Origin: a virus
DNA length: 50,795 nucleotides
Strand: one strand, 5' to 3'
IMG/VR virus record: IMGVR_UViG_3300032883_000526
Location: 1-50,795 of that record
In this document: positions 1-50,795 of the stretch, one piece after another
How positions within the stretch are numbered: position 1 is the stretch's first letter
Layout: the number at the start of each line of letters is the position of its first letter
The notes under the pieces: generated by a model
The model's database searches: none
What the model saw: only the letters and a program-made list of their open reading frames with translations
Told to the model about the DNA's origin: nothing
Program-made: the position numbers and the translations under genes

Positions 1-132
1 CGTGTTGTCGAACGTGACCACGGATGGCGGGATCATCACGAGCGGGACGGTGAGCGCGTCGTATCTTCCGGTAGCAACCGGAGCCGCGGCTGGAATCGTC
101 TCAACAGCTTCCCAGACATTCGGAGGCACCAA
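1..132. repeat. Terminal direct repeat, left copy
   Basis: Bases 1-132 match 50664-50795 at 129 of 132 positions (differences at 8, 9 and 124). The reading frame is preserved across the match. It may be an overlap left by circular assembly or two diverged copies of the fibre module. Confidence 0.85.
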
Positions 133-949
133 GTACTTCTCCGGGGACGTTCTGCCGAACAGCTCAGTCGGATATTTGGGCGGCGCTTCTTACCGCTGGA
201 ACCTGACGGCTCACGACATCAGCTTTGACGGCACGATGACGGGCACCCTGCCGTCCCATGCCCACGCCGGCTCCGACATCACCAGCGGCACGGTAGCTTT
301 GGCGCGCGGGGGGACGGCGGCGGACCTGTCGGCTACCGGCGGGGCAACCCATTTCCTGGCGCAGGATGCCGCTCACGCTATCTCGGCCAGGGCCATCACG
401 GCTTCCGATTTGTCCAACCAGATCGCCTATCTCAATCAGTCGCAATCCTGGACCGCGCAGCAGACGTTCACCGGATCGTCCACGCTTTTCGCTGGGGTAG
501 CCAGTACCTACGTGTCGGCCGCCACCTACATGACCTCGACCAGCGGCTATAAAGTCGCCGGCAATTATGTGATCGATGGCAGCGCGTACCTAACGGACTA
601 CCTGCGCGCCTCTACTGGCCACCTGGAATCGCTGAACGTCAACGGCGCGGTCGCCAGCGCCGAAATACTGACCGCTGCGGCGGACACGCAATACCTGGCT
701 ACGCTATATGGCAACTGTACAACGGCCGACGCCGCCGCCGGCAATACAGTGCTCTACTTCTCTTACACGACCACCGATTCGCGCACGGCTTATTTCACGG
801 CGGTCTTGAATTTGAACGTCCTGGGGGAGATCAGGTCGGTGACCCCGATCCGCGTGAAGAGCGGCACGGCGGTGAACCGCTATACCCTGATCAATGGGTC
901 GGCCGGGACTTCTTATTACGATGCGGTTTGGACTCTTACTCGAATCTGA
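2..949 (+). CDS. Tail fibre, C-terminal part (5' end beyond window)
   Basis: The frame is open from base 2 and reads 315 residues to a TGA stop. It holds a Gly/Ser/Thr/Ala-rich repeat module (about residues 6-100, with the motif PVATGAAAGIVS and then YLGGASYRWNLTAHDI) followed by a beta-rich tail ending in a likely receptor-binding domain. The same module occurs twice in the frame that runs off the right end of the window, and the two frames join in register. This entry is therefore probably the C-terminal half of one fibre of about 582 residues. The GTG at base 2 is not a real start. No enzymatic motif is seen. Fibre identity rests on composition, the repeat structure and its place after the tail genes. 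Confidence 0.75.
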   Translation: MLSNVTTDGGIITSGTVSASYLPVATGAAAGIVSTASQTFGGTKYFSGDVLPNSSVGYLGGASYRWNLTAHDISFDGTMTGTLPSHAHAGSDITSGTVALARGGTAADLSATGGATHFLAQDAAHAISARAITASDLSNQIAYLNQSQSWTAQQTFTGSSTLFAGVASTYVSAATYMTSTSGYKVAGNYVIDGSAYLTDYLRASTGHLESLNVNGAVASAEILTAAADTQYLATLYGNCTTADAAAGNTVLYFSYTTTDSRTAYFTAVLNLNVLGEIRSVTPIRVKSGTAVNRYTLINGSAGTSYYDAVWTLTRI

Positions 950-962
950 TTGGAGGATGACA

Positions 963-1331
963 ATGCGAAAGCTGTTTTTTGTTTTCTTGCTGACGGCGGC
1001 CGTGGCTATGGCCCAGGCTCCGCCAAAACCATCTACCCCGGCTGCGGACCCGGATCCGCTGGCCCTGACGAAGGACGAGATAAAAGACCTGCGCATCGTC
1101 GGCTTGGAGTTGAAAGGGGCGCAGATGGAGCAGGCGCTCCTCCAGGCGCGTTACCGTGAATTGGGCCAGCAGATCGAGCAGATGCAGCAATCGGCAGCCG
1201 CGCTCGAAGCCGGCATTATCGGGGCGCGGAAGTTGCCGGCTGGCTCCCGCATCGACGCCCAGACCATGCGGATCGTCCTGCCGCCGAAACCGCCAGAGAA
1301 ACCAGAGGGGGCCCCAAATGCGCCGCGTTGA
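963..1331 (+). CDS. Small exported coiled-coil protein
   Basis: The 122-residue product begins with a classic Sec signal peptide: MRK, a hydrophobic core of about 12 residues, then AMAQ as a likely cleavage site near residue 18. A proline-rich stretch follows, then a helix with heptad-like Leu/Gln spacing (about residues 45-80) and a proline-rich tail. A good GGAGG (952-956) lies 6 bases before the ATG. The gene follows the fibre by 13 bases and overlaps the next gene by 14 bases. It resembles no family I recognise. Place and signal suggest a periplasmic helper of lysis or of host-surface change. A spanin-like role is possible but there is no lipobox. Confidence 0.7.
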   Translation: MRKLFFVFLLTAAVAMAQAPPKPSTPAADPDPLALTKDEIKDLRIVGLELKGAQMEQALLQARYRELGQQIEQMQQSAAALEAGIIGARKLPAGSRIDAQTMRIVLPPKPPEKPEGAPNAPR

Positions 1332-1812
1332 AATGACGCCGGTCTCGGGGATTGATGTGGACGCTGCCGGCCGGCTGAGTGTTGGCTGCGAATGCTTCTT
1401 CACTATCAACTCCGGGGATGGCAGTCCGGTGCCCGCCAACCAGGCGGTGAAAATCCGCGAAATACCGGCCGGCTCCCGGTCGCTGGCCATCACCAGCTTC
1501 AGCGCCGCCGCACGGCCCCCGCGGTATGAGTCGGGCGGCTGGTTTCGGCGCGACAAGTTCTACCCCACCGATTTCCTGCTGCGCGTCTACGTGGCCCGCA
1601 ACGAGATCGAGTGGGGCTTGCCGCTGCTGAGCCTGATTCTGAAGACCACGCGGGAGCCGGCTAACGCAAGCGGATTGCGTCCCGATCCGCCGGAGATTCC
1701 GCTGGTGCCGGACGATAGATTTCTGGTGGTCGAATTCCAGCAGGCGGGCGCGGGGAACTCGCCGGCCAACCCATCGAACGCCGAGTTCCACATCACCGGG
1801 ATATTTTCCTAA
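1318..1812 (+). CDS. Hypothetical protein of the fibre region, 164 aa
   Basis: The start at 1318 lies inside the end of the preceding gene, with a purine-rich GAGGGGG just upstream. The protein has no signal peptide or membrane segment. It starts with alternating hydrophobic residues suggestive of beta strands and ends in a strand-rich domain with the motif DDRFLVVEFQQ. It sits between an exported protein and two membrane-anchored coiled-coil proteins and is likely co-translated with them. I recognise no family. A fibre-associated or chaperone role is a guess from position only. Confidence 0.6.
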   Translation: MRRVEMTPVSGIDVDAAGRLSVGCECFFTINSGDGSPVPANQAVKIREIPAGSRSLAITSFSAAARPPRYESGGWFRRDKFYPTDFLLRVYVARNEIEWGLPLLSLILKTTREPANASGLRPDPPEIPLVPDDRFLVVEFQQAGAGNSPANPSNAEFHITGIFS

Positions 1813-1827
1813 GAGGAAGGAGCCGCA

Positions 1828-2067
1828 ATGATCGCTCTCGGAGATGGAGCAGCAGTGGCAGGTCTTCTCAGTTCGCTGGTCGCCCTGTTTGTCAGTCTGA
1901 AGGTCAAAACCAGCGCCGCCGAACTTCGGACGGAGATCGCCGAGCTGGAAAACCGAATCGTCGAGCGGATCAACGGCACCTACGTGCGAACGGACTCCTG
2001 CAAACTCCGAATGGAGAATGCCGCCCTGCGCACGGGTGACCGGGATGTCAGCGCCGGCGCCGGCTGA
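1828..2067 (+). CDS. Small membrane protein with coiled coil, 79 aa
   Basis: A GGAGG-containing ribosome site (AAGGAGCC) precedes the ATG at 1828. Residues 7-27 form one hydrophobic membrane segment. Residues 28-55 are charged with heptad spacing and should form a coiled coil. Short proteins of this plan (one helix in the membrane, one outside) occur in phage lysis cassettes as accessory holins of the XhlA type, but no signature residues prove this. It is followed by another membrane-anchored coiled-coil protein, so the two may act together at the inner membrane. The C terminus runs into a CTGAAAGCTG repeat. Confidence 0.6.
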   Translation: MIALGDGAAVAGLLSSLVALFVSLKVKTSAAELRTEIAELENRIVERINGTYVRTDSCKLRMENAALRTGDRDVSAGAG

Positions 2068-2086
2068 AAGCTGAAAGCTGGATTCA

Positions 2087-2797
2087 ATGGTGCGATTCAT
2101 CCAAATCCTGAAGGTGATGCTCTTATGCGCGGGCATGTTGGCCTGCTTGTCGATTGCCTGGCTGGCCTACGCAATTCGCCGGCCGGCGGTGGCCTTGCTC
2201 GCCGATACCCGGCGCGTGGCGCTGTCGATCGGCGGCGTCTCGGCCGAGCTGCGCGATGAAGTGAAAGCCTGGAAGAAAGAGGCCGGGGCCCAGGCCGCGG
2301 CGTCCACCGAGGCCGCCCGTCGGACCGTCGAGGTGCTGCGCAAGGCCGACACCGCCATCGATAGACTGACCACGCTCGAAGAGCATCTCACAACGGCGGT
2401 GGATGGCTTGAATGAGCAGGTGCGGACGGTGGGTCCGGCAATCAGCGGCGCCGCCGTGGCCACGGCCGGCAGCGTGGTGAAGGTTGCCGACGCTTCCGCC
2501 CGGTCCATCGACCAGGTGGCAAAGGACCTGCAGCCGGTGGCGCGTAAGGGCGTCGAGACGCTCGAGGCCACCCGCGCGGCCGTCGCCGACCCGGCAATTC
2601 CTGCGGCGCTCGGATCCATCGCCGGGGCGGCGAAGAGTCTGGAGGCGACCAGCGCCAACACCGTGGCCATCAGCACCGACCTGAAAGATGCTGTCCACCG
2701 CGCCACCCGCCCCGCATCGTTTGCCGCGCGCATCGGCGGCAAGGTAATCGATCTCGCAGTCAAGGCCGGCTCTATCCTGGCCGGCTTCTTCAAGTAG
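2087..2797 (+). CDS. Membrane-anchored long coiled-coil protein, 236 aa
   Basis: One N-terminal membrane helix (about residues 7-29) is followed by a long, Ala/Val/Thr/Asp-rich helical region with heptads through residue 220 and a short hydrophobic C-terminal helix. This plan recalls DUF948-like and methyl-accepting helical bundles, but there is no HAMP domain or conserved signalling tip. The start lies 20 bases after the previous stop, in a repeat. An anchor or spacer at the inner membrane, perhaps in lysis or superinfection exclusion, is an inference from architecture and neighbours. Confidence 0.6.
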   Translation: MVRFIQILKVMLLCAGMLACLSIAWLAYAIRRPAVALLADTRRVALSIGGVSAELRDEVKAWKKEAGAQAAASTEAARRTVEVLRKADTAIDRLTTLEEHLTTAVDGLNEQVRTVGPAISGAAVATAGSVVKVADASARSIDQVAKDLQPVARKGVETLEATRAAVADPAIPAALGSIAGAAKSLEATSANTVAISTDLKDAVHRATRPASFAARIGGKVIDLAVKAGSILAGFFK

Positions 2798-2810
2798 CAA
2801 AAGTCCAAAC

Positions 2811-2856
2811 AGAGCCGCGACCAAACTCCGCCGCGGCGGACGAAGGAAGCGGTCAC
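2811..2856 (+). repeat. REP-like element, AGAGCCGCGACC...GAAGCGGT
   Basis: The 46-bp intergenic unit starts AGAGCCGCGACC and ends GGAAGCGGTCAC, with a nested perfect palindrome TCCGCCGCGGCGGA at 2827-2840. Two longer relatives lie at 23293-23346 (inverted) and 29469-29522. Confidence 0.6.
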
Positions 2857-2869
2857 AAAGGAGAAGTTT

Positions 2870-3712
2870 ATGGAACCCTCTCTGCCCCCCTGGGCCACTC
2901 AACTGATCTGGAATGCTTTGATCTGGACCGCCCTGGTGAGCTTTCTAAGCAGCATCATCCTCCGGTTTCTGCCCCAGCCGGGCGCCGCCGAGGACCAGAT
3001 TCACAGCCGCATCTACCTGATCGTCTACAATGTCCTGCGCCGAATCGCGCTGAACGCCCCCTACCAGGCCAACCGCAACGGGAACGGCGGCGCCCCCGGC
3101 CGTCTGGTTCCGCTAGTCCTCTGTGTTCTCTGTGCCTCTGCGGTGAATTCCCCGGCGCAGGTCCAGACGCAGATCCAGGTTTCCTTCCAGCCGAACCCGG
3201 CCGCAGTGGTCAACAAAATCACCGGCGGCGGGCCATCGATGAAAAACCTGCTGCTCTACGACGTCAGCATCTACAACGCCAGTCCAGAGGCCCGCGCGGT
3301 CACGCCCGGCGCCGTGCTGATGGCGGCGCAACATTCCGGCATCGCCACGGTGGGTCCGGCGCAGACCCGCTTCCTGTTTCAACGCGTCGAGGCCCTGCAC
3401 TGGAAGGCGCTAATTCTGAATGGACTCGGCTGGGGAACGTCGATTGCCGGCGTGGCCATCGGCTACAAAGGTCAAATGGCCCCGTGGCTGATAGCGGCGC
3501 TGCCGGTGGCCGGTACGGCGTTTCAGGAATTCGAGCGGAAGCTGTCGGGCAAGATGCCGGATTTCGGGGGCATCAGCGACGTGCTACTGAAGGACGATTT
3601 CGCCCTGATGCCGGGGGCCTCCCGATCGCTGGTGATGTTCGCCACCGCCGGCCCGGACAAGACCGTCTTCGGCGAAATCTCCGCCCTGCCCATCAGCACT
3701 ACCAAGCCGTGA
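2870..3712 (+). CDS. Two-part membrane/exported protein, likely fusion at a repeat
   Basis: The 280-residue frame has two unlike halves. Residues 1-75 hold a membrane helix (about 10-33) and a small helical domain, like a short phage membrane protein or holin. About residues 80-98 hold a second hydrophobic stretch ending in an AxA-like site, encoded by the interspersed repeat CTCTGTGTTCTCTGTGCCTC at 3118-3137. The rest is beta-rich and soluble with a later hydrophobic patch (about 180-215). The second half looks like a secreted protein with its own signal peptide fused in frame to the first gene. GGAG precedes the ATG. A stem-loop terminator follows at 3751. Function is unknown. Confidence 0.6.
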   Translation: MEPSLPPWATQLIWNALIWTALVSFLSSIILRFLPQPGAAEDQIHSRIYLIVYNVLRRIALNAPYQANRNGNGGAPGRLVPLVLCVLCASAVNSPAQVQTQIQVSFQPNPAAVVNKITGGGPSMKNLLLYDVSIYNASPEARAVTPGAVLMAAQHSGIATVGPAQTRFLFQRVEALHWKALILNGLGWGTSIAGVAIGYKGQMAPWLIAALPVAGTAFQEFERKLSGKMPDFGGISDVLLKDDFALMPGASRSLVMFATAGPDKTVFGEISALPISTTKP

Positions 3713-3750
3713 GCCCGCGCCGCGCCGAGTCGAGCCGTATTGAGACGGCG

Positions 3751-3785
3751 AAGGGACTGGCCATTCGGCCGGTCCCTTTGTTTTT
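3751..3785 (+). terminator. Rho-independent terminator of the late/fibre operon
   Basis: GGGACTGGCC and GGCCGGTCCC pair across the loop ATTC with one G-U pair, followed by TTTGTTTTT. It lies 38 bases after the last rightward gene and at the tail end of the leftward operon. Confidence 0.8.
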
Positions 3786-4164
3786 ACAACAGCAGAATCT
3801 TGATCGCCAGCGCTGTCAGGATGAGGATCACTCCCAGCACCGGCGAAAGCAGCAGGGCGCAGATCCCGATCAGGAAGAGAAACCAAGGGATGGCCTTCCG
3901 CGGAGAGGCCACCAGAATTATGCTGCTGCCGGCGCCAACTATGATGCTGATGGTTGCCTCGGGGTAAAACCAGACCGCCGCGCCGCCGCCCGCGATCAGA
4001 CCGGCGAGCGACCCGATCAGGTATAGCCATTGCACGGTATCCAGGTGTCCCGGCCCCCGGGGGCGCGGCCGGCAGGGGTAGGATTCCCCGCGCTTGAATC
4101 TCTCGATGCCCTGGCGGATCAATTCCTCATGGTCCGGCAGTTCATCGCCAGGCGGCGCCTGCAT
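3784..4164 (-). CDS. Membrane protein with cytosolic N terminus, 126 aa
   Basis: The first 42 residues are charged and soluble (an acidic helix, then an Arg/Pro-rich stretch). Three hydrophobic helices follow, at about residues 46-67, 70-84 and 91-125. It is the last gene of the leftward operon and its stop abuts the terminator hairpin shared with the rightward operon. A phage membrane protein at the end of the integrase side is often a moron such as superinfection exclusion. That is inference, and I recognise no family. Confidence 0.6.
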   Translation of the reverse strand: MQAPPGDELPDHEELIRQGIERFKRGESYPCRPRPRGPGHLDTVQWLYLIGSLAGLIAGGGAAVWFYPEATISIIVGAGSSIILVASPRKAIPWFLFLIGICALLLSPVLGVILILTALAIKILLL

Positions 4165-4192
4165 GGGCTGAGTCTACCGCCGCCGTTCGCCG

Positions 4193-4235
4193 GCCGCAAG
4201 GTTCGATTTTGCCCCCCGCCATAGCGCTCAGCGCC
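4193..4235. repeat. 43-bp perfect direct repeat, copy 1
   Basis: Bases 4193-4235 are identical to 5609-5651 (starting GCCGCAAGGTTCGATTTTGC). The two copies flank the PP-loop gene and the attP region. Confidence 0.9.
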
Positions 4236-4335
4236 ACGCTGCTGCATCGCTGCCCCCCGCCTGATGCCTTCTTATCCCCCCGATTCAACCTTTCAGCTAC
4301 GGCTTTCCCCGCTTCGAGTTTAGCTGGGGGGCTGG

Positions 4336-5178
4336 TCATAATCCGCATACCCCTTGGCACTCAATGTTGAATAGGCTAAGTTGTCGCTCATGCTTAAATT
4401 CCACCTGATCCAGGGGCTGGCGCGAATCATGAAGGTAGAGTTTGCCCGTCAGACGGCTGGCGGCCACAGCTCCAGGTAGCCTGATGGCCCGGTCGATCTC
4501 CAGGGCTCGCTGGAATCCCTGTGGGTCTGTCTTTCTGAGATTGATCCATTCAGCATCACGCCGATAAGGGCAGAAGACACAGGCTGAACGTGGGGTTTGA
4601 TGTGGAACCCGCGGTTCCAGCCAGCGAATACAATCGCCTCTCGTCCACTCTCGTTCTATCAATGGGAACAGCGGCCGGCACCATGGAAGTGCTTCCTGCA
4701 TCCGGTTCTTGATACGAAAGGCTCGGCCGCCTTCGTCGAGCGAAATACCGAAAACCTGTACAACTTCCGTTCCCTTGGGGATTCGCTGCCCTGGCTTCAA
4801 TCCAAGGATTTCGCGCCGGATTGCTCGTTCGACAACCTGAACCTTGTATTCTGTGGAGCATTGCCGTTGGAGTTGCCCACCCCCTGCGGCTTCCGGCCCT
4901 TCCGCCGTGTATGCTGGGATCGATGCCAGTGAGCCCCCTGCCGATCTTCGTCCGTTCAACAGCGGCTCTCCCAATCTTCCGGCCGTCCGAACGAGGATCG
5001 CCGGGCCATTGAGTGATTTCAGCCATTCCAGGTGCCGATAAACGGTTACTGGCTCGTCTTGGGTATCCGCGAAAATGGCCACATCAATCGGGTCGATCTC
5101 CCCAGCCATGGCGAGCAGATAGAGCGTCGTACTCTGTATCCCAGCGCCGAGACTGAGGACATTGTGGGAGGTGCTCAC
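4336..5178 (-). CDS. PP-loop ATPase, PAPS-reductase-like
   Basis: The 280-residue product has the N-terminal PP-loop SLGAGIQS (about residues 9-16) typical of N-type ATP pyrophosphatases, then AIFADTQDEP and YRHLEWL, as in the phage branch of the PAPS reductase/adenylyl-sulfate fold. A Cys pair in CVFCPYRR lies about two thirds along. The family activates a substrate with ATP and often handles sulfur or modifies nucleic acid. The substrate here is unknown, and DndC-like DNA phosphorothioation is only one option. GTG at 5178 (following GGAGCG) fits relatives better than the TTG at 5202. It lies beside attP as a single gene between the 43-bp repeats, so it may be a later gain. Confidence 0.8.
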   Translation of the reverse strand: MSTSHNVLSLGAGIQSTTLYLLAMAGEIDPIDVAIFADTQDEPVTVYRHLEWLKSLNGPAILVRTAGRLGEPLLNGRRSAGGSLASIPAYTAEGPEAAGGGQLQRQCSTEYKVQVVERAIRREILGLKPGQRIPKGTEVVQVFGISLDEGGRAFRIKNRMQEALPWCRPLFPLIEREWTRGDCIRWLEPRVPHQTPRSACVFCPYRRDAEWINLRKTDPQGFQRALEIDRAIRLPGAVAASRLTGKLYLHDSRQPLDQVEFKHERQLSLFNIECQGVCGL

Positions 5179-5202
5179 GCGATTCGCTCCATCTCCTGCC
5201 AA

Positions 5203-5225
5203 TGGTCACAGAACTGTCACAAAAC
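5203..5225. other. Putative integrase arm sites, P arm
   Basis: Two near-copies, TGGTCACAGA (5203-5212) and TGTCACAAAAC (5215-5225), lie 77 bases left of the tRNA-like core. They match the pair at 5399-5420. This is the layout of arm-type sites bound by the N-terminal domain of a tyrosine integrase. Confidence 0.55.
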
Positions 5226-5301
5226 CCCCCGCCAGAAGTCACTTTCCGCCCGTTCTTGCCCGCCTAACTCATTGATTCCCCATTCAAAGCACCCTGTATC
5301 A

Positions 5302-5351
5302 GCGGTTTCGTAAACCGCGGGTCGGAGGTTCAAGTCCTCTCGGCGGCTCCA
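5302..5351 (+). other. attP: attP core: 3' half of a tRNA-Thr(CGT) gene
   Basis: The sequence folds as the 3' half of a tRNA. The anticodon stem is GCGGT/ACCGC with loop TTCGTAA (anticodon CGT), followed by variable loop GGGTC, T stem GGAGG/CCTCT with loop TTCAAGT, the acceptor strand CGGCGGC, T and CCA. No matching D arm or 5' acceptor strand (GCCGCCG) is found upstream, so it is not a complete gene. Phages often carry such a fragment so that integration into a tRNA gene restores it. The integrase gene begins 593 bases away and paired repeats flank the core. Confidence 0.85.
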
Positions 5352-5398
5352 CATTTTATTAGGCTTAGCCCGATTCCAGGCTGAGCCCAATGACCGTT

Positions 5399-5420
5399 TG
5401 GTCACAAATGGTCACAAAAC
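5399..5420. other. Putative integrase arm sites, P' arm
   Basis: Two tandem copies, TGGTCACAAA (5399-5408) and TGGTCACAAAAC (5409-5420), lie 47 bases right of the attP core, in the same orientation as the pair on the other side. Confidence 0.6.
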
Positions 5421-5930
5421 CAGCGGGGCTTTCTGAATCTCCAGCGGCGGGTACCAGTCCCACAGGCCGGGCGCCCCGCGCGCACGAACCGGCTCTCGCA
5501 GCGGTTGGATGTCATCCAGTATCCAGGCCCACCGACCCGGTGAGTAATCGCCGAATTCCACTTCGTACAGCCCGGCCGCGTAGGACCGATCGCCGACCAC
5601 AAGTCGACGCCGCAAGGTTCGATTTTGCCCCCCGCCATAGCGCTCAGCGCCTGGAATAACCAGACCAGCGAGTGCTACCTCGCTCCTGATGCAGGCCACC
5701 AGTAGAGCCGTCGCGAGGACGCAGCCGCGGGGTAGTTCGCGAGCGGGAGCCGGGAGGCATCGCGAGAACGGCGGCTTAAACGATGGATCCTGATAGTACG
5801 GTAGAACGCCCTTTGCCGCATGGATGGCTATCTCGCCCCTGTGTTTGGTGGACCAACTTCGCGTCTCGATGTGTTTCTCTCCAAGGGCGACCAGGTTGGC
5901 CCAGGGCTGAGTGAGTGAGAGAGCTTTCAT
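5412..5930 (-). CDS. ASCH/PUA-like domain protein
   Basis: The N terminus, MKALSLTQPWANLVALGEKH, then IETRSW, is the ASCH-fold signature (strand, Pro-Trp turn, E-R/K-R-x-W). GRWAWILDDI near the end is the closing strand. ASCH domains bind RNA or modified bases, and phage members have unproven roles. ATG at 5930 has AAGGA six bases upstream, which the in-frame ATG at 5936 lacks. The product is 172 residues. The stretch around GGGQNRTLR lies in the 43-bp repeat. The gene begins 13 bases after the integrase stop, so both are likely co-transcribed. Confidence 0.75.
   Translation of the reverse strand: MKALSLTQPWANLVALGEKHIETRSWSTKHRGEIAIHAAKGVLPYYQDPSFKPPFSRCLPAPARELPRGCVLATALLVACIRSEVALAGLVIPGAERYGGGQNRTLRRRLVVGDRSYAAGLYEVEFGDYSPGRWAWILDDIQPLREPVRARGAPGLWDWYPPLEIQKAPLVL
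5609..5651. repeat. 43-bp perfect direct repeat, copy 2
   Basis: This copy is identical to 4193-4235. It lies within the ASCH-domain gene, whereas copy 1 is intergenic, so copy 1 probably derives from this gene. Confidence 0.9.
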
Positions 5931-5943
5931 TCGCATTCCTTTC

Positions 5944-7233
5944 TCATGATGGTTTTCCTTTTGGATTCTGTGCCAGCAGGGACCAGCTCGGCGCGATGCG
6001 CGATTCGATTACCCTCTGAGCCGCGCGCAGGTGCTCCGGGATGGTGTGCGCGTAGTGCTCCAGGGTCACCGCCGGGGTTTCATGCCGCGTGAGACGCTGG
6101 AAGTCGGCCGGCGCTTGCGCCGCGCGCTGCGCCTCGGTCCCGTAAATGTGCTTCATTAGATGCCAGCGCCAGCGGACCGGCCGAGCCGGCTGGCCGTCAT
6201 GCGCCGAGGCCCAGGCCACGGCCCAGTGCCTGGCCGCCGGGTGAAGCACCCGCTGCAGCAGGTTGTGGCCATCGCGGTGGTGCCCGCCGGTCATGCTGGG
6301 GAACATTGGAGAACCGGGCCCCGAATCGGGCGAACCGCGCCGATGGCGCTCCAGCAGGTAGATTGCCAGCGGGCCGAGCGGGATGGATTTCGGGCGCCCC
6401 GGCCGGCCGCGGCTTGAGCGCTGGCCCTTCGGGAGCTGGACCTTGCCCTCGTAGATGTTGCGGCGGATGACCAGCTCGGCGCGGGCCAGGTCCACGTCGC
6501 GCCATTTCAGCCCGATCAATTCCCCGATGCGCAGGCCCAGCAGCGTAATCAGCAGCACCATCGTCTGGACGGCGGCCGGCAGTACCGCCAGGTAGGACTC
6601 GAATTCCTCCGGCGTCGGAAGCGATTCATCGCCGGCCGGTTCATCTTCATCGGTGGCATCGCAGACCTGTTCCGGGATCGAAACGCCGTGCGCCGCATTC
6701 TCGCGGAGCAGTTTCAGATTGACGGCGCTCTGAAGGATCCCCGCCAGGCAGTTCAGGATGTTCCGCACGGTCTGTTGGCCACGGGCGCCGGCGCTCAGCA
6801 ATGCGGCGAATTCGGTAATGGCCAGGGTGTCGATCGTGGCCAGTTCGTCCCGGCCGAAGCGCGGCAGCAGGTGCTTGGCGATGATCTTCTCGTAGCCCAG
6901 CCCGGTCGAGTATTTCAGGCGCGGCTTGATGAGCGGGCGCCAGGTGCGGTCCAGATATTCGCCGAAGCGGGCAGAGGATTGAGGGCGCTCCGCGCCGCGA
7001 TTGATGGGTTCCAGGAACGCGGCGGCGGCGGCCTTGGCATCGTTGCGGGACATTTCGCGGCGGCGACCGAGGCGGTGCCGGCGCTGGTGCCAGCGGAGCG
7101 CGCCATCGCCATCGAGATACGGCTCGCGGTAGCGCAGGGACCAGGATGTTGCCCGGGCAGTCAACTCGCCTTCCTGCCAGCGCGGCCGTGCCAACGCCAT
7201 TGCCCTCCGGAGGAGGGATGGTATATCAAGCAT
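5944..7233 (-). CDS. int: Tyrosine site-specific integrase
   Basis: The 429-residue protein has an N-terminal DNA-binding region, a SAM-like core-binding domain (about 88-195) and a C-terminal catalytic domain. Visible active-site residues are Arg235 (LLGLRIGEL), a Lys near 282, His358, His384 (TRHETPAVTLEHY) and Tyr394. The box usually written HxxR reads HLMK here, so the second arginine is lysine (361). It catalyses integration at the neighbouring tRNA-derived attP. No ribosome site precedes ATG 7233; ATG 7200 has GGAGGG very close and is a real alternative. The upstream stretch 7234-7347 is mostly repeat. Confidence 0.9.
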   Translation of the reverse strand: MLDIPSLLRRAMALARPRWQEGELTARATSWSLRYREPYLDGDGALRWHQRRHRLGRRREMSRNDAKAAAAAFLEPINRGAERPQSSARFGEYLDRTWRPLIKPRLKYSTGLGYEKIIAKHLLPRFGRDELATIDTLAITEFAALLSAGARGQQTVRNILNCLAGILQSAVNLKLLRENAAHGVSIPEQVCDATDEDEPAGDESLPTPEEFESYLAVLPAAVQTMVLLITLLGLRIGELIGLKWRDVDLARAELVIRRNIYEGKVQLPKGQRSSRGRPGRPKSIPLGPLAIYLLERHRRGSPDSGPGSPMFPSMTGGHHRDGHNLLQRVLHPAARHWAVAWASAHDGQPARPVRWRWHLMKHIYGTEAQRAAQAPADFQRLTRHETPAVTLEHYAHTIPEHLRAAQRVIESRIAPSWSLLAQNPKGKPS

Positions 7234-7347
7234 GGGGAAAACTCAAAGCCGGACCTGAGACCTGAGACCGGGGACCTGAGACCTGAGACTCAAGAGCCGA
7301 GGCAATCGGACGCAGATGAACGCAGATCAATCGTTGCGGCCCTATTG

Positions 7348-7575
7348 CTAATCGGGAATCTGACAGCGTTCCCGGTGGTTCGCCTGGAATTGCCGGATGT
7401 CCTGAAGATGCTCGACCCCGCGCCGAATCTTGTCCTCGTTGACACCGGCTAAATGGGCCAGTCGTAACCATTCATCGATGGCGCCCAAAGCCAGCAAATC
7501 TTTCCCACGGAGCGTGAACACCGGTTCATCCTCTGGTATCCGCGCGTACATTTGCTTGCAACATTGTTTTGGCAT
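7348..7575 (-). CDS. Small hypothetical protein, 75 aa
   Basis: AAAGGAGG precedes the ATG at 7575, making this start better than the in-frame ATG at 7641. The protein starts MPKQCCKQMYARIP and is then helical with charged surfaces. A Cys pair at residues 5-6 is the only notable feature. It lies between the HerA-like ATPase and the integrase. No family is recognised. It could be a recombination directionality factor, but it lacks a clear helix-turn-helix. Confidence 0.65.
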   Translation of the reverse strand: MPKQCCKQMYARIPEDEPVFTLRGKDLLALGAIDEWLRLAHLAGVNEDKIRRGVEHLQDIRQFQANHRERCQIPD

Positions 7576-7640
7576 GTGGCCTCCTTTCCGTTTGCCTGTT
7601 ATCCGTGTTGATCTGCGTTCCCGCCGCGGCGGGCGTCCCA

Positions 7641-9416
7641 TTACTCCAGGAACAGAATATCCCGGGCGCGGATCAAGCCGCCGCCCATGTACTCGATCAA
7701 ATCCAGCGAGCGTAGCCGGCCGCGGGGATTATTGTAGGCGCCGCCGTCCGGGGCGTATCCGGCCTGTTGCGCGCAATCGTCGTTCGAGATGCTGTCCGGG
7801 TAATGCTCCAGGATGACGCGCAGGATTTTGCTCTCCGGACCGGGCAGCCGGTCCATGATGGCTTCGTGCAAGGCCGCCGTGGTGAGCGGGGTCTCTGGGG
7901 AGGCTGCGCGCGCGCGGCCATCGGGAGTGAGACGCACGAAATTCGAGCCGAGGTATTCGATCAAACCCTTGGTCCGCAGTGCGCCGCGAGGATTGTTGAA
8001 TGCTCCGCCGCCGAAGGTGTAACCGGCCAGGAAGGCCACGGCGGTTTGCTCCGGCTGATTCACTCCGATGCTTTCCATCCAGGCGATAGCGTCGAGGATG
8101 CGTTGCTCGGGGCCGGTCAACTCCGAATGCGGAGCGGCTGAGTGTGGAGTGCGGAGTGCGGAATGCGGAGTGTCCCGATGCGGCATCGGGACGGATTGCG
8201 GATTGCAAGCACGAATGGGCGTCGGGGGGCGGGATGCTGCTGGCGGGGACGCCGCCGGGATCGTTTTCAAGTATTCGCGGGTGCCTTCCATGTGATCGGC
8301 CAGCGCCTCGGCCAGGTGTCTCAAAGCGACCAGGCGATGATCCAGATTGAGCAGCAGCGATTGGGTGGCTTCCGCTGCTTCAGCGCGGGCTTTCAAGTAG
8401 GCTTGGGAGCGGGCGGCTTCGATGGCATCCTGGCTGGCCGGCGGCGACGTGGCCTTCTGCGCAGTGGCCGCCGTCCGCTTCAAGTCGGCGATCTGGCGGC
8501 GCAGTTCCCTGGGATCATCGGCCTTCGAGCGCTCGATGGTGGCCGCCATCTCCTTGCGGATGCGGTCCAGATCGATCGGCGCCAGCTCGCGCGCCACTGC
8601 CGCCGAGCCAACCTCCGGCGTGCTGGAAGCGTTGAAGGTTTGTTTTCTGCCAATGTAGATCGTTTTGGAAACCTTCAGCCACTGCGGGCTCCAGACGTGC
8701 GCCTGTCCCACCGCGAGTTTGGGCAGCAGGCCAACGATGTCCATGTCCAGGCCCTTTTCCTCGATCCAGGATTCGATGGCCTTGCGTTCGTGCGGCCCGG
8801 TCATTTGAAAGGCGAAGAGGCATTCCGTCTGATTCAGCGCCTTTTTGTTAACTTCCTGGGGACGCTGCGAGATGAGCGAGACGCCGATGCCGAAGTTCCG
8901 GCCGAGTTTTTCCATGCGCTGAAAGGCATGCAGCATGCGCTCTTCGCCCTTCTGCGGATTCTGCGGCACCAGTTCCTGGCATTCCTCGATGAAGACGTGG
9001 ACCGCCGATGGCGCGGCCTTCTTGCGAAAATAGAAGCGGCCGGCCCAATCCATTCCGAAGCGGGCTTTATCGGAATCATGCTCGAACTGGCTGATGTCCA
9101 GGACCACCGAGAGGCCGCGGTCCACGATCAGGTCGGCCATCAATTGCCCGCCGGTAGGCTCCAGCGGCACGTCGCCATGAAGCCCGCCGAAGACGGGGAT
9201 GGGAAAGCCGGGGCCCTTGCCATCGGCCGCCAAGCGGATCCCGTACCAGACGCCGACGAGATCGAGGACGATTATCTGCGCCTTGGCCGCCAGCATCTCT
9301 TCCGCAAGTTTGCTGGCCGCATAGGTTTTTCCCGAGCCGGTGCGCCCGAGGAACGCGAACTTCTGGGTGACGGCATCGAGCGGGAGGGCCAGGTCGGGGC
9401 TGATTTTCAGGTGCAT
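7641..9416 (-). CDS. HerA/FtsK-like hexameric ATPase with C-terminal winged helices
   Basis: The 591-residue protein has Walker A GRTGSGKT at 24-31, Walker B VFIEE at 141-145 and the sensor-like SLISQRPQ near 185, as in the HerA/DUF87 family of DNA-translocating ATPases. A coiled-coil stretch (about 290-390) leads to two repeated winged-helix-like units, each with a GYxxxGGAxNNPRGxLR motif. The linker near 400-425 is encoded by GCGGAGTGCGGAATGCGG repeats. HerA proteins pair with nucleases such as NurA in DNA end resection. No NurA is seen, but a VRR-NUC gene lies in the same operon. Packaging or recombination roles are also possible. Confidence 0.8.
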   Translation of the reverse strand: MHLKISPDLALPLDAVTQKFAFLGRTGSGKTYAASKLAEEMLAAKAQIIVLDLVGVWYGIRLAADGKGPGFPIPVFGGLHGDVPLEPTGGQLMADLIVDRGLSVVLDISQFEHDSDKARFGMDWAGRFYFRKKAAPSAVHVFIEECQELVPQNPQKGEERMLHAFQRMEKLGRNFGIGVSLISQRPQEVNKKALNQTECLFAFQMTGPHERKAIESWIEEKGLDMDIVGLLPKLAVGQAHVWSPQWLKVSKTIYIGRKQTFNASSTPEVGSAAVARELAPIDLDRIRKEMAATIERSKADDPRELRRQIADLKRTAATAQKATSPPASQDAIEAARSQAYLKARAEAAEATQSLLLNLDHRLVALRHLAEALADHMEGTREYLKTIPAASPPAASRPPTPIRACNPQSVPMPHRDTPHSALRTPHSAAPHSELTGPEQRILDAIAWMESIGVNQPEQTAVAFLAGYTFGGGAFNNPRGALRTKGLIEYLGSNFVRLTPDGRARAASPETPLTTAALHEAIMDRLPGPESKILRVILEHYPDSISNDDCAQQAGYAPDGGAYNNPRGRLRSLDLIEYMGGGLIRARDILFLE

Positions 9417-9751
9417 AGTTCTCCGGCGGACCTGCGTTGATCTGCGTTCATCTGCGTCCCATTCCCCTGCTTCAGCGATTCCAGCCAGGCCGCGATGTCA
9501 TCCGGATCATAGCGTAGAGTCCGCCCGCCGAGGCGCAGGCAAGGGATGCGCGGTCCGCGGATGCGTCCGGCGCGGCGCGTGCCAGCGGTATGGTCCAGCA
9601 CCCAGGACCGCGTCATGCCCAGCAGCCGGGCGACGGCATCGGCATCGAGCAGCAAAGAAGGGGCTGGGGGCTGGGGGCTAGGGGCTAGGGGCACCCCCAG
9701 CTCCAGCCGGCTGCTTGTCGGCATAAGCGCATCTGGAATGGGCATGGTCAT
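9407..9751 (-). CDS. xis: Excisionase-like helix-turn-helix protein
   Basis: The 114-residue product holds a MerR/excisionase-type winged helix (about residues 38-90: LLDADAVARLLGMTRSWVLDH ... RYDPDDIAAWLES). The N-terminal 35 residues are low complexity, from a GGGGCTAGGGGCTAG repeat, and the C terminus NGTQMNAD comes from another repeat. ATG 9751 overlaps the preceding stop as ATGA; GTG 9757 is in frame. It overlaps the HerA start by 10 bases. A recombination directionality role is likely but the gene is 2 kb from int, so a general DNA-binding role is also possible. Confidence 0.65.
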   Translation of the reverse strand: MTMPIPDALMPTSSRLELGVPLAPSPQPPAPSLLLDADAVARLLGMTRSWVLDHTAGTRRAGRIRGPRIPCLRLGGRTLRYDPDDIAAWLESLKQGNGTQMNADQRRSAGELCT

Positions 9752-9993
9752 AACCACAGGGTTCCTCCGCCGCGCGCCAGTTCCGCTTCCAGGCGCGTGG
9801 GCTTGTAGGGCTGGGCGATCGGCTGGCTTTCGGGTTTCGCCTTTCGGCTATCCGAAGGCGCCGCGCAATGCGTGCCGGGTTCATTCAGTGCATCGGGCAG
9901 GCACCCTATCGCAACGGGTAATCTCGGCGGAAGGACCGGGGCCGGCCGGCGGGACGCCAGCGCTACATGGGCCGGGGCCGCCTCCATCTTCAT
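9748..9993 (-). CDS. Hypothetical protein, 81 aa, overlapping two genes
   Basis: The frame begins inside the end of the helicase-methyltransferase gene and ends in an ATGA overlap with the HTH gene, which favours real translation. The C-terminal motif YKPTRLEAELARGGGTLWL looks protein-like, whereas the first 45 residues are Pro/Ala-rich and may be read-through of low-complexity DNA. No family is recognised. The true start may be later, though no other ATG is present. Confidence 0.4.
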   Translation of the reverse strand: MKMEAAPAHVALASRRPAPVLPPRLPVAIGCLPDALNEPGTHCAAPSDSRKAKPESQPIAQPYKPTRLEAELARGGGTLWL

Positions 9994-12649
9994 AATCTGT
10001 GGCTAAGTCTTTCGCCGCAGGGCCAACGCCGGTCAAATCGAACAGCGTGGGCATGGCCATCTTGCGCACCGCCGCCTCCACGTAGGCGCAACCGTCCAGG
10101 AAATAGCCGGGATTCAGTTCCACGCCGTAGGCCCTCCGGCCGAGCTGCACCGCGCAGAGGGGAACCGTCATCAGCCCGGCGAACGGATCGTAGACCAGCT
10201 CGCCTTCCATCGAATACTGCGCGATCACGCGGTCGCAGATATCGAATTGCAGCGGGCACAGGTGCATCTGCTTGCCTTTGCGGCATTGCAAGGCGTTCAG
10301 CGTGCGCATGCGGGTGATATCGGTCCAAACGTCGGGGTGCCATGACGCCGGCTGGAGCAGCATGAACGTCACCGGCAGGATCCCTTTCTCTTCCAGGACT
10401 TCACCGAGGCGGATGTGGTACTCGAAGTCATAGACCTGCTCGAGGGTGTATTTGCGAAACAGTTTGAAAATAGCGGCATGAGGCAGCGCGGTGATCTCTT
10501 CGGGCGAGAGCGGCCGGTTGCCATTGGAGCGCGCAAACCCGTGGGCGTCGATCTGCCAGCGCGACCGCGAGTACTTCCGCTTCAGCTTCACCACCGGCAC
10601 GTCGGCATAGGAGTTGCTGTGATCGGTGGGCGGCCGGCGAAACAGCAGCAGGTATTCGGGCATGCCGTAGCCCATCTTGGTGCCGTCCTTGCACTGCTCG
10701 GTCCAGCCCAGGCGATAGGTTTGATTGTTCTCCCGTACCACGTCGGTCACGATGGTCTTCATGCCCAGGAAGGCGAAACCGTGGCGCGTGAAGTGCCGGA
10801 TACAATCGGCATGGAAGGGATAGACAGTCTGAAAGCCGAGGCCGGTCATCCCGCCGGGCACCACCCGGTCCTTGACGTGTATAGCGCAGATGCGCCCCGG
10901 CTGGAGTATTCGCAGCAATTCCGGCGTCAAGAAATCCATCTGCTGAAAGAACTGCGGGTTGTCTTCGGTGTAGCCGAAGTCCAGATAGGAAGGCGTGTAC
11001 TCATACTGCGTGCTGAATGGGATGGAGGTAAGAATCAAGTGGACTGAGGCGTCGGCCATGCGGTGGGTTTCTTCCACGCAATCGTTGTTGACGAGCCGGT
11101 AAGATGGCTCGGTCGGAGACGGAATCGCAGAAGTTACTTCGATGCGGTCGACGGCCAATGAGCGGGTCAAGGTTTCCAGCATGGCCCGTTGCGACAGGCC
11201 GTAATCGCGGATGATTTTGGACATACGCTCGGCACGCTCCTCGTAGCGGCGCCACTTGGCCTTCAGGTTCTGCAATACGCGGCGCTCGGATTCGGCGTAA
11301 ATCAGGTGAATCTTTACCGGGCGGGTTTGCAGAAACCGATAGATGCGGTGCATGGCCTGAATGAAATCGTTGAACTTGAACCCGATGCCGCAGAAGACGG
11401 CGCGGGCGCAGTGGCGTTGGAAGTTGCAGCCGCTTCCGGCGATCACCGGCTTGGCGGCCAGGATGCTGAGTTTGCCATCCGAGAAATCGATTACCGCCTG
11501 CTCGCGTTCATCGAGATCCTGCAGGCCGTAGATGGGCGTGGCGTCGGGCACCGCGGCGGCGATGGCATGGCGCTCGGCTTCCAGATCGTGCCACAGCAGC
11601 CAATGCTCGGCGGGCTCGGCCGCCAGGATTTCCTTCATTCGAGAGACGCGCTGGGGAAGGGTGTCGCGCTTCTCGCGGGCGGCATCGACCACGCCGTGAG
11701 TGGCCTCGCGGAACATTTTCTGCTGCCCGTCGCGTTCACTGCCGGCGCCGGTGGAATGATCCACCGGAACTTCGTGATAAAGGACTTCGAGCGGCGGCAG
11801 ATCATATCCTTCATCAGAGTGGCCAAGATCGGAAGGCCGCTGGAGGAACAGCGCCCAGGAAGAAACCCACAGCCAGAATTCGCGCTCCCGGTGGGGATGA
11901 ATGGTGAGCCGGTCGGCGTGGGTGGAATCACGCTTGAAAAAGCGGGTCTTGGCCTGGCTGACATCCATGATGCCGAGATAGGCGGCGTAGGCCAGCAACT
12001 CGATGTATTCGTTGGGATCCGGTGTGGCCGTGGCCACGAAGCGATAGCGGACCTCCTCGAACAGGCGCATGAATTCCCGGAAGGTCTTGGTGCCTCCGAA
12101 GCCGCGCAGCACCGCGGCTTCATCCAGGCTGGTGACGGTGAAGCGGCGCGGATCGAGCTTGCCGTCGCGCACGGTCTCATAATTGGTGAGGAAGATCGGC
12201 TGGAGACCGGAGGCCGGAGGCTGGAGACTTTCCGTTTCCGCGATGGAGCGGATGAAGCGGACCGGGATGCCCACCTTTTCGGCATCGCGCTTGAATTCCT
12301 GGCGCACGCCAAGGGGAAGAACGATCAAACCCTTCGGAATGGGGAGTAGCGTCGCGACCTTTTCCAGAATTAGGCGCAGCGTCTCGAGCTGGATCAAGGT
12401 CTTGCCGAGGCCGAAGCGTGCGAAGATGGCGCGCCGGCCGCCATGCACTGCCCACCGCACGATATCGTTCTGATGCGGTTTCAGCAGTGGGTGAACTTCA
12501 TGGGGCGAAACCTGAAAGCCGCAATCGGTCGAGAGTTTCGGTTTGGCGGCGATGAAGGCGCGGTAGGCGTCAAGAGACTTTGGAGTCGCCGCGGCGACGA
12601 CCTTGGACCTTGGACCCTCTTCCGCCGGGTTGTAGCGCTTGGTCAGCAT
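9881..12649 (-). CDS. SF2 helicase fused to DNA methyltransferase
   Basis: The 922-residue protein is a fusion. Its N-terminal part is an SNF2-like SF2 helicase: Walker A FGLGKT (79-84), DEAA box (176-179), ATATP (about 207-211) and QAMHRIYR motif VI (431-438). Its C-terminal part is an N4/N6 amino-methyltransferase of beta order: motif IV TSIPF (541-545, in place of SPPY/DPPY) and SAM-binding motif I DPFAG (821-825) with YGVELN. GGAAGAG precedes ATG 12649. Such fusions appear in phages and may protect phage DNA by translocating and methylating it. No restriction gene is visible. The last 35 residues are low complexity. Confidence 0.85.
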   Translation of the reverse strand: MLTKRYNPAEEGPRSKVVAAATPKSLDAYRAFIAAKPKLSTDCGFQVSPHEVHPLLKPHQNDIVRWAVHGGRRAIFARFGLGKTLIQLETLRLILEKVATLLPIPKGLIVLPLGVRQEFKRDAEKVGIPVRFIRSIAETESLQPPASGLQPIFLTNYETVRDGKLDPRRFTVTSLDEAAVLRGFGGTKTFREFMRLFEEVRYRFVATATPDPNEYIELLAYAAYLGIMDVSQAKTRFFKRDSTHADRLTIHPHREREFWLWVSSWALFLQRPSDLGHSDEGYDLPPLEVLYHEVPVDHSTGAGSERDGQQKMFREATHGVVDAAREKRDTLPQRVSRMKEILAAEPAEHWLLWHDLEAERHAIAAAVPDATPIYGLQDLDEREQAVIDFSDGKLSILAAKPVIAGSGCNFQRHCARAVFCGIGFKFNDFIQAMHRIYRFLQTRPVKIHLIYAESERRVLQNLKAKWRRYEERAERMSKIIRDYGLSQRAMLETLTRSLAVDRIEVTSAIPSPTEPSYRLVNNDCVEETHRMADASVHLILTSIPFSTQYEYTPSYLDFGYTEDNPQFFQQMDFLTPELLRILQPGRICAIHVKDRVVPGGMTGLGFQTVYPFHADCIRHFTRHGFAFLGMKTIVTDVVRENNQTYRLGWTEQCKDGTKMGYGMPEYLLLFRRPPTDHSNSYADVPVVKLKRKYSRSRWQIDAHGFARSNGNRPLSPEEITALPHAAIFKLFRKYTLEQVYDFEYHIRLGEVLEEKGILPVTFMLLQPASWHPDVWTDITRMRTLNALQCRKGKQMHLCPLQFDICDRVIAQYSMEGELVYDPFAGLMTVPLCAVQLGRRAYGVELNPGYFLDGCAYVEAAVRKMAMPTLFDLTGVGPAAKDLATDYEDGGGPGPCSAGVPPAGPGPSAEITRCDRVPARCTE

Positions 12650-12885
12650 GGCTCTTCCGCGGATAACCGCTCCCCTCCCTCCGATCTGTGTTTATCTGCG
12701 TTCATCTGCGTCCCATTTTCCCGGCGGGCTTGGGCGGAAACGCGCGGACCGCAAGAACGGTGGCCGGGTCCGGAATGCCCCTGCCGGAATTTCTCAGCGG
12801 CGACCGCGGCGCCTTCCGGGAACGCGTGTCCGATGAGTTGCGCCCCGCAGCGGCAGTACAGGCGAATTGGAATCAAGCGGCTCAT
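12643..12885 (-). CDS. Small putative zinc-binding protein, 80 aa
   Basis: The start forms an ATGA overlap with the upstream gene, and the stop overlaps the helicase start by 7 bases. Residues 10-45 hold YCRCGAQ and GHRSCGP, a possible four-ligand Cys/His zinc site. The C-terminal third (NGTQMNAD) is encoded by the ATCTGCGTTCATCTGCGTCC repeat, the same tail seen on the HTH gene at 9407. Function is unknown. Confidence 0.55.
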   Translation of the reverse strand: MSRLIPIRLYCRCGAQLIGHAFPEGAAVAAEKFRQGHSGPGHRSCGPRVSAQARRENGTQMNADKHRSEGGERLSAEEPC

Positions 12886-13082
12886 CTAATCTCGGATTTC
12901 GGAATGCGGATTTCGGATTGCGAACTGGGGCCGGCGCGGAGGTTCTGGTTCTCCAGGACGAGCCGGGTGTTCTCCGCCTGCAGCCCCTTCCGTTCCCCGC
13001 GGAGGTGGTCGAGTTCATTCATCAGGGCGCGCAGTGTGCCCGCCGCGATAACAACGTCTACGTGCTCGGGGTTAATTTCCAT
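12882..13082 (-). CDS. Short coiled-coil protein, 66 aa
   Basis: GGAGGTGA precedes the ATG at 13082. Residues 10-50 form a heptad-rich helix (LMNELDHLRGERKGLQAENTRL), typical of a leucine-zipper dimer. The last 14 residues are encoded by the GGATTTCGGATTGCG repeat. It overlaps the nuclease gene by 11 bases and the next gene by 4 (ATGA), so it is translationally coupled. No family is recognised. Confidence 0.65.
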   Translation of the reverse strand: MEINPEHVDVVIAAGTLRALMNELDHLRGERKGLQAENTRLVLENQNLRAGPSSQSEIRIPKSEIR

Positions 13083-13527
13083 GGTTTGCGTTCACCTCCC
13101 GGAATCTGCAATCGAGAAATTCCTGTACCTCTTCGGGCGAATGCGCGATGGCGTACCAGTGACCGAGCTGCCCCGCGCGAGCCTGGAAGTAGCGCTGGTC
13201 CACGGTTTGGCGACCATCGCGGGCCTTGACTTCGATGAACAGCGTGCGTCCGCCGGGCAGGAAGACGAACAAGTCCGGCCAGCCGGCGCCGCCGCCGAAG
13301 CGCATGAAGCGCTGCTTTCCGTTTTCCATGAAGGTCACCGTGCCGTTTTTCCTGTTGTCGTAAACCTCGGCGCGAAGCACCAGGCGGCAGTAGTCGGCGA
13401 TGGTACGCACCATGGAGTTTTCAGGAATGACGATGTGGCCGCGGCGAAGGCGGAACCTCGCCGATTGCGTCCGCCGCGGCGGACGGATTGCGGGATGCGG
13501 ATTGCGAACCCTGCCGGGCCTACGCAT
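13072..13527 (-). CDS. VRR-NUC domain nuclease
   Basis: The core matches the VRR-NUC branch of PD-(D/E)xK nucleases: FGGGAGWPDLFVF (Asp85), then LFIEVKA (Glu99, Lys101) and a Gln-rich helix. Phage VRR-NUC proteins are structure-specific DNA nucleases, often for Holliday junctions or end processing. The first 30 residues come from a repeat containing TCCGCCGCGGCGGA (13470-13483). ATG 13527 overlaps the preceding stop by 8 bases; the conserved part could start at ATG 13413. Its operon also holds the HerA-like ATPase, a possible partner. Confidence 0.8.
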   Translation of the reverse strand: MRRPGRVRNPHPAIRPPRRTQSARFRLRRGHIVIPENSMVRTIADYCRLVLRAEVYDNRKNGTVTFMENGKQRFMRFGGGAGWPDLFVFLPGGRTLFIEVKARDGRQTVDQRYFQARAGQLGHWYAIAHSPEEVQEFLDCRFREVNANHGN

Positions 13528-14182
13528 GGGCGGCCTCCTGCAGCGCGGGGGAATCGCCGCAACGGATGCGTCCGATGGGCGTCTCCGGATGCACCATCAT
13601 GCCGATGCCGGGTCGGACGCTGGACTCGATAGCCACGTACCCCTGCGCACACCAGCGGCAGCGCGTGGCAGGCGGAACTGGGACCCGGTCTACATCCCAT
13701 CGCGTTGAGAAGTTTTTCCTGCGCAGTTGCATCTCGGACTTGGGATCCGGAAGCCGTCCCGATTCCGCACTCCGCACTACATATTCCGCCCTCTGCTTTC
13801 CGGCTTCCGCCTTCGGCTGGATCCCGTAGGTGTGCTTCCCGTTGGCGGTGACCGCGTAATGCTTGTTGGCCGCATGACCCCAGGTCCGCACTTCGCGGCA
13901 GACGGTGCAGGTCGCCGCGCCGCGGGCCGGCACGTCGGCCATATGCCGCGTGAGCCGCATGGGAACGTCTATGATCTTCTCGCTGGTGGGGCCGGCGTAA
14001 AACTTTAGGATGTAATCGGCCCGCGCCTGGCCGCAGATCCGGCAGCCGAGTAGCGGCAGGTAGTACTGCTGCAGCTTCCCGTCGAGTCCGGCGACCTCCT
14101 GGAACATGGGGAAGAATTCCATTTCGGATTGCGGACCTGTCCCGGCTTGCCGTGGATTGCGGATTGCGGATTTCCCGCTCAT
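13520..14182 (-). CDS. Multi-zinc-finger protein, 220 aa
   Basis: GAGGTG lies six bases before ATG 14182, which overlaps the preceding stop as ATGA. Three Cys pairs are visible: CRICGQ (about 47), CTVCRE (about 93) and CRWCAQG (about 178), each likely a zinc knuckle. A conserved-looking centre reads RLTRHMADVPARG. About residues 120-150 are encoded by repeat DNA that separates the second and third knuckles. No family is recognised. Nucleic-acid binding is likely from the knuckles and the operon. Confidence 0.6.
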   Translation of the reverse strand: MSGKSAIRNPRQAGTGPQSEMEFFPMFQEVAGLDGKLQQYYLPLLGCRICGQARADYILKFYAGPTSEKIIDVPMRLTRHMADVPARGAATCTVCREVRTWGHAANKHYAVTANGKHTYGIQPKAEAGKQRAEYVVRSAESGRLPDPKSEMQLRRKNFSTRWDVDRVPVPPATRCRWCAQGYVAIESSVRPGIGMMVHPETPIGRIRCGDSPALQEAAHA

Positions 14183-14466
14183 GGGAGCACCTCGGGGAGC
14201 GAACTGACCTGGGACCCGGGGGCCGGGACCTTCGGCCTGGGACCTGGGATCTGAGACCGGCCGCAGAACGTCCAGCAATCGATCTGGGCGCCGCAGTCCA
14301 GGCAGGCGACGTAATCGGGCGCCTGGTCCCAGCGGTGGAAGGGCCGGCGCCGCGGCCAGGTGGTTCGGCGATGCGGGCAGCCGAACAGCAGGTCCCAGGT
14401 CGTCGCCGCGGCGACTCCAAGGTCCAAGATCAAACCGCGAACGGGTCGTTTTCGTTGTAGTAGCAT
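14179..14466 (-). CDS. Zinc-ribbon protein, 95 aa
   Basis: Residues 29-70 carry FGCPHRR and VACLDCGAQIDCW, matching small phage proteins of the type CPH...YVxCLDCG that bind one zinc. The C-terminal 25 residues are Pro/Gly-rich, from a GGGACCTGGGATCTGAG repeat. The ATG follows directly on the stop of the ASCH-like gene (TGA-ATG) and the stop overlaps the next ATG, so it sits in a coupled chain. Role unknown. Confidence 0.65.
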   Translation of the reverse strand: MLLQRKRPVRGLILDLGVAAATTWDLLFGCPHRRTTWPRRRPFHRWDQAPDYVACLDCGAQIDCWTFCGRSQIPGPRPKVPAPGSQVSSLPEVLP

Positions 14467-15279
14467 TCAGTCATCCGATTTCGCAGCCACCGTAGATTCC
14501 AGGCGCTTGAAGGTGATGGCCCATACCCAGGGATTGGTTTCCCAGCCGTGGCCATCGCGGGCATGGAGTTTGTCCCACACTCCCTTGAACCAGGCGATTT
14601 CGTCGGCACCGAGCGTTTCTGGATTACAGCGGAAGGGGCAGCCTTCGGCCTGCACGTCGGATGCGGTCAGATAGCCGCCGCAGGAGATCGACTGCAATTG
14701 CTGCGGTTCAGTTTCCAGCACTTCCAGCCAGATGCGGGCCAGGACCTTGGGCATGAAGCGGGAAGAACGCCAGCGGCAGGGACTGCAGCCAGGGTCCCAA
14801 TGGTATGCGCCGTAATCATCGCACGGTCGGCCTGCCGCTCTGGCGTCTTTTGCAGATTGCTCCCATAGCCGCTCGAATTGATCCTCATCCGGCAGGACGA
14901 TCCATTCCTTGCGGGAGAACAGGTCGGCCTTGTAGTCAACACCGATCGCGCCGCGGTCTTCGTCCCAGTCGCCGACACGCCAGCATTCACGGACCCAGCG
15001 GCGGTCGCCGGGCTGGTAGGGACACAGAAAGCCGCAGTCGTTTTTATGTGAACCATGGACATGGTTGGCGACCAGGCCCTGCTTGGTATACGGAATCCAG
15101 TACCCCAACCGGCCAGAGTGTTCCTTGAGAATCAGGTCTTGAGGCGGTTGCTGCCGTAGTATGCGCCGGGTCTGCGTCTTGCGGCCCTCGATGATGGCGC
15201 GCACCATCTCGCCAGAGAACGTGATCGGCCCTTCCCGAATCTGCGAACCCGAATGCGGGCAAGCTTGCGGCTTGCTCAT
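14467..15279 (-). CDS. ASCH-like phage protein, 270 aa
   Basis: GGAGGG precedes ATG 15279. The motif ITFSGEMVRAIIEGRKTQTR then RRIL, followed by YQPGDRRWVRECWR, is the signature of a common phage protein with an ASCH/PUA-type fold. The centre holds CSPCRWRSSRFMP and WLEVLETEPQQLQ, also typical of that family. Its role is unproven; binding of nucleic acid or nucleotides is suggested by the fold. It is the second ASCH-type protein in the operon, unlike the short one at 5412 in size and motifs. It is ATGA-coupled to the gene upstream. Confidence 0.8.
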   Translation of the reverse strand: MSKPQACPHSGSQIREGPITFSGEMVRAIIEGRKTQTRRILRQQPPQDLILKEHSGRLGYWIPYTKQGLVANHVHGSHKNDCGFLCPYQPGDRRWVRECWRVGDWDEDRGAIGVDYKADLFSRKEWIVLPDEDQFERLWEQSAKDARAAGRPCDDYGAYHWDPGCSPCRWRSSRFMPKVLARIWLEVLETEPQQLQSISCGGYLTASDVQAEGCPFRCNPETLGADEIAWFKGVWDKLHARDGHGWETNPWVWAITFKRLESTVAAKSDD

Positions 15280-16184
15280 GGTTTCCCTCCGGCATACGTC
15301 GCCGCCGTCTCGCAGGCGGTCATAAAGGAATCGATGAAAGTGCGGTGCAGGAAATCGAGTTTCCGGGAGCGGTATTTCTCGTATACCGTCTCGGAGCCGC
15401 CCACCGCCGCCAGGGCGGCCTCGAAGGCACCCGCGGGCTTGAGCGTGGCCACGCGCTCGGTCCAGGCACGCTGGGCCTCCTCCTCGCCGCCCGGAACCTG
15501 CGCCCACCAGGTAAGCGCGATCCAGGCCAGGTCGGCGAGTTGCCGCGGGGTTCGTTCCGTTTCGGGAATGGTTTTCGTTTCCAGGGGGGGCGGCGGCCCA
15601 TTCCCCCCCCTAACCCCAACCAAACCTAAACCAGACCCTAACCCAACCCCAACCCCCCCTGTCTGCGGCGGCTCCGCGGCATTGACGCGGGACTGCTGCG
15701 GAGCCTCCGCGGGGGCGGTGAGGCGGCGCGTAGGCGAGGCCACTGTGGGAATCAGGCTGGAATCGTCGGGGGGCAGTAGCAGTTGCTGGCGCGCCTGCCC
15801 GTAGGATGCGATGTAGGCGGCCAACTCGGCGATGGGAACCGGCGGAGCCAGCCGCTGGCCATCCCTGCGTTCGGACGGTCGCGGCAGGCGGCCGGGTTTG
15901 TCGATAGCGACCCAGTGCGCGTAAACCCGGCCATCCTGGCGCCAGAGGAATAATAGTCCGCCGCGATGAAAGGCGCGTAGGCAGCGGTCCACGTCCTCGG
16001 CGGATATCTCTGGGCGCGCGAAGACGTAGCAGCGAGTCCAGATGCCGCGGGGGTCAAACTCAAACGAGCCCCATGGATCGGCCAGCGCCAGCAGCCAAGC
16101 GAATTCCGCTCTGATCTGTGGCGGAAGCAGCGCGATTTTGCCACTGCCCCACATAGGCTCACCGCAAATCATTCGATTGGGCAT
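15276..16184 (-). CDS. Replication initiation/organiser-like protein
   Basis: The 302-residue product has an N-terminal winged-helix region (FAWLLALADPWGSFEFDPRG, then a DVDRCLRAFHRGGLLFLW helix and strand) as in DnaD/replisome-organiser proteins. After that comes a Gly/Val/Leu linker from a CCTAACCCCAACC-like low-complexity stretch (about 15600-15660), then a helical C-terminal domain with SETVYEKYRSRKLDFLHRTF. The start at 16184 lacks a ribosome site and overlaps the previous gene by 16 bases; ATG 16172 is possible. It would recruit the host helicase. No helicase loader or DNA polymerase is seen nearby. Confidence 0.65.
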   Translation of the reverse strand: MPNRMICGEPMWGSGKIALLPPQIRAEFAWLLALADPWGSFEFDPRGIWTRCYVFARPEISAEDVDRCLRAFHRGGLLFLWRQDGRVYAHWVAIDKPGRLPRPSERRDGQRLAPPVPIAELAAYIASYGQARQQLLLPPDDSSLIPTVASPTRRLTAPAEAPQQSRVNAAEPPQTGGVGVGLGSGLGLVGVRGGNGPPPPLETKTIPETERTPRQLADLAWIALTWWAQVPGGEEEAQRAWTERVATLKPAGAFEAALAAVGGSETVYEKYRSRKLDFLHRTFIDSFMTACETAATYAGGKP

Positions 16185-16516
16185 GAGGGTGGTGTTTCTT
16201 TTTGTGCCTCCAGAGATTCGATCTGCGCGAGTAGGAATCGGATGAACCGCGGGGCAGAGGCGATGAAGATGCTGTTGGCCGCTGATTCTTGAGAAGAGAT
16301 ATGGCATCTGTGCGCGCCGATTGACGCGATCGATGCCTGATAATGATCCCGGCAAAACCCGCGATCCACGGATGCCCCGACCGGGCGATTGGTATGAGTC
16401 GCCAAGGTTATGTGGCTGACTCCGGTAGCCTCGGTAAAGTCACTGACTGCCCAGTCTCCGGGCGTGATCTTCGCCAGGATCTCTCGGATTTCCCTAATCG
16501 TCGGTTCATCCATCAT
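16169..16516 (-). CDS. Ead/Ea22-like protein, 115 aa
   Basis: GGAGGAG precedes a doubled ATG (16516/16513) that overlaps the upstream stop. The plan TIREILAKITPGDW ... ANSIFIASAPRFIRFLLAQI is that of Ead/Ea22-like early phage proteins. Their function is unknown. It sits in the early operon between two DNA-binding proteins. Confidence 0.65.
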   Translation of the reverse strand: MMDEPTIREIREILAKITPGDWAVSDFTEATGVSHITLATHTNRPVGASVDRGFCRDHYQASIASIGAHRCHISSQESAANSIFIASAPRFIRFLLAQIESLEAQKETPPSCPIE

Positions 16517-16878
16517 GGCCGCTCCTCCATGCTGTCCAGTGCCAATTGTTCGCCGCGAATCGGGGGCGGCGCCGGGCGCAGGACCCGGTATTCCCACTGC
16601 CGTCCGCCGCCGCGCCTCCGCTTCTCCACAATCCAGGCACCGAAGGTTTTTTTGCGTAGGTGCCTGAGTTGCGCGCTGACGCTGGCCTCGCCGTCGCCGG
16701 TGGCCGCCGCAATCTCCGCGAGAGTCCGGTACCCTGCCTCGCGGTGGCGCATGGCGCGGTCGTTCTCGGCGATGGCCAGCATCAGCTCGCGGATGCGGTC
16801 CATCTGGAAGCGGATGGCGGCGGCATCGATCGCGGGATCGTAAGACGTGCCGAACGTTGATGAAGATCGGCTGCGCAT
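16513..16878 (-). CDS. Winged-helix DNA-binding protein, 121 aa
   Basis: Residues 48-95 form a winged helix (YRTLAEIAAATGDGEASVSA, then QLRHLRKKTFG ... REWEYR-like wing). Similar small proteins sit early in phage replication operons. A helical arm (about 18-45) precedes it. The end overlaps the next start. Whether it regulates transcription or aids replication cannot be told from sequence. Confidence 0.7.
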   Translation of the reverse strand: MRSRSSSTFGTSYDPAIDAAAIRFQMDRIRELMLAIAENDRAMRHREAGYRTLAEIAAATGDGEASVSAQLRHLRKKTFGAWIVEKRRRGGGRQWEYRVLRPAPPPIRGEQLALDSMEERP

Positions 16879-16909
16879 TGCCTCCGCGTGAATCCGCGTA
16901 ATCCGCGGA

Positions 16910-17650
16910 TTAGTACACCACCGGGATCGGGGCCAACTTGTCTTTCAGGTATTCCGCGATCCGCTCCATGGCCTGGAGTTTCCAGGCGCCACCATCGGCC
17001 TCGAACAGCGCGCAGTTGGGGATCTGGTCCTCCTGAACGCTATCCTGCTTGACGCGGAAGAGGAATGCGCTCTCCGGCTGGTCGATCTCGCGGAAGGTGC
17101 GGTAGGGCGCCAGCGTCACCCGCGGGCGGATCTTCTCGCTGCCCTGAAGGCTGATCCCCTGGCGTTGGCCCACTTTCTGCGAAACCCCGTCATCGATGCT
17201 GGTGGAGATTTTCTCTGCGGTAAGGTTGCTGGCGATGCCCAGCAGGTATGCCAGGTCCGGCGACTTGTCGGGATCGAAGTTCGTCCGCAGGCGGATGATG
17301 AACTCGGCATGGTCCATGAACCGCCCGAAGGGGAAATCGCAGGGCTGCGGCAATGCGGCCGTGATGTAGAGCTGCCGGCGGCCGAACTGGTCGGCAACTC
17401 GGTCGACAAGTTGCGCCTTGTCGCAACCGAGTACTTGGCAGACCACCCCGGGTTCATCCAACTCTTCGATTTTGGCGTCCTTCACCAGACCGATGAGGCC
17501 GGTGAGCGTGATTACGGCGAATGACCCGGGCATTGGCGGCTCGGGCTCCGGAATGTGCGTGAGGGGTTTGTCGGAAAAGATTGCGCCTTCGATTTCAAGC
17601 TTGGTGGGCGGCGCAAGCCCGACCAGATATTGCAGAGCCTCTTTGATCAA
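16910..17650 (-). CDS. Conserved-looking early phage protein, 246 aa (TTG start)
   Basis: The upstream part of the open frame is unlike coding DNA. The protein-like part begins at TTG 17650, which has GGAGGT six bases before it. The product starts LIKEALQYLVGLAPPTKLEI and ends MERIAEYLKDKLAPIPVVY, with a strand-rich middle (GVVCQVLGCDKAQLVDRV, RRQLYITAALPQPCDFPFG). A placement between a winged-helix protein and the gene at 17827 suggests replication or recombination. I recognise no family with certainty; DUF2303/YfdQ-like was considered but the expected motifs are not clear. Bases 17651-17826 hold nothing I can support. Confidence 0.65.
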   Translation of the reverse strand: MIKEALQYLVGLAPPTKLEIEGAIFSDKPLTHIPEPEPPMPGSFAVITLTGLIGLVKDAKIEELDEPGVVCQVLGCDKAQLVDRVADQFGRRQLYITAALPQPCDFPFGRFMDHAEFIIRLRTNFDPDKSPDLAYLLGIASNLTAEKISTSIDDGVSQKVGQRQGISLQGSEKIRPRVTLAPYRTFREIDQPESAFLFRVKQDSVQEDQIPNCALFEADGGAWKLQAMERIAEYLKDKLAPIPVVY

Positions 17651-17826
17651 GTGACTACCTCCATTTCGTTTTTGCAGCCTCGCCGAGGGGGCCGAGGACG
17701 GCGGCTGGATGAGGAAACCGGACGCTTGCTGTCGCCCGAAAGGCATCCCGCCGCCGCGCGCTCGGCCAATTGCCGGCAGCATCGAGGCTGCATGCTGGCT
17801 GCCGGGCAATCTCGGAACTCGCGCTT

Positions 17827-18162
17827 TTACTGCGGCCCGGCGCCGGCCGGCTTTTCGGCGAATAGCGAATCCTGGCGCGGATCGCGCGGATAGGCGAATA
17901 TCTCGCCGGTCGAGCGGTCCACCGTCAGGTAGACGTTTCCCTTGACCGGGGCCATCGGGGCCAGTTTCGAGCCGATCTCGAAGCTCACCTGGGCCCCGGC
18001 GCGATCGGCGAATGGCAGAAACTTGAACTTCAGCGTTAGTTCCCGCGGCTTCTCGGCCGGAGTGTTGGGGTCGCCGATATTGTCCAAAAGCGCCGAGACT
18101 TCGCGGGCGAATCGTTCCTCGACCGCGCCCTTGCAAATGTTGGCCAGTGTCAGTCTGTCCAT
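17827..18162 (-). CDS. Phage replication-terminator-like protein, 111 aa
   Basis: The pattern LANICKGAVEERFARELSxLLDNIxDPNTPAEKPREL (here AREVSALLDNIGDPNT) then LKFKFLPFADRAG is shared with a widespread small phage protein often labelled replication terminator protein; the label has little experimental basis. GGAGG lies just before the ATG at 18162. Its C terminus holds a typical SLF-like motif (DSLFAE), which resembles the QxxLF sliding-clamp box, though the motif is short and could be chance. Confidence 0.65.
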   Translation of the reverse strand: MDRLTLANICKGAVEERFAREVSALLDNIGDPNTPAEKPRELTLKFKFLPFADRAGAQVSFEIGSKLAPMAPVKGNVYLTVDRSTGEIFAYPRDPRQDSLFAEKPAGAGPQ

Positions 18163-18208
18163 TTTTTCCTCCTCCTCAATAATCGGCGTGAATCCCGCCG
18201 GGGCGGGA

Positions 18209-18469
18209 TCACTTTCCCCATAACTGAGTTTCCGAGATGGTGACCGGCGCCGGCGGAATCATCGGCACCGCGCCGGGCACCAGCAGCATCTGCTCTTCCG
18301 GCGGCCAGCCAGGCGTGGCCGAGCCGGGATGAAACTGCGCGCCGCAATCCGGGCAGGCGTAAATGTCGCCGTCGTTTTCGTGCACCATCAAGCGGGCGTG
18401 CGGATGCCGGCAAGGGGCGGGCTTCCCCCACGGTTCGCATCGAGTTGCCAGCTTCAGTTCGTTGCTCAT
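18209..18469 (-). CDS. Zinc-ribbon protein, 86 aa
   Basis: CRHPHARLMV and YACPDCGAQF give a one-zinc ribbon like the protein at 14179. A proline-rich tail follows. ATG 18469 is preferred over 18478 by alignment with the protein-like part. No ribosome site is clear. Role unknown. Confidence 0.6.
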   Translation of the reverse strand: MSNELKLATRCEPWGKPAPCRHPHARLMVHENDGDIYACPDCGAQFHPGSATPGWPPEEQMLLVPGAVPMIPPAPVTISETQLWGK

Positions 18470-18526
18470 TTGTTTCAAACAAGCCGCGTCGAAAATGGTT
18501 TATAGAAGGCCAAAAAAATTTTGGGC

Positions 18527-18676
18527 TTACCGCACCATCGGCGGCTGGCCCGGCAGTGGCGGCGGCGGCACGCCCAGGCCAGATAGAACGACCGCGACCA
18601 GGATCGATGCCACGACCACCGCCAGGGGGAGAAGCCATGCCCGCCGTTCAAAGGCTGCCTGGATGCGCGCCCTCAT
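18527..18676 (-). CDS. Single-span membrane protein, 49 aa
   Basis: The start overlaps the upstream stop as ATGA, and GGAGGG lies upstream. A basic N terminus (MRARIQAAFERR) leads to one membrane helix (about residues 13-33) and a proline-rich tail. A small early membrane peptide; function unknown. Confidence 0.65.
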   Translation of the reverse strand: MRARIQAAFERRAWLLPLAVVVASILVAVVLSGLGVPPPPLPGQPPMVR

Positions 18677-19044
18677 GCCCGCCCTCCATTGCCGTAGGCC
18701 AGGAACGCTTCCCAATTAGCGGAGCGCGCCGGAGCCGATACCGTTGCCCGCGCCGGCCGTTTCCGCTCGCCCGATCCCGCCGAGATGTTCGTGTGCCTGC
18801 CATAGGACTCCGCGCGCGCCAGCAACCGACCATTGATGATCTGAAGCGACCTTACCTCCTGAGCCAGGCGGATCGCCGTCGAGCAACTGAGCTCATCCCG
18901 GCACGTGCGGATGGGCGCGAGTTCCGCCGGCAGCAGCGCTTGAGTGGGATTGGCGCGCAGGCGATTCAGCTCTTCATGCGCGTGCATGTCGCAGAACCCG
19001 CTCGGACCGCCGGGCAGTGGGCAGGATGAGCGTGCGCACTTCAT
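18673..19044 (-). CDS. Cys-rich N-terminal protein, 123 aa
   Basis: The N terminus MKCARSSCPLPGGPSGFCD, then MHAHEEL, holds three Cys and two His that can bind zinc. A Leu-rich helical region follows (about 24-80), then a basic tail. It is coupled by ATGA overlaps on both sides. No family recognised beyond a HNH-like CxxC resemblance that is too weak to assign. Confidence 0.6.
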   Translation of the reverse strand: MKCARSSCPLPGGPSGFCDMHAHEELNRLRANPTQALLPAELAPIRTCRDELSCSTAIRLAQEVRSLQIINGRLLARAESYGRHTNISAGSGERKRPARATVSAPARSANWEAFLAYGNGGRA

Positions 19045-19154
19045 CGGATGATCCCCTCCGCGTAAAGGCCCAGGCCGATGATGACCAGCCAGATCATGAC
19101 CATGGACACCCGGAAGCAGAATCGGTCAATCGCGGCGGATTGATAGGCGGTCAT
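19041..19154 (-). CDS. Tiny membrane protein, 37 aa
   Basis: The frame MTAYQSAAIDRFCFRVSMV, then MIWLVIIGLGLYAEG, has one membrane helix at about residues 16-33. It is linked by ATGA overlaps to both neighbours (stop 19041-19043 over ATG 19044; start 19154 over stop 19151-19153). This coupling is strong evidence for such a short gene. Confidence 0.7.
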   Translation of the reverse strand: MTAYQSAAIDRFCFRVSMVMIWLVIIGLGLYAEGIIR

Positions 19155-19414
19155 GCCCACCTCGCTTGAAAGCGCTTGCGAATCTCGCGGACTTTCCGGC
19201 GCACATTCTCCGGCGTCAGATCGTGGAGCAGAACCACGCCGCTCGATCCGCTGCGCGGATCGGTGATCCAGACGTAATCATTCTCACTGGTGAAGCCGAG
19301 GTATTTCCCGCCACCGAGTTCCACAATCTGCTTCATCTGTTCGGGGGACATCAAGGGCGAGGGAGCCGGGCGGAACGTTTCGGCCATCTCTTGTTTGTCG
19401 ATTTCCCTTGCCAT
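19151..19414 (-). CDS. First gene of the early leftward operon, 87 aa
   Basis: The protein starts MAREIDKQEMAETFRP. A middle domain (MKQIVELGGGKYLGFTSEND ... YVWITDPRSGSSGVVL) looks like a compact alpha/beta fold and a basic helix ends it (VRRKVREIRKRFQARW). It is the promoter-proximal gene of the leftward operon, opposite the repressor, the place of a cro-like or anti-repressor gene, but no helix-turn-helix is evident. The upstream GGGATGGGGG is a weak ribosome site; ATG 19387 is an alternative. Confidence 0.6.
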   Translation of the reverse strand: MAREIDKQEMAETFRPAPSPLMSPEQMKQIVELGGGKYLGFTSENDYVWITDPRSGSSGVVLLHDLTPENVRRKVREIRKRFQARWA

Positions 19415-19564
19415 CAGCCCCCATCCCACGGTAAGGAAGAAGTGTCGTATGAGTGCCAAGCGTCTCGCGGGTACCAGCCGTGAGGCGCCGCAAGGCCAGT
19501 CCGCAGAACTGTGCTGCCAACAAGCACTGTGCATGTTGGAGGCCACAGCTTAAGTCTATTCGTT

Positions 19565-19612
19565 TCCGCACAATTTTTATAGGGTCATGCGTCGGCTGGC
19601 GCATTGTGCGGA
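19565..19612. promoter_or_regulatory. Inverted-repeat operator candidate in the switch region
   Basis: TCCGCACAAT (19565-19574) and its exact reverse complement ATTGTGCGGA (19603-19612) lie 28 bases apart in the 221-bp gap between the divergent operons. TTTATA-like bases lie between them. I find no consensus promoter pair here. Binding by the adjacent HTH repressor is an inference. Confidence 0.5.
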
Positions 19613-19635
19613 TTTTGGCGCAGGGAAGCGCGCAG

Positions 19636-20094
19636 ATGGCATATCGGTTGAACTGGAAGCCGGGATCGGTCACCCAACTGTGCGAATTCCTGGAAATCCC
19701 CATCAGCGAGTTGGCTTGGGAGATGCATTACTCGACCGAGATGCTCCGGAATGTCGATAAAGGGCAACGGCGACCGAGCCGAAGATTTGCCGAAGCGTTT
19801 CGCGCTGCTCGAGATCGGATCATGAAGCGGAAGGGCATCCAGACTGGGCCCAGCCCCGCCGCCGAATTACTGGATGCGCGCGACCTCGCCGAACCGCATG
19901 AACGGCTTTCCCGCGAGGTTGCCACCACTGCGGATGTCGAGCGGTTGCGCGCCATGCTTGATTACATCCTGGAATTTGGGGAAGAGAAGACGATTCGGGC
20001 GGTCGAGGAAAGCTTGGCCTACGCTGAGGCTCATGTGCGAAGTCATCAGCATCGGCAAGATGAAGAGACTTCCGAGCCGAAGGCCAGTGGTTGA
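19636..20094 (+). CDS. HTH repressor of the lysogeny switch, 152 aa
   Basis: Residues 10-60 form a Cro/CI-type helix-turn-helix (SVTQLCEFLEIPISELAWEM, then HYSTEMLRNVDKG). A helical C-terminal region follows, without the Ser/Lys peptidase domain of self-cleaving CI proteins. ATG 19636 follows AGGGAAG. The gene lies at the divergence point of the two operons, beside the inverted repeat. If it is the lysogeny repressor, induction must not rely on self-cleavage. Confidence 0.65.
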   Translation: MAYRLNWKPGSVTQLCEFLEIPISELAWEMHYSTEMLRNVDKGQRRPSRRFAEAFRAARDRIMKRKGIQTGPSPAAELLDARDLAEPHERLSREVATTADVERLRAMLDYILEFGEEKTIRAVEESLAYAEAHVRSHQHRQDEETSEPKASG

Positions 20095-20239
20095 TTGGCA
20101 GGAAGTCGAAAACGCTCGATTTCTGTACGATATGATCGAGCACCACCAGCGAGTCTACAAGCGCGAGATGGGCTCAATACTTGACCGCTTGCGCGCCGGC
20201 GCCGTACTCGTTCGCCTGCCCGCCTTGGTCCCCCATTGA
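20033..20239 (+). CDS. Small hypothetical protein, 68 aa
   Basis: The frame overlaps the repressor end by 62 bases. The protein-like part VDWQEVENARFLYDMIEHHQ then RVYKREMGSILDRL is a charged helix, and the end is hydrophobic. The start may be 20033 or 20060; neither has a strong ribosome site. No family recognised. Confidence 0.45.
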   Translation: MCEVISIGKMKRLPSRRPVVDWQEVENARFLYDMIEHHQRVYKREMGSILDRLRAGAVLVRLPALVPH

Positions 20240-20286
20240 TTTGACCCCTTGACATCTGAACATTTCCGCTCAAACCTGTTTCTGTA

Positions 20287-20793
20287 GTGCGCACTCTGCC
20301 GATTGCTGAGAGGGCCGCAGGCTGTCAGGATTATGAGCCTCATTGGTTTGCCGCCTATACCCGTCCACGATACGAGAAGGCAATTCACAGGGGCTTGATC
20401 GAGCATGGGTTTCAGAGCTTTCTCCCACTGATTCAATCCCGCTGCGATTCCGTTCCCCTGTTCACCAGCTATGTCTTCGTGCGATCCGCCAGGATGGAGG
20501 GCCCTCGCACGTTGGATGTCCCCGGCCTGCTCTACTTGGTGAATGACGGTTCGGCGCCGTTGGCGATCCCCGATGTCGAGATCGAGAGTTTGCGGATCGC
20601 TCTCGCGAGCCGCTTGGCCCAGCCGTGTGGGTTCATTGGTGAGGGGACTGAGGTGATTGTGATGGCCGGTCCGCTGGCCGGCCTGCGCGGCCGCGTGATT
20701 CGGTCTCAGCCGACGCGCGTCTTCGTTTCGGTTGATTTGTTGCGCCGCTCGCTGATGGTCGAAATGCATCCCGCCATGATCCAGATTGAATGA
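20287..20793 (+). CDS. NusG/UpxY-like transcription antiterminator
   Basis: The 168-residue protein has the NGN domain (HWFAAYTRPRYEKAIHRGLI, then GFQSFLPLI) at residues 18-105 and a KOW motif (GTEVIVMAGPLAGLRGRVIR) at 120-140. This matches specialised NusG paralogues (RfaH, LoaP, UpxY), which bind RNA polymerase and let it read through long operons. It is the first gene of the late operon, directly before terminase, so it probably extends late transcription, a job done by Q or N in other phages. The start is GTG 20287 without a ribosome site. A TTGACA at 20249 lacks a good -10 box. Confidence 0.85.
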   Translation: MRTLPIAERAAGCQDYEPHWFAAYTRPRYEKAIHRGLIEHGFQSFLPLIQSRCDSVPLFTSYVFVRSARMEGPRTLDVPGLLYLVNDGSAPLAIPDVEIESLRIALASRLAQPCGFIGEGTEVIVMAGPLAGLRGRVIRSQPTRVFVSVDLLRRSLMVEMHPAMIQIE

Positions 20794-20813
20794 TTAGCGC
20801 GCCAGCCGGGGTT

Positions 20814-20865
20814 TCCGGGTCCTTCCCGGAGCTTATCGCCGCCAGGTAAGGTTGTGGCGCGGTAG
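20814..20865 (+). promoter_or_regulatory. Hairpin and ops-like element after the NusG-like gene
   Basis: A perfect hairpin TCCGGG-TCCTT-CCCGGA (20814-20830) is followed at 20859-20865 by GCGGTAG, the core of the RfaH ops element (GGCGGTAGCGT in enteric bacteria). Both lie in the 108-bp gap between the antiterminator and terminase. A 7-base match can be chance. Confidence 0.35.
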
Positions 20866-20901
20866 GGCTAGTGCCAGTGGTTTTCGGACCCCTACACCAC
20901 C

Positions 20902-21636
20902 ATGCCAGCAGGGATTGATCTCACGCGGGAAAAAGTAGCGGAGTTTTTCGGCTGCGATCTCCGGACGGTGGATCAATGGTTGCGCCGCGGCGCCCCGGGT
21001 CGGAAGCAGGGTCGCCTCTGGAGCATTAACTCGGCGGAACTCTCGGCCTGGTTGCGGCAGCGTGAACGCGACGCCGTCCTGGGTGAGGTGAGTAGGGTTA
21101 CTGAGGGGGAGGCGCGTCGCCAATTGATCGTGGCTCAGGCAGTGAGCGCCAAGGTGAAAGCTGCGGTGGATGCCGGCGCCGTCGTGTCGATTGCTGATCA
21201 TGAAAAACAACTCGGTCTCATGATCGGGAATGCCCGAGCCAAACTCCTCGGCATGGGAAGCAAGCTTGCCCCGCTGTGGATCATGGCTCAAACTGCGGCT
21301 GAAGCCAAAGACGTCATCGACGGAGGGATTCTCGAAGCGCTGGCGGAATTGAGCCGAGATGTTCCAGTATCAGACACCCCCGGCGGCCCTGCGGAATCTG
21401 CGAGCGGCGGACCAGAGGGCGGCGAAGTTGTGGGCACCGCCGCCGGATCTGACGATCAGCCAGTGGGCCGACCAGCACCGGCAACTAAGCCCCGAAAGCA
21501 GCGCCGAACCCGGCCAGTGGTACACAAGCCGCGCGCCTTACCAGCAGGGGATCATGGACGCCTTCAGCGACCCCTCGGTCGAGCGCGTCGTCGTCATGAG
21601 CAGCGCCCAGGTCGGCAAGACGGAAATCCTGCTTAA
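20902..21636 (+). CDS. terS: Terminase small subunit
   Basis: An N-terminal helix-turn-helix (EKVAEFFGCDLRTVDQWLRR) as in lambda Nu1 is followed by a helical part (about 70-150) of the phage DNA-packaging Nu1 type. The C-terminal 90 residues are Gly/Pro/Arg-rich and overlap the large-subunit gene by 278 bases in another frame. The overlap is unusually long; the small subunit may have lost an earlier stop. It recognises cos or pac DNA and loads the large subunit. Confidence 0.75.
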   Translation: MPAGIDLTREKVAEFFGCDLRTVDQWLRRGAPGRKQGRLWSINSAELSAWLRQRERDAVLGEVSRVTEGEARRQLIVAQAVSAKVKAAVDAGAVVSIADHEKQLGLMIGNARAKLLGMGSKLAPLWIMAQTAAEAKDVIDGGILEALAELSRDVPVSDTPGGPAESASGGPEGGEVVGTAAGSDDQPVGRPAPATKPRKQRRTRPVVHKPRALPAGDHGRLQRPLGRARRRHEQRPGRQDGNPA

Positions 21637-23284
21637 TGTTTTGGGGTTCCATGTGGACCAGGACCCGTCGCCTATTCTTTGCGTGCAACCCACGCTCGAT
21701 ATCGGCGAGGCTTTCAGCAAGGACCGGCTGGCGCCCATGCTGCGGGATACCGTCTGTCTGCGCGGCAAAGTGCGAGATGCACGGTCCCGCGATTCCGGGA
21801 ACACCTTGCTTCACAAGATTTTTCCCGGGGGGCATATCACCATCGCCGGCAGCAATTCCTCCGCATCGCTTTCCAGCCGGCCGATTCGGGTAGTGCTCTG
21901 CGATGAGGTGGACCGCTACCCGGCCAGTGCGGGGACCGAAGGCGATCCGGTCAACCTGGCGATTCAGCGGAGCGCGAATTTCTGGAACCGCAAACATGGG
22001 CTTTTTAGCACGCCGACAATCAAGGACGCCTCACGCATTGAAGCGGCCTATAGGGATTCCGACCAGCGGCGGTATGCGGTCCCCTGCGGCGACTGCGGCG
22101 AGTTTCAATATCTGAGCTGGGGCCAGGTGAAGTATCAGGATGATGATCCGGCCACGGCCGCCTATGAATGCCAATTCTGCAAGGCGCGCTGGAATGACGG
22201 CACGCGTTACCGGGCTGTTCGGCTGGGACGCTGGCAGCCCAGCGCGCCATTCAACGGCACGGCCGGGTTCCACCTGAACGCCATCTATTCGCCGTGGGTG
22301 AGCTTGTCCAGCTTGGTGAAGGATTGGTTCGCGGCGCAGAGTTCTCCCGAGCGCCTGAAAACTTTCGTGAACACGAAGCTCGGCGAAACGTGGGAGGAGC
22401 GCCATGAGGCGCAGACCAATCCGCAATTGCTGCTGAGCCGCTGCGAAGCCTACGCCGATGAAGATGGCGCGCCCACGCCGGTTCCCGAGCGCGTAGTCAT
22501 CCTCACCGCCGGCGTCGATATTCAGGCCGACCGTATCGAGGCTGAGGTCATCGGCTGGGGCCGCGATGAGGAATCCTGGTCGCTCGGCTATTTTGTGATT
22601 CCCGGCGACACCGCGCGTACTGAGGTCTGGCGCGATCTGGATGAATTGCTCTCGCGCGTTTGGGATCATCCGCTGGGCCTGAAGTTCCGGCTGCATGCCG
22701 CATGCATTGACCGCAGTTACAACGACGCCATGGTCCAGCGCTTCCTGCGGACCACGGTCAACCGCCGCGTCTTTGCGATTGTCGGCCGCGCCGGCGCCGT
22801 CCCGATCTGGCCGCGCAAGCCGAGCCATGCGAAGGGCTCGGTCTTCTATCTGGTGGGGATCGACGCCATAAAAGACGCCATCGGCGCACGCCTTCGGCTT
22901 GCCGAGCATGGTCCCGGTTACATGCACTTCGCTATTGGGCCGAATTACGACCTGGACCACTTCGAGCAGCTCACTGCGGAAAGAAAGTTCACGGTCTACC
23001 ATCATGGCTTTCCGCGGCGAGAGTGGCGGAAAAAAGAAGGCGCACGAAACGAGGCGCTGGACTGCCGGGTTTACGGCTACGCCGCCCTGCATGCCCTTTA
23101 TGCCAGTGGGTTGCGATTGAACGCCGAGTCTGACCGGCTGGGGCGAATGCTGGCGCAGTCGGGCAGGACCCGGGCCGAGGTCCAGGCAGCGGCACCGGCC
23201 GCCGGACCCGGCGAACCTCCCCCGCCGCCGCCGCGATCAACGCCCCCGCGCGGTCCGCGAATCATCGGCCGCTTCGCACTGTAG
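21359..23284 (+). CDS. terL: Terminase large subunit, GpA family
   Basis: The 641-residue protein has the GpA opening (SQWADQHRQLSPESSAEPGQW), Walker A SAQVGKT (82-88), Walker B VVLCDEVD (178-185) and a later nuclease region starting GVDIQADRIEAEVIGWG. It is the ATP-driven DNA packaging motor and end-cutting nuclease of a lambda-like phage, which predicts cohesive ends. The N-terminal motif lies before any later ATG, so the start at 21359 inside terS is real. A Pro-rich tail ends it. Confidence 0.95.
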   Translation: MFQYQTPPAALRNLRAADQRAAKLWAPPPDLTISQWADQHRQLSPESSAEPGQWYTSRAPYQQGIMDAFSDPSVERVVVMSSAQVGKTEILLNVLGFHVDQDPSPILCVQPTLDIGEAFSKDRLAPMLRDTVCLRGKVRDARSRDSGNTLLHKIFPGGHITIAGSNSSASLSSRPIRVVLCDEVDRYPASAGTEGDPVNLAIQRSANFWNRKHGLFSTPTIKDASRIEAAYRDSDQRRYAVPCGDCGEFQYLSWGQVKYQDDDPATAAYECQFCKARWNDGTRYRAVRLGRWQPSAPFNGTAGFHLNAIYSPWVSLSSLVKDWFAAQSSPERLKTFVNTKLGETWEERHEAQTNPQLLLSRCEAYADEDGAPTPVPERVVILTAGVDIQADRIEAEVIGWGRDEESWSLGYFVIPGDTARTEVWRDLDELLSRVWDHPLGLKFRLHAACIDRSYNDAMVQRFLRTTVNRRVFAIVGRAGAVPIWPRKPSHAKGSVFYLVGIDAIKDAIGARLRLAEHGPGYMHFAIGPNYDLDHFEQLTAERKFTVYHHGFPRREWRKKEGARNEALDCRVYGYAALHALYASGLRLNAESDRLGRMLAQSGRTRAEVQAAAPAAGPGEPPPPPPRSTPPRGPRIIGRFAL

Positions 23285-23292
23285 AGCGGGGC

Positions 23293-23346
23293 AACCGCTC
23301 CCTATCATGGGGCGCAAAACCGGCGTCCCATTTCGGTCGCGGCTCT
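23293..23346 (-). repeat. REP-like element, inverted copy
   Basis: It matches the reverse complement of 29469-29522 at 48 of 54 positions (AACCGCTCCCT ... TTCGGTCGCGGCTCT). The pair flanks the head genes in opposite orientation. Confidence 0.85.
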
Positions 23347-23360
23347 GTTGGCATTCCTCA

Positions 23361-23579
23361 ATGTCCTACACCACGGCGCAACTCGATGCCATCATCGCCA
23401 CGCTGGAAGCGGCCATGGGCACTGGCGCGGCCTCGATCACCTTCGAGGGCCGCCGCATTGATTACAAATCGAACGCCGAGATCGCCGGCGCCATCGCCTA
23501 TTTCCAGGCGAAGCGGGATCAGGGCAGCGGCACAAGGCGCCCCCGACAGATTCGGATGTACACGGACAAAGGCTTTTGA
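23361..23579 (+). CDS. gpW-like head-tail joining protein, 72 aa
   Basis: MSYTTAQLDAIIATLEAAMG, then ITFEGRRIDYKSNAEIAGAI, matches the gpW plan: two helices packed on a beta-hairpin, with length near the usual 70. It lies between terminase and portal, as W does in lambda. No ribosome site is visible; ATG 23361 fits the family start. Confidence 0.75.
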   Translation: MSYTTAQLDAIIATLEAAMGTGAASITFEGRRIDYKSNAEIAGAIAYFQAKRDQGSGTRRPRQIRMYTDKGF

Positions 23580-23686
23580 ACCGTTCTCCGCGCATTTCTT
23601 CGCCGGCCAGGCTCGGCGCGGCGAGCCGAGGCGCTGTCTCGGCCTCGCCTGGCAGGCACAATTCAACTGAGACGAGGTGAATTATC

Positions 23687-24670
23687 ATGTATCCCAGCCC
23701 ACAGATCCCGCGCGTGTTCGGCACGCCCGTCCTTCCCGCTCTCCCGCCCTTCCTGCCCTTCATCCAGGGTGACATCTGGCACGTCCGGCCCAAGAACGGC
23801 CTGGACGCCAACACCGGCAAGAGCAGTCGGCAGGCTTTCAAGACGCTGGCCGCGGCGCTCGCTGCCGCCACCGAGGATCAAAACGATATCGTCCTGTTCT
23901 ACGCCGAAAGCGCCAACAAGGATTACACCACGGATCTCCAGGCCGCCATGTTGGACTGGGACAAGAACCTGGTGCACCTGATCGGCGTGAATTCCGGCGT
24001 CAACATCTCGCCGCGGTCGCGCATCGAGTTCGCTTCGGGCTACAACTCCGCCGCGCCGCTGTTCCGGGTCACGGCCAGCGGCTGCTACATCGCCAACATC
24101 CTATTCTTCATGGGTGTGGCGGGCACTTCTCCGCTGGGTGCCGTCGATATGCAGGGCAGCCGGAACCGCTTCGAGAACTGCCACATCGCCGGCATCGGGC
24201 ACGCCAACAATGATGTCAGCGGCGCCTATAGCCTGCGGCTGGCCGGCGAAGAGAACGAATTCCTGCGCTGCACCATCGGCCTCGACACCATCGCGCGGGG
24301 CACCGGCGACAACTCCGAGATCCTGCTGTACGGCGGGGCTCGCTGCAAGTTCATCGACTGCGAAATCCTGACCTATGCCGAGGCCAACACCCACCAGTTC
24401 CTGAAGAAAGCGGCCGGCAGCACGGATCGCTTCACGCTATTCCGCAACTGCACGTTCATCAACGCCATCCAGAGCGCCGCGGTCTCCATGCTCGAAGCGC
24501 TGGATGTCACCGCCGGCGGCAGCCCGGGCGGGATGATCGTGCTCAAGAAGTGCCTGCTCGTCGGCGCGGCCGAATGGGAAGCAGCCCCTGTCAGCGGCAG
24601 CGTCTATGCCGACATGGCCCTGCCCGATGCCGCCAGCGGCGGCGTGGCGCTGGCCGTGACCGGCGCGTAA
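23687..24670 (+). CDS. Right-handed beta-helix protein in the head operon
   Basis: The 327-residue product opens with a proline-rich stretch, then WHVRPKNGLDANTGKSSRQA, a beta-helix entry motif, and runs through repeated short turns (GCYIANILFF, NRFENCHIAGIG, NEFLRCTIGL, CKFIDCEILT, TLFRNCTFIN). This N-x-F-x-x-C-x-I rhythm marks a pectate-lyase-like solenoid. No catalytic residues are clear. GAGGTG precedes the ATG. Such a gene between gpW and portal is unexpected; a capsid fibre or surface decoration is an inference. Confidence 0.75.
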   Translation: MYPSPQIPRVFGTPVLPALPPFLPFIQGDIWHVRPKNGLDANTGKSSRQAFKTLAAALAAATEDQNDIVLFYAESANKDYTTDLQAAMLDWDKNLVHLIGVNSGVNISPRSRIEFASGYNSAAPLFRVTASGCYIANILFFMGVAGTSPLGAVDMQGSRNRFENCHIAGIGHANNDVSGAYSLRLAGEENEFLRCTIGLDTIARGTGDNSEILLYGGARCKFIDCEILTYAEANTHQFLKKAAGSTDRFTLFRNCTFINAIQSAAVSMLEALDVTAGGSPGGMIVLKKCLLVGAAEWEAAPVSGSVYADMALPDAASGGVALAVTGA

Positions 24671-24683
24671 TCATCTCCCCGAT

Positions 24684-24703
24684 GGCCCGCAACGGGCCGT
24701 TTT
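24684..24703 (+). terminator. Weak stem-loop before portal genes
   Basis: GGCCCG-CAA-CGGGCC followed by GTTTT. The short stem and U tract could slow RNA polymerase. In an antiterminated operon it may be read through. Confidence 0.35.
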
Positions 24704-24768
24704 CCTCACCCCTGGAATGCGGGGGTCGCCCCGCCCGGCGGCCCCCGCGAAACCTGAACGGAGAAGCG

Positions 24769-25026
24769 ATGTCGGTTGTAATCGTCGGCGATCATATCCG
24801 CGGCGAAGTCCTGGCGCGCGGCGTCCCGCGCCGGCTCGATCCTGAGACCATGATGCGCGCCGTCCATGAGGGGCTTCGGGCCACCCAGCCGGAGCGGCGC
24901 TTCGGCCGCTACGCCTATTTCCCGAAGGCCCTCAAGCCCGGTGAGACCTTCCACTTCGATTCCCGCGGCCAATTGTTCCAGGTCACCGCGAAAGGCACCC
25001 GCCGGGTGGCTGAGTCCAAGGTCTGA
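24769..25026 (+). CDS. Small head-region protein, 85 aa
   Basis: GGAGAAG precedes ATG 24769, and the stop overlaps the portal start (TGATG). The product is beta-rich (VVIVGDHIRGEVLARGVPRR, FHFDSRGQLFQVTAKGTRRV). No family is recognised. Position next to portal suggests a head-completion role, not proven. Confidence 0.6.
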   Translation: MSVVIVGDHIRGEVLARGVPRRLDPETMMRAVHEGLRATQPERRFGRYAYFPKALKPGETFHFDSRGQLFQVTAKGTRRVAESKV

Positions 25027-26549
25027 TGCCCTACCTCCGCAATCTCGGCCGCGCCTTCCGCACGCTGGGCCGGGCGGCAACCGGACGCCCCATGGCCGGC
25101 AGCACCGGCTATGAAGGCGCCTCCACCGGCCGGCGCCTGGCCATGTGGGCCGAGGTCTCCACCGCCATCAGCGCCCTACTGGCGGCCGAGGGCGACACCA
25201 TGCGCGCGCGTTGTCGCGGCTTGGTGCGGAAAAACGCGTGGGCCAAGTCCGCTCAGGATTCGTATGTCGCCAACGCCATCGGCTGCGGGATCACCCCCAA
25301 GCCGCTGCATCCCGATCCCGTCATGCGTACCCTGCTGAAGACATCCTGGGAGCGCTCGGCTCAGGAATGCGATGCCGATGGACTCACCGATTTCTACGGC
25401 CAGCAGGTTATCGCGTTGCGCGAGATTTTCGAGGCCGGCGAAGTGCTGGCGCGCTTCCGGCCGCGCCTGGCTTCGGATGGCCTGCGCGTGCCGCTGCAAT
25501 TGCAGCTTCTTGAGCCCGAGCATCTGCCGCTGACGCGCATGGGAACTAATGGCAAGAACCCTATCCGCGCGGGAATCGAGTTCACCCCCTTCGGGAAGCG
25601 CGCCGCCTACTGGCTTCATCCCGAGCATCCCATGCTCGGCGGGATGACGCTCCAGCTCACCTCCAACGAGCCGGTACGGGTGCCGGCGGAGCAGGTGATC
25701 CATTGCTACCAGCCATTGCGTTGCGGGCAGGTTCGCGGGCAACCCTGGCTGGCGCCCGTGATGGTCACCCTCTATGAGCTGGACAAGTTCTCCGATGCCG
25801 TCCTGGTCCGCCAGGCCACCGCTAATTTTTTTCTCGGCTGGCAACGGTCGCTCTCCGATGAATTCCGGGGGCCGCTCGATGCCGGCACCACGCTGCCGGA
25901 CGGCACGGCCGCCCCGGATGCCAGCGTTGGCTTCGGCACCATTCAGCCGAACACCATCATCGACCTTGGCGCCACCGGGAACACGCTCGAATTCAACAAG
26001 CCCCCCGATCCGCCGGCCGGCCTGCCGGAGTTCATCAAGACCATGCTGCGCTCGTTTTGCGCCGGCATCGGCATCCCCTACGAGTCGGTCTCCTGGGACC
26101 TGGAGGGCGTCAACTACTCGAGTATCCGCGCCGGGTTGCTGGAATACCGCCGGCGCATCGAGCAGTTCCAGTTCTCGGTGATGGTCTACCAGTTCTGCCG
26201 GCCGGTCTACCGCCGCTGGGTGAATGACGCCGTGCTCGCCGGGGTGCTTCCGCAGCCGCGAACGCCGGCCGAGTGGGATGCGCTCTACGCCGTCGAATGG
26301 CGGACGCCGCGCTGGGGCTGGGTGGATCCGCTCAAGGACGTGATGGCCATGAAGGAAGCGGTGCGCTGCGCATTCACGTCCCGCAGCGCCGTCATCCATG
26401 AAAATGGCGAGGACCCCGAGCAGGTGGATGCCGATATCGCCGCCGACAATGCCCGCGCCAAGGATCTGGGAATCGTCTCCGATTCCGACCCGGCTCAGAC
26501 GGCAAATAGCGGCGCCGCTCAGCAGCTCGCCGTGCAAGGAGCGCCATGA
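25026..26549 (+). CDS. Portal protein, lambda B family
   Basis: The 507-residue protein has the family signature at the start (arginine-rich N terminus, RCRGLVRKNAWAKSAQDSYV then ANAIGCGITP), QQVIALREIFEAGEVLARF and the late ASWxLEGVNYSSIRAGLLEYRR-like motif (SWDLEGVNYSSIRAGLLEYR). It forms the dodecameric ring through which DNA enters and to which the tail connects. The end overlaps the protease start (ATGA). Confidence 0.95.
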   Translation: MPYLRNLGRAFRTLGRAATGRPMAGSTGYEGASTGRRLAMWAEVSTAISALLAAEGDTMRARCRGLVRKNAWAKSAQDSYVANAIGCGITPKPLHPDPVMRTLLKTSWERSAQECDADGLTDFYGQQVIALREIFEAGEVLARFRPRLASDGLRVPLQLQLLEPEHLPLTRMGTNGKNPIRAGIEFTPFGKRAAYWLHPEHPMLGGMTLQLTSNEPVRVPAEQVIHCYQPLRCGQVRGQPWLAPVMVTLYELDKFSDAVLVRQATANFFLGWQRSLSDEFRGPLDAGTTLPDGTAAPDASVGFGTIQPNTIIDLGATGNTLEFNKPPDPPAGLPEFIKTMLRSFCAGIGIPYESVSWDLEGVNYSSIRAGLLEYRRRIEQFQFSVMVYQFCRPVYRRWVNDAVLAGVLPQPRTPAEWDALYAVEWRTPRWGWVDPLKDVMAMKEAVRCAFTSRSAVIHENGEDPEQVDADIAADNARAKDLGIVSDSDPAQTANSGAAQQLAVQGAP

Positions 26550-27838
26550 ATTATCCGCATCTCGCAGCCCGCGTGTTCGGAACGCCGCTCATGATCGAGC
26601 GGAACAAGCTGGACGCCATCCTGTTCGCCATCGGCCCGCGTCTCGGCCTTGAAGCCTCCCCGCCATCCGATGAAGCCGCGCGCCTGTACGGCCCAGGAGA
26701 TGCGGGAGAGCCGCGCAAGCCTTACTACCTCACCGAAGACAAGCTGGCCGTTATCTCCATCACCGGGCCCCTGGTGAAACGCGTGTCGGGCGAATTCCTT
26801 TCCGGCGGACCCACCACCTATGCCGAGATCGAAGGCGAAATCATGGATGCCGCCACCGACCCCGCCGTCACCGGCATCCTGCTGGTGGTCGATTCTCCCG
26901 GCGGCGAGTCCATTGGCGTGATGGAACTTTCCGACTTGATTTACCAGGCGCGCTCCACCAAGCCGCTTTATGCCGCCGCCGATGGCTACGCTTTTTCCGC
27001 TGCCTTCACCCTGGCCTCTGCTGCCGAACGGCTGTTCGTGGCCGAGTCTGGCGGCGTCGGCTCGGTTGGGGTGTGGATGATGCACCTCGATTTTTCCGCG
27101 CAAAACGAGAAACTGGGGGTCAAGCCCACCTACATCTTCGCCGGTGGCCACAAGATCGACGGCAATCCGGACCAGCCGCTGGCCGATGAAGCGCGCCAGG
27201 GCTTCCAGGCCGAGATCGACCGCATCTATGAAATGTTCGCCGGCCGCGTGGCCCGCAACCGCGGTATGAGCATCGAAGCCGTAAAAGCCACCGAGGCCGC
27301 GCTGTTCTTTGGGCCGAACGCCGTGGCCGCCCGCTTCGCCGACCAGGTTGGCACCGTCGCCGACGCGCTGGCGGCCCTGCGCGCGCGTATCGCCGGTTCC
27401 GATTCCGCACTTGGAGGTGTATCCATGGAAACGTCCGCCATTGCGCCCGCTGCCGAAGCGATTCCGCCCGCTGCCGAAGTTGTCGAGCCGGCCGCCGAGC
27501 CGGAACTGGCGGCCACAGGCGCCGCCGAGGTTCCGGAGGGCCAGCAGCATCAGCCCTCTCTCGATCATGCCGCCGAGATCGCCGAATTGTGCGCGCTGGC
27601 CGGCCAGCCCGGCGCCGCCGCGGCTTTCATCCGTGCCGCCCGGCCGCTCGAGCAGGTGCGTTCCGAACTCCAGGTCCGCCGCGTGCTCGAAGACGCCGCC
27701 CTGCGAATCAGCGGCGCCACATTGCCGGAAACCGGCTCGGAATGCTCCCGCCCGGGTGAAGCGCCGTCCGGGGGCAGCGCCGCCAATTCCCCGGTGGTCA
27801 AGGCCGCCGAAGCCATCGCCGCCAAACATCGGCCGTAG
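26546..27838 (+). CDS. S49-family head maturation protease with scaffold tail
   Basis: The N-terminal domain is a ClpP/SppA-fold protease: GILLVVDSPGG (about 110-120), Ser151 in GYAFSAAFTLAS and Lys203 after IFAGGHK as the expected Ser-Lys pair. From about 285 on it is Ala/Pro/Glu-rich, then helical, like lambda C whose C-terminal third is the Nu3 scaffold. It cleaves scaffold and head proteins during prohead maturation. Confidence 0.9.
   Translation: MNYPHLAARVFGTPLMIERNKLDAILFAIGPRLGLEASPPSDEAARLYGPGDAGEPRKPYYLTEDKLAVISITGPLVKRVSGEFLSGGPTTYAEIEGEIMDAATDPAVTGILLVVDSPGGESIGVMELSDLIYQARSTKPLYAAADGYAFSAAFTLASAAERLFVAESGGVGSVGVWMMHLDFSAQNEKLGVKPTYIFAGGHKIDGNPDQPLADEARQGFQAEIDRIYEMFAGRVARNRGMSIEAVKATEAALFFGPNAVAARFADQVGTVADALAALRARIAGSDSALGGVSMETSAIAPAAEAIPPAAEVVEPAAEPELAATGAAEVPEGQQHQPSLDHAAEIAELCALAGQPGAAAAFIRAARPLEQVRSELQVRRVLEDAALRISGATLPETGSECSRPGEAPSGGSAANSPVVKAAEAIAAKHRP
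27425..27838 (+). CDS. Nu3-like scaffold protein from an internal start
   Basis: Within the protease gene, GGAGGT (27413-27418) lies six bases before an in-frame ATG at 27425. The 137-residue product is a Pro/Ala/Glu-rich arm and a helical C-terminal part (AEIAELCALAGQPGAAAAFI), matching the lambda C/Nu3 layout in which the scaffold is translated from inside the protease gene. Confidence 0.75.
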   Translation: METSAIAPAAEAIPPAAEVVEPAAEPELAATGAAEVPEGQQHQPSLDHAAEIAELCALAGQPGAAAAFIRAARPLEQVRSELQVRRVLEDAALRISGATLPETGSECSRPGEAPSGGSAANSPVVKAAEAIAAKHRP

Positions 27839-27942
27839 ACCGTAGGCTGTAGGCTGTGGGCAAACCCGAATGTCTGAGAGATTCGGGTATCCCTATAGCC
27901 CACAGCCCACAGCCCACAGCCCACTTCAAAAAGGAGAATTCC
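27839..27942. repeat. Intergenic inverted repeat, GTAGGCTGTGGGC type
   Basis: GTAGGCTGTAGGCTGTGGGC near 27842 faces three CCCACAG-type units near 27898-27924, so the spacer can fold into a long hairpin. A related unit fills 28325-28415. Both precede strong ribosome sites of capsid genes. Confidence 0.6.
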
Positions 27943-28317
27943 ATGTCCGCTTTGACCGAACGAACGTACATCCCGGATTGGCTGTTCGCCGAATTCGGCG
28001 CGCCGAACTATTGCCGGGAAGAGAAAACCCTGGCCAGCGGCCAGGACCTGGCCTCCGGCAGCGTGATCGCCAGCGGCGCCGGTGCCACCGTCTCTGCCTT
28101 CATCCACGATGACGGCACCTACGGCACGGCCTCCGGCATCCTGCTCGAAGCCGTGGATGCCAGCGGCGGCGCCAAGGCTTGCGTGTGCCTGATGCGCGGC
28201 CCCGCCGTGGTCAGCAAGGCCAAGCTGTTCCTGCACGCCGACAACGACTCGACCGAGATCGCCATCGCCCTGGCGTCCTTGCTGGCGCTGGGCATCGTGG
28301 CGCGCGAAGGCGTGTAA
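27943..28317 (+). CDS. Head decoration protein, lambda D family
   Basis: The 124-residue product holds LASGQDLASGSVIASGAG (PF02924-like start), then GILLEAVDASGGAKACVCLM and a C-terminal ALASLLALGIVAREGV, the usual endings of gpD-type trimers that stabilise the full capsid. AAGGAG precedes ATG 27943. It lies directly before the major capsid gene as in lambda. Confidence 0.85.
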   Translation: MSALTERTYIPDWLFAEFGAPNYCREEKTLASGQDLASGSVIASGAGATVSAFIHDDGTYGTASGILLEAVDASGGAKACVCLMRGPAVVSKAKLFLHADNDSTEIAIALASLLALGIVAREGV

Positions 28318-28446
28318 CAAAACTGCGGCCGTAGGCTGTGGGCTGTAGGCTATAGGACAAGCACAGGTTTGCCCGCAACCTACGGCCCACGGCCTGTAGC
28401 CCACGGCCTATGGTCTGAAATCCGAAATTCAAAAAGGAGAACTACC

Positions 28447-29463
28447 ATGGTCAACCCGTTCACTGGAGAAGGATACGATATCGTCGCCATGTCCGCGGCG
28501 ATCACCAAGCTGCCCAACCTCTACGGCAGGCTCGAAGCAATGGGCCTGTTCCCCGTGGACGGGGTAACCACCACCTCGGTCACGGTCGAGCAGCTCAACG
28601 GCACGCTCAACATCGTGCGCTCCCGCCCGCGCGGCGCCGCGGCCGATAAGGCCATCGCCGACAAGCGCGGCCTGCGCGTCTTCGCCGTGCCCCATGTCCC
28701 GCTCGATGACGTGGTGTTGCCCGACGAGATCCAGAACGTCCGTGCCTTCGGCGGTGACAATGCGCTGGAGGCGCAGGCCAACGTCATCGCGCGCAAGCTG
28801 CAAAAGTGCAAGAACATGCTCGATCAGACGCTCGAGTACCTGCGCATGGGCGCCCTGAAGGGCATCATCCTGGACGCCGATGGCTCCACCATTTACCAGC
28901 TCTACACCGAATTCGGCATCACCGCGAAGACGGTCTACTTCGGCCTGGACGACGAAGACACCGATGTGACGGCCAAGTGTCTGGAGGTGGTTCGCCACAT
29001 CGAGGACCACCTGTTCGGCGACCGCATGAGCGGCATCCGTTGCCTGGTGTCCCCGGAATTCTTCGACGCCTTCACCAGCCACATCGCGGTGGCCGCGGCG
29101 TTCAAGTATTATCAGAACATGCAGCAGTCCCTCGGCCAGGACTACCGCAGCGGCTTCCGCTTCGCCGGCATCATCTTCGAGGAGTACCGTGCGAGCTGGA
29201 CCAACCAGGCCGGAAGCACGTACAAGGCCATCACCGCCGAACTCGGCCATGCCTTCCCCGAAGGCACCGGCGAAACCTTCAAGACCGTGGTCGCGCCCGG
29301 CAACTTCCTGGAGACGGTCAACACCGTCGGGCAACTCTACTACGCAAAACAGGAAGCCCGGAAGTTCAACCAGGGCCTGGACATCCACACCGAGATGAAC
29401 GCCCTGCCGATCTGCCTGCGGCCGGAAGTGCTTGTGAAAGTCTCCACCGCCGCGTCGGCGTAA
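28447..29463 (+). CDS. Major capsid protein, lambda E family
   Basis: The 338-residue product shows the lambda E-like plan: NPFTGEGYDIVAMSAAITKL, RSRPRGAAADKAIADKRGLR, VPHVPLDDVVLPDEIQNVRA, a helix with QANVIARKLQKCKNMLDQTLE, and the G-loop and P domain with FAGIIFEEYR. An HK97-like fold is expected. AAAAGGAG precedes ATG 28447. Confidence 0.95.
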   Translation: MVNPFTGEGYDIVAMSAAITKLPNLYGRLEAMGLFPVDGVTTTSVTVEQLNGTLNIVRSRPRGAAADKAIADKRGLRVFAVPHVPLDDVVLPDEIQNVRAFGGDNALEAQANVIARKLQKCKNMLDQTLEYLRMGALKGIILDADGSTIYQLYTEFGITAKTVYFGLDDEDTDVTAKCLEVVRHIEDHLFGDRMSGIRCLVSPEFFDAFTSHIAVAAAFKYYQNMQQSLGQDYRSGFRFAGIIFEEYRASWTNQAGSTYKAITAELGHAFPEGTGETFKTVVAPGNFLETVNTVGQLYYAKQEARKFNQGLDIHTEMNALPICLRPEVLVKVSTAASA

Positions 29464-29468
29464 TCATC

Positions 29469-29522
29469 AGAGCCGCGACCGAAGCGGGGCGCCGGTTTTG
29501 CGCCCCGCGAGAGGGAGCGGTT
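29469..29522 (+). repeat. REP-like element with strong hairpin after the capsid gene
   Basis: The 54-bp unit AGAGCCGCGACC ... GGGAGCGGTT contains a perfect 9-bp stem GCGGGGCGC/GCGCCCCGC (29484-29508, loop CGGTTTT). No U tract follows. It may stabilise the abundant capsid mRNA. See 23293-23346 for the inverted copy. Confidence 0.8.
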
Positions 29523-29587
29523 ATCCCCCAGCCGGAAACCGCGCGCTCTCGCCGCGCTGCGCGCGGCTTCGCGCTGCGGCTCTGTCA

Positions 29588-29887
29588 GTGACAGCCTTGT
29601 TCAACGGCCTCAACTCGACCTGCCTGGCCACCTTCGGGCGGCTTGTCTCCTACACTGCGCCTCCGGAGGCCGCTGTCGATATCAGGGCTGTGGTGTCGGC
29701 CGGGGAAGAGCCGGAGGCCGCCGCGCCGGGCGAGTCCACCTACACCCGGCTATTCTTGCGCGCCGCCGATTTGCCGCGGCAGCCGGCAAACGGCGATATC
29801 GTGGTCATCGACTCGATCGAGTACGTTGTCTACGAGGCCCGCCTGGATGAAACCGGCGGCGCGCATCTTCGCTTGCGGCGCGGGTAA
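29588..29887 (+). CDS. Head-tail joining protein, lambda FII-like
   Basis: The 99-residue frame starts at GTG 29588 (TALFNGLNSTCLATFGRLVS) and continues with strands typical of gpFII-type attachment proteins: FTRLFLRAADLP, DIVVIDSIEYVVYEARLD. No ribosome site is seen, so the start is uncertain. Position after the capsid gene fits. Confidence 0.65.
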   Translation: MTALFNGLNSTCLATFGRLVSYTAPPEAAVDIRAVVSAGEEPEAAAPGESTYTRLFLRAADLPRQPANGDIVVIDSIEYVVYEARLDETGGAHLRLRRG

Positions 29888-29892
29888 AACCC

Positions 29893-30324
29893 ATGGCCAG
29901 CGTGCGCATCTGGGTCAAGAAGCAATTGAACATTGGCGCCCTCTCATTCAACCAGCGCCGGATGCTGGGCCTGATGAGCGTCGGGCTCGGCGAAGTTCTG
30001 CGTCGGGTGAAATCGGCCACCGGCCCCACCGATCAACCGGCCAAGCCGCTCAAGCCCGGTTACATGCGGCGCAAAATCCGCCAATACAAGAAATGGGGCC
30101 GGCGTGATTTGACTTTGACCGGCGCGATGCTTCAGAACCTCAGCGTCCGGACGGTTTCCGAAAACAAGGGCATGGCCACGGTCACCAGCCGGAAAGAGAA
30201 AGTGAAGGCCTGGGCGAATATGCGGCGGGAAGCCTGGCTGGTTTTCTCCCCTGCGAATCAGGAAGCCATTCGCAAGCTGGCCCAGGCCGAACTGGCCGCC
30301 GAATTCCAGCGACTTCCGAAGTAG
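29893..30324 (+). CDS. Minor tail/neck protein, Z-like
   Basis: The 143-residue basic protein (VRIWVKKQLNIGALSFNQRR, GYMRRKIRQYKKWGRRDLTL) matches the size and place of lambda Z or HK97 gp10-like neck proteins. Follows the FII-like gene by 5 bases. Family assignment is by position and charge, not by a diagnostic motif. Confidence 0.6.
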   Translation: MASVRIWVKKQLNIGALSFNQRRMLGLMSVGLGEVLRRVKSATGPTDQPAKPLKPGYMRRKIRQYKKWGRRDLTLTGAMLQNLSVRTVSENKGMATVTSRKEKVKAWANMRREAWLVFSPANQEAIRKLAQAELAAEFQRLPK

Positions 30325-30371
30325 CTGATAGTCCGCCGCGGCGGACTGACAGCTAACAGCTTTTCCCAAAA

Positions 30372-30848
30372 ATGATCGATCCTGCCGAGCTCCTCGATGC
30401 CCTGGTCGCCAAGTGGCGCGACATCCCGGAGCTTGTCGCCGAGATGAACGGCGATGCGCAGGTCATCGCCCCCTATCACGACCGCTTCCCGCATCACGCC
30501 AGCCTGCCCCAGGCCATCCACACCATGCCGGCGCCGGGGATATTGCTGGCCTGGACCGGAGCGGCGGCCGTCAACGAGATTGCCGCTCCCTGGCGGTATC
30601 AGCTCACCGCCCATATTCGCAGCCGGGCCCTGGCCGCCGACGACCCTGCCCCCGGCAACGGCTACTACCGGATCCTCCGGCAACTCTGGCGCGGCATCCC
30701 CGCGGCCGATGGCGTGCCCGTCTGCCAGTTGACGATTCATCCGTCCTGCGGGCCGATGGAGCCGCCGCGCATCGAGCGCCGCGCCGATGCCGAAGCCTCG
30801 GATTACTTTGAGGTCACCCTGGAGTTCCTGGAGATCGGTGATGAATAA
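30372..30848 (+). CDS. Tail terminator-like protein, U-like
   Basis: The 158-residue product is alpha/beta with LLDALVAKWRDIPELVAEMN, then a beta sheet and a final EVTLEFLEIGDE strand. It sits where lambda U does, before the tail-tube gene. A palindromic repeat (TCCGCCGCGGCGGA, 30332-30345) fills the spacer before it, and no classical ribosome site is present. Assignment is from position and fold. Confidence 0.55.
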   Translation: MIDPAELLDALVAKWRDIPELVAEMNGDAQVIAPYHDRFPHHASLPQAIHTMPAPGILLAWTGAAAVNEIAAPWRYQLTAHIRSRALAADDPAPGNGYYRILRQLWRGIPAADGVPVCQLTIHPSCGPMEPPRIERRADAEASDYFEVTLEFLEIGDE

Positions 30849-31095
30849 ACGAATCGAACCGCCGTTCATGCCGGCCGTCAATGAACCGCCGCCCGATCTG
30901 GTGTGGATGCAATCGCCCGCCGGCGGCGAACTGAAGCATGTCGAGGGCCGGCCCGAAATTCTGACGCCGCTGATGGTGGCCGGCTGGACCCAGGCGCACC
31001 CCCCGCCCGATGAAGAGGAAAAGCTGTCAGCCGTCAGCTCTCAGCTTTCAGCGACCCCCGAGTCGCCGGATGGTCCTGGTTTAGCTGATAGCTGA
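30841..31095 (+). CDS. Small tail-region protein, 84 aa
   Basis: The ATG at 30841 overlaps the previous stop by 8 bases. The product has a proline-rich, WMQSPAGGELKHVEGRPEIL-type sequence. Its last 25 residues are encoded by the CAGCTCTCAGCTTTCAGC repeat, so the gene was extended or truncated by repeat insertion. No family recognised. Confidence 0.5.
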   Translation: MNKRIEPPFMPAVNEPPPDLVWMQSPAGGELKHVEGRPEILTPLMVAGWTQAHPPPDEEEKLSAVSSQLSATPESPDGPGLADS

Positions 31096-31137
31096 TAGCT
31101 GAAAGCTGAGAGCTTTTTTATTAAGGAGAACTGAACC

Positions 31138-32181
31138 ATGCCTACTCCCGCCCGCATTCAAGAATCCATGTTTGCGTGGGGTTTCCGCAAGCAGACCACC
31201 ATCGCCACCGCGGCCATTGCCGCCGATTGCTGGCGGCTGAACAAACTCGATGGCCTGCTCAAGGCCGACCTGGCGGTCGAAGATGACGCCGCCGAGATGG
31301 GCAAGGGGCACGAATTCGCCACTCAGGGTTTCCCCTCCCACTGGAACGTCAACGGCACCATCGACAAGTATCTCTCCTCGGAGTTCGCCGCCTGGGTGAT
31401 GTGCTTCGGCCTGGGCGGGGTCACCAAGGGCGGGACCTCGCACCTGACTTATACCTGCGTGCCGATCGTGCCGGCGACCGCGCTCGAACTCCCCTACTTC
31501 ACCTTCTTGGAGACCATCCGGCAGGGTGCGTCCTCGGTCCTGGACCGCGCCGTGCTGGGATGCGCCATCAACTCCTGGCTACTGAGCGTGGGCACCGGCC
31601 CCGGCCGCGCCAACGCCAAGTTGCGCGCCGACTTTCTGGGCAGCGGGAAAATTGTCGAGCCGTCCAACATCGTCATGCCGGCGTCGGCCACCGCCGAGCA
31701 CACCCTGTTCGGCTCTTCGGTCACCGCCACGCTCAATGGCGTCAATTATGTGACCGACAAGAATCTCGTGAGCCTGGAGGCCGGCTGGAACAACGGGATC
31801 AACGCCGATCAGGGCTTTTACCCAGGGTCCGACTTTCAGACTTCCGGCGACGCCACTACCGGCGCCATCCGCGGCCGGCATGAGATTGGCGTGCGCACCG
31901 CCTCGCTGAAATTCGTGGCCCGCTTCCTGAACGGGTCATTGGAATACACCAAGCTGAAGGCCCAAACCCCCGGCACCGCTGTGGTCACCCTGACTTATGA
32001 CACCAACAATTCCCTGAGCCTCACCTTCCAGCAGGTGCGATTCAAGGTAGTGGAGTTAGGCGAGTCAAACGGCATCGTCACCGTGGCCGTCGATTGCCAG
32101 TGCGATTACCACGCCACCAACGGCGTGCTCACCGCCGTGGCAAAATGCGACGTTGATAACATTTGCCAGGCGCCGGCGTAA
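31138..32181 (+). CDS. Major tail tube protein
   Basis: The 347-residue product has an N-terminal RIQESMFAWGFRKQTTIATA and a beta-rich body, ending in VTVAVDCQCDYHATNGVLTA, as in tail-tube proteins that replace lambda V. AAGGAGAA precedes the ATG. It comes directly before the tail chaperones and tape measure, which supports the call. It forms the stacked hexamers of the tail tube. Confidence 0.8.
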   Translation: MPTPARIQESMFAWGFRKQTTIATAAIAADCWRLNKLDGLLKADLAVEDDAAEMGKGHEFATQGFPSHWNVNGTIDKYLSSEFAAWVMCFGLGGVTKGGTSHLTYTCVPIVPATALELPYFTFLETIRQGASSVLDRAVLGCAINSWLLSVGTGPGRANAKLRADFLGSGKIVEPSNIVMPASATAEHTLFGSSVTATLNGVNYVTDKNLVSLEAGWNNGINADQGFYPGSDFQTSGDATTGAIRGRHEIGVRTASLKFVARFLNGSLEYTKLKAQTPGTAVVTLTYDTNNSLSLTFQQVRFKVVELGESNGIVTVAVDCQCDYHATNGVLTAVAKCDVDNICQAPA

Positions 32182-32220
32182 GAAGGCTGTCAGCTATCAG
32201 CTATCAGCTTTCGGCTTTTC

Positions 32221-32294
32221 CGCGGGGAAGTGAACCGCTGTCACGCCAGGTTCATACCCTGGAAAGCCGGGTTGAACTCCCGGCCCCGCAACCA
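32221..32294 (+). tRNA. tRNA-Met(CAT), initiator-like, in the late operon
   Basis: A complete 74-nt cloverleaf can be drawn: acceptor CGCGGGG/CCCCGCA, D stem GTGA/TCAC (loop ACCGCTG), anticodon stem CCAGG/CCTGG with loop TTCATAC (CAT), variable AAAG, T stem CCGGG/CCCGG with loop TTGAACT, then A and encoded CCA. The C1-A72 mismatch is the mark of bacterial initiator tRNA. Two of three G-C pairs of the initiator anticodon stem are kept. The D loop lacks GG and T-loop position 56 is G, so the elbow is abnormal. Position 8 is A. It sits between tail-tube and chaperone genes. Confidence 0.7.
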
Positions 32295-32440
32295 TAGCGG
32301 CCAGAAGGCGGAAGGCGGAAAGCGGAAGGCGGAAAGCGGCCTTCTGCCTTCTGCCTTCTGCTTTCTGCCTATTGCTTTCTGTCTACTGCCTACTGCTCGA
32401 CCACCCCGCCAGGTCCGCAAATTCCCAACAAGGAGCTTTT
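32295..32440. repeat. GAAGGCGGAAGGCGG/CCTTCTGCCTTCTGC hairpin repeat
   Basis: AGAAGGCGGAAGGCGGAAAG (32303 onward) faces CCTTCTGCCTTCTGCCTTCT (32340 onward), an imperfect palindrome between the tRNA and the chaperone gene. No gene is seen. Confidence 0.6.
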
Positions 32441-33100
32441 GTGTCTGAACCAACTCCCGTATTTGACAGTTCCCGCAATTTCGAGGTGACTCTATCGGCC
32501 GAGGATGGCCGGCGCGCCGTCATCGTCCGGTTTCCCTCCGATGAAGAGTGGAAAGAGTACCAGCGCGGCATCCGCGTCATCACCCGCTCGCTGGGTGGCG
32601 GGCGCAGCCAGACCGATGTACCCGATAGCGAGGAAGCGGCATTCACGCTGTTCCGCAAAATCGAGATCGGCGGCCCCGCCGCCATTGAACCTTACGAGGC
32701 CGAGCAGGTGATCGATACCATCGGCCGCGCCCGCGTGGATTCCGTCGAGCGCATCCCCGGCGGCTTCCGGGTGGGGTTGGAAGTTCCCGGCGGCCTGATG
32801 AGCCATGAGCAGCGCCATCCCACCGCCAAGGAGCTCCAGCGTTTTGACCGCCACTACGCGCAGCAGACGCAGCTTCCCCACGCCCGTACCGAAACCATCG
32901 TCAACCTGGCCATCGCCGAGGAACTGTACGACAAGATCCAGACCGCGGCGACCGGGTACGCCGGCCCGGTCCCGATCAACCATAAAAGCGCCATTGTCGA
33001 TGCCGTGGTGAAGGCCATCCGGCTGGCGGTATCGGTGAAAGCCGTGGCGGACCCTTTGCCGGCGACGGATGGCCAGCCGACCCCGGGCTCCGCTACCTGA
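32441..33100 (+). CDS. Tail assembly chaperone G-like
   Basis: GTG 32441 follows AAGGAG. The 219-residue product begins with a strand-rich domain (NFEVTLSAEDGRRAVIVRFP, EEWKEYQRGIRVITRS) and a helical end. It has the place, size and frameshift site of lambda G, which coats the tape measure during assembly. The upstream ATG frame at 32372 is repeat DNA and is rejected. Confidence 0.75.
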   Translation: MSEPTPVFDSSRNFEVTLSAEDGRRAVIVRFPSDEEWKEYQRGIRVITRSLGGGRSQTDVPDSEEAAFTLFRKIEIGGPAAIEPYEAEQVIDTIGRARVDSVERIPGGFRVGLEVPGGLMSHEQRHPTAKELQRFDRHYAQQTQLPHARTETIVNLAIAEELYDKIQTAATGYAGPVPINHKSAIVDAVVKAIRLAVSVKAVADPLPATDGQPTPGSAT

Positions 33101-33390
33101 TTCACTGGCAACTCCGGCGTGACCAGGATGAGGTATGCCCCACGCCGGCCCGCTGCCCCGATGCGCCGAGCAAGGAAGAGCGCTGCGCCGCCTGTCCGCT
33201 GACGCGGCTTGATGAAGCGATGCAAACCTGGCCTGGCATCCTGGCCGTTCGCGCCGCCGAACTGCAGGCCATGCTCGCCGCCGGCTTCACCATCACGCCC
33301 GATGAAGTATCGGCTGAAGAATTCGGCGCGCTGCTGATGCTCCAGGAAGAACAGGCCGGTCCGAGCAACAGAAGAATCGCCGTCGGCTAA
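32441..33390 (+). CDS. GT tail chaperone by -1 ribosomal frameshift
   Basis: Joining 32441-33058 to 33058-33390 gives 316 residues. The T part begins AGDGWPADPGLRYLIHWQLR and holds VCPTPARCPDAPSKEERCAA, then CP, four or five Cys that could bind zinc, and ends in a helix with LLMLQEEQAG. It has no start codon of its own before the ATG at 33228, so it must be made as a G-T fusion. The tape-measure gene begins 28 bases later. Confidence 0.75.
33052..33058 (+). other. Slippery heptamer C CCT TTG for -1 frameshift
   Basis: CCCTTTG lies in the exact X XXY YYZ register of the G frame. A -1 shift enters the only open frame that continues, to 33390. The place, 42 bases before the G stop, matches the lambda G/GT arrangement. 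Confidence 0.8.
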
Positions 33391-33418
33391 CTCCACCTGC
33401 CAATTGAAGAGAATTTCC

Positions 33419-36400
33419 ATGGGGGCAGTTAATCAACTCGTCCTCGGTATCACCGTCGAAAATCGAGGGGCTAATGAATCGATTCGGGCGGTGAACGCCA
33501 GCTTCGCCAACCTGGCACAGTCTGCGGCGCAGCACGCCCAGACCGCCTCCCGGGCCGTTGACGGGATGACCGGCTCTGTCACCAAGGGCGCGCTGGCCGG
33601 GACCTTGCTGGCCAACGCCTTCATGCAGGCCGCCGGCCATGTGAAAAACTTCATCAGCCAAAGCTTGGATGCGGCAACGCAACTTGAGCGGCTGGCGGTT
33701 GGAACCAACGCCCTGGCGCGCGCGCGCGGGCTCGACTCCGCCGCCGCCGGCCGCTGGATCGCGGATATCAAGAAGATTGGCTACACCGCGGCTGAGTCCA
33801 CTGAATTCGTAAATCGGATGCTGGTCGCGCAACTCGACCCGGCCAAAGGGAAAGCCCTGGCCACCTACGCGAAAAACATCGCGCACGCCTTTGGGCAGCC
33901 AGCCACCGAAATGCTGGATACTCTGTTCCGGGCGGTGGAAACGGGTCAGAGCCGGGCCTTGCGCCGCCTGGGTATCAACGTCGATCTGGCGAAAGTCACC
34001 GAACTGGCCACGCTCCAGGCCAAGTTGCAGGGCCGCGCGCTCAGTGAAGATGAGCAGGTCGCCGTGCGTTTCGAGGCGATTCTGCGCAAGCTCTCCAGCA
34101 CTCAGGGGATTGCCGCCGCCGCTGCGGAAACCGCGCAGAGCCGCATGGACCGCCTGCACCGCTCGATCAAAGAAACAGAAGTCGCCATCGGGCAAAAGCT
34201 GCTGCCGGTCTATGGGTCGCTGCTCGATCTGCTGAACCGCGCCACGCGCTCCGTGCTGGAGCATGCTGAGGCTTGGGGGCTGGTGGCCAAGGGAGTTGGC
34301 GCCGTAGCCGCCGGGTACGCCGGGTACAGGTACATCGCCGCGCCGGCCATGTCGGCGCTGGCGGCGGCCGGCGCTTCGGCTCTGGCGGCGGCCGGCGCTT
34401 CGGCTGCGGGCGCTGCGGCCGGCGCCGCCGGTACCTCGCTCATCCTGAACCAGTTCGGACGTCCGGCCATTGCCGCCGCTGCCGGCGCTGCCGGCGGCGG
34501 GATGGCGGCCGGAGCGTCGGCGCTGGTGGGCAGCATGGCCAGTGCCGCCGCCGCGATCGCGCCGATTGTTTTGGCTGTGCTGGCCTTGATCGGCATCGGC
34601 TGGGCCGTCAACCGGCTCAGGCAACCGGGCAGCTTCGTCGGGGAAGGGGCGCAGGCCTCCATCGCTTACCAGGCTTCCATCGATGCCGCCGCCAAGTTGC
34701 GAAACCAGCCGGGCGGCGTCTTCGGCATAGCTGCCGCTGGGCCCGGCGCCCAAGACAAACTGAACATCGACGCGCAGATCCGGGCGGCGAATCTGGCCCT
34801 CAAGGTCCGCGGCGAACTTGACCGGGTTTGGGAGCAGGTGGCCGTGGCCATGATTACCGGCATCGGCCAGGGCTTGGTGAAGATCATGCAGGAAAGCGGC
34901 GCCGAGAAGCGCCGCGGCGAGTACTCGCCGGCCCTCCAGGAAGCGCGGCTCGTTTTGTGGAAGGCTCAGGTCGCCGCCGGGCAGCGCGAACAACTCAAAG
35001 GCGCGGGCGTCTTCACCGGCGCCGGCGCCGAGGCCGGGATGGTCCGGTCCAGTCTGGAAGCGGTGAAGAAGTATTACGAACCGCTGCAGAAGATTGACCG
35101 GGAGCGCTTCGACCGCCGCATGGACATGGAAACCGCCCTGGCCAAGGAAGCCGAGAATCGCTCCATCGAGGTGTACCGCTTTGACGAAGAGCGATCGGGC
35201 ATCACGCGGGATGCGCAGCTCCGCCAACTCGAGATGGTGGACGCGCGCACCCTCGCGCAGAAGATTGCCGTCGAGCAGCAGAAGGCCAGCATCGAAATCG
35301 AGCACGCCCAGCGGATACACGAGATCAAGATGCGGCTGTTCGATATCGAGACCCGGCAGCAGCTCAGCGACCTGGAACTGCGCATGAAGGTCTCCCTGGC
35401 CTTCACGGACCAGGAGATTGCCGCCCGCGTCGAGGGGTTGCGTGCGGACCGCGAAGAGCTGGCGCGAACCATGGGCGAGGGGCTGGCCGCCAGCGTTACG
35501 GCCGTTCAGGAGACTGCTGCCGTGCGGTCCGCGCAGATCGTCCGCGACCAGGTCCGCAGCACCTTCGAGACCCTCAAATCCTCGGCTTCGGCGACTATTG
35601 ATGCCCTGTTTTCCAAAACGAAAAGCTGGACCGAGGCCATCGGCGCGACATTGAAAGCTGCAATTCTGACGCCCCTGAAGGAAATCGCTTCATCGCTGAT
35701 TGCCTCCGGCCTGATGCGGATCCTGTACGGCCAGAATGTCGGCTTCGGCGGTCGAGTCGGCGGGGGAACGGCATCGGCCGGCGCCGGCGGCGGCCTCCTC
35801 GGCATGCTGGGGATGGGCGCCGGAGGTCCCGGCGGAGTCGGGAGCGGAGGTTACGGAGGCTTCACCACGCCCACCTGGAGCGGCGCGCCAGTCCCCGGCA
35901 TCGGCGGATGGGGACCGCAGGGCAGCAGCCAGGCGGGCAGTGGCGGTCTCGGCGGAATCCTTCCCGGCGGAGTCGGGAGCGGGGGGTTCAATCTTGGCGG
36001 GCTGCGAGATTTGCTGGGCATGGGCTCGAGCATCAATCCCTGGGGAAGCGCGCGAGCGACCACTTGGGAGGCTGGCACGCTCGGCCAGCGTGCCGGGTCC
36101 ATTGCCAGTTCCCCGGCCGCCGGTATGGCCGGCGTCGGCCTATTCTTGGACGCCATGCGCCGCGGCGGGAAGGCGGGCATTGCGGAAGCGATGGCCGGCG
36201 GGGCTTTGGTTGGCCTGAATGTAGGCGGGCCTATCGGCGCGGCCATCGGCGCCGGGGTCGGGTTCGTGGCCGGCCTGATTCGTTCGTTCATCAAAGGCGC
36301 CACCGAAAAAGCCCGCGAGAAAATCCGCGCAGTCTATGGCGTGGACGTCAAGGATAAGGGCGTCCTCCAGCAGGTGATCGACATCGCCAAGCAGAGCTAC

Positions 36401-36799
36401 GGCGGCAACCTGGACATGGCCATCCGCACCCAGCAGGTCCGCGACTTGGTGGAACTTTACGCTATGTCCACGGGCCAAAGCCCGGGCGGCCTGCCGGCCA
36501 CGATGAAAGCCGTGTCCATGGCTCAGTCGGGCGGGTCGCTCTTCCAGATCCCCAGCACCGGCTTCGGCTCCACCTCCCTCTCCGGCCGCATCAGCCCGGG
36601 CGTGGCCAGCAATGCCGGGCCGCAGGTGATCCTGATCACCATCCCCGGCGCCAAGGACTTCTTCGAGAATGAGACCGTGAGCGTGATCGTCAACAATGGC
36701 CGGGTGGTACAGCAGGCTGCGGGTTCAGGAGCGCGCGCCAATGTCCAGCGCCGCGAGAACGCCATGCTGGCGCTCGCCCCCCTCGCCATTACCTCATAG
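33419..36799 (+). CDS. Tape measure protein
   Basis: The 1126-residue product starts MGAVNQLVLGITVENRGANE, is helical and Ala-rich, carries membrane-like segments around 295-405, a long charged coiled coil (about 480-720), a Gly-rich region (about 770-880) and a second hydrophobic stretch near 910-960. This is the plan of siphovirus tape measures that set tail length and pass DNA. By the usual 1.5 A per residue, the tail would be near 170 nm. AAGAGAA precedes ATG 33419; TTG 33404 is in frame. Confidence 0.9.
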   Translation: MGAVNQLVLGITVENRGANESIRAVNASFANLAQSAAQHAQTASRAVDGMTGSVTKGALAGTLLANAFMQAAGHVKNFISQSLDAATQLERLAVGTNALARARGLDSAAAGRWIADIKKIGYTAAESTEFVNRMLVAQLDPAKGKALATYAKNIAHAFGQPATEMLDTLFRAVETGQSRALRRLGINVDLAKVTELATLQAKLQGRALSEDEQVAVRFEAILRKLSSTQGIAAAAAETAQSRMDRLHRSIKETEVAIGQKLLPVYGSLLDLLNRATRSVLEHAEAWGLVAKGVGAVAAGYAGYRYIAAPAMSALAAAGASALAAAGASAAGAAAGAAGTSLILNQFGRPAIAAAAGAAGGGMAAGASALVGSMASAAAAIAPIVLAVLALIGIGWAVNRLRQPGSFVGEGAQASIAYQASIDAAAKLRNQPGGVFGIAAAGPGAQDKLNIDAQIRAANLALKVRGELDRVWEQVAVAMITGIGQGLVKIMQESGAEKRRGEYSPALQEARLVLWKAQVAAGQREQLKGAGVFTGAGAEAGMVRSSLEAVKKYYEPLQKIDRERFDRRMDMETALAKEAENRSIEVYRFDEERSGITRDAQLRQLEMVDARTLAQKIAVEQQKASIEIEHAQRIHEIKMRLFDIETRQQLSDLELRMKVSLAFTDQEIAARVEGLRADREELARTMGEGLAASVTAVQETAAVRSAQIVRDQVRSTFETLKSSASATIDALFSKTKSWTEAIGATLKAAILTPLKEIASSLIASGLMRILYGQNVGFGGRVGGGTASAGAGGGLLGMLGMGAGGPGGVGSGGYGGFTTPTWSGAPVPGIGGWGPQGSSQAGSGGLGGILPGGVGSGGFNLGGLRDLLGMGSSINPWGSARATTWEAGTLGQRAGSIASSPAAGMAGVGLFLDAMRRGGKAGIAEAMAGGALVGLNVGGPIGAAIGAGVGFVAGLIRSFIKGATEKAREKIRAVYGVDVKDKGVLQQVIDIAKQSYGGNLDMAIRTQQVRDLVELYAMSTGQSPGGLPATMKAVSMAQSGGSLFQIPSTGFGSTSLSGRISPGVASNAGPQVILITIPGAKDFFENETVSVIVNNGRVVQQAAGSGARANVQRRENAMLALAPLAITS

Positions 36800-36852
36800 A
36801 GGTTCATACCTTGAAATCCGCAATCCGTCCGCCGCGGCGGACCAAATCCGCA

Positions 36853-37476
36853 ATGGTTATAAAAGGGACCTATGAAACGGTCCCCATCGATTCCGTTCAG
36901 CCGCATCCGCGCAACCCGCGCCGCGGCGATGTGGAATCGATTCGCGCCAGCATCCGCACCAATCGCTTTTTCGGCGCCCTGCTGGTCCAGCGGTCCACCA
37001 AGCGCATCCTGGCCGGCGAACATCGCTGGAGGGCCGCGAAGGTTGAAGGCATCAAGTCCGTCCCGGTTATCTGGGCCGACGTGGACGATGCCCAGGCCCT
37101 TCGCATCCTGCTGGCCGATAATCGCACCAACGACCTGAGCGGCTGGAATGACGATGCGCTGGGCAAGCTCCTGCAGGATATGTCCGGCGATGGCGGCCTG
37201 GATGGAACCGGCTTCGGTGAAAGCGACCTCGAAGAACTGCTCCAGGTTTCGGCGGGGTCGGAATTCAGGGATGCCGATGGCGATTCAGCCCCGCCTGCCG
37301 GCAGCCGGTTATCCGATCCGAAGCAGCTGGTGAAGGCGGTTCTCTACTGCGAGCAGGTGGGGATACTCGAAGAGGCGCTCGATGCCACCGGGGAAATGAA
37401 TCGCGGCGAGGCGTTGTTGAAAGTCTGCCGGTTCTACCTTGCCTCAAAAGAAAGACAACTCGACGGTGAGCCGTAA
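36853..37476 (+). CDS. ParB/Srx-fold protein
   Basis: The 207-residue product holds VPIDSVQPHPRNPRRGDVES, LVQRSTKRILAGEHRWRAAK, the ParB-type CTPase/nuclease signature (GxHRxxAA variant GEHRWRAA). The C-terminal part is helical with a short acidic stretch. No helix-turn-helix is evident, so a partition role is unlikely. Such genes in phages often pair with DNA methyltransferases or act as nucleotide-dependent switches. ATG 36853 follows a repeat-derived stretch; 36811 is a possible earlier start. It overlaps the next gene by 38 bases. Confidence 0.75.
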   Translation: MVIKGTYETVPIDSVQPHPRNPRRGDVESIRASIRTNRFFGALLVQRSTKRILAGEHRWRAAKVEGIKSVPVIWADVDDAQALRILLADNRTNDLSGWNDDALGKLLQDMSGDGGLDGTGFGESDLEELLQVSAGSEFRDADGDSAPPAGSRLSDPKQLVKAVLYCEQVGILEEALDATGEMNRGEALLKVCRFYLASKERQLDGEP

Positions 37477-38104
37477 AGTCAATCTGCGACTGAAGGCCCT
37501 GACCGAACTCGGCGCGCCAGCGATCGTCATGGAAACTCACGGCGGGTACGGCCATATCTGGCAACGATGCTACCGCGAGATTCCGCGCGGCGCGGTCCTG
37601 GAAATCCGAGCCGAGGACGCCGAAGCGTTGGCCCGCCAGCGTCCGACCTGGGCCGTGTACCAGGCCGATTGTGTCAACGCGCTGGCTGGCGGAGTAGGGG
37701 CGCATTTCAAGATCAACTTCCTGGATTGCGACCCCTGGGGTGAGCCCTGGCCGGTGATCACCGCGTTCTTTTCGAGCAAGCGGCCCTTCCCGAAGCGCCT
37801 GGCCCTGGTGGTTAATGACGGGTTGCGCCGGAAGCTGAAATTGGGCGGGGCCTGGACCGTGGGTTCGCTCAGCGATGTTGTGCGGCGCTTCGGCAATGGC
37901 CGCATCTACCGCGATTACCTGGCCGTCTGCCGCATCTTGGTAGCCGAGAAAGCGGCTCTGGCCGGTTATCGGATCATCCGTTGGGCGGGGTATTACTGCG
38001 GCGAGCGCCAGCAGATGACCCATTATGCCGCCATTCTGGAAAGGGAATCAGGAGCCCGGCGGGTTCATAAGCCGCAGGAGGGAGGGGGCCAGGTCGGGCG
38101 GTAG
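37439..38104 (+). CDS. Class I methyltransferase-like protein
   Basis: The 221-residue product has a Rossmann-type pattern: IVMETHGGYGHIWQRCY (motif I-like glycines), AVLEIRAEDAEAL, ADCVNAL and NFLDCDPWGEPWPVI (motif IV-like D-x-D-P-W-G). The DPWG/DPFG motif recalls Trm1-type RNA guanine methyltransferases. RNA or DNA as substrate is open. Its stop overlaps the end of the radical SAM gene by 57 bases, tail to tail. Translated with the ParB-like gene. Confidence 0.65.
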   Translation: MPQKKDNSTVSRKVNLRLKALTELGAPAIVMETHGGYGHIWQRCYREIPRGAVLEIRAEDAEALARQRPTWAVYQADCVNALAGGVGAHFKINFLDCDPWGEPWPVITAFFSSKRPFPKRLALVVNDGLRRKLKLGGAWTVGSLSDVVRRFGNGRIYRDYLAVCRILVAEKAALAGYRIIRWAGYYCGERQQMTHYAAILERESGARRVHKPQEGGGQVGR

Positions 38105-38932
38105 GGCCTCTGCCAGGTCACGCTTGATGTAATAGGGTTTCCCCAGCGCCTCAAGGGCTGTGATCGCCGCCAGGCCGAACGCCCGCCAGTCGATTATGGC
38201 CGCCAGGGGATGATAGTTGAGCCGGCCGACTTTGAAGAGATCCACGTAGGGGGCCGTTTCGCGGATAATGCCCAAGGCGGCCTCGGGGTCGAGCACCGGT
38301 TCCAGGGATACCCAGGTGGGCACCCCGGCCGCGTGGTAAGCCTGTATGGCCTCCAGGCGGTCCATTGGTGAGGCCGCGCCGGGTTCCCATTCCCGCCAGC
38401 GATCGTCGAGCAGGGTAAGAGTGGTGGCAAAGGCATTTCCATAGCCAGACGCCGGGTTTGCGTCTGGCGGGAGGGAGCGGTCCCGATCCGCCGCAAATAG
38501 ATCCAGGTCCCGCAGCGCCCGTGTCCCGCCCTTGGTCAGAACGTGCACCGCATGCCCGGCGGCGTGCAGGATCTTGATGGCCTCGCGCGTGAGGCCGAGC
38601 CGGGCATCGAGGAGCTGGTAGGGGTCGCAGGTGAAGCACAACAGGATCGGCGGCGTAGCGCTGGCGGGACGCCGGCCGGCCTCTTTCTCCAGGCGCTTTA
38701 GGAAATCGTCGCCGCGCGGTTCGGAGCAGGCGAACGATGTCCGGGTTCGGTGGGTGGCCGATGGCGCATAGCAGTAGGTACAGCCGTGGTCGCAGCCGCG
38801 GTAGATGTTGCAGGCCAGGGCAGCGTACTCGCGGGCCCGGCCGGAAGGCTCATAGATGAGGCCGTCCAGAGTGCGGGGTGCGTCCGCTGCGGCGGACGGA
38901 GTGCGGAGTTCAAACAGCGTTTCCGGCTTCAT
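38048..38932 (-). CDS. Radical SAM protein, spore-photoproduct-lyase-like
   Basis: The 294-residue product has the iron-sulfur motif CDHGCTYCY (Cys47, 51, 54), then PPILLCFTCDPYQLLD, typical of the SplB-like Rv2578c family of radical SAM enzymes. These use a 4Fe-4S cluster and S-adenosylmethionine to start radical reactions; SplB repairs UV damage in DNA. The substrate here is unknown. ATG 38932 overlaps the AAA gene stop (ATGA) and has GGGAG upstream, supplied by the 68-bp repeat. Last gene of the leftward operon. Confidence 0.85.
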   Translation of the reverse strand: MKPETLFELRTPSAAADAPRTLDGLIYEPSGRAREYAALACNIYRGCDHGCTYCYAPSATHRTRTSFACSEPRGDDFLKRLEKEAGRRPASATPPILLCFTCDPYQLLDARLGLTREAIKILHAAGHAVHVLTKGGTRALRDLDLFAADRDRSLPPDANPASGYGNAFATTLTLLDDRWREWEPGAASPMDRLEAIQAYHAAGVPTWVSLEPVLDPEAALGIIRETAPYVDLFKVGRLNYHPLAAIIDWRAFGLAAITALEALGKPYYIKRDLAEALPPDLAPSLLRLMNPPGS

Positions 38933-39762
38933 GCGTTTGCTCCCTGCTGCGCGGCCAGCTTGGCCCGCCGGGTTACCCAAGCCTTTTGAGCCGGGGTGAG
39001 CGAGTCGATGGATTGAATCTTCGGTTTCGGCGTGGCGGATTTGCAGACCGTGGCCTTCATTCCGCACTGACTCGGCGCCATCAACTCCACTTCCAGGCGC
39101 ATCAGCGCTTGCCGGATATTAAGCTGGCTGGCTTCCAGGATGGCGGTGAGCGTGGCCGCATCCGGTTCGGTTTCCGATTCCGCGCGCCAGATCCGCGCCA
39201 GCAGATCGAACCCCGGCTCGGCCATCCCGTCCCGCGTGAATTCGATCACCCGGCATCGGCTGATAAAGCGGTCCTCCAGCAGCGACGTGCTGTTGGCCGT
39301 AAAGATGAAGACCGTTTTCGGGACCGCCCCGGTGGAATCGAGCTTCGAGAGAAACGCGAGTTGCGCGGCCCGGCTCATTTGGTCCGCCTCGTCCACCAGA
39401 ACGATGTGGAATCCGCCGCCCATGGGGACGTACCAGCAGAAAGAGCATAGCCGCTGGACGGTCTCCAGGTCGCATTCCCGTGAGGGGATGTGGTGGATCT
39501 CGCCGTGAATCATGGCCGCGAACGCCAGGGCCATGGTCGTTTTCCCCGTGCCGCTCGGGCCCACCAGCAGCCAGGCCGACTCGTAGGGTGCCCGCGCGAA
39601 ATTGGTGAAGACTGCCCGCGGCCGCTGGAGCCCGGCGAAATCCCCCAGGGTTTTGGGTCGGTACTTTTCGGAAAGCGGTTGCGGGAAGTCCAGCCCGTCC
39701 TGGCTGGCGGCCGGCGCCTTGGCCCCGCCGTACCCGCTCGATAGCATGAATGCGCTGGTCAT
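38929..39762 (-). CDS. Clamp-loader-like AAA+ ATPase
   Basis: The 277-residue protein shows SEKYRPKTLGDFAGLQ (the RFC/DnaX opening), Walker A GPSGTGKT (68-75), Walker B VLVDEAD (121-127), sensor 1 FTANST and the SRC motif (168-170). This is the clamp-loader fold that opens sliding clamps. No phage clamp is seen, so it may use the host clamp. The last 24 residues (SLTPAQKAWVTRRAKLAAQQ...) are encoded by a duplicated segment also found in the 33-residue gene upstream. GGGAGGA from that segment serves as its ribosome site. Confidence 0.85.
   Translation of the reverse strand: MTSAFMLSSGYGGAKAPAASQDGLDFPQPLSEKYRPKTLGDFAGLQRPRAVFTNFARAPYESAWLLVGPSGTGKTTMALAFAAMIHGEIHHIPSRECDLETVQRLCSFCWYVPMGGGFHIVLVDEADQMSRAAQLAFLSKLDSTGAVPKTVFIFTANSTSLLEDRFISRCRVIEFTRDGMAEPGFDLLARIWRAESETEPDAATLTAILEASQLNIRQALMRLEVELMAPSQCGMKATVCKSATPKPKIQSIDSLTPAQKAWVTRRAKLAAQQGANA
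38940..39007 (-). repeat. 68-bp direct repeat, copy 1 (C-terminal tail plus RBS)
   Basis: 67 of 68 bases match 39774-39841. It encodes the clamp-loader C terminus and carries the ribosome site of the radical SAM gene. Confidence 0.95.
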
Positions 39763-39768
39763 CTATTG

Positions 39769-39870
39769 TTATCCTCCCTGCTGCGCGGCCAGCTTGGCCC
39801 GCCGGGTTACCCAAACCTTTTGAGCCGGGGTGAGCGAGTCGTAATAAACACCATTGTTTCTTGCCCCCAT
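39769..39870 (-). CDS. 33-residue peptide sharing the clamp-loader tail
   Basis: A very strong ribosome site, AAAGGAGGTGA, precedes ATG 39870. The product is MGARNNGVYYD followed by SLTPAQKVWVTRRAKLAAQQ and GG; all but the first 11 residues match the clamp-loader C terminus with one change. It ends 7 bases before the clamp-loader ATG. It overlaps the end of the next gene upstream. A decoy or co-subunit carrying the same tail is one idea. Confidence 0.7.
   Translation of the reverse strand: MGARNNGVYYDSLTPAQKVWVTRRAKLAAQQGG
39774..39841 (-). repeat. 68-bp direct repeat, copy 2 (C-terminal tail plus RBS)
   Basis: This copy encodes the C terminus of the 33-residue gene and carries the ribosome site of the clamp-loader gene. 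The single difference changes Ala to Val. Confidence 0.95.
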
Positions 39871-40115
39871 GCTGCCTCACCTCCTTTCTGTTGGGATACT
39901 AGCATGTTTATTGCGGCTTTCGTTTTGGTTGTCAGGTCATACTCGGGCACCAGCACGTCAGATGCCTTATTGCGAAAAATGGCATAACGTGCATTAACGA
40001 TACCTGTTGGGGCGGTCCATCCAGCGAAAGTTCCACGGGTAAAACGTATCCGCCTCGGCGGTTTGCGCGATGGTTCAAAGGAGCAGTAAGTGTATTTCAC
40101 GCCGCGTCCTGCCAT
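39807..40115 (-). CDS. Small-gene array: basic protein, 102 aa
   Basis: GGGAGG precedes ATG 40115, behind a hairpin leader. The product is basic with FEPSRKPPRRIRFTRGTFAG, GIVNARYAIFRNKASDVLVP and a helical YDLTTKTKAAINMLVS. The end reads through the start of the 33-residue gene. No family recognised. Confidence 0.6.
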   Translation of the reverse strand: MAGRGVKYTYCSFEPSRKPPRRIRFTRGTFAGWTAPTGIVNARYAIFRNKASDVLVPEYDLTTKTKAAINMLVSQQKGGEAAWGQETMVFITTRSPRLKRFG

Positions 40116-40129
40116 AAACGCCTCCCATG

Positions 40130-40161
40130 CGCCGCTCAAACGCTGCCACGGTTGAACGGCG
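40130..40161 (-). promoter_or_regulatory. Leader hairpin type A, copy 1
   Basis: On the minus strand CGCCGTTCAA pairs with TTGAGCGGCG, 10 bp with one G-U, just before GGGAGG. The same hairpin at 42035-42064 has two compensatory pair changes. Confidence 0.75.
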
Positions 40162-40171
40162 GAGCGGGGCG

Positions 40172-40333
40172 CTATATACCCGCCACGCAGAGAGACCACA
40201 GACCGTCGTCACGGTCCTGGGCATCTGGGGAGCGGCCGTAGATGGCGCGGAATACCTGCTCCAGGTCGTCCTGGTCCAGGTTATCATCATCCGTGTGACT
40301 GCGAACATATTCGCGCGCTTCCAGTTTCGTCAT
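40172..40333 (-). CDS. Small-gene array: acidic protein, 53 aa
   Basis: GGAGGG precedes ATG 40333, next to a hairpin leader (40346-40361, GCCGG/CCGGC). The product MTKLEAREYVRSHTDDDNLD, then QDDLEQVFRAIYGRSPD and GLWSLCVAGI, is an acidic two-helix protein. Ends with TAG followed by GCGCCCCG. No family recognised. Confidence 0.7.
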   Translation of the reverse strand: MTKLEAREYVRSHTDDDNLDQDDLEQVFRAIYGRSPDAQDRDDGLWSLCVAGI

Positions 40334-40433
40334 TTCATCCCTCCTGCCGGTAGTTGCCGGCCCTCGGCGCTCCGCTCGGGAGCATCCAGGGCCGGGCCGC
40401 CGAGGTCTCCAGTCTCGGCGGCGGACCGGGGCG

Positions 40434-40541
40434 CTACAATATGGCCTTCCGCGCCTCCTCGATGCCTGCCTGTACGTCGCTGTGGAGGATGGCCGGGTCA
40501 TAGCCGTCGCCGGCTTCGATACCCTGGGGATCAGTTGCGTC
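40434..40541 (-). other. Open segment without a start codon, ends in TAG-GCGCCCC
   Basis: 35 in-frame residues (DPQGIEAGDGYDPAILHSDV, then QAGIEEARKAIL) look coding and end with TAGCGCCCC like other array genes. No ATG, GTG or TTG precedes it in frame; a stop lies directly upstream. The frame is +1 to the end of the gene at 40531, so a frameshift product or an indel is possible. Confidence 0.45.
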
Positions 40542-40857
40542 TCACGTAGCGGAGGCGTCCGCCAGGGGCGTTGTAGCCTGCGATCTCCTGCGGACCCACA
40601 ACAAGCCCACAACCACAACCGGAGCCATCGTCCTCGAGTCCGCCATGCGGGCAAAGCGCATTTATGATGCGGTCAGTCATGGTAAATTCGTAGGGCCATG
40701 CAGCCTCGGACTGTCCATGCGTCTGCGGTCGCAGGCGCACAGTTACGGACGTGGCGTGGAAATTGTTGAAAAGTTTAATCGTCGGACGCGCTTTCGCCTC
40801 GCGCGTTCGTCCAAGTTTCTGAGTGTCGGTGCGTGTGTTAGAATTAGAGGTGACCAT
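40531..40857 (-). CDS. Small-gene array: Cys-rich protein, 108 aa
   Basis: ATG 40857 follows GAGGG and a leader with a CCAGCG/CGCTGG hairpin. The product has a basic start, then TIKLFNNFHATSVTVRLRPQ and a cysteine cluster, MTDRIINALCPHGGLEDDGS with GCGCGLV. One zinc site is likely. The pattern KLFNNFH...VR is a recurrent motif of small proteins in some environmental phages. Ends in TGA overlapping the +1 segment at 40434. Confidence 0.65.
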   Translation of the reverse strand: MVTSNSNTRTDTQKLGRTREAKARPTIKLFNNFHATSVTVRLRPQTHGQSEAAWPYEFTMTDRIINALCPHGGLEDDGSGCGCGLVVGPQEIAGYNAPGGRLRYVRRN

Positions 40858-41034
40858 GAGCGTTACCCTCAGCGTTTCCTCTTTACTGGGCCGCCAGCGT
40901 GGGGCGCTGGCTCCCTGCCGGCGGGTTGCGCCGGCCCTCGACACCGCCTCAGCGATGCCCAGGGCCGGGGGCGACCGTCTCGCCGTCGCCCGTGCCCCGG
41001 CTACCGGCCGGGGAGCGCTCCGCCCGCGCGGCGA

Positions 41035-41247
41035 TCACTTGACCGGGCAGAAATCGCGTACTTGATCCTGGCGCTTCACCGCTAATTTCGTCGCCTCGTC
41101 GCGTGCATCTTCGAGGGCTGCGCGCCGTTCCACCGCATCCTCGTAGACATACTCCGCTACCATGCCGGCGGCGTCGGCGATCTGCACGCGACCGATTTGC
41201 GCGCGAAACCGGCCTGTCTGCTGCACATGCTCACGTATTTCGATCAT
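41035..41247 (-). CDS. Small-gene array: helical protein, 70 aa
   Basis: AGGAGG precedes ATG 41247, beside the leader hairpin GCCGGC-AACCC-GCCGGC (41261-41277). The product (MIEIREHVQQTGRFRAQIGR ... EDAVERRAALEDARDEATKL) is charged and helical. No family recognised. Confidence 0.65.
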   Translation of the reverse strand: MIEIREHVQQTGRFRAQIGRVQIADAAGMVAEYVYEDAVERRAALEDARDEATKLAVKRQDQVRDFCPVK

Positions 41248-41260
41248 CTCTCATCCTCCT

Positions 41261-41277
41261 GCCGGCGGGTTGCCGGC
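41261..41277 (-). promoter_or_regulatory. Leader hairpin type B
   Basis: GCCGGC pairs with GCCGGC across AACCC, 6 bp, directly followed by AGGAGG on the minus strand. Similar hairpins lie at 42261-42279 and 40346-40361. Confidence 0.7.
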
Positions 41278-41333
41278 CCCCGCGTGAATCGCGGCGCTGA
41301 GGCCCGAAGGCCCCCGCGTCGGGACTCAGAGCG

Positions 41334-41462
41334 CTACCGCTTGTAGTGGCTCCTTTCCAGCAGGATGCTGGCGGCGCCGCTCGAAAGCTGCGCCGTCAGA
41401 ACCCTGGGATCAGGAGAGCCGGAATCCGTGGGTGCCGCAATAACTGTCGTCAATCTGTTCAT
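41334..41462 (-). CDS. Small-gene array: 42-aa protein overlapping the next gene
   Basis: The frame MNRLTTVIAAPTDSGSPDPR ... ILLERSHYKR overlaps the end of the 111-residue gene by 53 bases, in the +1 frame, and ends in TAG followed by GCGCTC. A GAGG lies upstream. It could instead be a +1 extension of that gene. Confidence 0.45.
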   Translation of the reverse strand: MNRLTTVIAAPTDSGSPDPRVLTAQLSSGAASILLERSHYKR

Positions 41463-41745
41463 CCCCGAATGCCTCGCGCAGGGCCGGCAGCAACGTGTCG
41501 GTGCTGAGGTTTGCGACCCCGACGAGCCAGGCACCGCTACGGTGCTGGTATCCCCAGGTGCATTTGGTATCCGTTTGCCCGAGCAGGTGGATCCCATGCC
41601 TGCCAATGGTCAGCCCGCCGTTGTTGTCGTGTTGCTCCTCCTGTTCCTCCGACAGGTTGATCAGATTGTAGCGGGTATAACCTGCTGCGATTGCGCGGCG
41701 GATCAGTTTCGCCCGTCGTGTGCGTCCGATTCGTTGAGTGTTCAT
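41410..41745 (-). CDS. Small-gene array: 111-aa protein
   Basis: ATG 41745 follows AGAGGAAACGCTA, a leader type also found before the gene at 40531. The product starts MNTQRIGRTRRAKLIRRAIA, then GYTRYNLINLSEEQEEQHDN, and has an alpha/beta C-terminal part (CTWGYQHRSGAWLVGVANLS ... ALREAFGDEQI). No family recognised. Confidence 0.65.
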   Translation of the reverse strand: MNTQRIGRTRRAKLIRRAIAAGYTRYNLINLSEEQEEQHDNNGGLTIGRHGIHLLGQTDTKCTWGYQHRSGAWLVGVANLSTDTLLPALREAFGDEQIDDSYCGTHGFRLS

Positions 41746-41851
41746 TAGCGTTTCCTCTACTCTGGCCCGCCAGCGTGCCGCACTGGCGCGGGGGCGACCC
41801 TGTCGCGTTCGCCCGCTCCCCGCCGCCCCTGTGCTGGCAGTGAGGGCGGGG

Positions 41852-42016
41852 CTAAGTGTTGTAATCCGCGACCAGTTTGCCGCTGGCACGGTCGAAAAAC
41901 TGCACGGTGTATTGGCCCGCGCCATGTGAACTGCGTTGCCTGCGTGTCCCAGGATGCCGTCTTTGCAACCGGTTGATAATCCTCGTTCGTTCCCTGCTGT
42001 TGTCGCTGATTTTCAT
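41852..42016 (-). CDS. Small-gene array: 54-aa protein
   Basis: GGGAGG precedes ATG 42016 behind hairpin leader type A. The product is basic (MKISDNSRERTRIINRLQRR) and ends YTVQFFDRASGKLVADYNT, a beta-hairpin-like motif. Stop TAG. Length is below common gene-finder limits. Confidence 0.65.
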   Translation of the reverse strand: MKISDNSRERTRIINRLQRRHPGTRRQRSSHGAGQYTVQFFDRASGKLVADYNT

Positions 42017-42034
42017 GGCTAAGTGCCTCCCATG

Positions 42035-42064
42035 CGCCGCCCGAATCCTCCGAGTCGGACGGCG
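42035..42064 (-). promoter_or_regulatory. Leader hairpin type A, copy 2
   Basis: CGCCGTCCGA pairs with TCGGGCGGCG, 10 bp with one G-U at the same place as at 40130-40161. Pairs 7 and 9 differ in a compensatory way (T-A to C-G, A-T to G-C). Confidence 0.75.
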
Positions 42065-42074
42065 GAGCGGGGCG

Positions 42075-42248
42075 CTAGATGTTAGGATCAGCCTCGCGCA
42101 ACCATTGGATGTCGTCGGTCAACTTACGCTGGGCTGCGGGGCGGTCGAATCCGAGCCGCGCACCCTGGTCCTGCGGCTGGTGATGAAATCCGTCAGAGTT
42201 TTCGTCGGCCACGTAGTAGCCGTTGGCACCTTCGAAAATTTTCAGCAT
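42075..42248 (-). CDS. Small-gene array: first gene, 57 aa
   Basis: AGGAGG precedes ATG 42248, next to leader hairpin type B (42261-42279). The product MLKIFEGANGYYVADENSDG ... AAQRKLTDDIQWLREADPNI starts with a beta hairpin and ends in a helix. Stop TAG followed by GCGCCCCG. Promoter-proximal gene of the operon, about 50 bases from the predicted transcription start. Confidence 0.7.
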   Translation of the reverse strand: MLKIFEGANGYYVADENSDGFHHQPQDQGARLGFDRPAAQRKLTDDIQWLREADPNI

Positions 42249-42304
42249 TCTCATCCTCCTGCCGGCGGGTTGCGCCGGCTACGCTTTTGCGATTTAACGA
42301 ATCC

Positions 42305-42333
42305 ATTATGATACGCCACGTATCAGGTGTCAA
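42305..42333 (-). promoter_or_regulatory. Leftward promoter with operator O1
   Basis: On the minus strand TTGACA (42328-42333), a 17-base spacer and CATAAT (42305-42310) form a near-consensus sigma-70 promoter into the small-gene array. The spacer and -10 hold the perfect palindrome TGATACG-TGG-CGTATCA (42309-42325). The same operator lies before the XRE gene. Confidence 0.85.
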
Positions 42334-42365
42334 GGAAAATCGGAGGCCGGGGGTATGAATAATTT

Positions 42366-42596
42366 TTATGGGTTGCGGACCCTTTCCGAGCGATTGGTGT
42401 CTCTTTTTCGGCCCCGGCGGGCCGCGGAAAAAACCGCCCCCAGCATCTCGATCATGCGCGCCGTCCGCCGCGAGATGGGATGAAGGCCCATTTCCCAGCG
42501 GTTTACGGAATTGCGGGTTACCCCGATCAATTCCGCGGCCTGATCCTGCGTCAAGCGCCGCCGCCGGCGCCAGCGTTGCAATTCTGCGGGTGTCAT
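42366..42596 (-). CDS. XRE-family repressor of the array operon, 76 aa
   Basis: The 76-residue product is little more than one helix-turn-helix domain: MTPAELQRWRRRRRLTQDQA, AELIGVTRNSVNRWEMGLHP. It lacks a dimerisation or peptidase domain. It sits between two copies of a 17-bp operator and should repress both its own promoter and that of the array. The predicted transcript starts at about 42597, so its mRNA is probably leaderless, and no ribosome site is seen. The gene stops 33 bases before promoter O1. Confidence 0.85.
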   Translation of the reverse strand: MTPAELQRWRRRRRLTQDQAAELIGVTRNSVNRWEMGLHPISRRTARMIEMLGAVFSAARRGRKRDTNRSERVRNP

Positions 42597-42603
42597 GGTC
42601 GCC

Positions 42604-42632
42604 AGCATACGCCGCGTATCAGGGGAAGTCAA
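42604..42632 (-). promoter_or_regulatory. Autoregulated promoter with operator O2
   Basis: On the minus strand TTGACT (42627-42632), a 17-base spacer and TATGCT (42604-42609) form a good promoter. The spacer holds TGATACG-CGG-CGTATGC (42605-42621), one outer pair weaker than O1. Transcription should begin at about 42597, one base before the repressor ATG. Confidence 0.8.
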
Positions 42633-42698
42633 GGGAAAAAGCTGTCAGCCGTCAGCTATCAGCCATCAGCTAAAACGCGGCTCGCTGAAAGCTGATAG

Positions 42699-42712
42699 TC
42701 CGCCGCGGCGGA
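42699..42712. repeat. Palindrome TCCGCCGCGGCGGA family
   Basis: This perfect 14-bp palindrome occurs at 2827, 13470, 30332, 36828, 42699 and 43190, often nested in CTGATAG...CTGAGAGC repeat strings. It falls both between genes and in frame within genes (13527 and the frame before 36853). Confidence 0.85.
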
Positions 42713-42730
42713 CTGAGAGCTAAAAACCTC

Positions 42731-43129
42731 ATGCCCCAAAGCGTTCCCAATGCCGTCCCTGCGACCGTGCTCCCGGTGAGCCTGTCCACGGCCTTCGAGC
42801 GCATCCAGGAATTGCCGGTGGTCATCAATGAATACCGGGACGGCGAACCGCAACTCTCGCGCCAGGCCGAAACCAGTCGCGTGAGCTGGCGGCTCGGCAA
42901 ACGCCTCTCGGCCGGGGCCCTGGCCACGCTCCGGACTTTCCACAACGCCCGCAACGGCCGCCAGGAAGCGTTCTACTTTTACGATCCGTTCGAGACCAGC
43001 CCGCGCTTCACGCTCAGTCCCTCGGGCACCACCGGGCGATATACGGTCCGGTTCGATTCGGATTGGTCGCAGTCGGCCGGCGTCGGCGCGCGCCTGGAGA
43101 CCGAGATGGTGTTGATCCAAGTGGCGTGA
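42731..43129 (+). CDS. Minor tail protein, M-like
   Basis: The 132-residue product has VPATVLPVSLSTAFERIQEL, RVSWRLGKRLSAGALATLRT and RQEAFYFYDPFETSPRFTLS, the plan of lambda M-type or DUF2460-like tail-tip proteins. It resumes the rightward tail order after the leftward module. Its ribosome site is unclear, in repeat DNA. Confidence 0.7.
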   Translation: MPQSVPNAVPATVLPVSLSTAFERIQELPVVINEYRDGEPQLSRQAETSRVSWRLGKRLSAGALATLRTFHNARNGRQEAFYFYDPFETSPRFTLSPSGTTGRYTVRFDSDWSQSAGVGARLETEMVLIQVA

Positions 43130-43217
43130 GGCAAGCTATCAGCCATCAGCTTTCAGTCCCGATGCCGCATCGGGACTGAAAGCTGATAGTCCGCCGCGGC
43201 GGACTGAGAACTTCTTT

Positions 43218-43736
43218 ATGGACTTACTCGAAAAACTCGCCCGCGAAACCGCCGCCCGCCAGGGAATTGACCCGGCCATCGTCTGCGCCATCTGCGAGCA
43301 GGAAACGCACTGGAACCCCTGGCTAACCCGCTATGAGGCCACATACCACAATAGCCAGGTGGTGCTGGGCGAGGCCGCGAAGTTCGCCCCACGGGCGCCC
43401 TACACCGTCTCGATTGCCACCGAAACCATCTGCCGCTGCCTGTCTTGGGGCCTCATGCAGATCATGGGGCAGACGGCGCGCGAGTTCGGCTACCTGGGTC
43501 CCCTGGCGCAGCTCTGCGACCCGGCCGCCGGGATCGAGTGGGGCTGCGTGAAGCTGGCCCGCTGCCTGAAGGTCAAGCGCGGCGACGTGCGCGCGGCCGT
43601 GGCGCTCTACAACGGCGCCCGCGATCCGTCCCTCAGCCGCTATGACGATGAAGTTCTCGCCCGCATGGGAAAGTACATGCCGCCGCTGGTCGCCGGACGC
43701 CCGGCCGTGGATATTGGACTCCTGGAAGGGAAATGA
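43218..43736 (+). CDS. Lytic transglycosylase, SLT family
   Basis: The 172-residue product has IVCAICEQETHWNPW (catalytic Glu29), LSWGLMQIMGQTAREFG and AVALYNGA, the three motifs of the soluble lytic transglycosylase fold. It cleaves the glycan strand of peptidoglycan. In a tail operon it may act at infection through the tail tip rather than as the endolysin; no other lysin is visible. No signal peptide. Confidence 0.85.
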   Translation: MDLLEKLARETAARQGIDPAIVCAICEQETHWNPWLTRYEATYHNSQVVLGEAAKFAPRAPYTVSIATETICRCLSWGLMQIMGQTAREFGYLGPLAQLCDPAAGIEWGCVKLARCLKVKRGDVRAAVALYNGARDPSLSRYDDEVLARMGKYMPPLVAGRPAVDIGLLEGK

Positions 43737-43737
43737 G

Positions 43738-45165
43738 ATGAACACGGAAAGGAATGGCACACAGATGAACACAGAGGGAAATGGAACGCAGATGAACGCA
43801 GAAAAAAAGGATCAAACCCGATCTGAGAAAACGAACCCTTTAAAGTTTGATCTTGGTTTTTCCGTTCTTTCTGCGTTCATCTGCGTCCTGTTGCTGGTTT
43901 GCGGCTTTGTGGCGAATCTTCCCGCCGCGGCGCCGGCCAAGACCCGCATCACCGACACCCTCTACGAGGCCGATGGCACCCTGGCCACCTGTACGCTGGA
44001 AATCTCCTGGGCGCGCTTCACTGCCGGCGATGGCACCACGGTGGATGGTGGGAAGCTCAGCGCTGAGACGGTCAAGGGCCTGGTTGACATCTACCTCATT
44101 CCGCAGACCGCCACCTACACCGTCCGCTATGCCTGCGCGCGCACGGTGAGCGGCTTGGCCCGGCAGACCACCTACACCGAATACTGGATCGTGCCGGTAT
44201 CGGTGACCGCCGTCACCATCTCGACAGTTCGGACGTCCTATGGCACCGCGCCTTCGGCCGTGATTGCCGAATCCCAGGTCACGAACCTGCTCTCGGACCT
44301 GGCCGGCAAGCCGCCCAACGCTCGAACCATCAGCGCCGGCAGCGGATTGAGTGGCGGCGGGGACCTCTCCGCGGATCGCACCCTCACCTGCCTCACGGCC
44401 TCGGCCTCGCTGTTCGGTTGCCTGACGGCCGCGGACTGGTCCACGTTCAACAGCAAGCAACCGGCTGGCTCCTATGCTCTGACGACGACGCCCAGCACCG
44501 CGGGCACGGGTCCCAACTGGGTGGCGGCGGTACTCAACATCCCCGATGCCGGCACCGCGAGTGTGACGGCCGGGACGGTCAGCAAAACGAAGTACGACGC
44601 CTGGGACGCCAAGCAAGCCGCGCTCGGCTACACGCCGGAGAACGTCGCCAACAAGGCCGCGGCCAGCGGCTACGCTTCGCTCGATGGCAGCAGCCTGGTG
44701 GTGCAGAATCCGGCCAACGCCACCGCCACTCCCACGGCCAGCAAAATCCCGATGACCGAGGCCGGCGGCCCGACGCTCGATGATGGCTGGATCCCGGCGG
44801 CGCTGGCGCACACCACCAGCGTCAACGGCTCCACCGTCCCGGCCAGCGATACCCTAGTTGGCCGCGCCACCACCGACACGCTGAGCAACAAGATCCTGAT
44901 CGTGACCACGGCGCGCACGGTGGCCACCGGCGACATCACGCTGACCAGCGCCAGCGCCAGCTACCAATTCATCGACCCCAACGGGGCCAATCGCAATTGC
45001 ACGCTGCCGGGCACGCCGGCAACGGGGCTGGCCTACACGGTGAAACATTTCGGCACGGCAAACACCGTCGTCGTGAAAGACGCCGCCGCGGCCACGCTGG
45101 TCACTCTGACCGCCGGCGACACGGCCACGGTCATCTATGACGGCACGGCATGGCAGGTGATCTGA
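43738..45165 (+). CDS. Tail fibre/surface protein with repeat-derived N terminus
   Basis: The 475-residue product begins with repeat-coded NTERNGTQMNTEGNGTQMNA and a charged stretch. A hydrophobic segment (about residues 42-63) follows, encoded by the palindromic element at 43783-43888, then a possible cleavage site AAAPA. The rest is a beta-rich, Thr/Ser/Ala/Gly-rich fibre with LSGGGDLSADRTLTCLTASA (a common fibre repeat) and a C-terminal beta domain. GGAAGGG precedes ATG 43738. Without the element it would lack any hydrophobic start. Confidence 0.75.
   Translation: MNTERNGTQMNTEGNGTQMNAEKKDQTRSEKTNPLKFDLGFSVLSAFICVLLLVCGFVANLPAAAPAKTRITDTLYEADGTLATCTLEISWARFTAGDGTTVDGGKLSAETVKGLVDIYLIPQTATYTVRYACARTVSGLARQTTYTEYWIVPVSVTAVTISTVRTSYGTAPSAVIAESQVTNLLSDLAGKPPNARTISAGSGLSGGGDLSADRTLTCLTASASLFGCLTAADWSTFNSKQPAGSYALTTTPSTAGTGPNWVAAVLNIPDAGTASVTAGTVSKTKYDAWDAKQAALGYTPENVANKAAASGYASLDGSSLVVQNPANATATPTASKIPMTEAGGPTLDDGWIPAALAHTTSVNGSTVPASDTLVGRATTDTLSNKILIVTTARTVATGDITLTSASASYQFIDPNGANRNCTLPGTPATGLAYTVKHFGTANTVVVKDAAAATLVTLTAGDTATVIYDGTAWQVI
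43783..43888. mobile_element. Palindromic MITE-like element, copy 1 (in frame in a fibre gene)
   Basis: The 106-bp unit begins GGAACGCAGATGAACGCAGA and ends in its near reverse complement TTTCTGCGTTCATCTGCGTC. It matches copy 2 (46080-46184) closely and adds a membrane segment to the fibre gene. Confidence 0.75.
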
Positions 45166-45961
45166 TGATTTCGGATTGCGGATTTCGGATTGCGGATTTC
45201 AAGCGCGCGGCGGTGCTTCTGCTGCTGGCGTTCGGGACCCTAGCCCCTGGCCCCTAGCCCCTGCTCACGCCCAGATTCACCCGCACTCATTCAGCCCGCG
45301 CATGCTCGGCATCATGCAGGGTTGGTATCGGGCGGATGCCATCACCGGCTTGGCCGATGGTGCCGCAGTAGCCTCCTGGCCCGATTCCACGGCCAACGCC
45401 AGGACGCTCAGTCAGGCCACCGCGGACTACCGCCCGCTTTACAAGGTCTCGATCCAGAACGGTCGCCCCGCCGTCCGGTTCGACGGCTCGAACGATCTCT
45501 TAACTGGAACTTTCGCGGGGTCGCTCCAGTTCACCGTTTTCAGCGTTCAGCGGCCCGATGGGTCATTAGCCAACCTCCCATATATTTATCTAGTGCCGGG
45601 GAACGGCAAAAATCTGTGGGGCGGATATTTGAGTTCGTCGCAGTTATACTTCGGCTTCTTCAGCGGCGGTGGTTGGCGAACCTATACTCCAGTTCACACT
45701 AGTTCCGTGTCGCTGCCGGAGGTTTGGGTCCTTTCTTATGACCAAGCTTGGTTTCGGTCCTGGGTCAATCGCTCTGCGCTGAGTTCCCTCGCTGATGTCA
45801 ACACTCCGACGCTGGGGAACGAACTGCGGATAGGCAGGTATGGTGAAGAGTTGCAAACCTTTGATGGCGACATTTTCGAGCTGGCGTTTTTCAACGTCGC
45901 GCTGACTGACCGTGACCGGCAGCGGGTGGAGCGCTACCTGATGCGGAAGTGGGGGCTGTGA
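45165..45961 (+). pseudogene. Lectin-like protein with frame-shifted signal peptide
   Basis: ATG 45165 overlaps the fibre stop (TGATG) and reads a signal-like peptide (ADFKRAAVLLLLAFGTLAP) to a TAG at 45255. The rest, with AHAQ as a cleavage site, continues in another frame from 45176 to 45961. It is a concanavalin-like (LamG-type) fold: YRADAITGLADGAAVASWPD, FDGSNDLLTGTF, EIFELAFFNVAL-like end. The break lies in a CCCCTGGCCCCTAGCCCCTG repeat. Either a one-base slip in the repeat silences it or translation starts at 45302 without a signal. Role: carbohydrate binding in the tail. Confidence 0.65.
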
Positions 45962-46051
45962 GGAATTGCGGAATGCGGATTTCGGATTGCGGATTTCAAG
46001 CTGATAGCTGAGAGCTGATAGCTGAGAGCTGACAACTGAGAGCTGGTTTTT

Positions 46052-46225
46052 ATGGCTAGCTGGACAACAATCGACAATAGGACGCAGATAAACGCAGAAA
46101 AAAAGGATCAAACCCGATCTGAGAGAAAGAACTTTTTCACGTTCGATCCTGCTCTTTCGGTTTTTTCTGCGTTTATCTGCGTCCCGTTGCTTGCGTTTTT
46201 CTGCGTCCTATTGCTGTTAGCCTAA
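46052..46225 (+). CDS. Repeat-encoded small membrane protein, 57 aa
   Basis: The frame MASWTTIDNRTQINAEKKDQ ... SVFSAFICVPLLAFF is almost all palindromic element copy 2 and ends in TAATG over the start of the tail-tip gene. Its parts NAEKKDQTRSE and SAFICV match the N terminus of the fibre at 43738. It may be a true peptide, or an accident that couples ribosomes to the next gene. Confidence 0.4.
   Translation: MASWTTIDNRTQINAEKKDQTRSERKNFFTFDPALSVFSAFICVPLLAFFCVLLLLA
46080..46184. mobile_element. Palindromic MITE-like element, copy 2
   Basis: Perfect 24-bp terminal inverted repeats, GGACGCAGATAAACGCAGAA plus AAAA (46080-46103) and its complement (46161-46184), enclose 57 bp. No transposase is seen. 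Half copies lie near 7311, 9440 and 12690. Confidence 0.85.
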
Positions 46226-49200
46226 TGGAACATATCGGCAACATCGAAGTGCCCGTGATCGCCCCCTCAGGGACGTTTCCGATCATCTCCGATTTCCCCC
46301 ATGAGGTCCTTCGCCGGCCGCAGGTGGTCGTCCACCAGTTCGGCTCGGGGAATGCCAAGATCGAGCAACGCTTCTGGCTCGGCAACGGCGCCCGCCGCTA
46401 CACCGTCCGCAAGGCGCATCTGAACGATACCGCGCGGATTGCCCTGCTGGCCTTCTGGGAGGACCACTACGGGCCCTACACTTCGTTCACTTACTGGGCC
46501 CCGTCCGATGATGGCCTGACAACCACCGAGATCGTCGCCCGATTCGAGAATGAGCCGCTTTCGATCAAGCATCTGAGCGACATGATTTCCAGCGTCGGGA
46601 TCACCCTGGTCGAGATCCCGAATCCCGCCAATGCCCCAACCTATACTTGGACGGCCACGCTCACGCGCTTCCCGGATACGGACCTGAAGGCCGCGCTGCT
46701 GGCCCAGGTTCAGACCATCGTTCCGTTGATAAAAATTCAGCCGCGTGAGCCGAATTACCCGGCCATCTACGTGAGCGACCGCCGCTGCACCATCGATTAC
46801 GGCGGGGGAACCACGCAACTCTACCTCCCGCGGCTGCTGGAGTGGGACGGCATCGGGCAATCGCTTGACGGCGCCTCCGACGACGCGCGCTTCACCTTCG
46901 GCAACGCCGACCGGGTGATGCGCGCCCTGGCCAATCAGACCGACCTGAATCGCGCGGCCATCGAGTTTTCGCTTTACCACGTCGGCAGCGGCGTGAAGCT
47001 GAATCTCTGGGCCGGCGAAATCACCGACTTCTCGATCGATGCCGGGCCGGAATTCCAGGTCTCCGCGACCCACGGCATCTATCATCTCAATCTCGCCTAC
47101 CCCTGCCGCGAAATCTGCCGCGATTGTTGGAAGGATTTCAATGATTCCGTGAACTGTCCCTACGGAACCGAAGGGTCCGGCGGCGATCCCGTGTTCTGTG
47201 ACAAGGGTTATGCCACCCCTGCCGGCTGTCAGTCCCATGGCATGAAACTGCGCTTCGGCGGGATCATCGCTGAAGTCCAGGGGATCCCGGTGAAGGTCCC
47301 GGGTTCATCCGGCGGGCGCACCCGAATCACGGCTACATCCATCGTGGACGAGACCATCTACGACAAGGTGGTGCCCGAGATTTATTGCGATTCCGACATG
47401 CCCGTCAACGCCCTGATTGCCACCGGTCGGGACGAGTCGGAATTTTTCGCGGCTCTGGGAATCGTCGGCGAAGGCCCCCTGGGTGCCTATGGCAGCGGCG
47501 CAAAATTAGACGACCAGCTCCACCATGGGCCCGGCGCCCTTGGCCTGTACGAAAACCTCGGCCCCGATCCCGCCATCAACACCCAGTTCTTCGGCCTCGA
47601 TGCTTCTGGCGGTTATGGGGCCAAGGGCGGCGACAATTACGCGGCCGGGACGGCCTTCGTGATGATTCGCCGTTCAGACTCCAAAGGCCTCCAGCTTTCG
47701 CGCCCTGGCGACCACAAGATGCAGGTGATTGTCTCCCAGGGGTATAAGGGCTGGACCTGGACCGATTCCGGAAATCACGTCACCTTCAATCGCTCCGGGT
47801 CCATGGTGGTGTTGACCAATCCCATCTGGATCGTGGTCAACATGTGGCTGAAGGCCCTTGGGTTGCGCAACGCCAGCTCCTCCGTGCAATGCCAGCAGTT
47901 CGATGTCAAAGCCTGCGCCGATTCCACGGCGGTAGGGGGCCACCCGGTAGGCGCGGCGCTCATCTGCGATGAGGTGGTCACCAAGCTGCTCCCCACCGGC
48001 AGCACGGATACCGAGAATCAATTCAAGTTCCGCGGCATCCTCGCGGAACAAAAAAGCCTGTGCGACTGGATCGAGGAGATCCTGGTCAACTGCCTGGGAT
48101 ACTGGTCGGTGGCCTTCGGCAAATTCCGCCCCGGCATCCGCTGCAATTCCAGCGTGATCGAGGCCTTCACGGTTGGGAACATCATTTTCAACAGCCTGCA
48201 ACTGCGACCTGTCAGCCCGCGATTCAATCGGCTGGACGCCAATTTCGCGGATGAGGAATTTGCCTTCGCCGGGAACCTCCTGCGGGTGTATGATATCGGC
48301 CACGCGAAGGCCATCGGGACTCCCACCGGCCCGCGGTTCTTGAAATCGACTTTGAACCTCACCGGCGCGGCCGGAAAATCTCAGGTGGCACGCATCATCA
48401 GCATAAGGCTTCGCGAGGAACTCGGAGGAACTGTGGCAAGCGAATGGAAAGCAGCAAGGCTTTTGACTTTTGCAACAACGGTCTTGGCGTTGGCGGTGGA
48501 GCCCGGGATGGTTTGCTCCATGACCGCGGCCGACATGCCCGGGGGAACCGGAAAGTTTCGCGTCACCGGCTTCCGGCTGAATAAGGACTTTTCCATTTCC
48601 CTACAGGGCCGGTCTGTCACCGACTCCATGTACGACCTGGCCTCGGGACCAAAACCCAGCGATGTGGTCGCCAGCGCCGTCCCGGTGGAGCTCGGCAATG
48701 ATGTCAGAGTGCCGCCGGCGCCGGTATTCGGCATCGAAAGCTATGGACGGGATGGCAGGGTGAATTTCGGCCCGCCCGGTTTCGGGTCAACCGACAACTG
48801 GTACACGCTGAATGCCATCTCCTTCTTCATCCGGCACATCGATGAAATCGCCGGGGTGCACACCACCATCAGCGAAGCGATTGACAACTCAACGGACCCG
48901 GTGACCAAGATTGTGGCTTCCACCGCCGGGATTGGCGACCATGACTATCCCTGGCACGGTCCCTACGACGCTGGCCACGCCTATGTCGCCTATGACTCGG
49001 TCAGTTACCTCGGAGATTTCTACTACTCCATCCTGGCGGGCAGTGGCCATCTGCCAACCGATACGACTTACTGGCTTCCGCTGCCCCGCGTCGACGTGGC
49101 CATCGACGGCGAAGCCCTGCGGATGATCGGCCGGAGTACCGGCGCCTCCACGCTGACGCTGGCGCGCGCGCAACTCGGCTCGATCATCGCCGCGCACAAC

Positions 49201-49788
49201 AATGGCGCGGACCTGTATTTGATTTACGGGCGCCTTGAATCTTTCGGCATAACGCGGAGAGACGTGCTCGCCGGCAGTTGGTCCAAATCGGTTTTGTTGC
49301 CCTCCGCCCGCGTCACCAGCGTTCAGGCGCTGGTGATGAACCACTTCGGCGAAAGCCCCATCACCACGAACGATTACCTGATCATGAATTCCGACCCCTG
49401 GTGCGATGGTTTCCGATATGGAATCCGGACCGGGCGACCCAGCGGGGAATTGGTTCTTGGTCCGATGAATGGCCCCATGCAGGTGGTCAACCCGGGGTTC
49501 TGGTTGAACATTCCGTTCGATCTGAGTTTCGGCCGCATCTACGCTTGGGCTTCCGCAGCGGGCGCCGGAGGTTCCGCGACCCTGAATGTTCTTCACCGCA
49601 GGAGTGTCGCGGGCGTAGACACGACGATCCAAACGATTGCTCTTACGCTGGCCGCCGGTCAGGCCGTCTCGAACGTGGTGAGCGGCGCCAGCCTGCTACC
49701 CGCCCTGGCCGGCGACTGGATAGAGATGGACGGCCTCACCGCGCCCAGCACGCCGCCCACCGATGTCGAGGTGGTGCTCACCCCATAG
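46225..49788 (+). CDS. Tail-tip hub protein, L/J-like fusion
   Basis: The 1187-residue protein combines parts that are separate in lambda. The N-terminal 150 residues are DUF2460-like (HQFGSGNAKIEQRFWLGNGA, FTYWAPSDDG). Residues 175-345 resemble lambda L with a cysteine set (Cys294, 298, 301, 311, 325, 335: CREICRDC ... CDKGYATPAGC), likely an iron-sulfur or metal site. A long central-tip (J-like) region follows (CDWIEEILVNCLGYWSVAFG), then fibronectin-like strands to the end. It closes the tail and contacts the host. Confidence 0.8.
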   Translation: MEHIGNIEVPVIAPSGTFPIISDFPHEVLRRPQVVVHQFGSGNAKIEQRFWLGNGARRYTVRKAHLNDTARIALLAFWEDHYGPYTSFTYWAPSDDGLTTTEIVARFENEPLSIKHLSDMISSVGITLVEIPNPANAPTYTWTATLTRFPDTDLKAALLAQVQTIVPLIKIQPREPNYPAIYVSDRRCTIDYGGGTTQLYLPRLLEWDGIGQSLDGASDDARFTFGNADRVMRALANQTDLNRAAIEFSLYHVGSGVKLNLWAGEITDFSIDAGPEFQVSATHGIYHLNLAYPCREICRDCWKDFNDSVNCPYGTEGSGGDPVFCDKGYATPAGCQSHGMKLRFGGIIAEVQGIPVKVPGSSGGRTRITATSIVDETIYDKVVPEIYCDSDMPVNALIATGRDESEFFAALGIVGEGPLGAYGSGAKLDDQLHHGPGALGLYENLGPDPAINTQFFGLDASGGYGAKGGDNYAAGTAFVMIRRSDSKGLQLSRPGDHKMQVIVSQGYKGWTWTDSGNHVTFNRSGSMVVLTNPIWIVVNMWLKALGLRNASSSVQCQQFDVKACADSTAVGGHPVGAALICDEVVTKLLPTGSTDTENQFKFRGILAEQKSLCDWIEEILVNCLGYWSVAFGKFRPGIRCNSSVIEAFTVGNIIFNSLQLRPVSPRFNRLDANFADEEFAFAGNLLRVYDIGHAKAIGTPTGPRFLKSTLNLTGAAGKSQVARIISIRLREELGGTVASEWKAARLLTFATTVLALAVEPGMVCSMTAADMPGGTGKFRVTGFRLNKDFSISLQGRSVTDSMYDLASGPKPSDVVASAVPVELGNDVRVPPAPVFGIESYGRDGRVNFGPPGFGSTDNWYTLNAISFFIRHIDEIAGVHTTISEAIDNSTDPVTKIVASTAGIGDHDYPWHGPYDAGHAYVAYDSVSYLGDFYYSILAGSGHLPTDTTYWLPLPRVDVAIDGEALRMIGRSTGASTLTLARAQLGSIIAAHNNGADLYLIYGRLESFGITRRDVLAGSWSKSVLLPSARVTSVQALVMNHFGESPITTNDYLIMNSDPWCDGFRYGIRTGRPSGELVLGPMNGPMQVVNPGFWLNIPFDLSFGRIYAWASAAGAGGSATLNVLHRRSVAGVDTTIQTIALTLAAGQAVSNVVSGASLLPALAGDWIEMDGLTAPSTPPTDVEVVLTP

Positions 49789-49863
49789 GTCCAAAGTCCA
49801 AAGTCCGAGGCTCGCCCGCATCCGGGTCCCAGCTCTCACGTCCGCCTTCCCGAGACTTCTCAA

Positions 49864-50795
49864 ATGAAAAAGCTGTTGCCTGCACTCCGCATTCCGTTCG
49901 CCAGCATTCGGGCATTCCGCATTCTCTTGGCGGCACTCCGCCTTCCGCCTTCCGCCTTCCGCCTTTTCTTGCTTGTCCTTGCCCTCTCCGCCTCCCTGGC
50001 GTATGCTCAGCCGGCCCCGAAATGGGGAGATTTCACGCCATGGTCCCTCCCCGCCAACCCCTGCCCGCTCCGCGGGCGGTTGGCATTCGATAGCACGGCC
50101 GGCCTGCGGGTCTGCGACCTGGTCGGCGGGAATTTGGAATGGGCGACGCTGGCCACGGCGGTCGGAATCCCGCCGCATTACCACGCCGGGGCGGACATCA
50201 CGAGCGGGACGGTGGCGGCAACCTACCTGCCGGTGGCGACCGGAGCCGCTGCGGGGATCGTTTCGATAGCTTCCCAGACATTCGGTGGCGACAAGTACTT
50301 CTCCGGCGACGTACTTCCCAACAGTTCAGTCGGCTACCTGGGTGGCGCTTCTTACCGCTGGAACCTGACGGCTCACGACATTAGTTTCAACGGAACACTG
50401 ACCGGCACGTTGCCGAGCCACGCCCACGCCGAGAGCGATGTGACCAACCTGACGACTGATCTGGCCGGCAAGGTATCTGGCGCGAACCTGGTGACCGCCG
50501 GCCGGCTGGCCCGCGTCACCGGCGCCGGAGCCGTGGCCGACTCGACCGGCATCTATGAGGATGCGAGCGGCAACGTCGGCATCGGGACGACGGGACCGGT
50601 TCAGAAGCTAGACGTGAACGGCAACATCGGGGTCAGTGGCACCGCGATAGTCTCCGCCGCCCGCGTGTTGCAGAACGTGACCACGGATGGCGGGATCATC
50701 ACGAGCGGGACGGTGAGCGCGTCGTATCTTCCGGTAGCAACCGGAGCCGCGGCTGGAATCGTCTCAACAGCTTCCCAGACATTCGGTGGCACCAA
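49864..50795 (+). CDS. Tail fibre, N-terminal part (runs off the window)
   Basis: ATG 49864 opens a frame with no stop to the window end (310 codons). Residues 1-50 look like a long Sec signal peptide ending ALSASLAYAQ; the first 35 residues come from GCGGAATGCGG-type repeats. Then come PKWGDFTPWSLPANPCPLRG, a module DITSGTVAATYLPVATGAAA..., a short ASGNVGIGTTGPVQKLDVNG unit typical of phage fibres, and the start of a second copy of the module. It joins in frame to the entry at base 2. A signal peptide on a tail fibre is unusual. Confidence 0.8.
   Translation, partial: MKKLLPALRIPFASIRAFRILLAALRLPPSAFRLFLLVLALSASLAYAQPAPKWGDFTPWSLPANPCPLRGRLAFDSTAGLRVCDLVGGNLEWATLATAVGIPPHYHAGADITSGTVAATYLPVATGAAAGIVSIASQTFGGDKYFSGDVLPNSSVGYLGGASYRWNLTAHDISFNGTLTGTLPSHAHAESDVTNLTTDLAGKVSGANLVTAGRLARVTGAGAVADSTGIYEDASGNVGIGTTGPVQKLDVNGNIGVSGTAIVSAARVLQNVTTDGGIITSGTVSASYLPVATGAAAGIVSTASQTFGGT
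50664..50795. repeat. Terminal direct repeat, right copy
   Basis: 129 of 132 bases match 1-132. A third, more diverged relative of the same module lies at about 50198-50435. Confidence 0.85.

Follow-up and report, generated by a model that had tools for sequence, protein, structure and literature searches.

ParBc domains are often fused to DNA methyltransferases and are also found near the DNA carboxymethyltransferase CmoX (PMC12783734). Another related arrangement is the pairing of DUF5131 (phage Gp37/Gp68) with TcmP (PF07505 and TIGR04474), for which no function was found in the literature searched. Similarly, a literature search returned no account of a gene set composed of ParB, a methyltransferase and a radical SAM enzyme. 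Genes of these three kinds lie together in the virus record IMGVR_UViG_3300032883_000526, whose whole stretch of 50,795 nucleotides was analysed and is called the window here. The core of this block is tentatively read, at slightly below even confidence, as a phage module for nucleic-acid modification, with phage DNA as its most likely substrate.

The block, at positions 36853-42632, is best explained as a cargo island within the phage late region. On its upstream side it is flanked by a long plus-strand ORF (33404-36799) that is taken for the tape measure gene by position, length and composition, and which has no PHROG match. On the downstream side there are a probable minor tail gene (42731-43129, plus strand) and an SLT transglycosylase gene (43218-43736, plus strand). 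The first-pass annotation had described a leftward operon of about 12 genes at this place, and ORF calls bear out the layout with 11 leftward genes that have plausible starts (42596 to 38048, minus strand). Two plus-strand genes, those of the ParB-like and methyltransferase-like proteins, border directly on the operon and go together with it; both had been overlooked. A nucleotide search with the block against phage records gave no match. The record also carries an integrase gene and other DNA-acting genes, namely a helicase-methylase fusion (9881-12649) and an ASCH gene.

The data support a separate repressor-controlled leftward operon inside the late genes, as had been proposed from its XRE gene, operators and promoters, all of which stand. 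The XRE-type repressor (76 aa, 42366-42596, minus strand) matches the HTH families PF13560 (1.3e-8) and PF01381 (2.6e-8). The operon promoter (TTGACA-17-CATAAT, 42305-42333, minus strand) agrees with the consensus at 11 of 12 positions, and the repressor promoter (TTGACT-17-TATGCT, 42604-42632, minus strand), which ends 7 nt before the ATG, agrees at 9 of 12. Each of these sigma-70-like minus-strand promoters contains, within its 17-nt spacer, one of two near-identical 17-bp palindromes: operator 1, TGATACGCCACGTATCA (42309-42325), and operator 2, GCATACGCCGCGTATCA (42605-42621). They are the only matches at up to 4 mismatches in the 50.8-kb window, where 0.1 matches would be expected at up to 3 mismatches. 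The predicted operator thus occurs in the promoters of both the repressor gene and the operon, as in an autoregulated XRE unit. Because both operators are unique in the record and sit inside promoters, the XRE protein is best read, from these sites, as a local autorepressor. Confinement of the operator to the operon would fit an operon that is expressed independently of the main phage switch. The repressor start previously placed at TTG 42632, where the -35 hexamer begins, is less likely than ATG 42596; with the ATG start, the XRE mRNA would be nearly leaderless.

Most of the operon consists of small minus-strand ORFs, and a Shine–Dalgarno sequence and a GC-rich hairpin precede most of them. 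P1 (59 aa, 42075-42254), the first gene after the operon promoter, has such a leader and a coding-like GC content by codon position, which is also found in P3 (111 aa, 41410-41745), in P4 (70 aa, 41035-41247), which has a hairpin and Shine–Dalgarno leader, and in P6 (53 aa, 40172-40333), whose leader contains a Shine–Dalgarno sequence. P5 (108 aa, 40531-40857) rests on the ORF call and on GC by codon position. This signal is coding-like for most of the small ORFs and weak for P2 (54 aa, 41852-42016) and P7 (102 aa, 39807-40115), which have a hairpin leader in common, with compensatory changes in its arms. A further 33-aa ORF (39769-39870), preceded by a strong Shine–Dalgarno sequence, repeats the C-terminus of the AAA+ protein (xSLTPAQKxWVTRRAKLAAQQG), and a 68-bp repeat (38940-39007 and 39774-39841, 99% identical) underlies these shared ends. 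No relatives were found for P3, and P7 has a single viral relative, 52% identical, in locus L200, where, 2.3 kb away from a ParB gene, this relative stands upstream of a terminase-like gene. Relatives of the small ORFs were not found in the radical SAM loci, and two of them searched in cultured phages gave none. The small ORFs would appear to be lineage-specific accessories.

The ParB-like gene (207 aa, 36853-37476, plus strand; the automated ORF listing starts it at TTG 36811) matches PF02195 (1.7e-11) and phrog_723 (1.9e-39), as well as the ParB part of the phrog_498 DNA methyltransferase (7e-28). It is followed by the methyltransferase-like gene MTl (221 aa, 37439-38104, plus strand), which has a Trm1-like class I fold and a D-x-D-x-[YFW]-x-x-P motif. 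Its AlphaFold model (pLDDT 90.8) matches the Trm1 structure 3axs with a Foldseek value of 4.8e-9 and Z 14.8 over 195 residues, and a profile match to Trm1 2dul was obtained at 9e-5.

The radical SAM enzyme (294 aa, 38048-38932, minus strand) is encoded tail-to-tail with MTl, with an overlap of 57 bp. It matches PF04055 at 8e-6, slightly below the curated cut-off. Its nearest structure is that of spore photoproduct lyase (4fhc, Z 17.7 over 223 residues), while the next structural family reaches Z 15.7. In the alignment of 25 relatives, the cysteines of the CxxxCxxC cluster motif (C48, C52 and C55) are invariant and no invariant cysteine occurs outside the cluster. Spore photoproduct lyase, on the other hand, requires one further cysteine, Cys140. 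The PA0069 and Rv2578c NCBIfam models gave 71.2 and 53.6 bits against cut-offs of 360 and 430, and PF07505 (DUF5131) gave 14.3 bits against 28.9.

Upstream of the radical SAM gene lies the gene of an AAA+ ATPase (277 aa, 38929-39762, minus strand; phrog_168 2e-23, PF00004 1.4e-10), which is clamp-loader-like and has no collar domain. The first-pass annotation had the operon ending in such an ATPase and a radical SAM enzyme, and both assignments are confirmed by family matches. The Walker A (GPSGTGKTT), Walker B (VDEAD) and SRC arginine finger motifs are present. Solved clamp loaders align to residues 28-225 only, and RfcS/RFC chains to 28-222; its aligned relatives stop after the lid domain, and they lack the C-terminal collar as well. 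Four close relatives have an ASCH-domain gene directly downstream. In L142, L144 and L179 the pair is convergent to the gene of a P-loop protein, with ParB adjoining in L142 and L144.

Linkage across uncultured phages was counted over distinct loci with both flanks of at least 2.5 kb. MTl had a same-strand ParB neighbour in 31 of 32 loci; a radical SAM gene, always convergent, was present in 17 of 32. Conversely, loci seeded with the radical SAM enzyme (n = 35) contained ParB in 24 cases, MTl in 17 and AAA+ in 3; the ATPase is thus an occasional member, mostly found away from such loci. Where genes converge (42 loci), their ends lie within ~140 bp in nearly all cases and usually overlap. Four-gene sets occur in the order ParB-MTl-AAA-rSAM in L056 and L057 and ParB-AAA-MTl-rSAM in L154, while in L011 one ORF matches both ParB and the methyltransferase. 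The ParB-MTl-radical SAM unit usually stands beside terminase. Judged by gene neighbourhood, the AAA+ and radical SAM genes belong to a larger unit common to many uncultured phages. The operon had been put forward as an undescribed system; it does hold part of a set for which no description was found, but the data do not support it as a system by itself, because in other phages too the enzyme genes keep company with opposite-strand ParB and methyltransferase genes. Likewise, of the gene set sought in other phages, the enzyme linkage recurs, whereas neither the small ORFs nor the XRE gene is conserved along with it.

This unit recurs in many uncultured phages, yet among 50,697 phage records the radical SAM enzyme had only three matches, and MTl had none at E 1e-5; a distant one occurs in the named phage record Dulem virus 36, which has ParB, MTl and a PA0069-like radical SAM gene. 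Because alignment A1 proved too heterogeneous for scanning contigs, it was divided into A3-A5. A genome scan with A3 found three genomes only, one Chloroflexi and two cyanobacterial MAGs, and TcmP is absent from these three.

In some loci another family takes the convergent slot of the radical SAM enzyme. DUF5131 fills it in L110 (8e-82) and L123 (3e-75), and a DUF5131-like protein, recognised by motif, does so in L184. A DUF5131-like gene adjoins TcmP in 11 of 12 cyanobacterial loci; in Gordonia phage Bosnia the two genes converge. When the profiles of MTl and TcmP are compared (E 4e-5, probability 70), the FAGxG and D-x-DPYG motifs align, which suggests a remote relationship, while MTl gave no NCBIfam match at E <= 1, TIGR04474 (cut-off 53 bits) included. 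Given the tail-to-tail layout and two radical SAM families that swap in one slot, the methyltransferase and the radical SAM enzyme are predicted to act in one pathway, and this prediction makes the function of DUF5131-TcmP-type pairs testable.

In the proposed modification module, the ParB-like protein would recruit or load the methyltransferase on DNA. The methyltransferase would then alkylate a base, perhaps at the guanine amino group, a guess made from Trm1, and the radical SAM enzyme might use radical chemistry to alter the same or a different base, while the AAA+ protein may aid assembly or turnover on DNA. XRE would repress the enzyme operon and its own gene at the two operators, so that the operon would be timed apart from the late genes, among which ParB and the methyltransferase lie. 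Such a modification could hide packaged DNA from host nucleases, which fits the usual place of the unit beside terminase. A more specific version, with two-step DNA hypermodification by a ParB-guided Trm1-like methyltransferase and a radical SAM enzyme of the spore photoproduct lyase-like (or DUF5131) kind, optionally assisted by the collar-less clamp-loader ATPase, is possible, though doubtful. Some observations run counter to this reading: a nearby radical SAM gene is absent from roughly half of the ParB-methyltransferase loci, the AAA+ gene is only an occasional member, and Trm1 and many other structural neighbours of MTl act on RNA. Moreover, an extra modification enzyme is no proof of DNA modification, because the record has other DNA-acting genes.

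The main rival is RNA modification, in which the Trm1-like and radical SAM enzymes would modify host or phage tRNA during infection, in the manner of Trm1 and MiaB/TYW1-type enzymes. The closest solved relative of MTl is indeed a tRNA methyltransferase, and the window contains a tRNA-Met gene (32221-32294). However, tRNA genes were found in just 7 of the 44 related loci; the radical SAM enzyme, for its part, comes closest in structure to a DNA-acting lyase. The nearly constant ParB-like partner and the single ParB-methyltransferase ORF favour a DNA substrate over RNA, so this alternative is considered unlikely. Defence and repair, both suggested earlier, are possible functions that are less well supported than nucleic-acid modification. 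A cassette expressed in the lysogen, including ParB and the methyltransferase, to exclude other phages or stabilise the prophage would suit the autorepressor with its own two operators, the island-like position amid late genes and the small, fast-evolving ORFs. Nevertheless, the PADLOC matches of the operon were limited to generic ATPase and HTH families, with no convincing defence family for its enzymes, relatives adjoin terminase in many phages, and ParB and the methyltransferase are co-directional with the late genes, which makes such a role quite improbable.

Repair of UV lesions in the DNA of the phage or prophage, by the radical SAM enzyme acting as a photoproduct lyase with help from the other genes, would explain the best structural match. 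It would leave the constant methyltransferase and ParB partners unexplained, and the relatives share no invariant cysteine beyond the three cluster ligands; this function is thus highly unlikely. The least credible proposal is replication takeover, in which the ATPase would load a clamp onto phage DNA. Its AAA+ domain clearly belongs to the clamp-loader family, and in L003 a relative lies near prim-pol-like and DNA-polymerase-like genes, as read by eye. Takeover is disfavoured because the collar is missing and because neither a polymerase nor a clamp could be recognised in the large ORFs of the record, which may be incomplete; furthermore, the recurrent neighbours of the ATPase are ParB, radical SAM or ASCH genes. 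Clamp-loader takeover was rejected on this domain architecture.

The unit hints at a DNA or RNA modification that may be new, and if two-step hypermodification were true, it would provide the first function for the DUF5131-TcmP pairs of bacteria and phages. Compared with the clamp-loader small subunits RFC and T4 gp44, the window ATPase has the same AAA+ domain and motifs and differs in its missing collar. Set against Trm1, the tRNA guanine-26 N2-dimethyltransferase, MTl has the Rossmann methyltransferase fold and D-x-D-P-x-G-x-P ... TDG, but it is phage-borne and ParB-linked and, at ~221 residues, lacks the C-terminal part that the longer Trm1 (367-387 residues) has. The radical SAM enzyme has the fold and cluster motif of the spore photoproduct lyase/PA0069 family (COG1533); unlike that family, it has no extra conserved cysteine, its NCBIfam scores fall far short of the cut-offs and, in the loci collected here, it is always found in phage gene clusters. 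As in the DUF5131-TcmP pair, a three-cysteine radical SAM-like protein is joined to an adjacent methyltransferase-like partner, although the window proteins lie outside TIGR04474 and far below the PF07505 cut-off, and ParB and AAA+ are added. Finally, ParBc-DNA methyltransferase fusions and CmoX neighbourhoods (PMC12783734) likewise combine a ParB-like protein with a SAM-dependent methyltransferase, adjacent or in one ORF, whereas in the window the methyltransferase is a Trm1-like enzyme rather than CmoX or one of a known DNA methylase family, and it has a radical SAM partner.

The window spans an entire IMG/VR virus record, 50,795 bases long. The leftward run begins at an XRE gene (42366-42596, minus strand) and leads through eight small ORFs, called from their leaders and codon composition, to an AAA+ ATPase gene (38929-39762, minus strand) and, at its end, a radical SAM enzyme gene (38048-38932, minus strand). 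This makes about 11 genes, where the first-pass annotation had counted about 12. Two 17-bp palindromes, TGATACGCCACGTATCA and GCATACGCCGCGTATCA, each fill the spacer of a promoter-like site, and neither has a further copy in the whole record with up to four mismatches allowed (chance expectation is 0.1 at up to three mismatches). The most likely start codon of the repressor gene is ATG 42596, just 7 nt past the gene's own -10 hexamer. With these palindromes in both promoter-like sites, the claimed leftward operon and its own XRE autorepressor are borne out at the level of sequence. One flank of the run is a long ORF (33404-36799, plus strand), tape-measure-like by length and position, with no PHROG match; the other is a rightward gene starting at 42731, taken for a minor tail gene.

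Between 39762 and 42280, cassettes of a GC-rich hairpin and a Shine-Dalgarno leader, of a few types, recur before the operon genes; those before the small ORFs P2 and P7 carry compensatory changes in the hairpin arms. The interval 40420-40530, between P5 and P6, holds 30 codons (DPQGIEAGDGYDPAILHSDVQAGIEEARKAIL) that look like coding sequence and lack a start codon; this may be a gene that was broken or frameshifted. The end of the AAA+ gene is present twice: a direct repeat of 68 bp (38940-39007 and 39774-39841, 99% identical) also forms the end of a 33-aa ORF that lies immediately upstream.

The operon is directly adjoined by two rightward genes, one ParB-like (36853-37476) and one methyltransferase-like, MTl (37439-38104), which shares 57 bp with the radical SAM gene in a tail-to-tail overlap and whose protein had no family matches. 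Three separate searches of viral contigs used, as query, the radical SAM protein (80 loci), the MTl profile (57 loci) and the ATPase profile (42 loci), and all families were mapped in all loci found. Linkage was counted over deduplicated loci with both flanks present, a neighbour lying within 2.5 kb; these contigs were found with short patterns, and the counts describe the sampled loci. ParB accompanies MTl in 31/32 MTl-family loci and a radical SAM gene does so in 17/32, always on the opposite strand (17/17). The radical SAM-seeded loci, biased towards the seed motifs, of which the MTl-seeded set is independent, hold ParB in 24/35, MTl in 17/35 and AAA+ in 3/35. The operon was thus rightly recognised but is not the whole unit, since two opposite-strand genes are linked to its enzymes. 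Its small ORFs are not conserved alongside them.

Of 42 convergent loci, nearly all have the two gene ends no more than about 140 bp apart, mostly with an overlap. Versions with all three genes in one direction, ParB–MTl–rSAM (radical SAM), are likewise common and often sit between terminase and portal; the order can be ParB–MTl–AAA–rSAM (relatives' loci L056/L057) or ParB–AAA–MTl–rSAM (L154). A single ORF in L011 is matched by both ParB and MTl profiles, and Dulem virus 36, a named GenBank record, carries ParB, an MTl homologue (1e-29) and a PA0069-like radical SAM gene consecutively. The unit lies at the terminase in most relatives and among tail genes in the window; it thus changes place. 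Downstream of ParB-MTl in L134, an ORF (9023-10006) carries a different CxxxCxxC motif (GCRLRCPFC) and may represent a third radical SAM type here.

Other features of the record were also observed. The 16-bp palindrome GTCCGCYGCGGCGGAC occurs at eight places (670, 2826, 13469, 30331, 36827, 38882, 42698 and 43189; 15 strand matches against 0.06 expected), including both ends of the ParB-to-XRE island and the inside of the radical SAM gene's 5' end. The first part of a 922-aa protein (9881-12649) resembles phage DNA helicases and the second an N6/N4 DNA methylase, with a PAPS-reductase-like gene (4336-5178) and an ASCH gene (5412-5930) nearby. A tRNA-Met gene (32221-32294) lies amid late genes, between 31138-32181 and 32372-33100.

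The AlphaFold model of MTl, built with 26 relatives, has a mean pLDDT of 90.8. The tRNA methyltransferase Trm1 is the top Foldseek match (E 4.8e-9). It also leads in VIA-align, with Z 14.8 over 195 residues, ahead of many class I RNA methyltransferases. The sequence profile also matches Trm1 (E 9e-5), with DLDaYGsP on DLDPFGSP and TDG on TDG. A comparison with the three-Cys-motif partner protein TcmP, profiled from cyanobacterial genomes, gave E 4e-5 and lined up the FAGxG and D-x-DPYG motifs of the two. On these fold, profile and motif matches, MTl is a predicted Trm1-like methyltransferase and a remote relative of TcmP.

The best substrate clue is the ParB partner. The ParB of the window is similar to the ParB portion found in DNA methyltransferases (phrog_498), and ParBc domains are frequently fused to DNA methyltransferases and also occur near the DNA carboxymethyltransferase CmoX (PMC12783734). 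DNA is therefore a likelier substrate than RNA, and a DNA-modification module is a tentative but credible reading. Modification of RNA, on which Trm1 and many other structural neighbours of the MTl model act, is rather improbable.

Linkage, conserved convergence and displacement by DUF5131 (phage Gp37/Gp68) suggest that MTl and the radical SAM enzyme serve one shared pathway. The autorepressor would control the enzyme operon, and ParB and MTl would be read with the late genes. Leftward sets in relatives can include a DNA-binding protein, either ParB with HTH (L012, L092) or HTH_17 (L135); the radical SAM side may thus be under its own control more generally, with differing regulators.

Matches of the ATPase to RFC and T4 clamp-loader subunits are confined to residues 28-225, its aligned relatives end after the lid domain, and the large ORFs of the record yielded no recognisable polymerase or clamp. 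ASCH domains are proposed readers of modified bases. In four close AAA+ relatives (L142, L144, L155, L179) the next gene downstream encodes an ASCH domain. In three of them (L142, L144 and L179) these two genes converge on a P-loop protein gene, which ParB adjoins in L142 and L144, a layout much like the window's [AAA–rSAM] against [ParB–MTl]. Many relatives of the collar-less AAA+ (L145-L178) sit no more than about 1 kb from a contig end, on contigs of about 40-43 kb; they may represent a phage group carrying this gene at the genome end.

The radical SAM protein is closest to the PA0069/Rv2578c families, far under their cut-offs. Its model (pLDDT 85) is closest to spore photoproduct lyase (Z 17.7, 223 residues; next family 15.7). 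Unlike that lyase, which has an extra cysteine donor, the window family keeps only the three cluster cysteines invariant across 25 relatives, so such chemistry is unlikely. DUF5131 occupies the convergent slot in L110 (E 8e-82) and L123 (3e-75), and a DUF5131-like protein, recognised from its motif, does so in L184. DUF5131-like genes also flank TcmP in 11/12 loci examined, and Gordonia phage Bosnia has DUF5131 converging with a TcmP-like gene. Two distinct radical SAM-like families thus partner two related methyltransferase-like families, the DUF5131–TcmP pairs joining the same kinds of partner as the radical SAM enzyme and MTl in the window.
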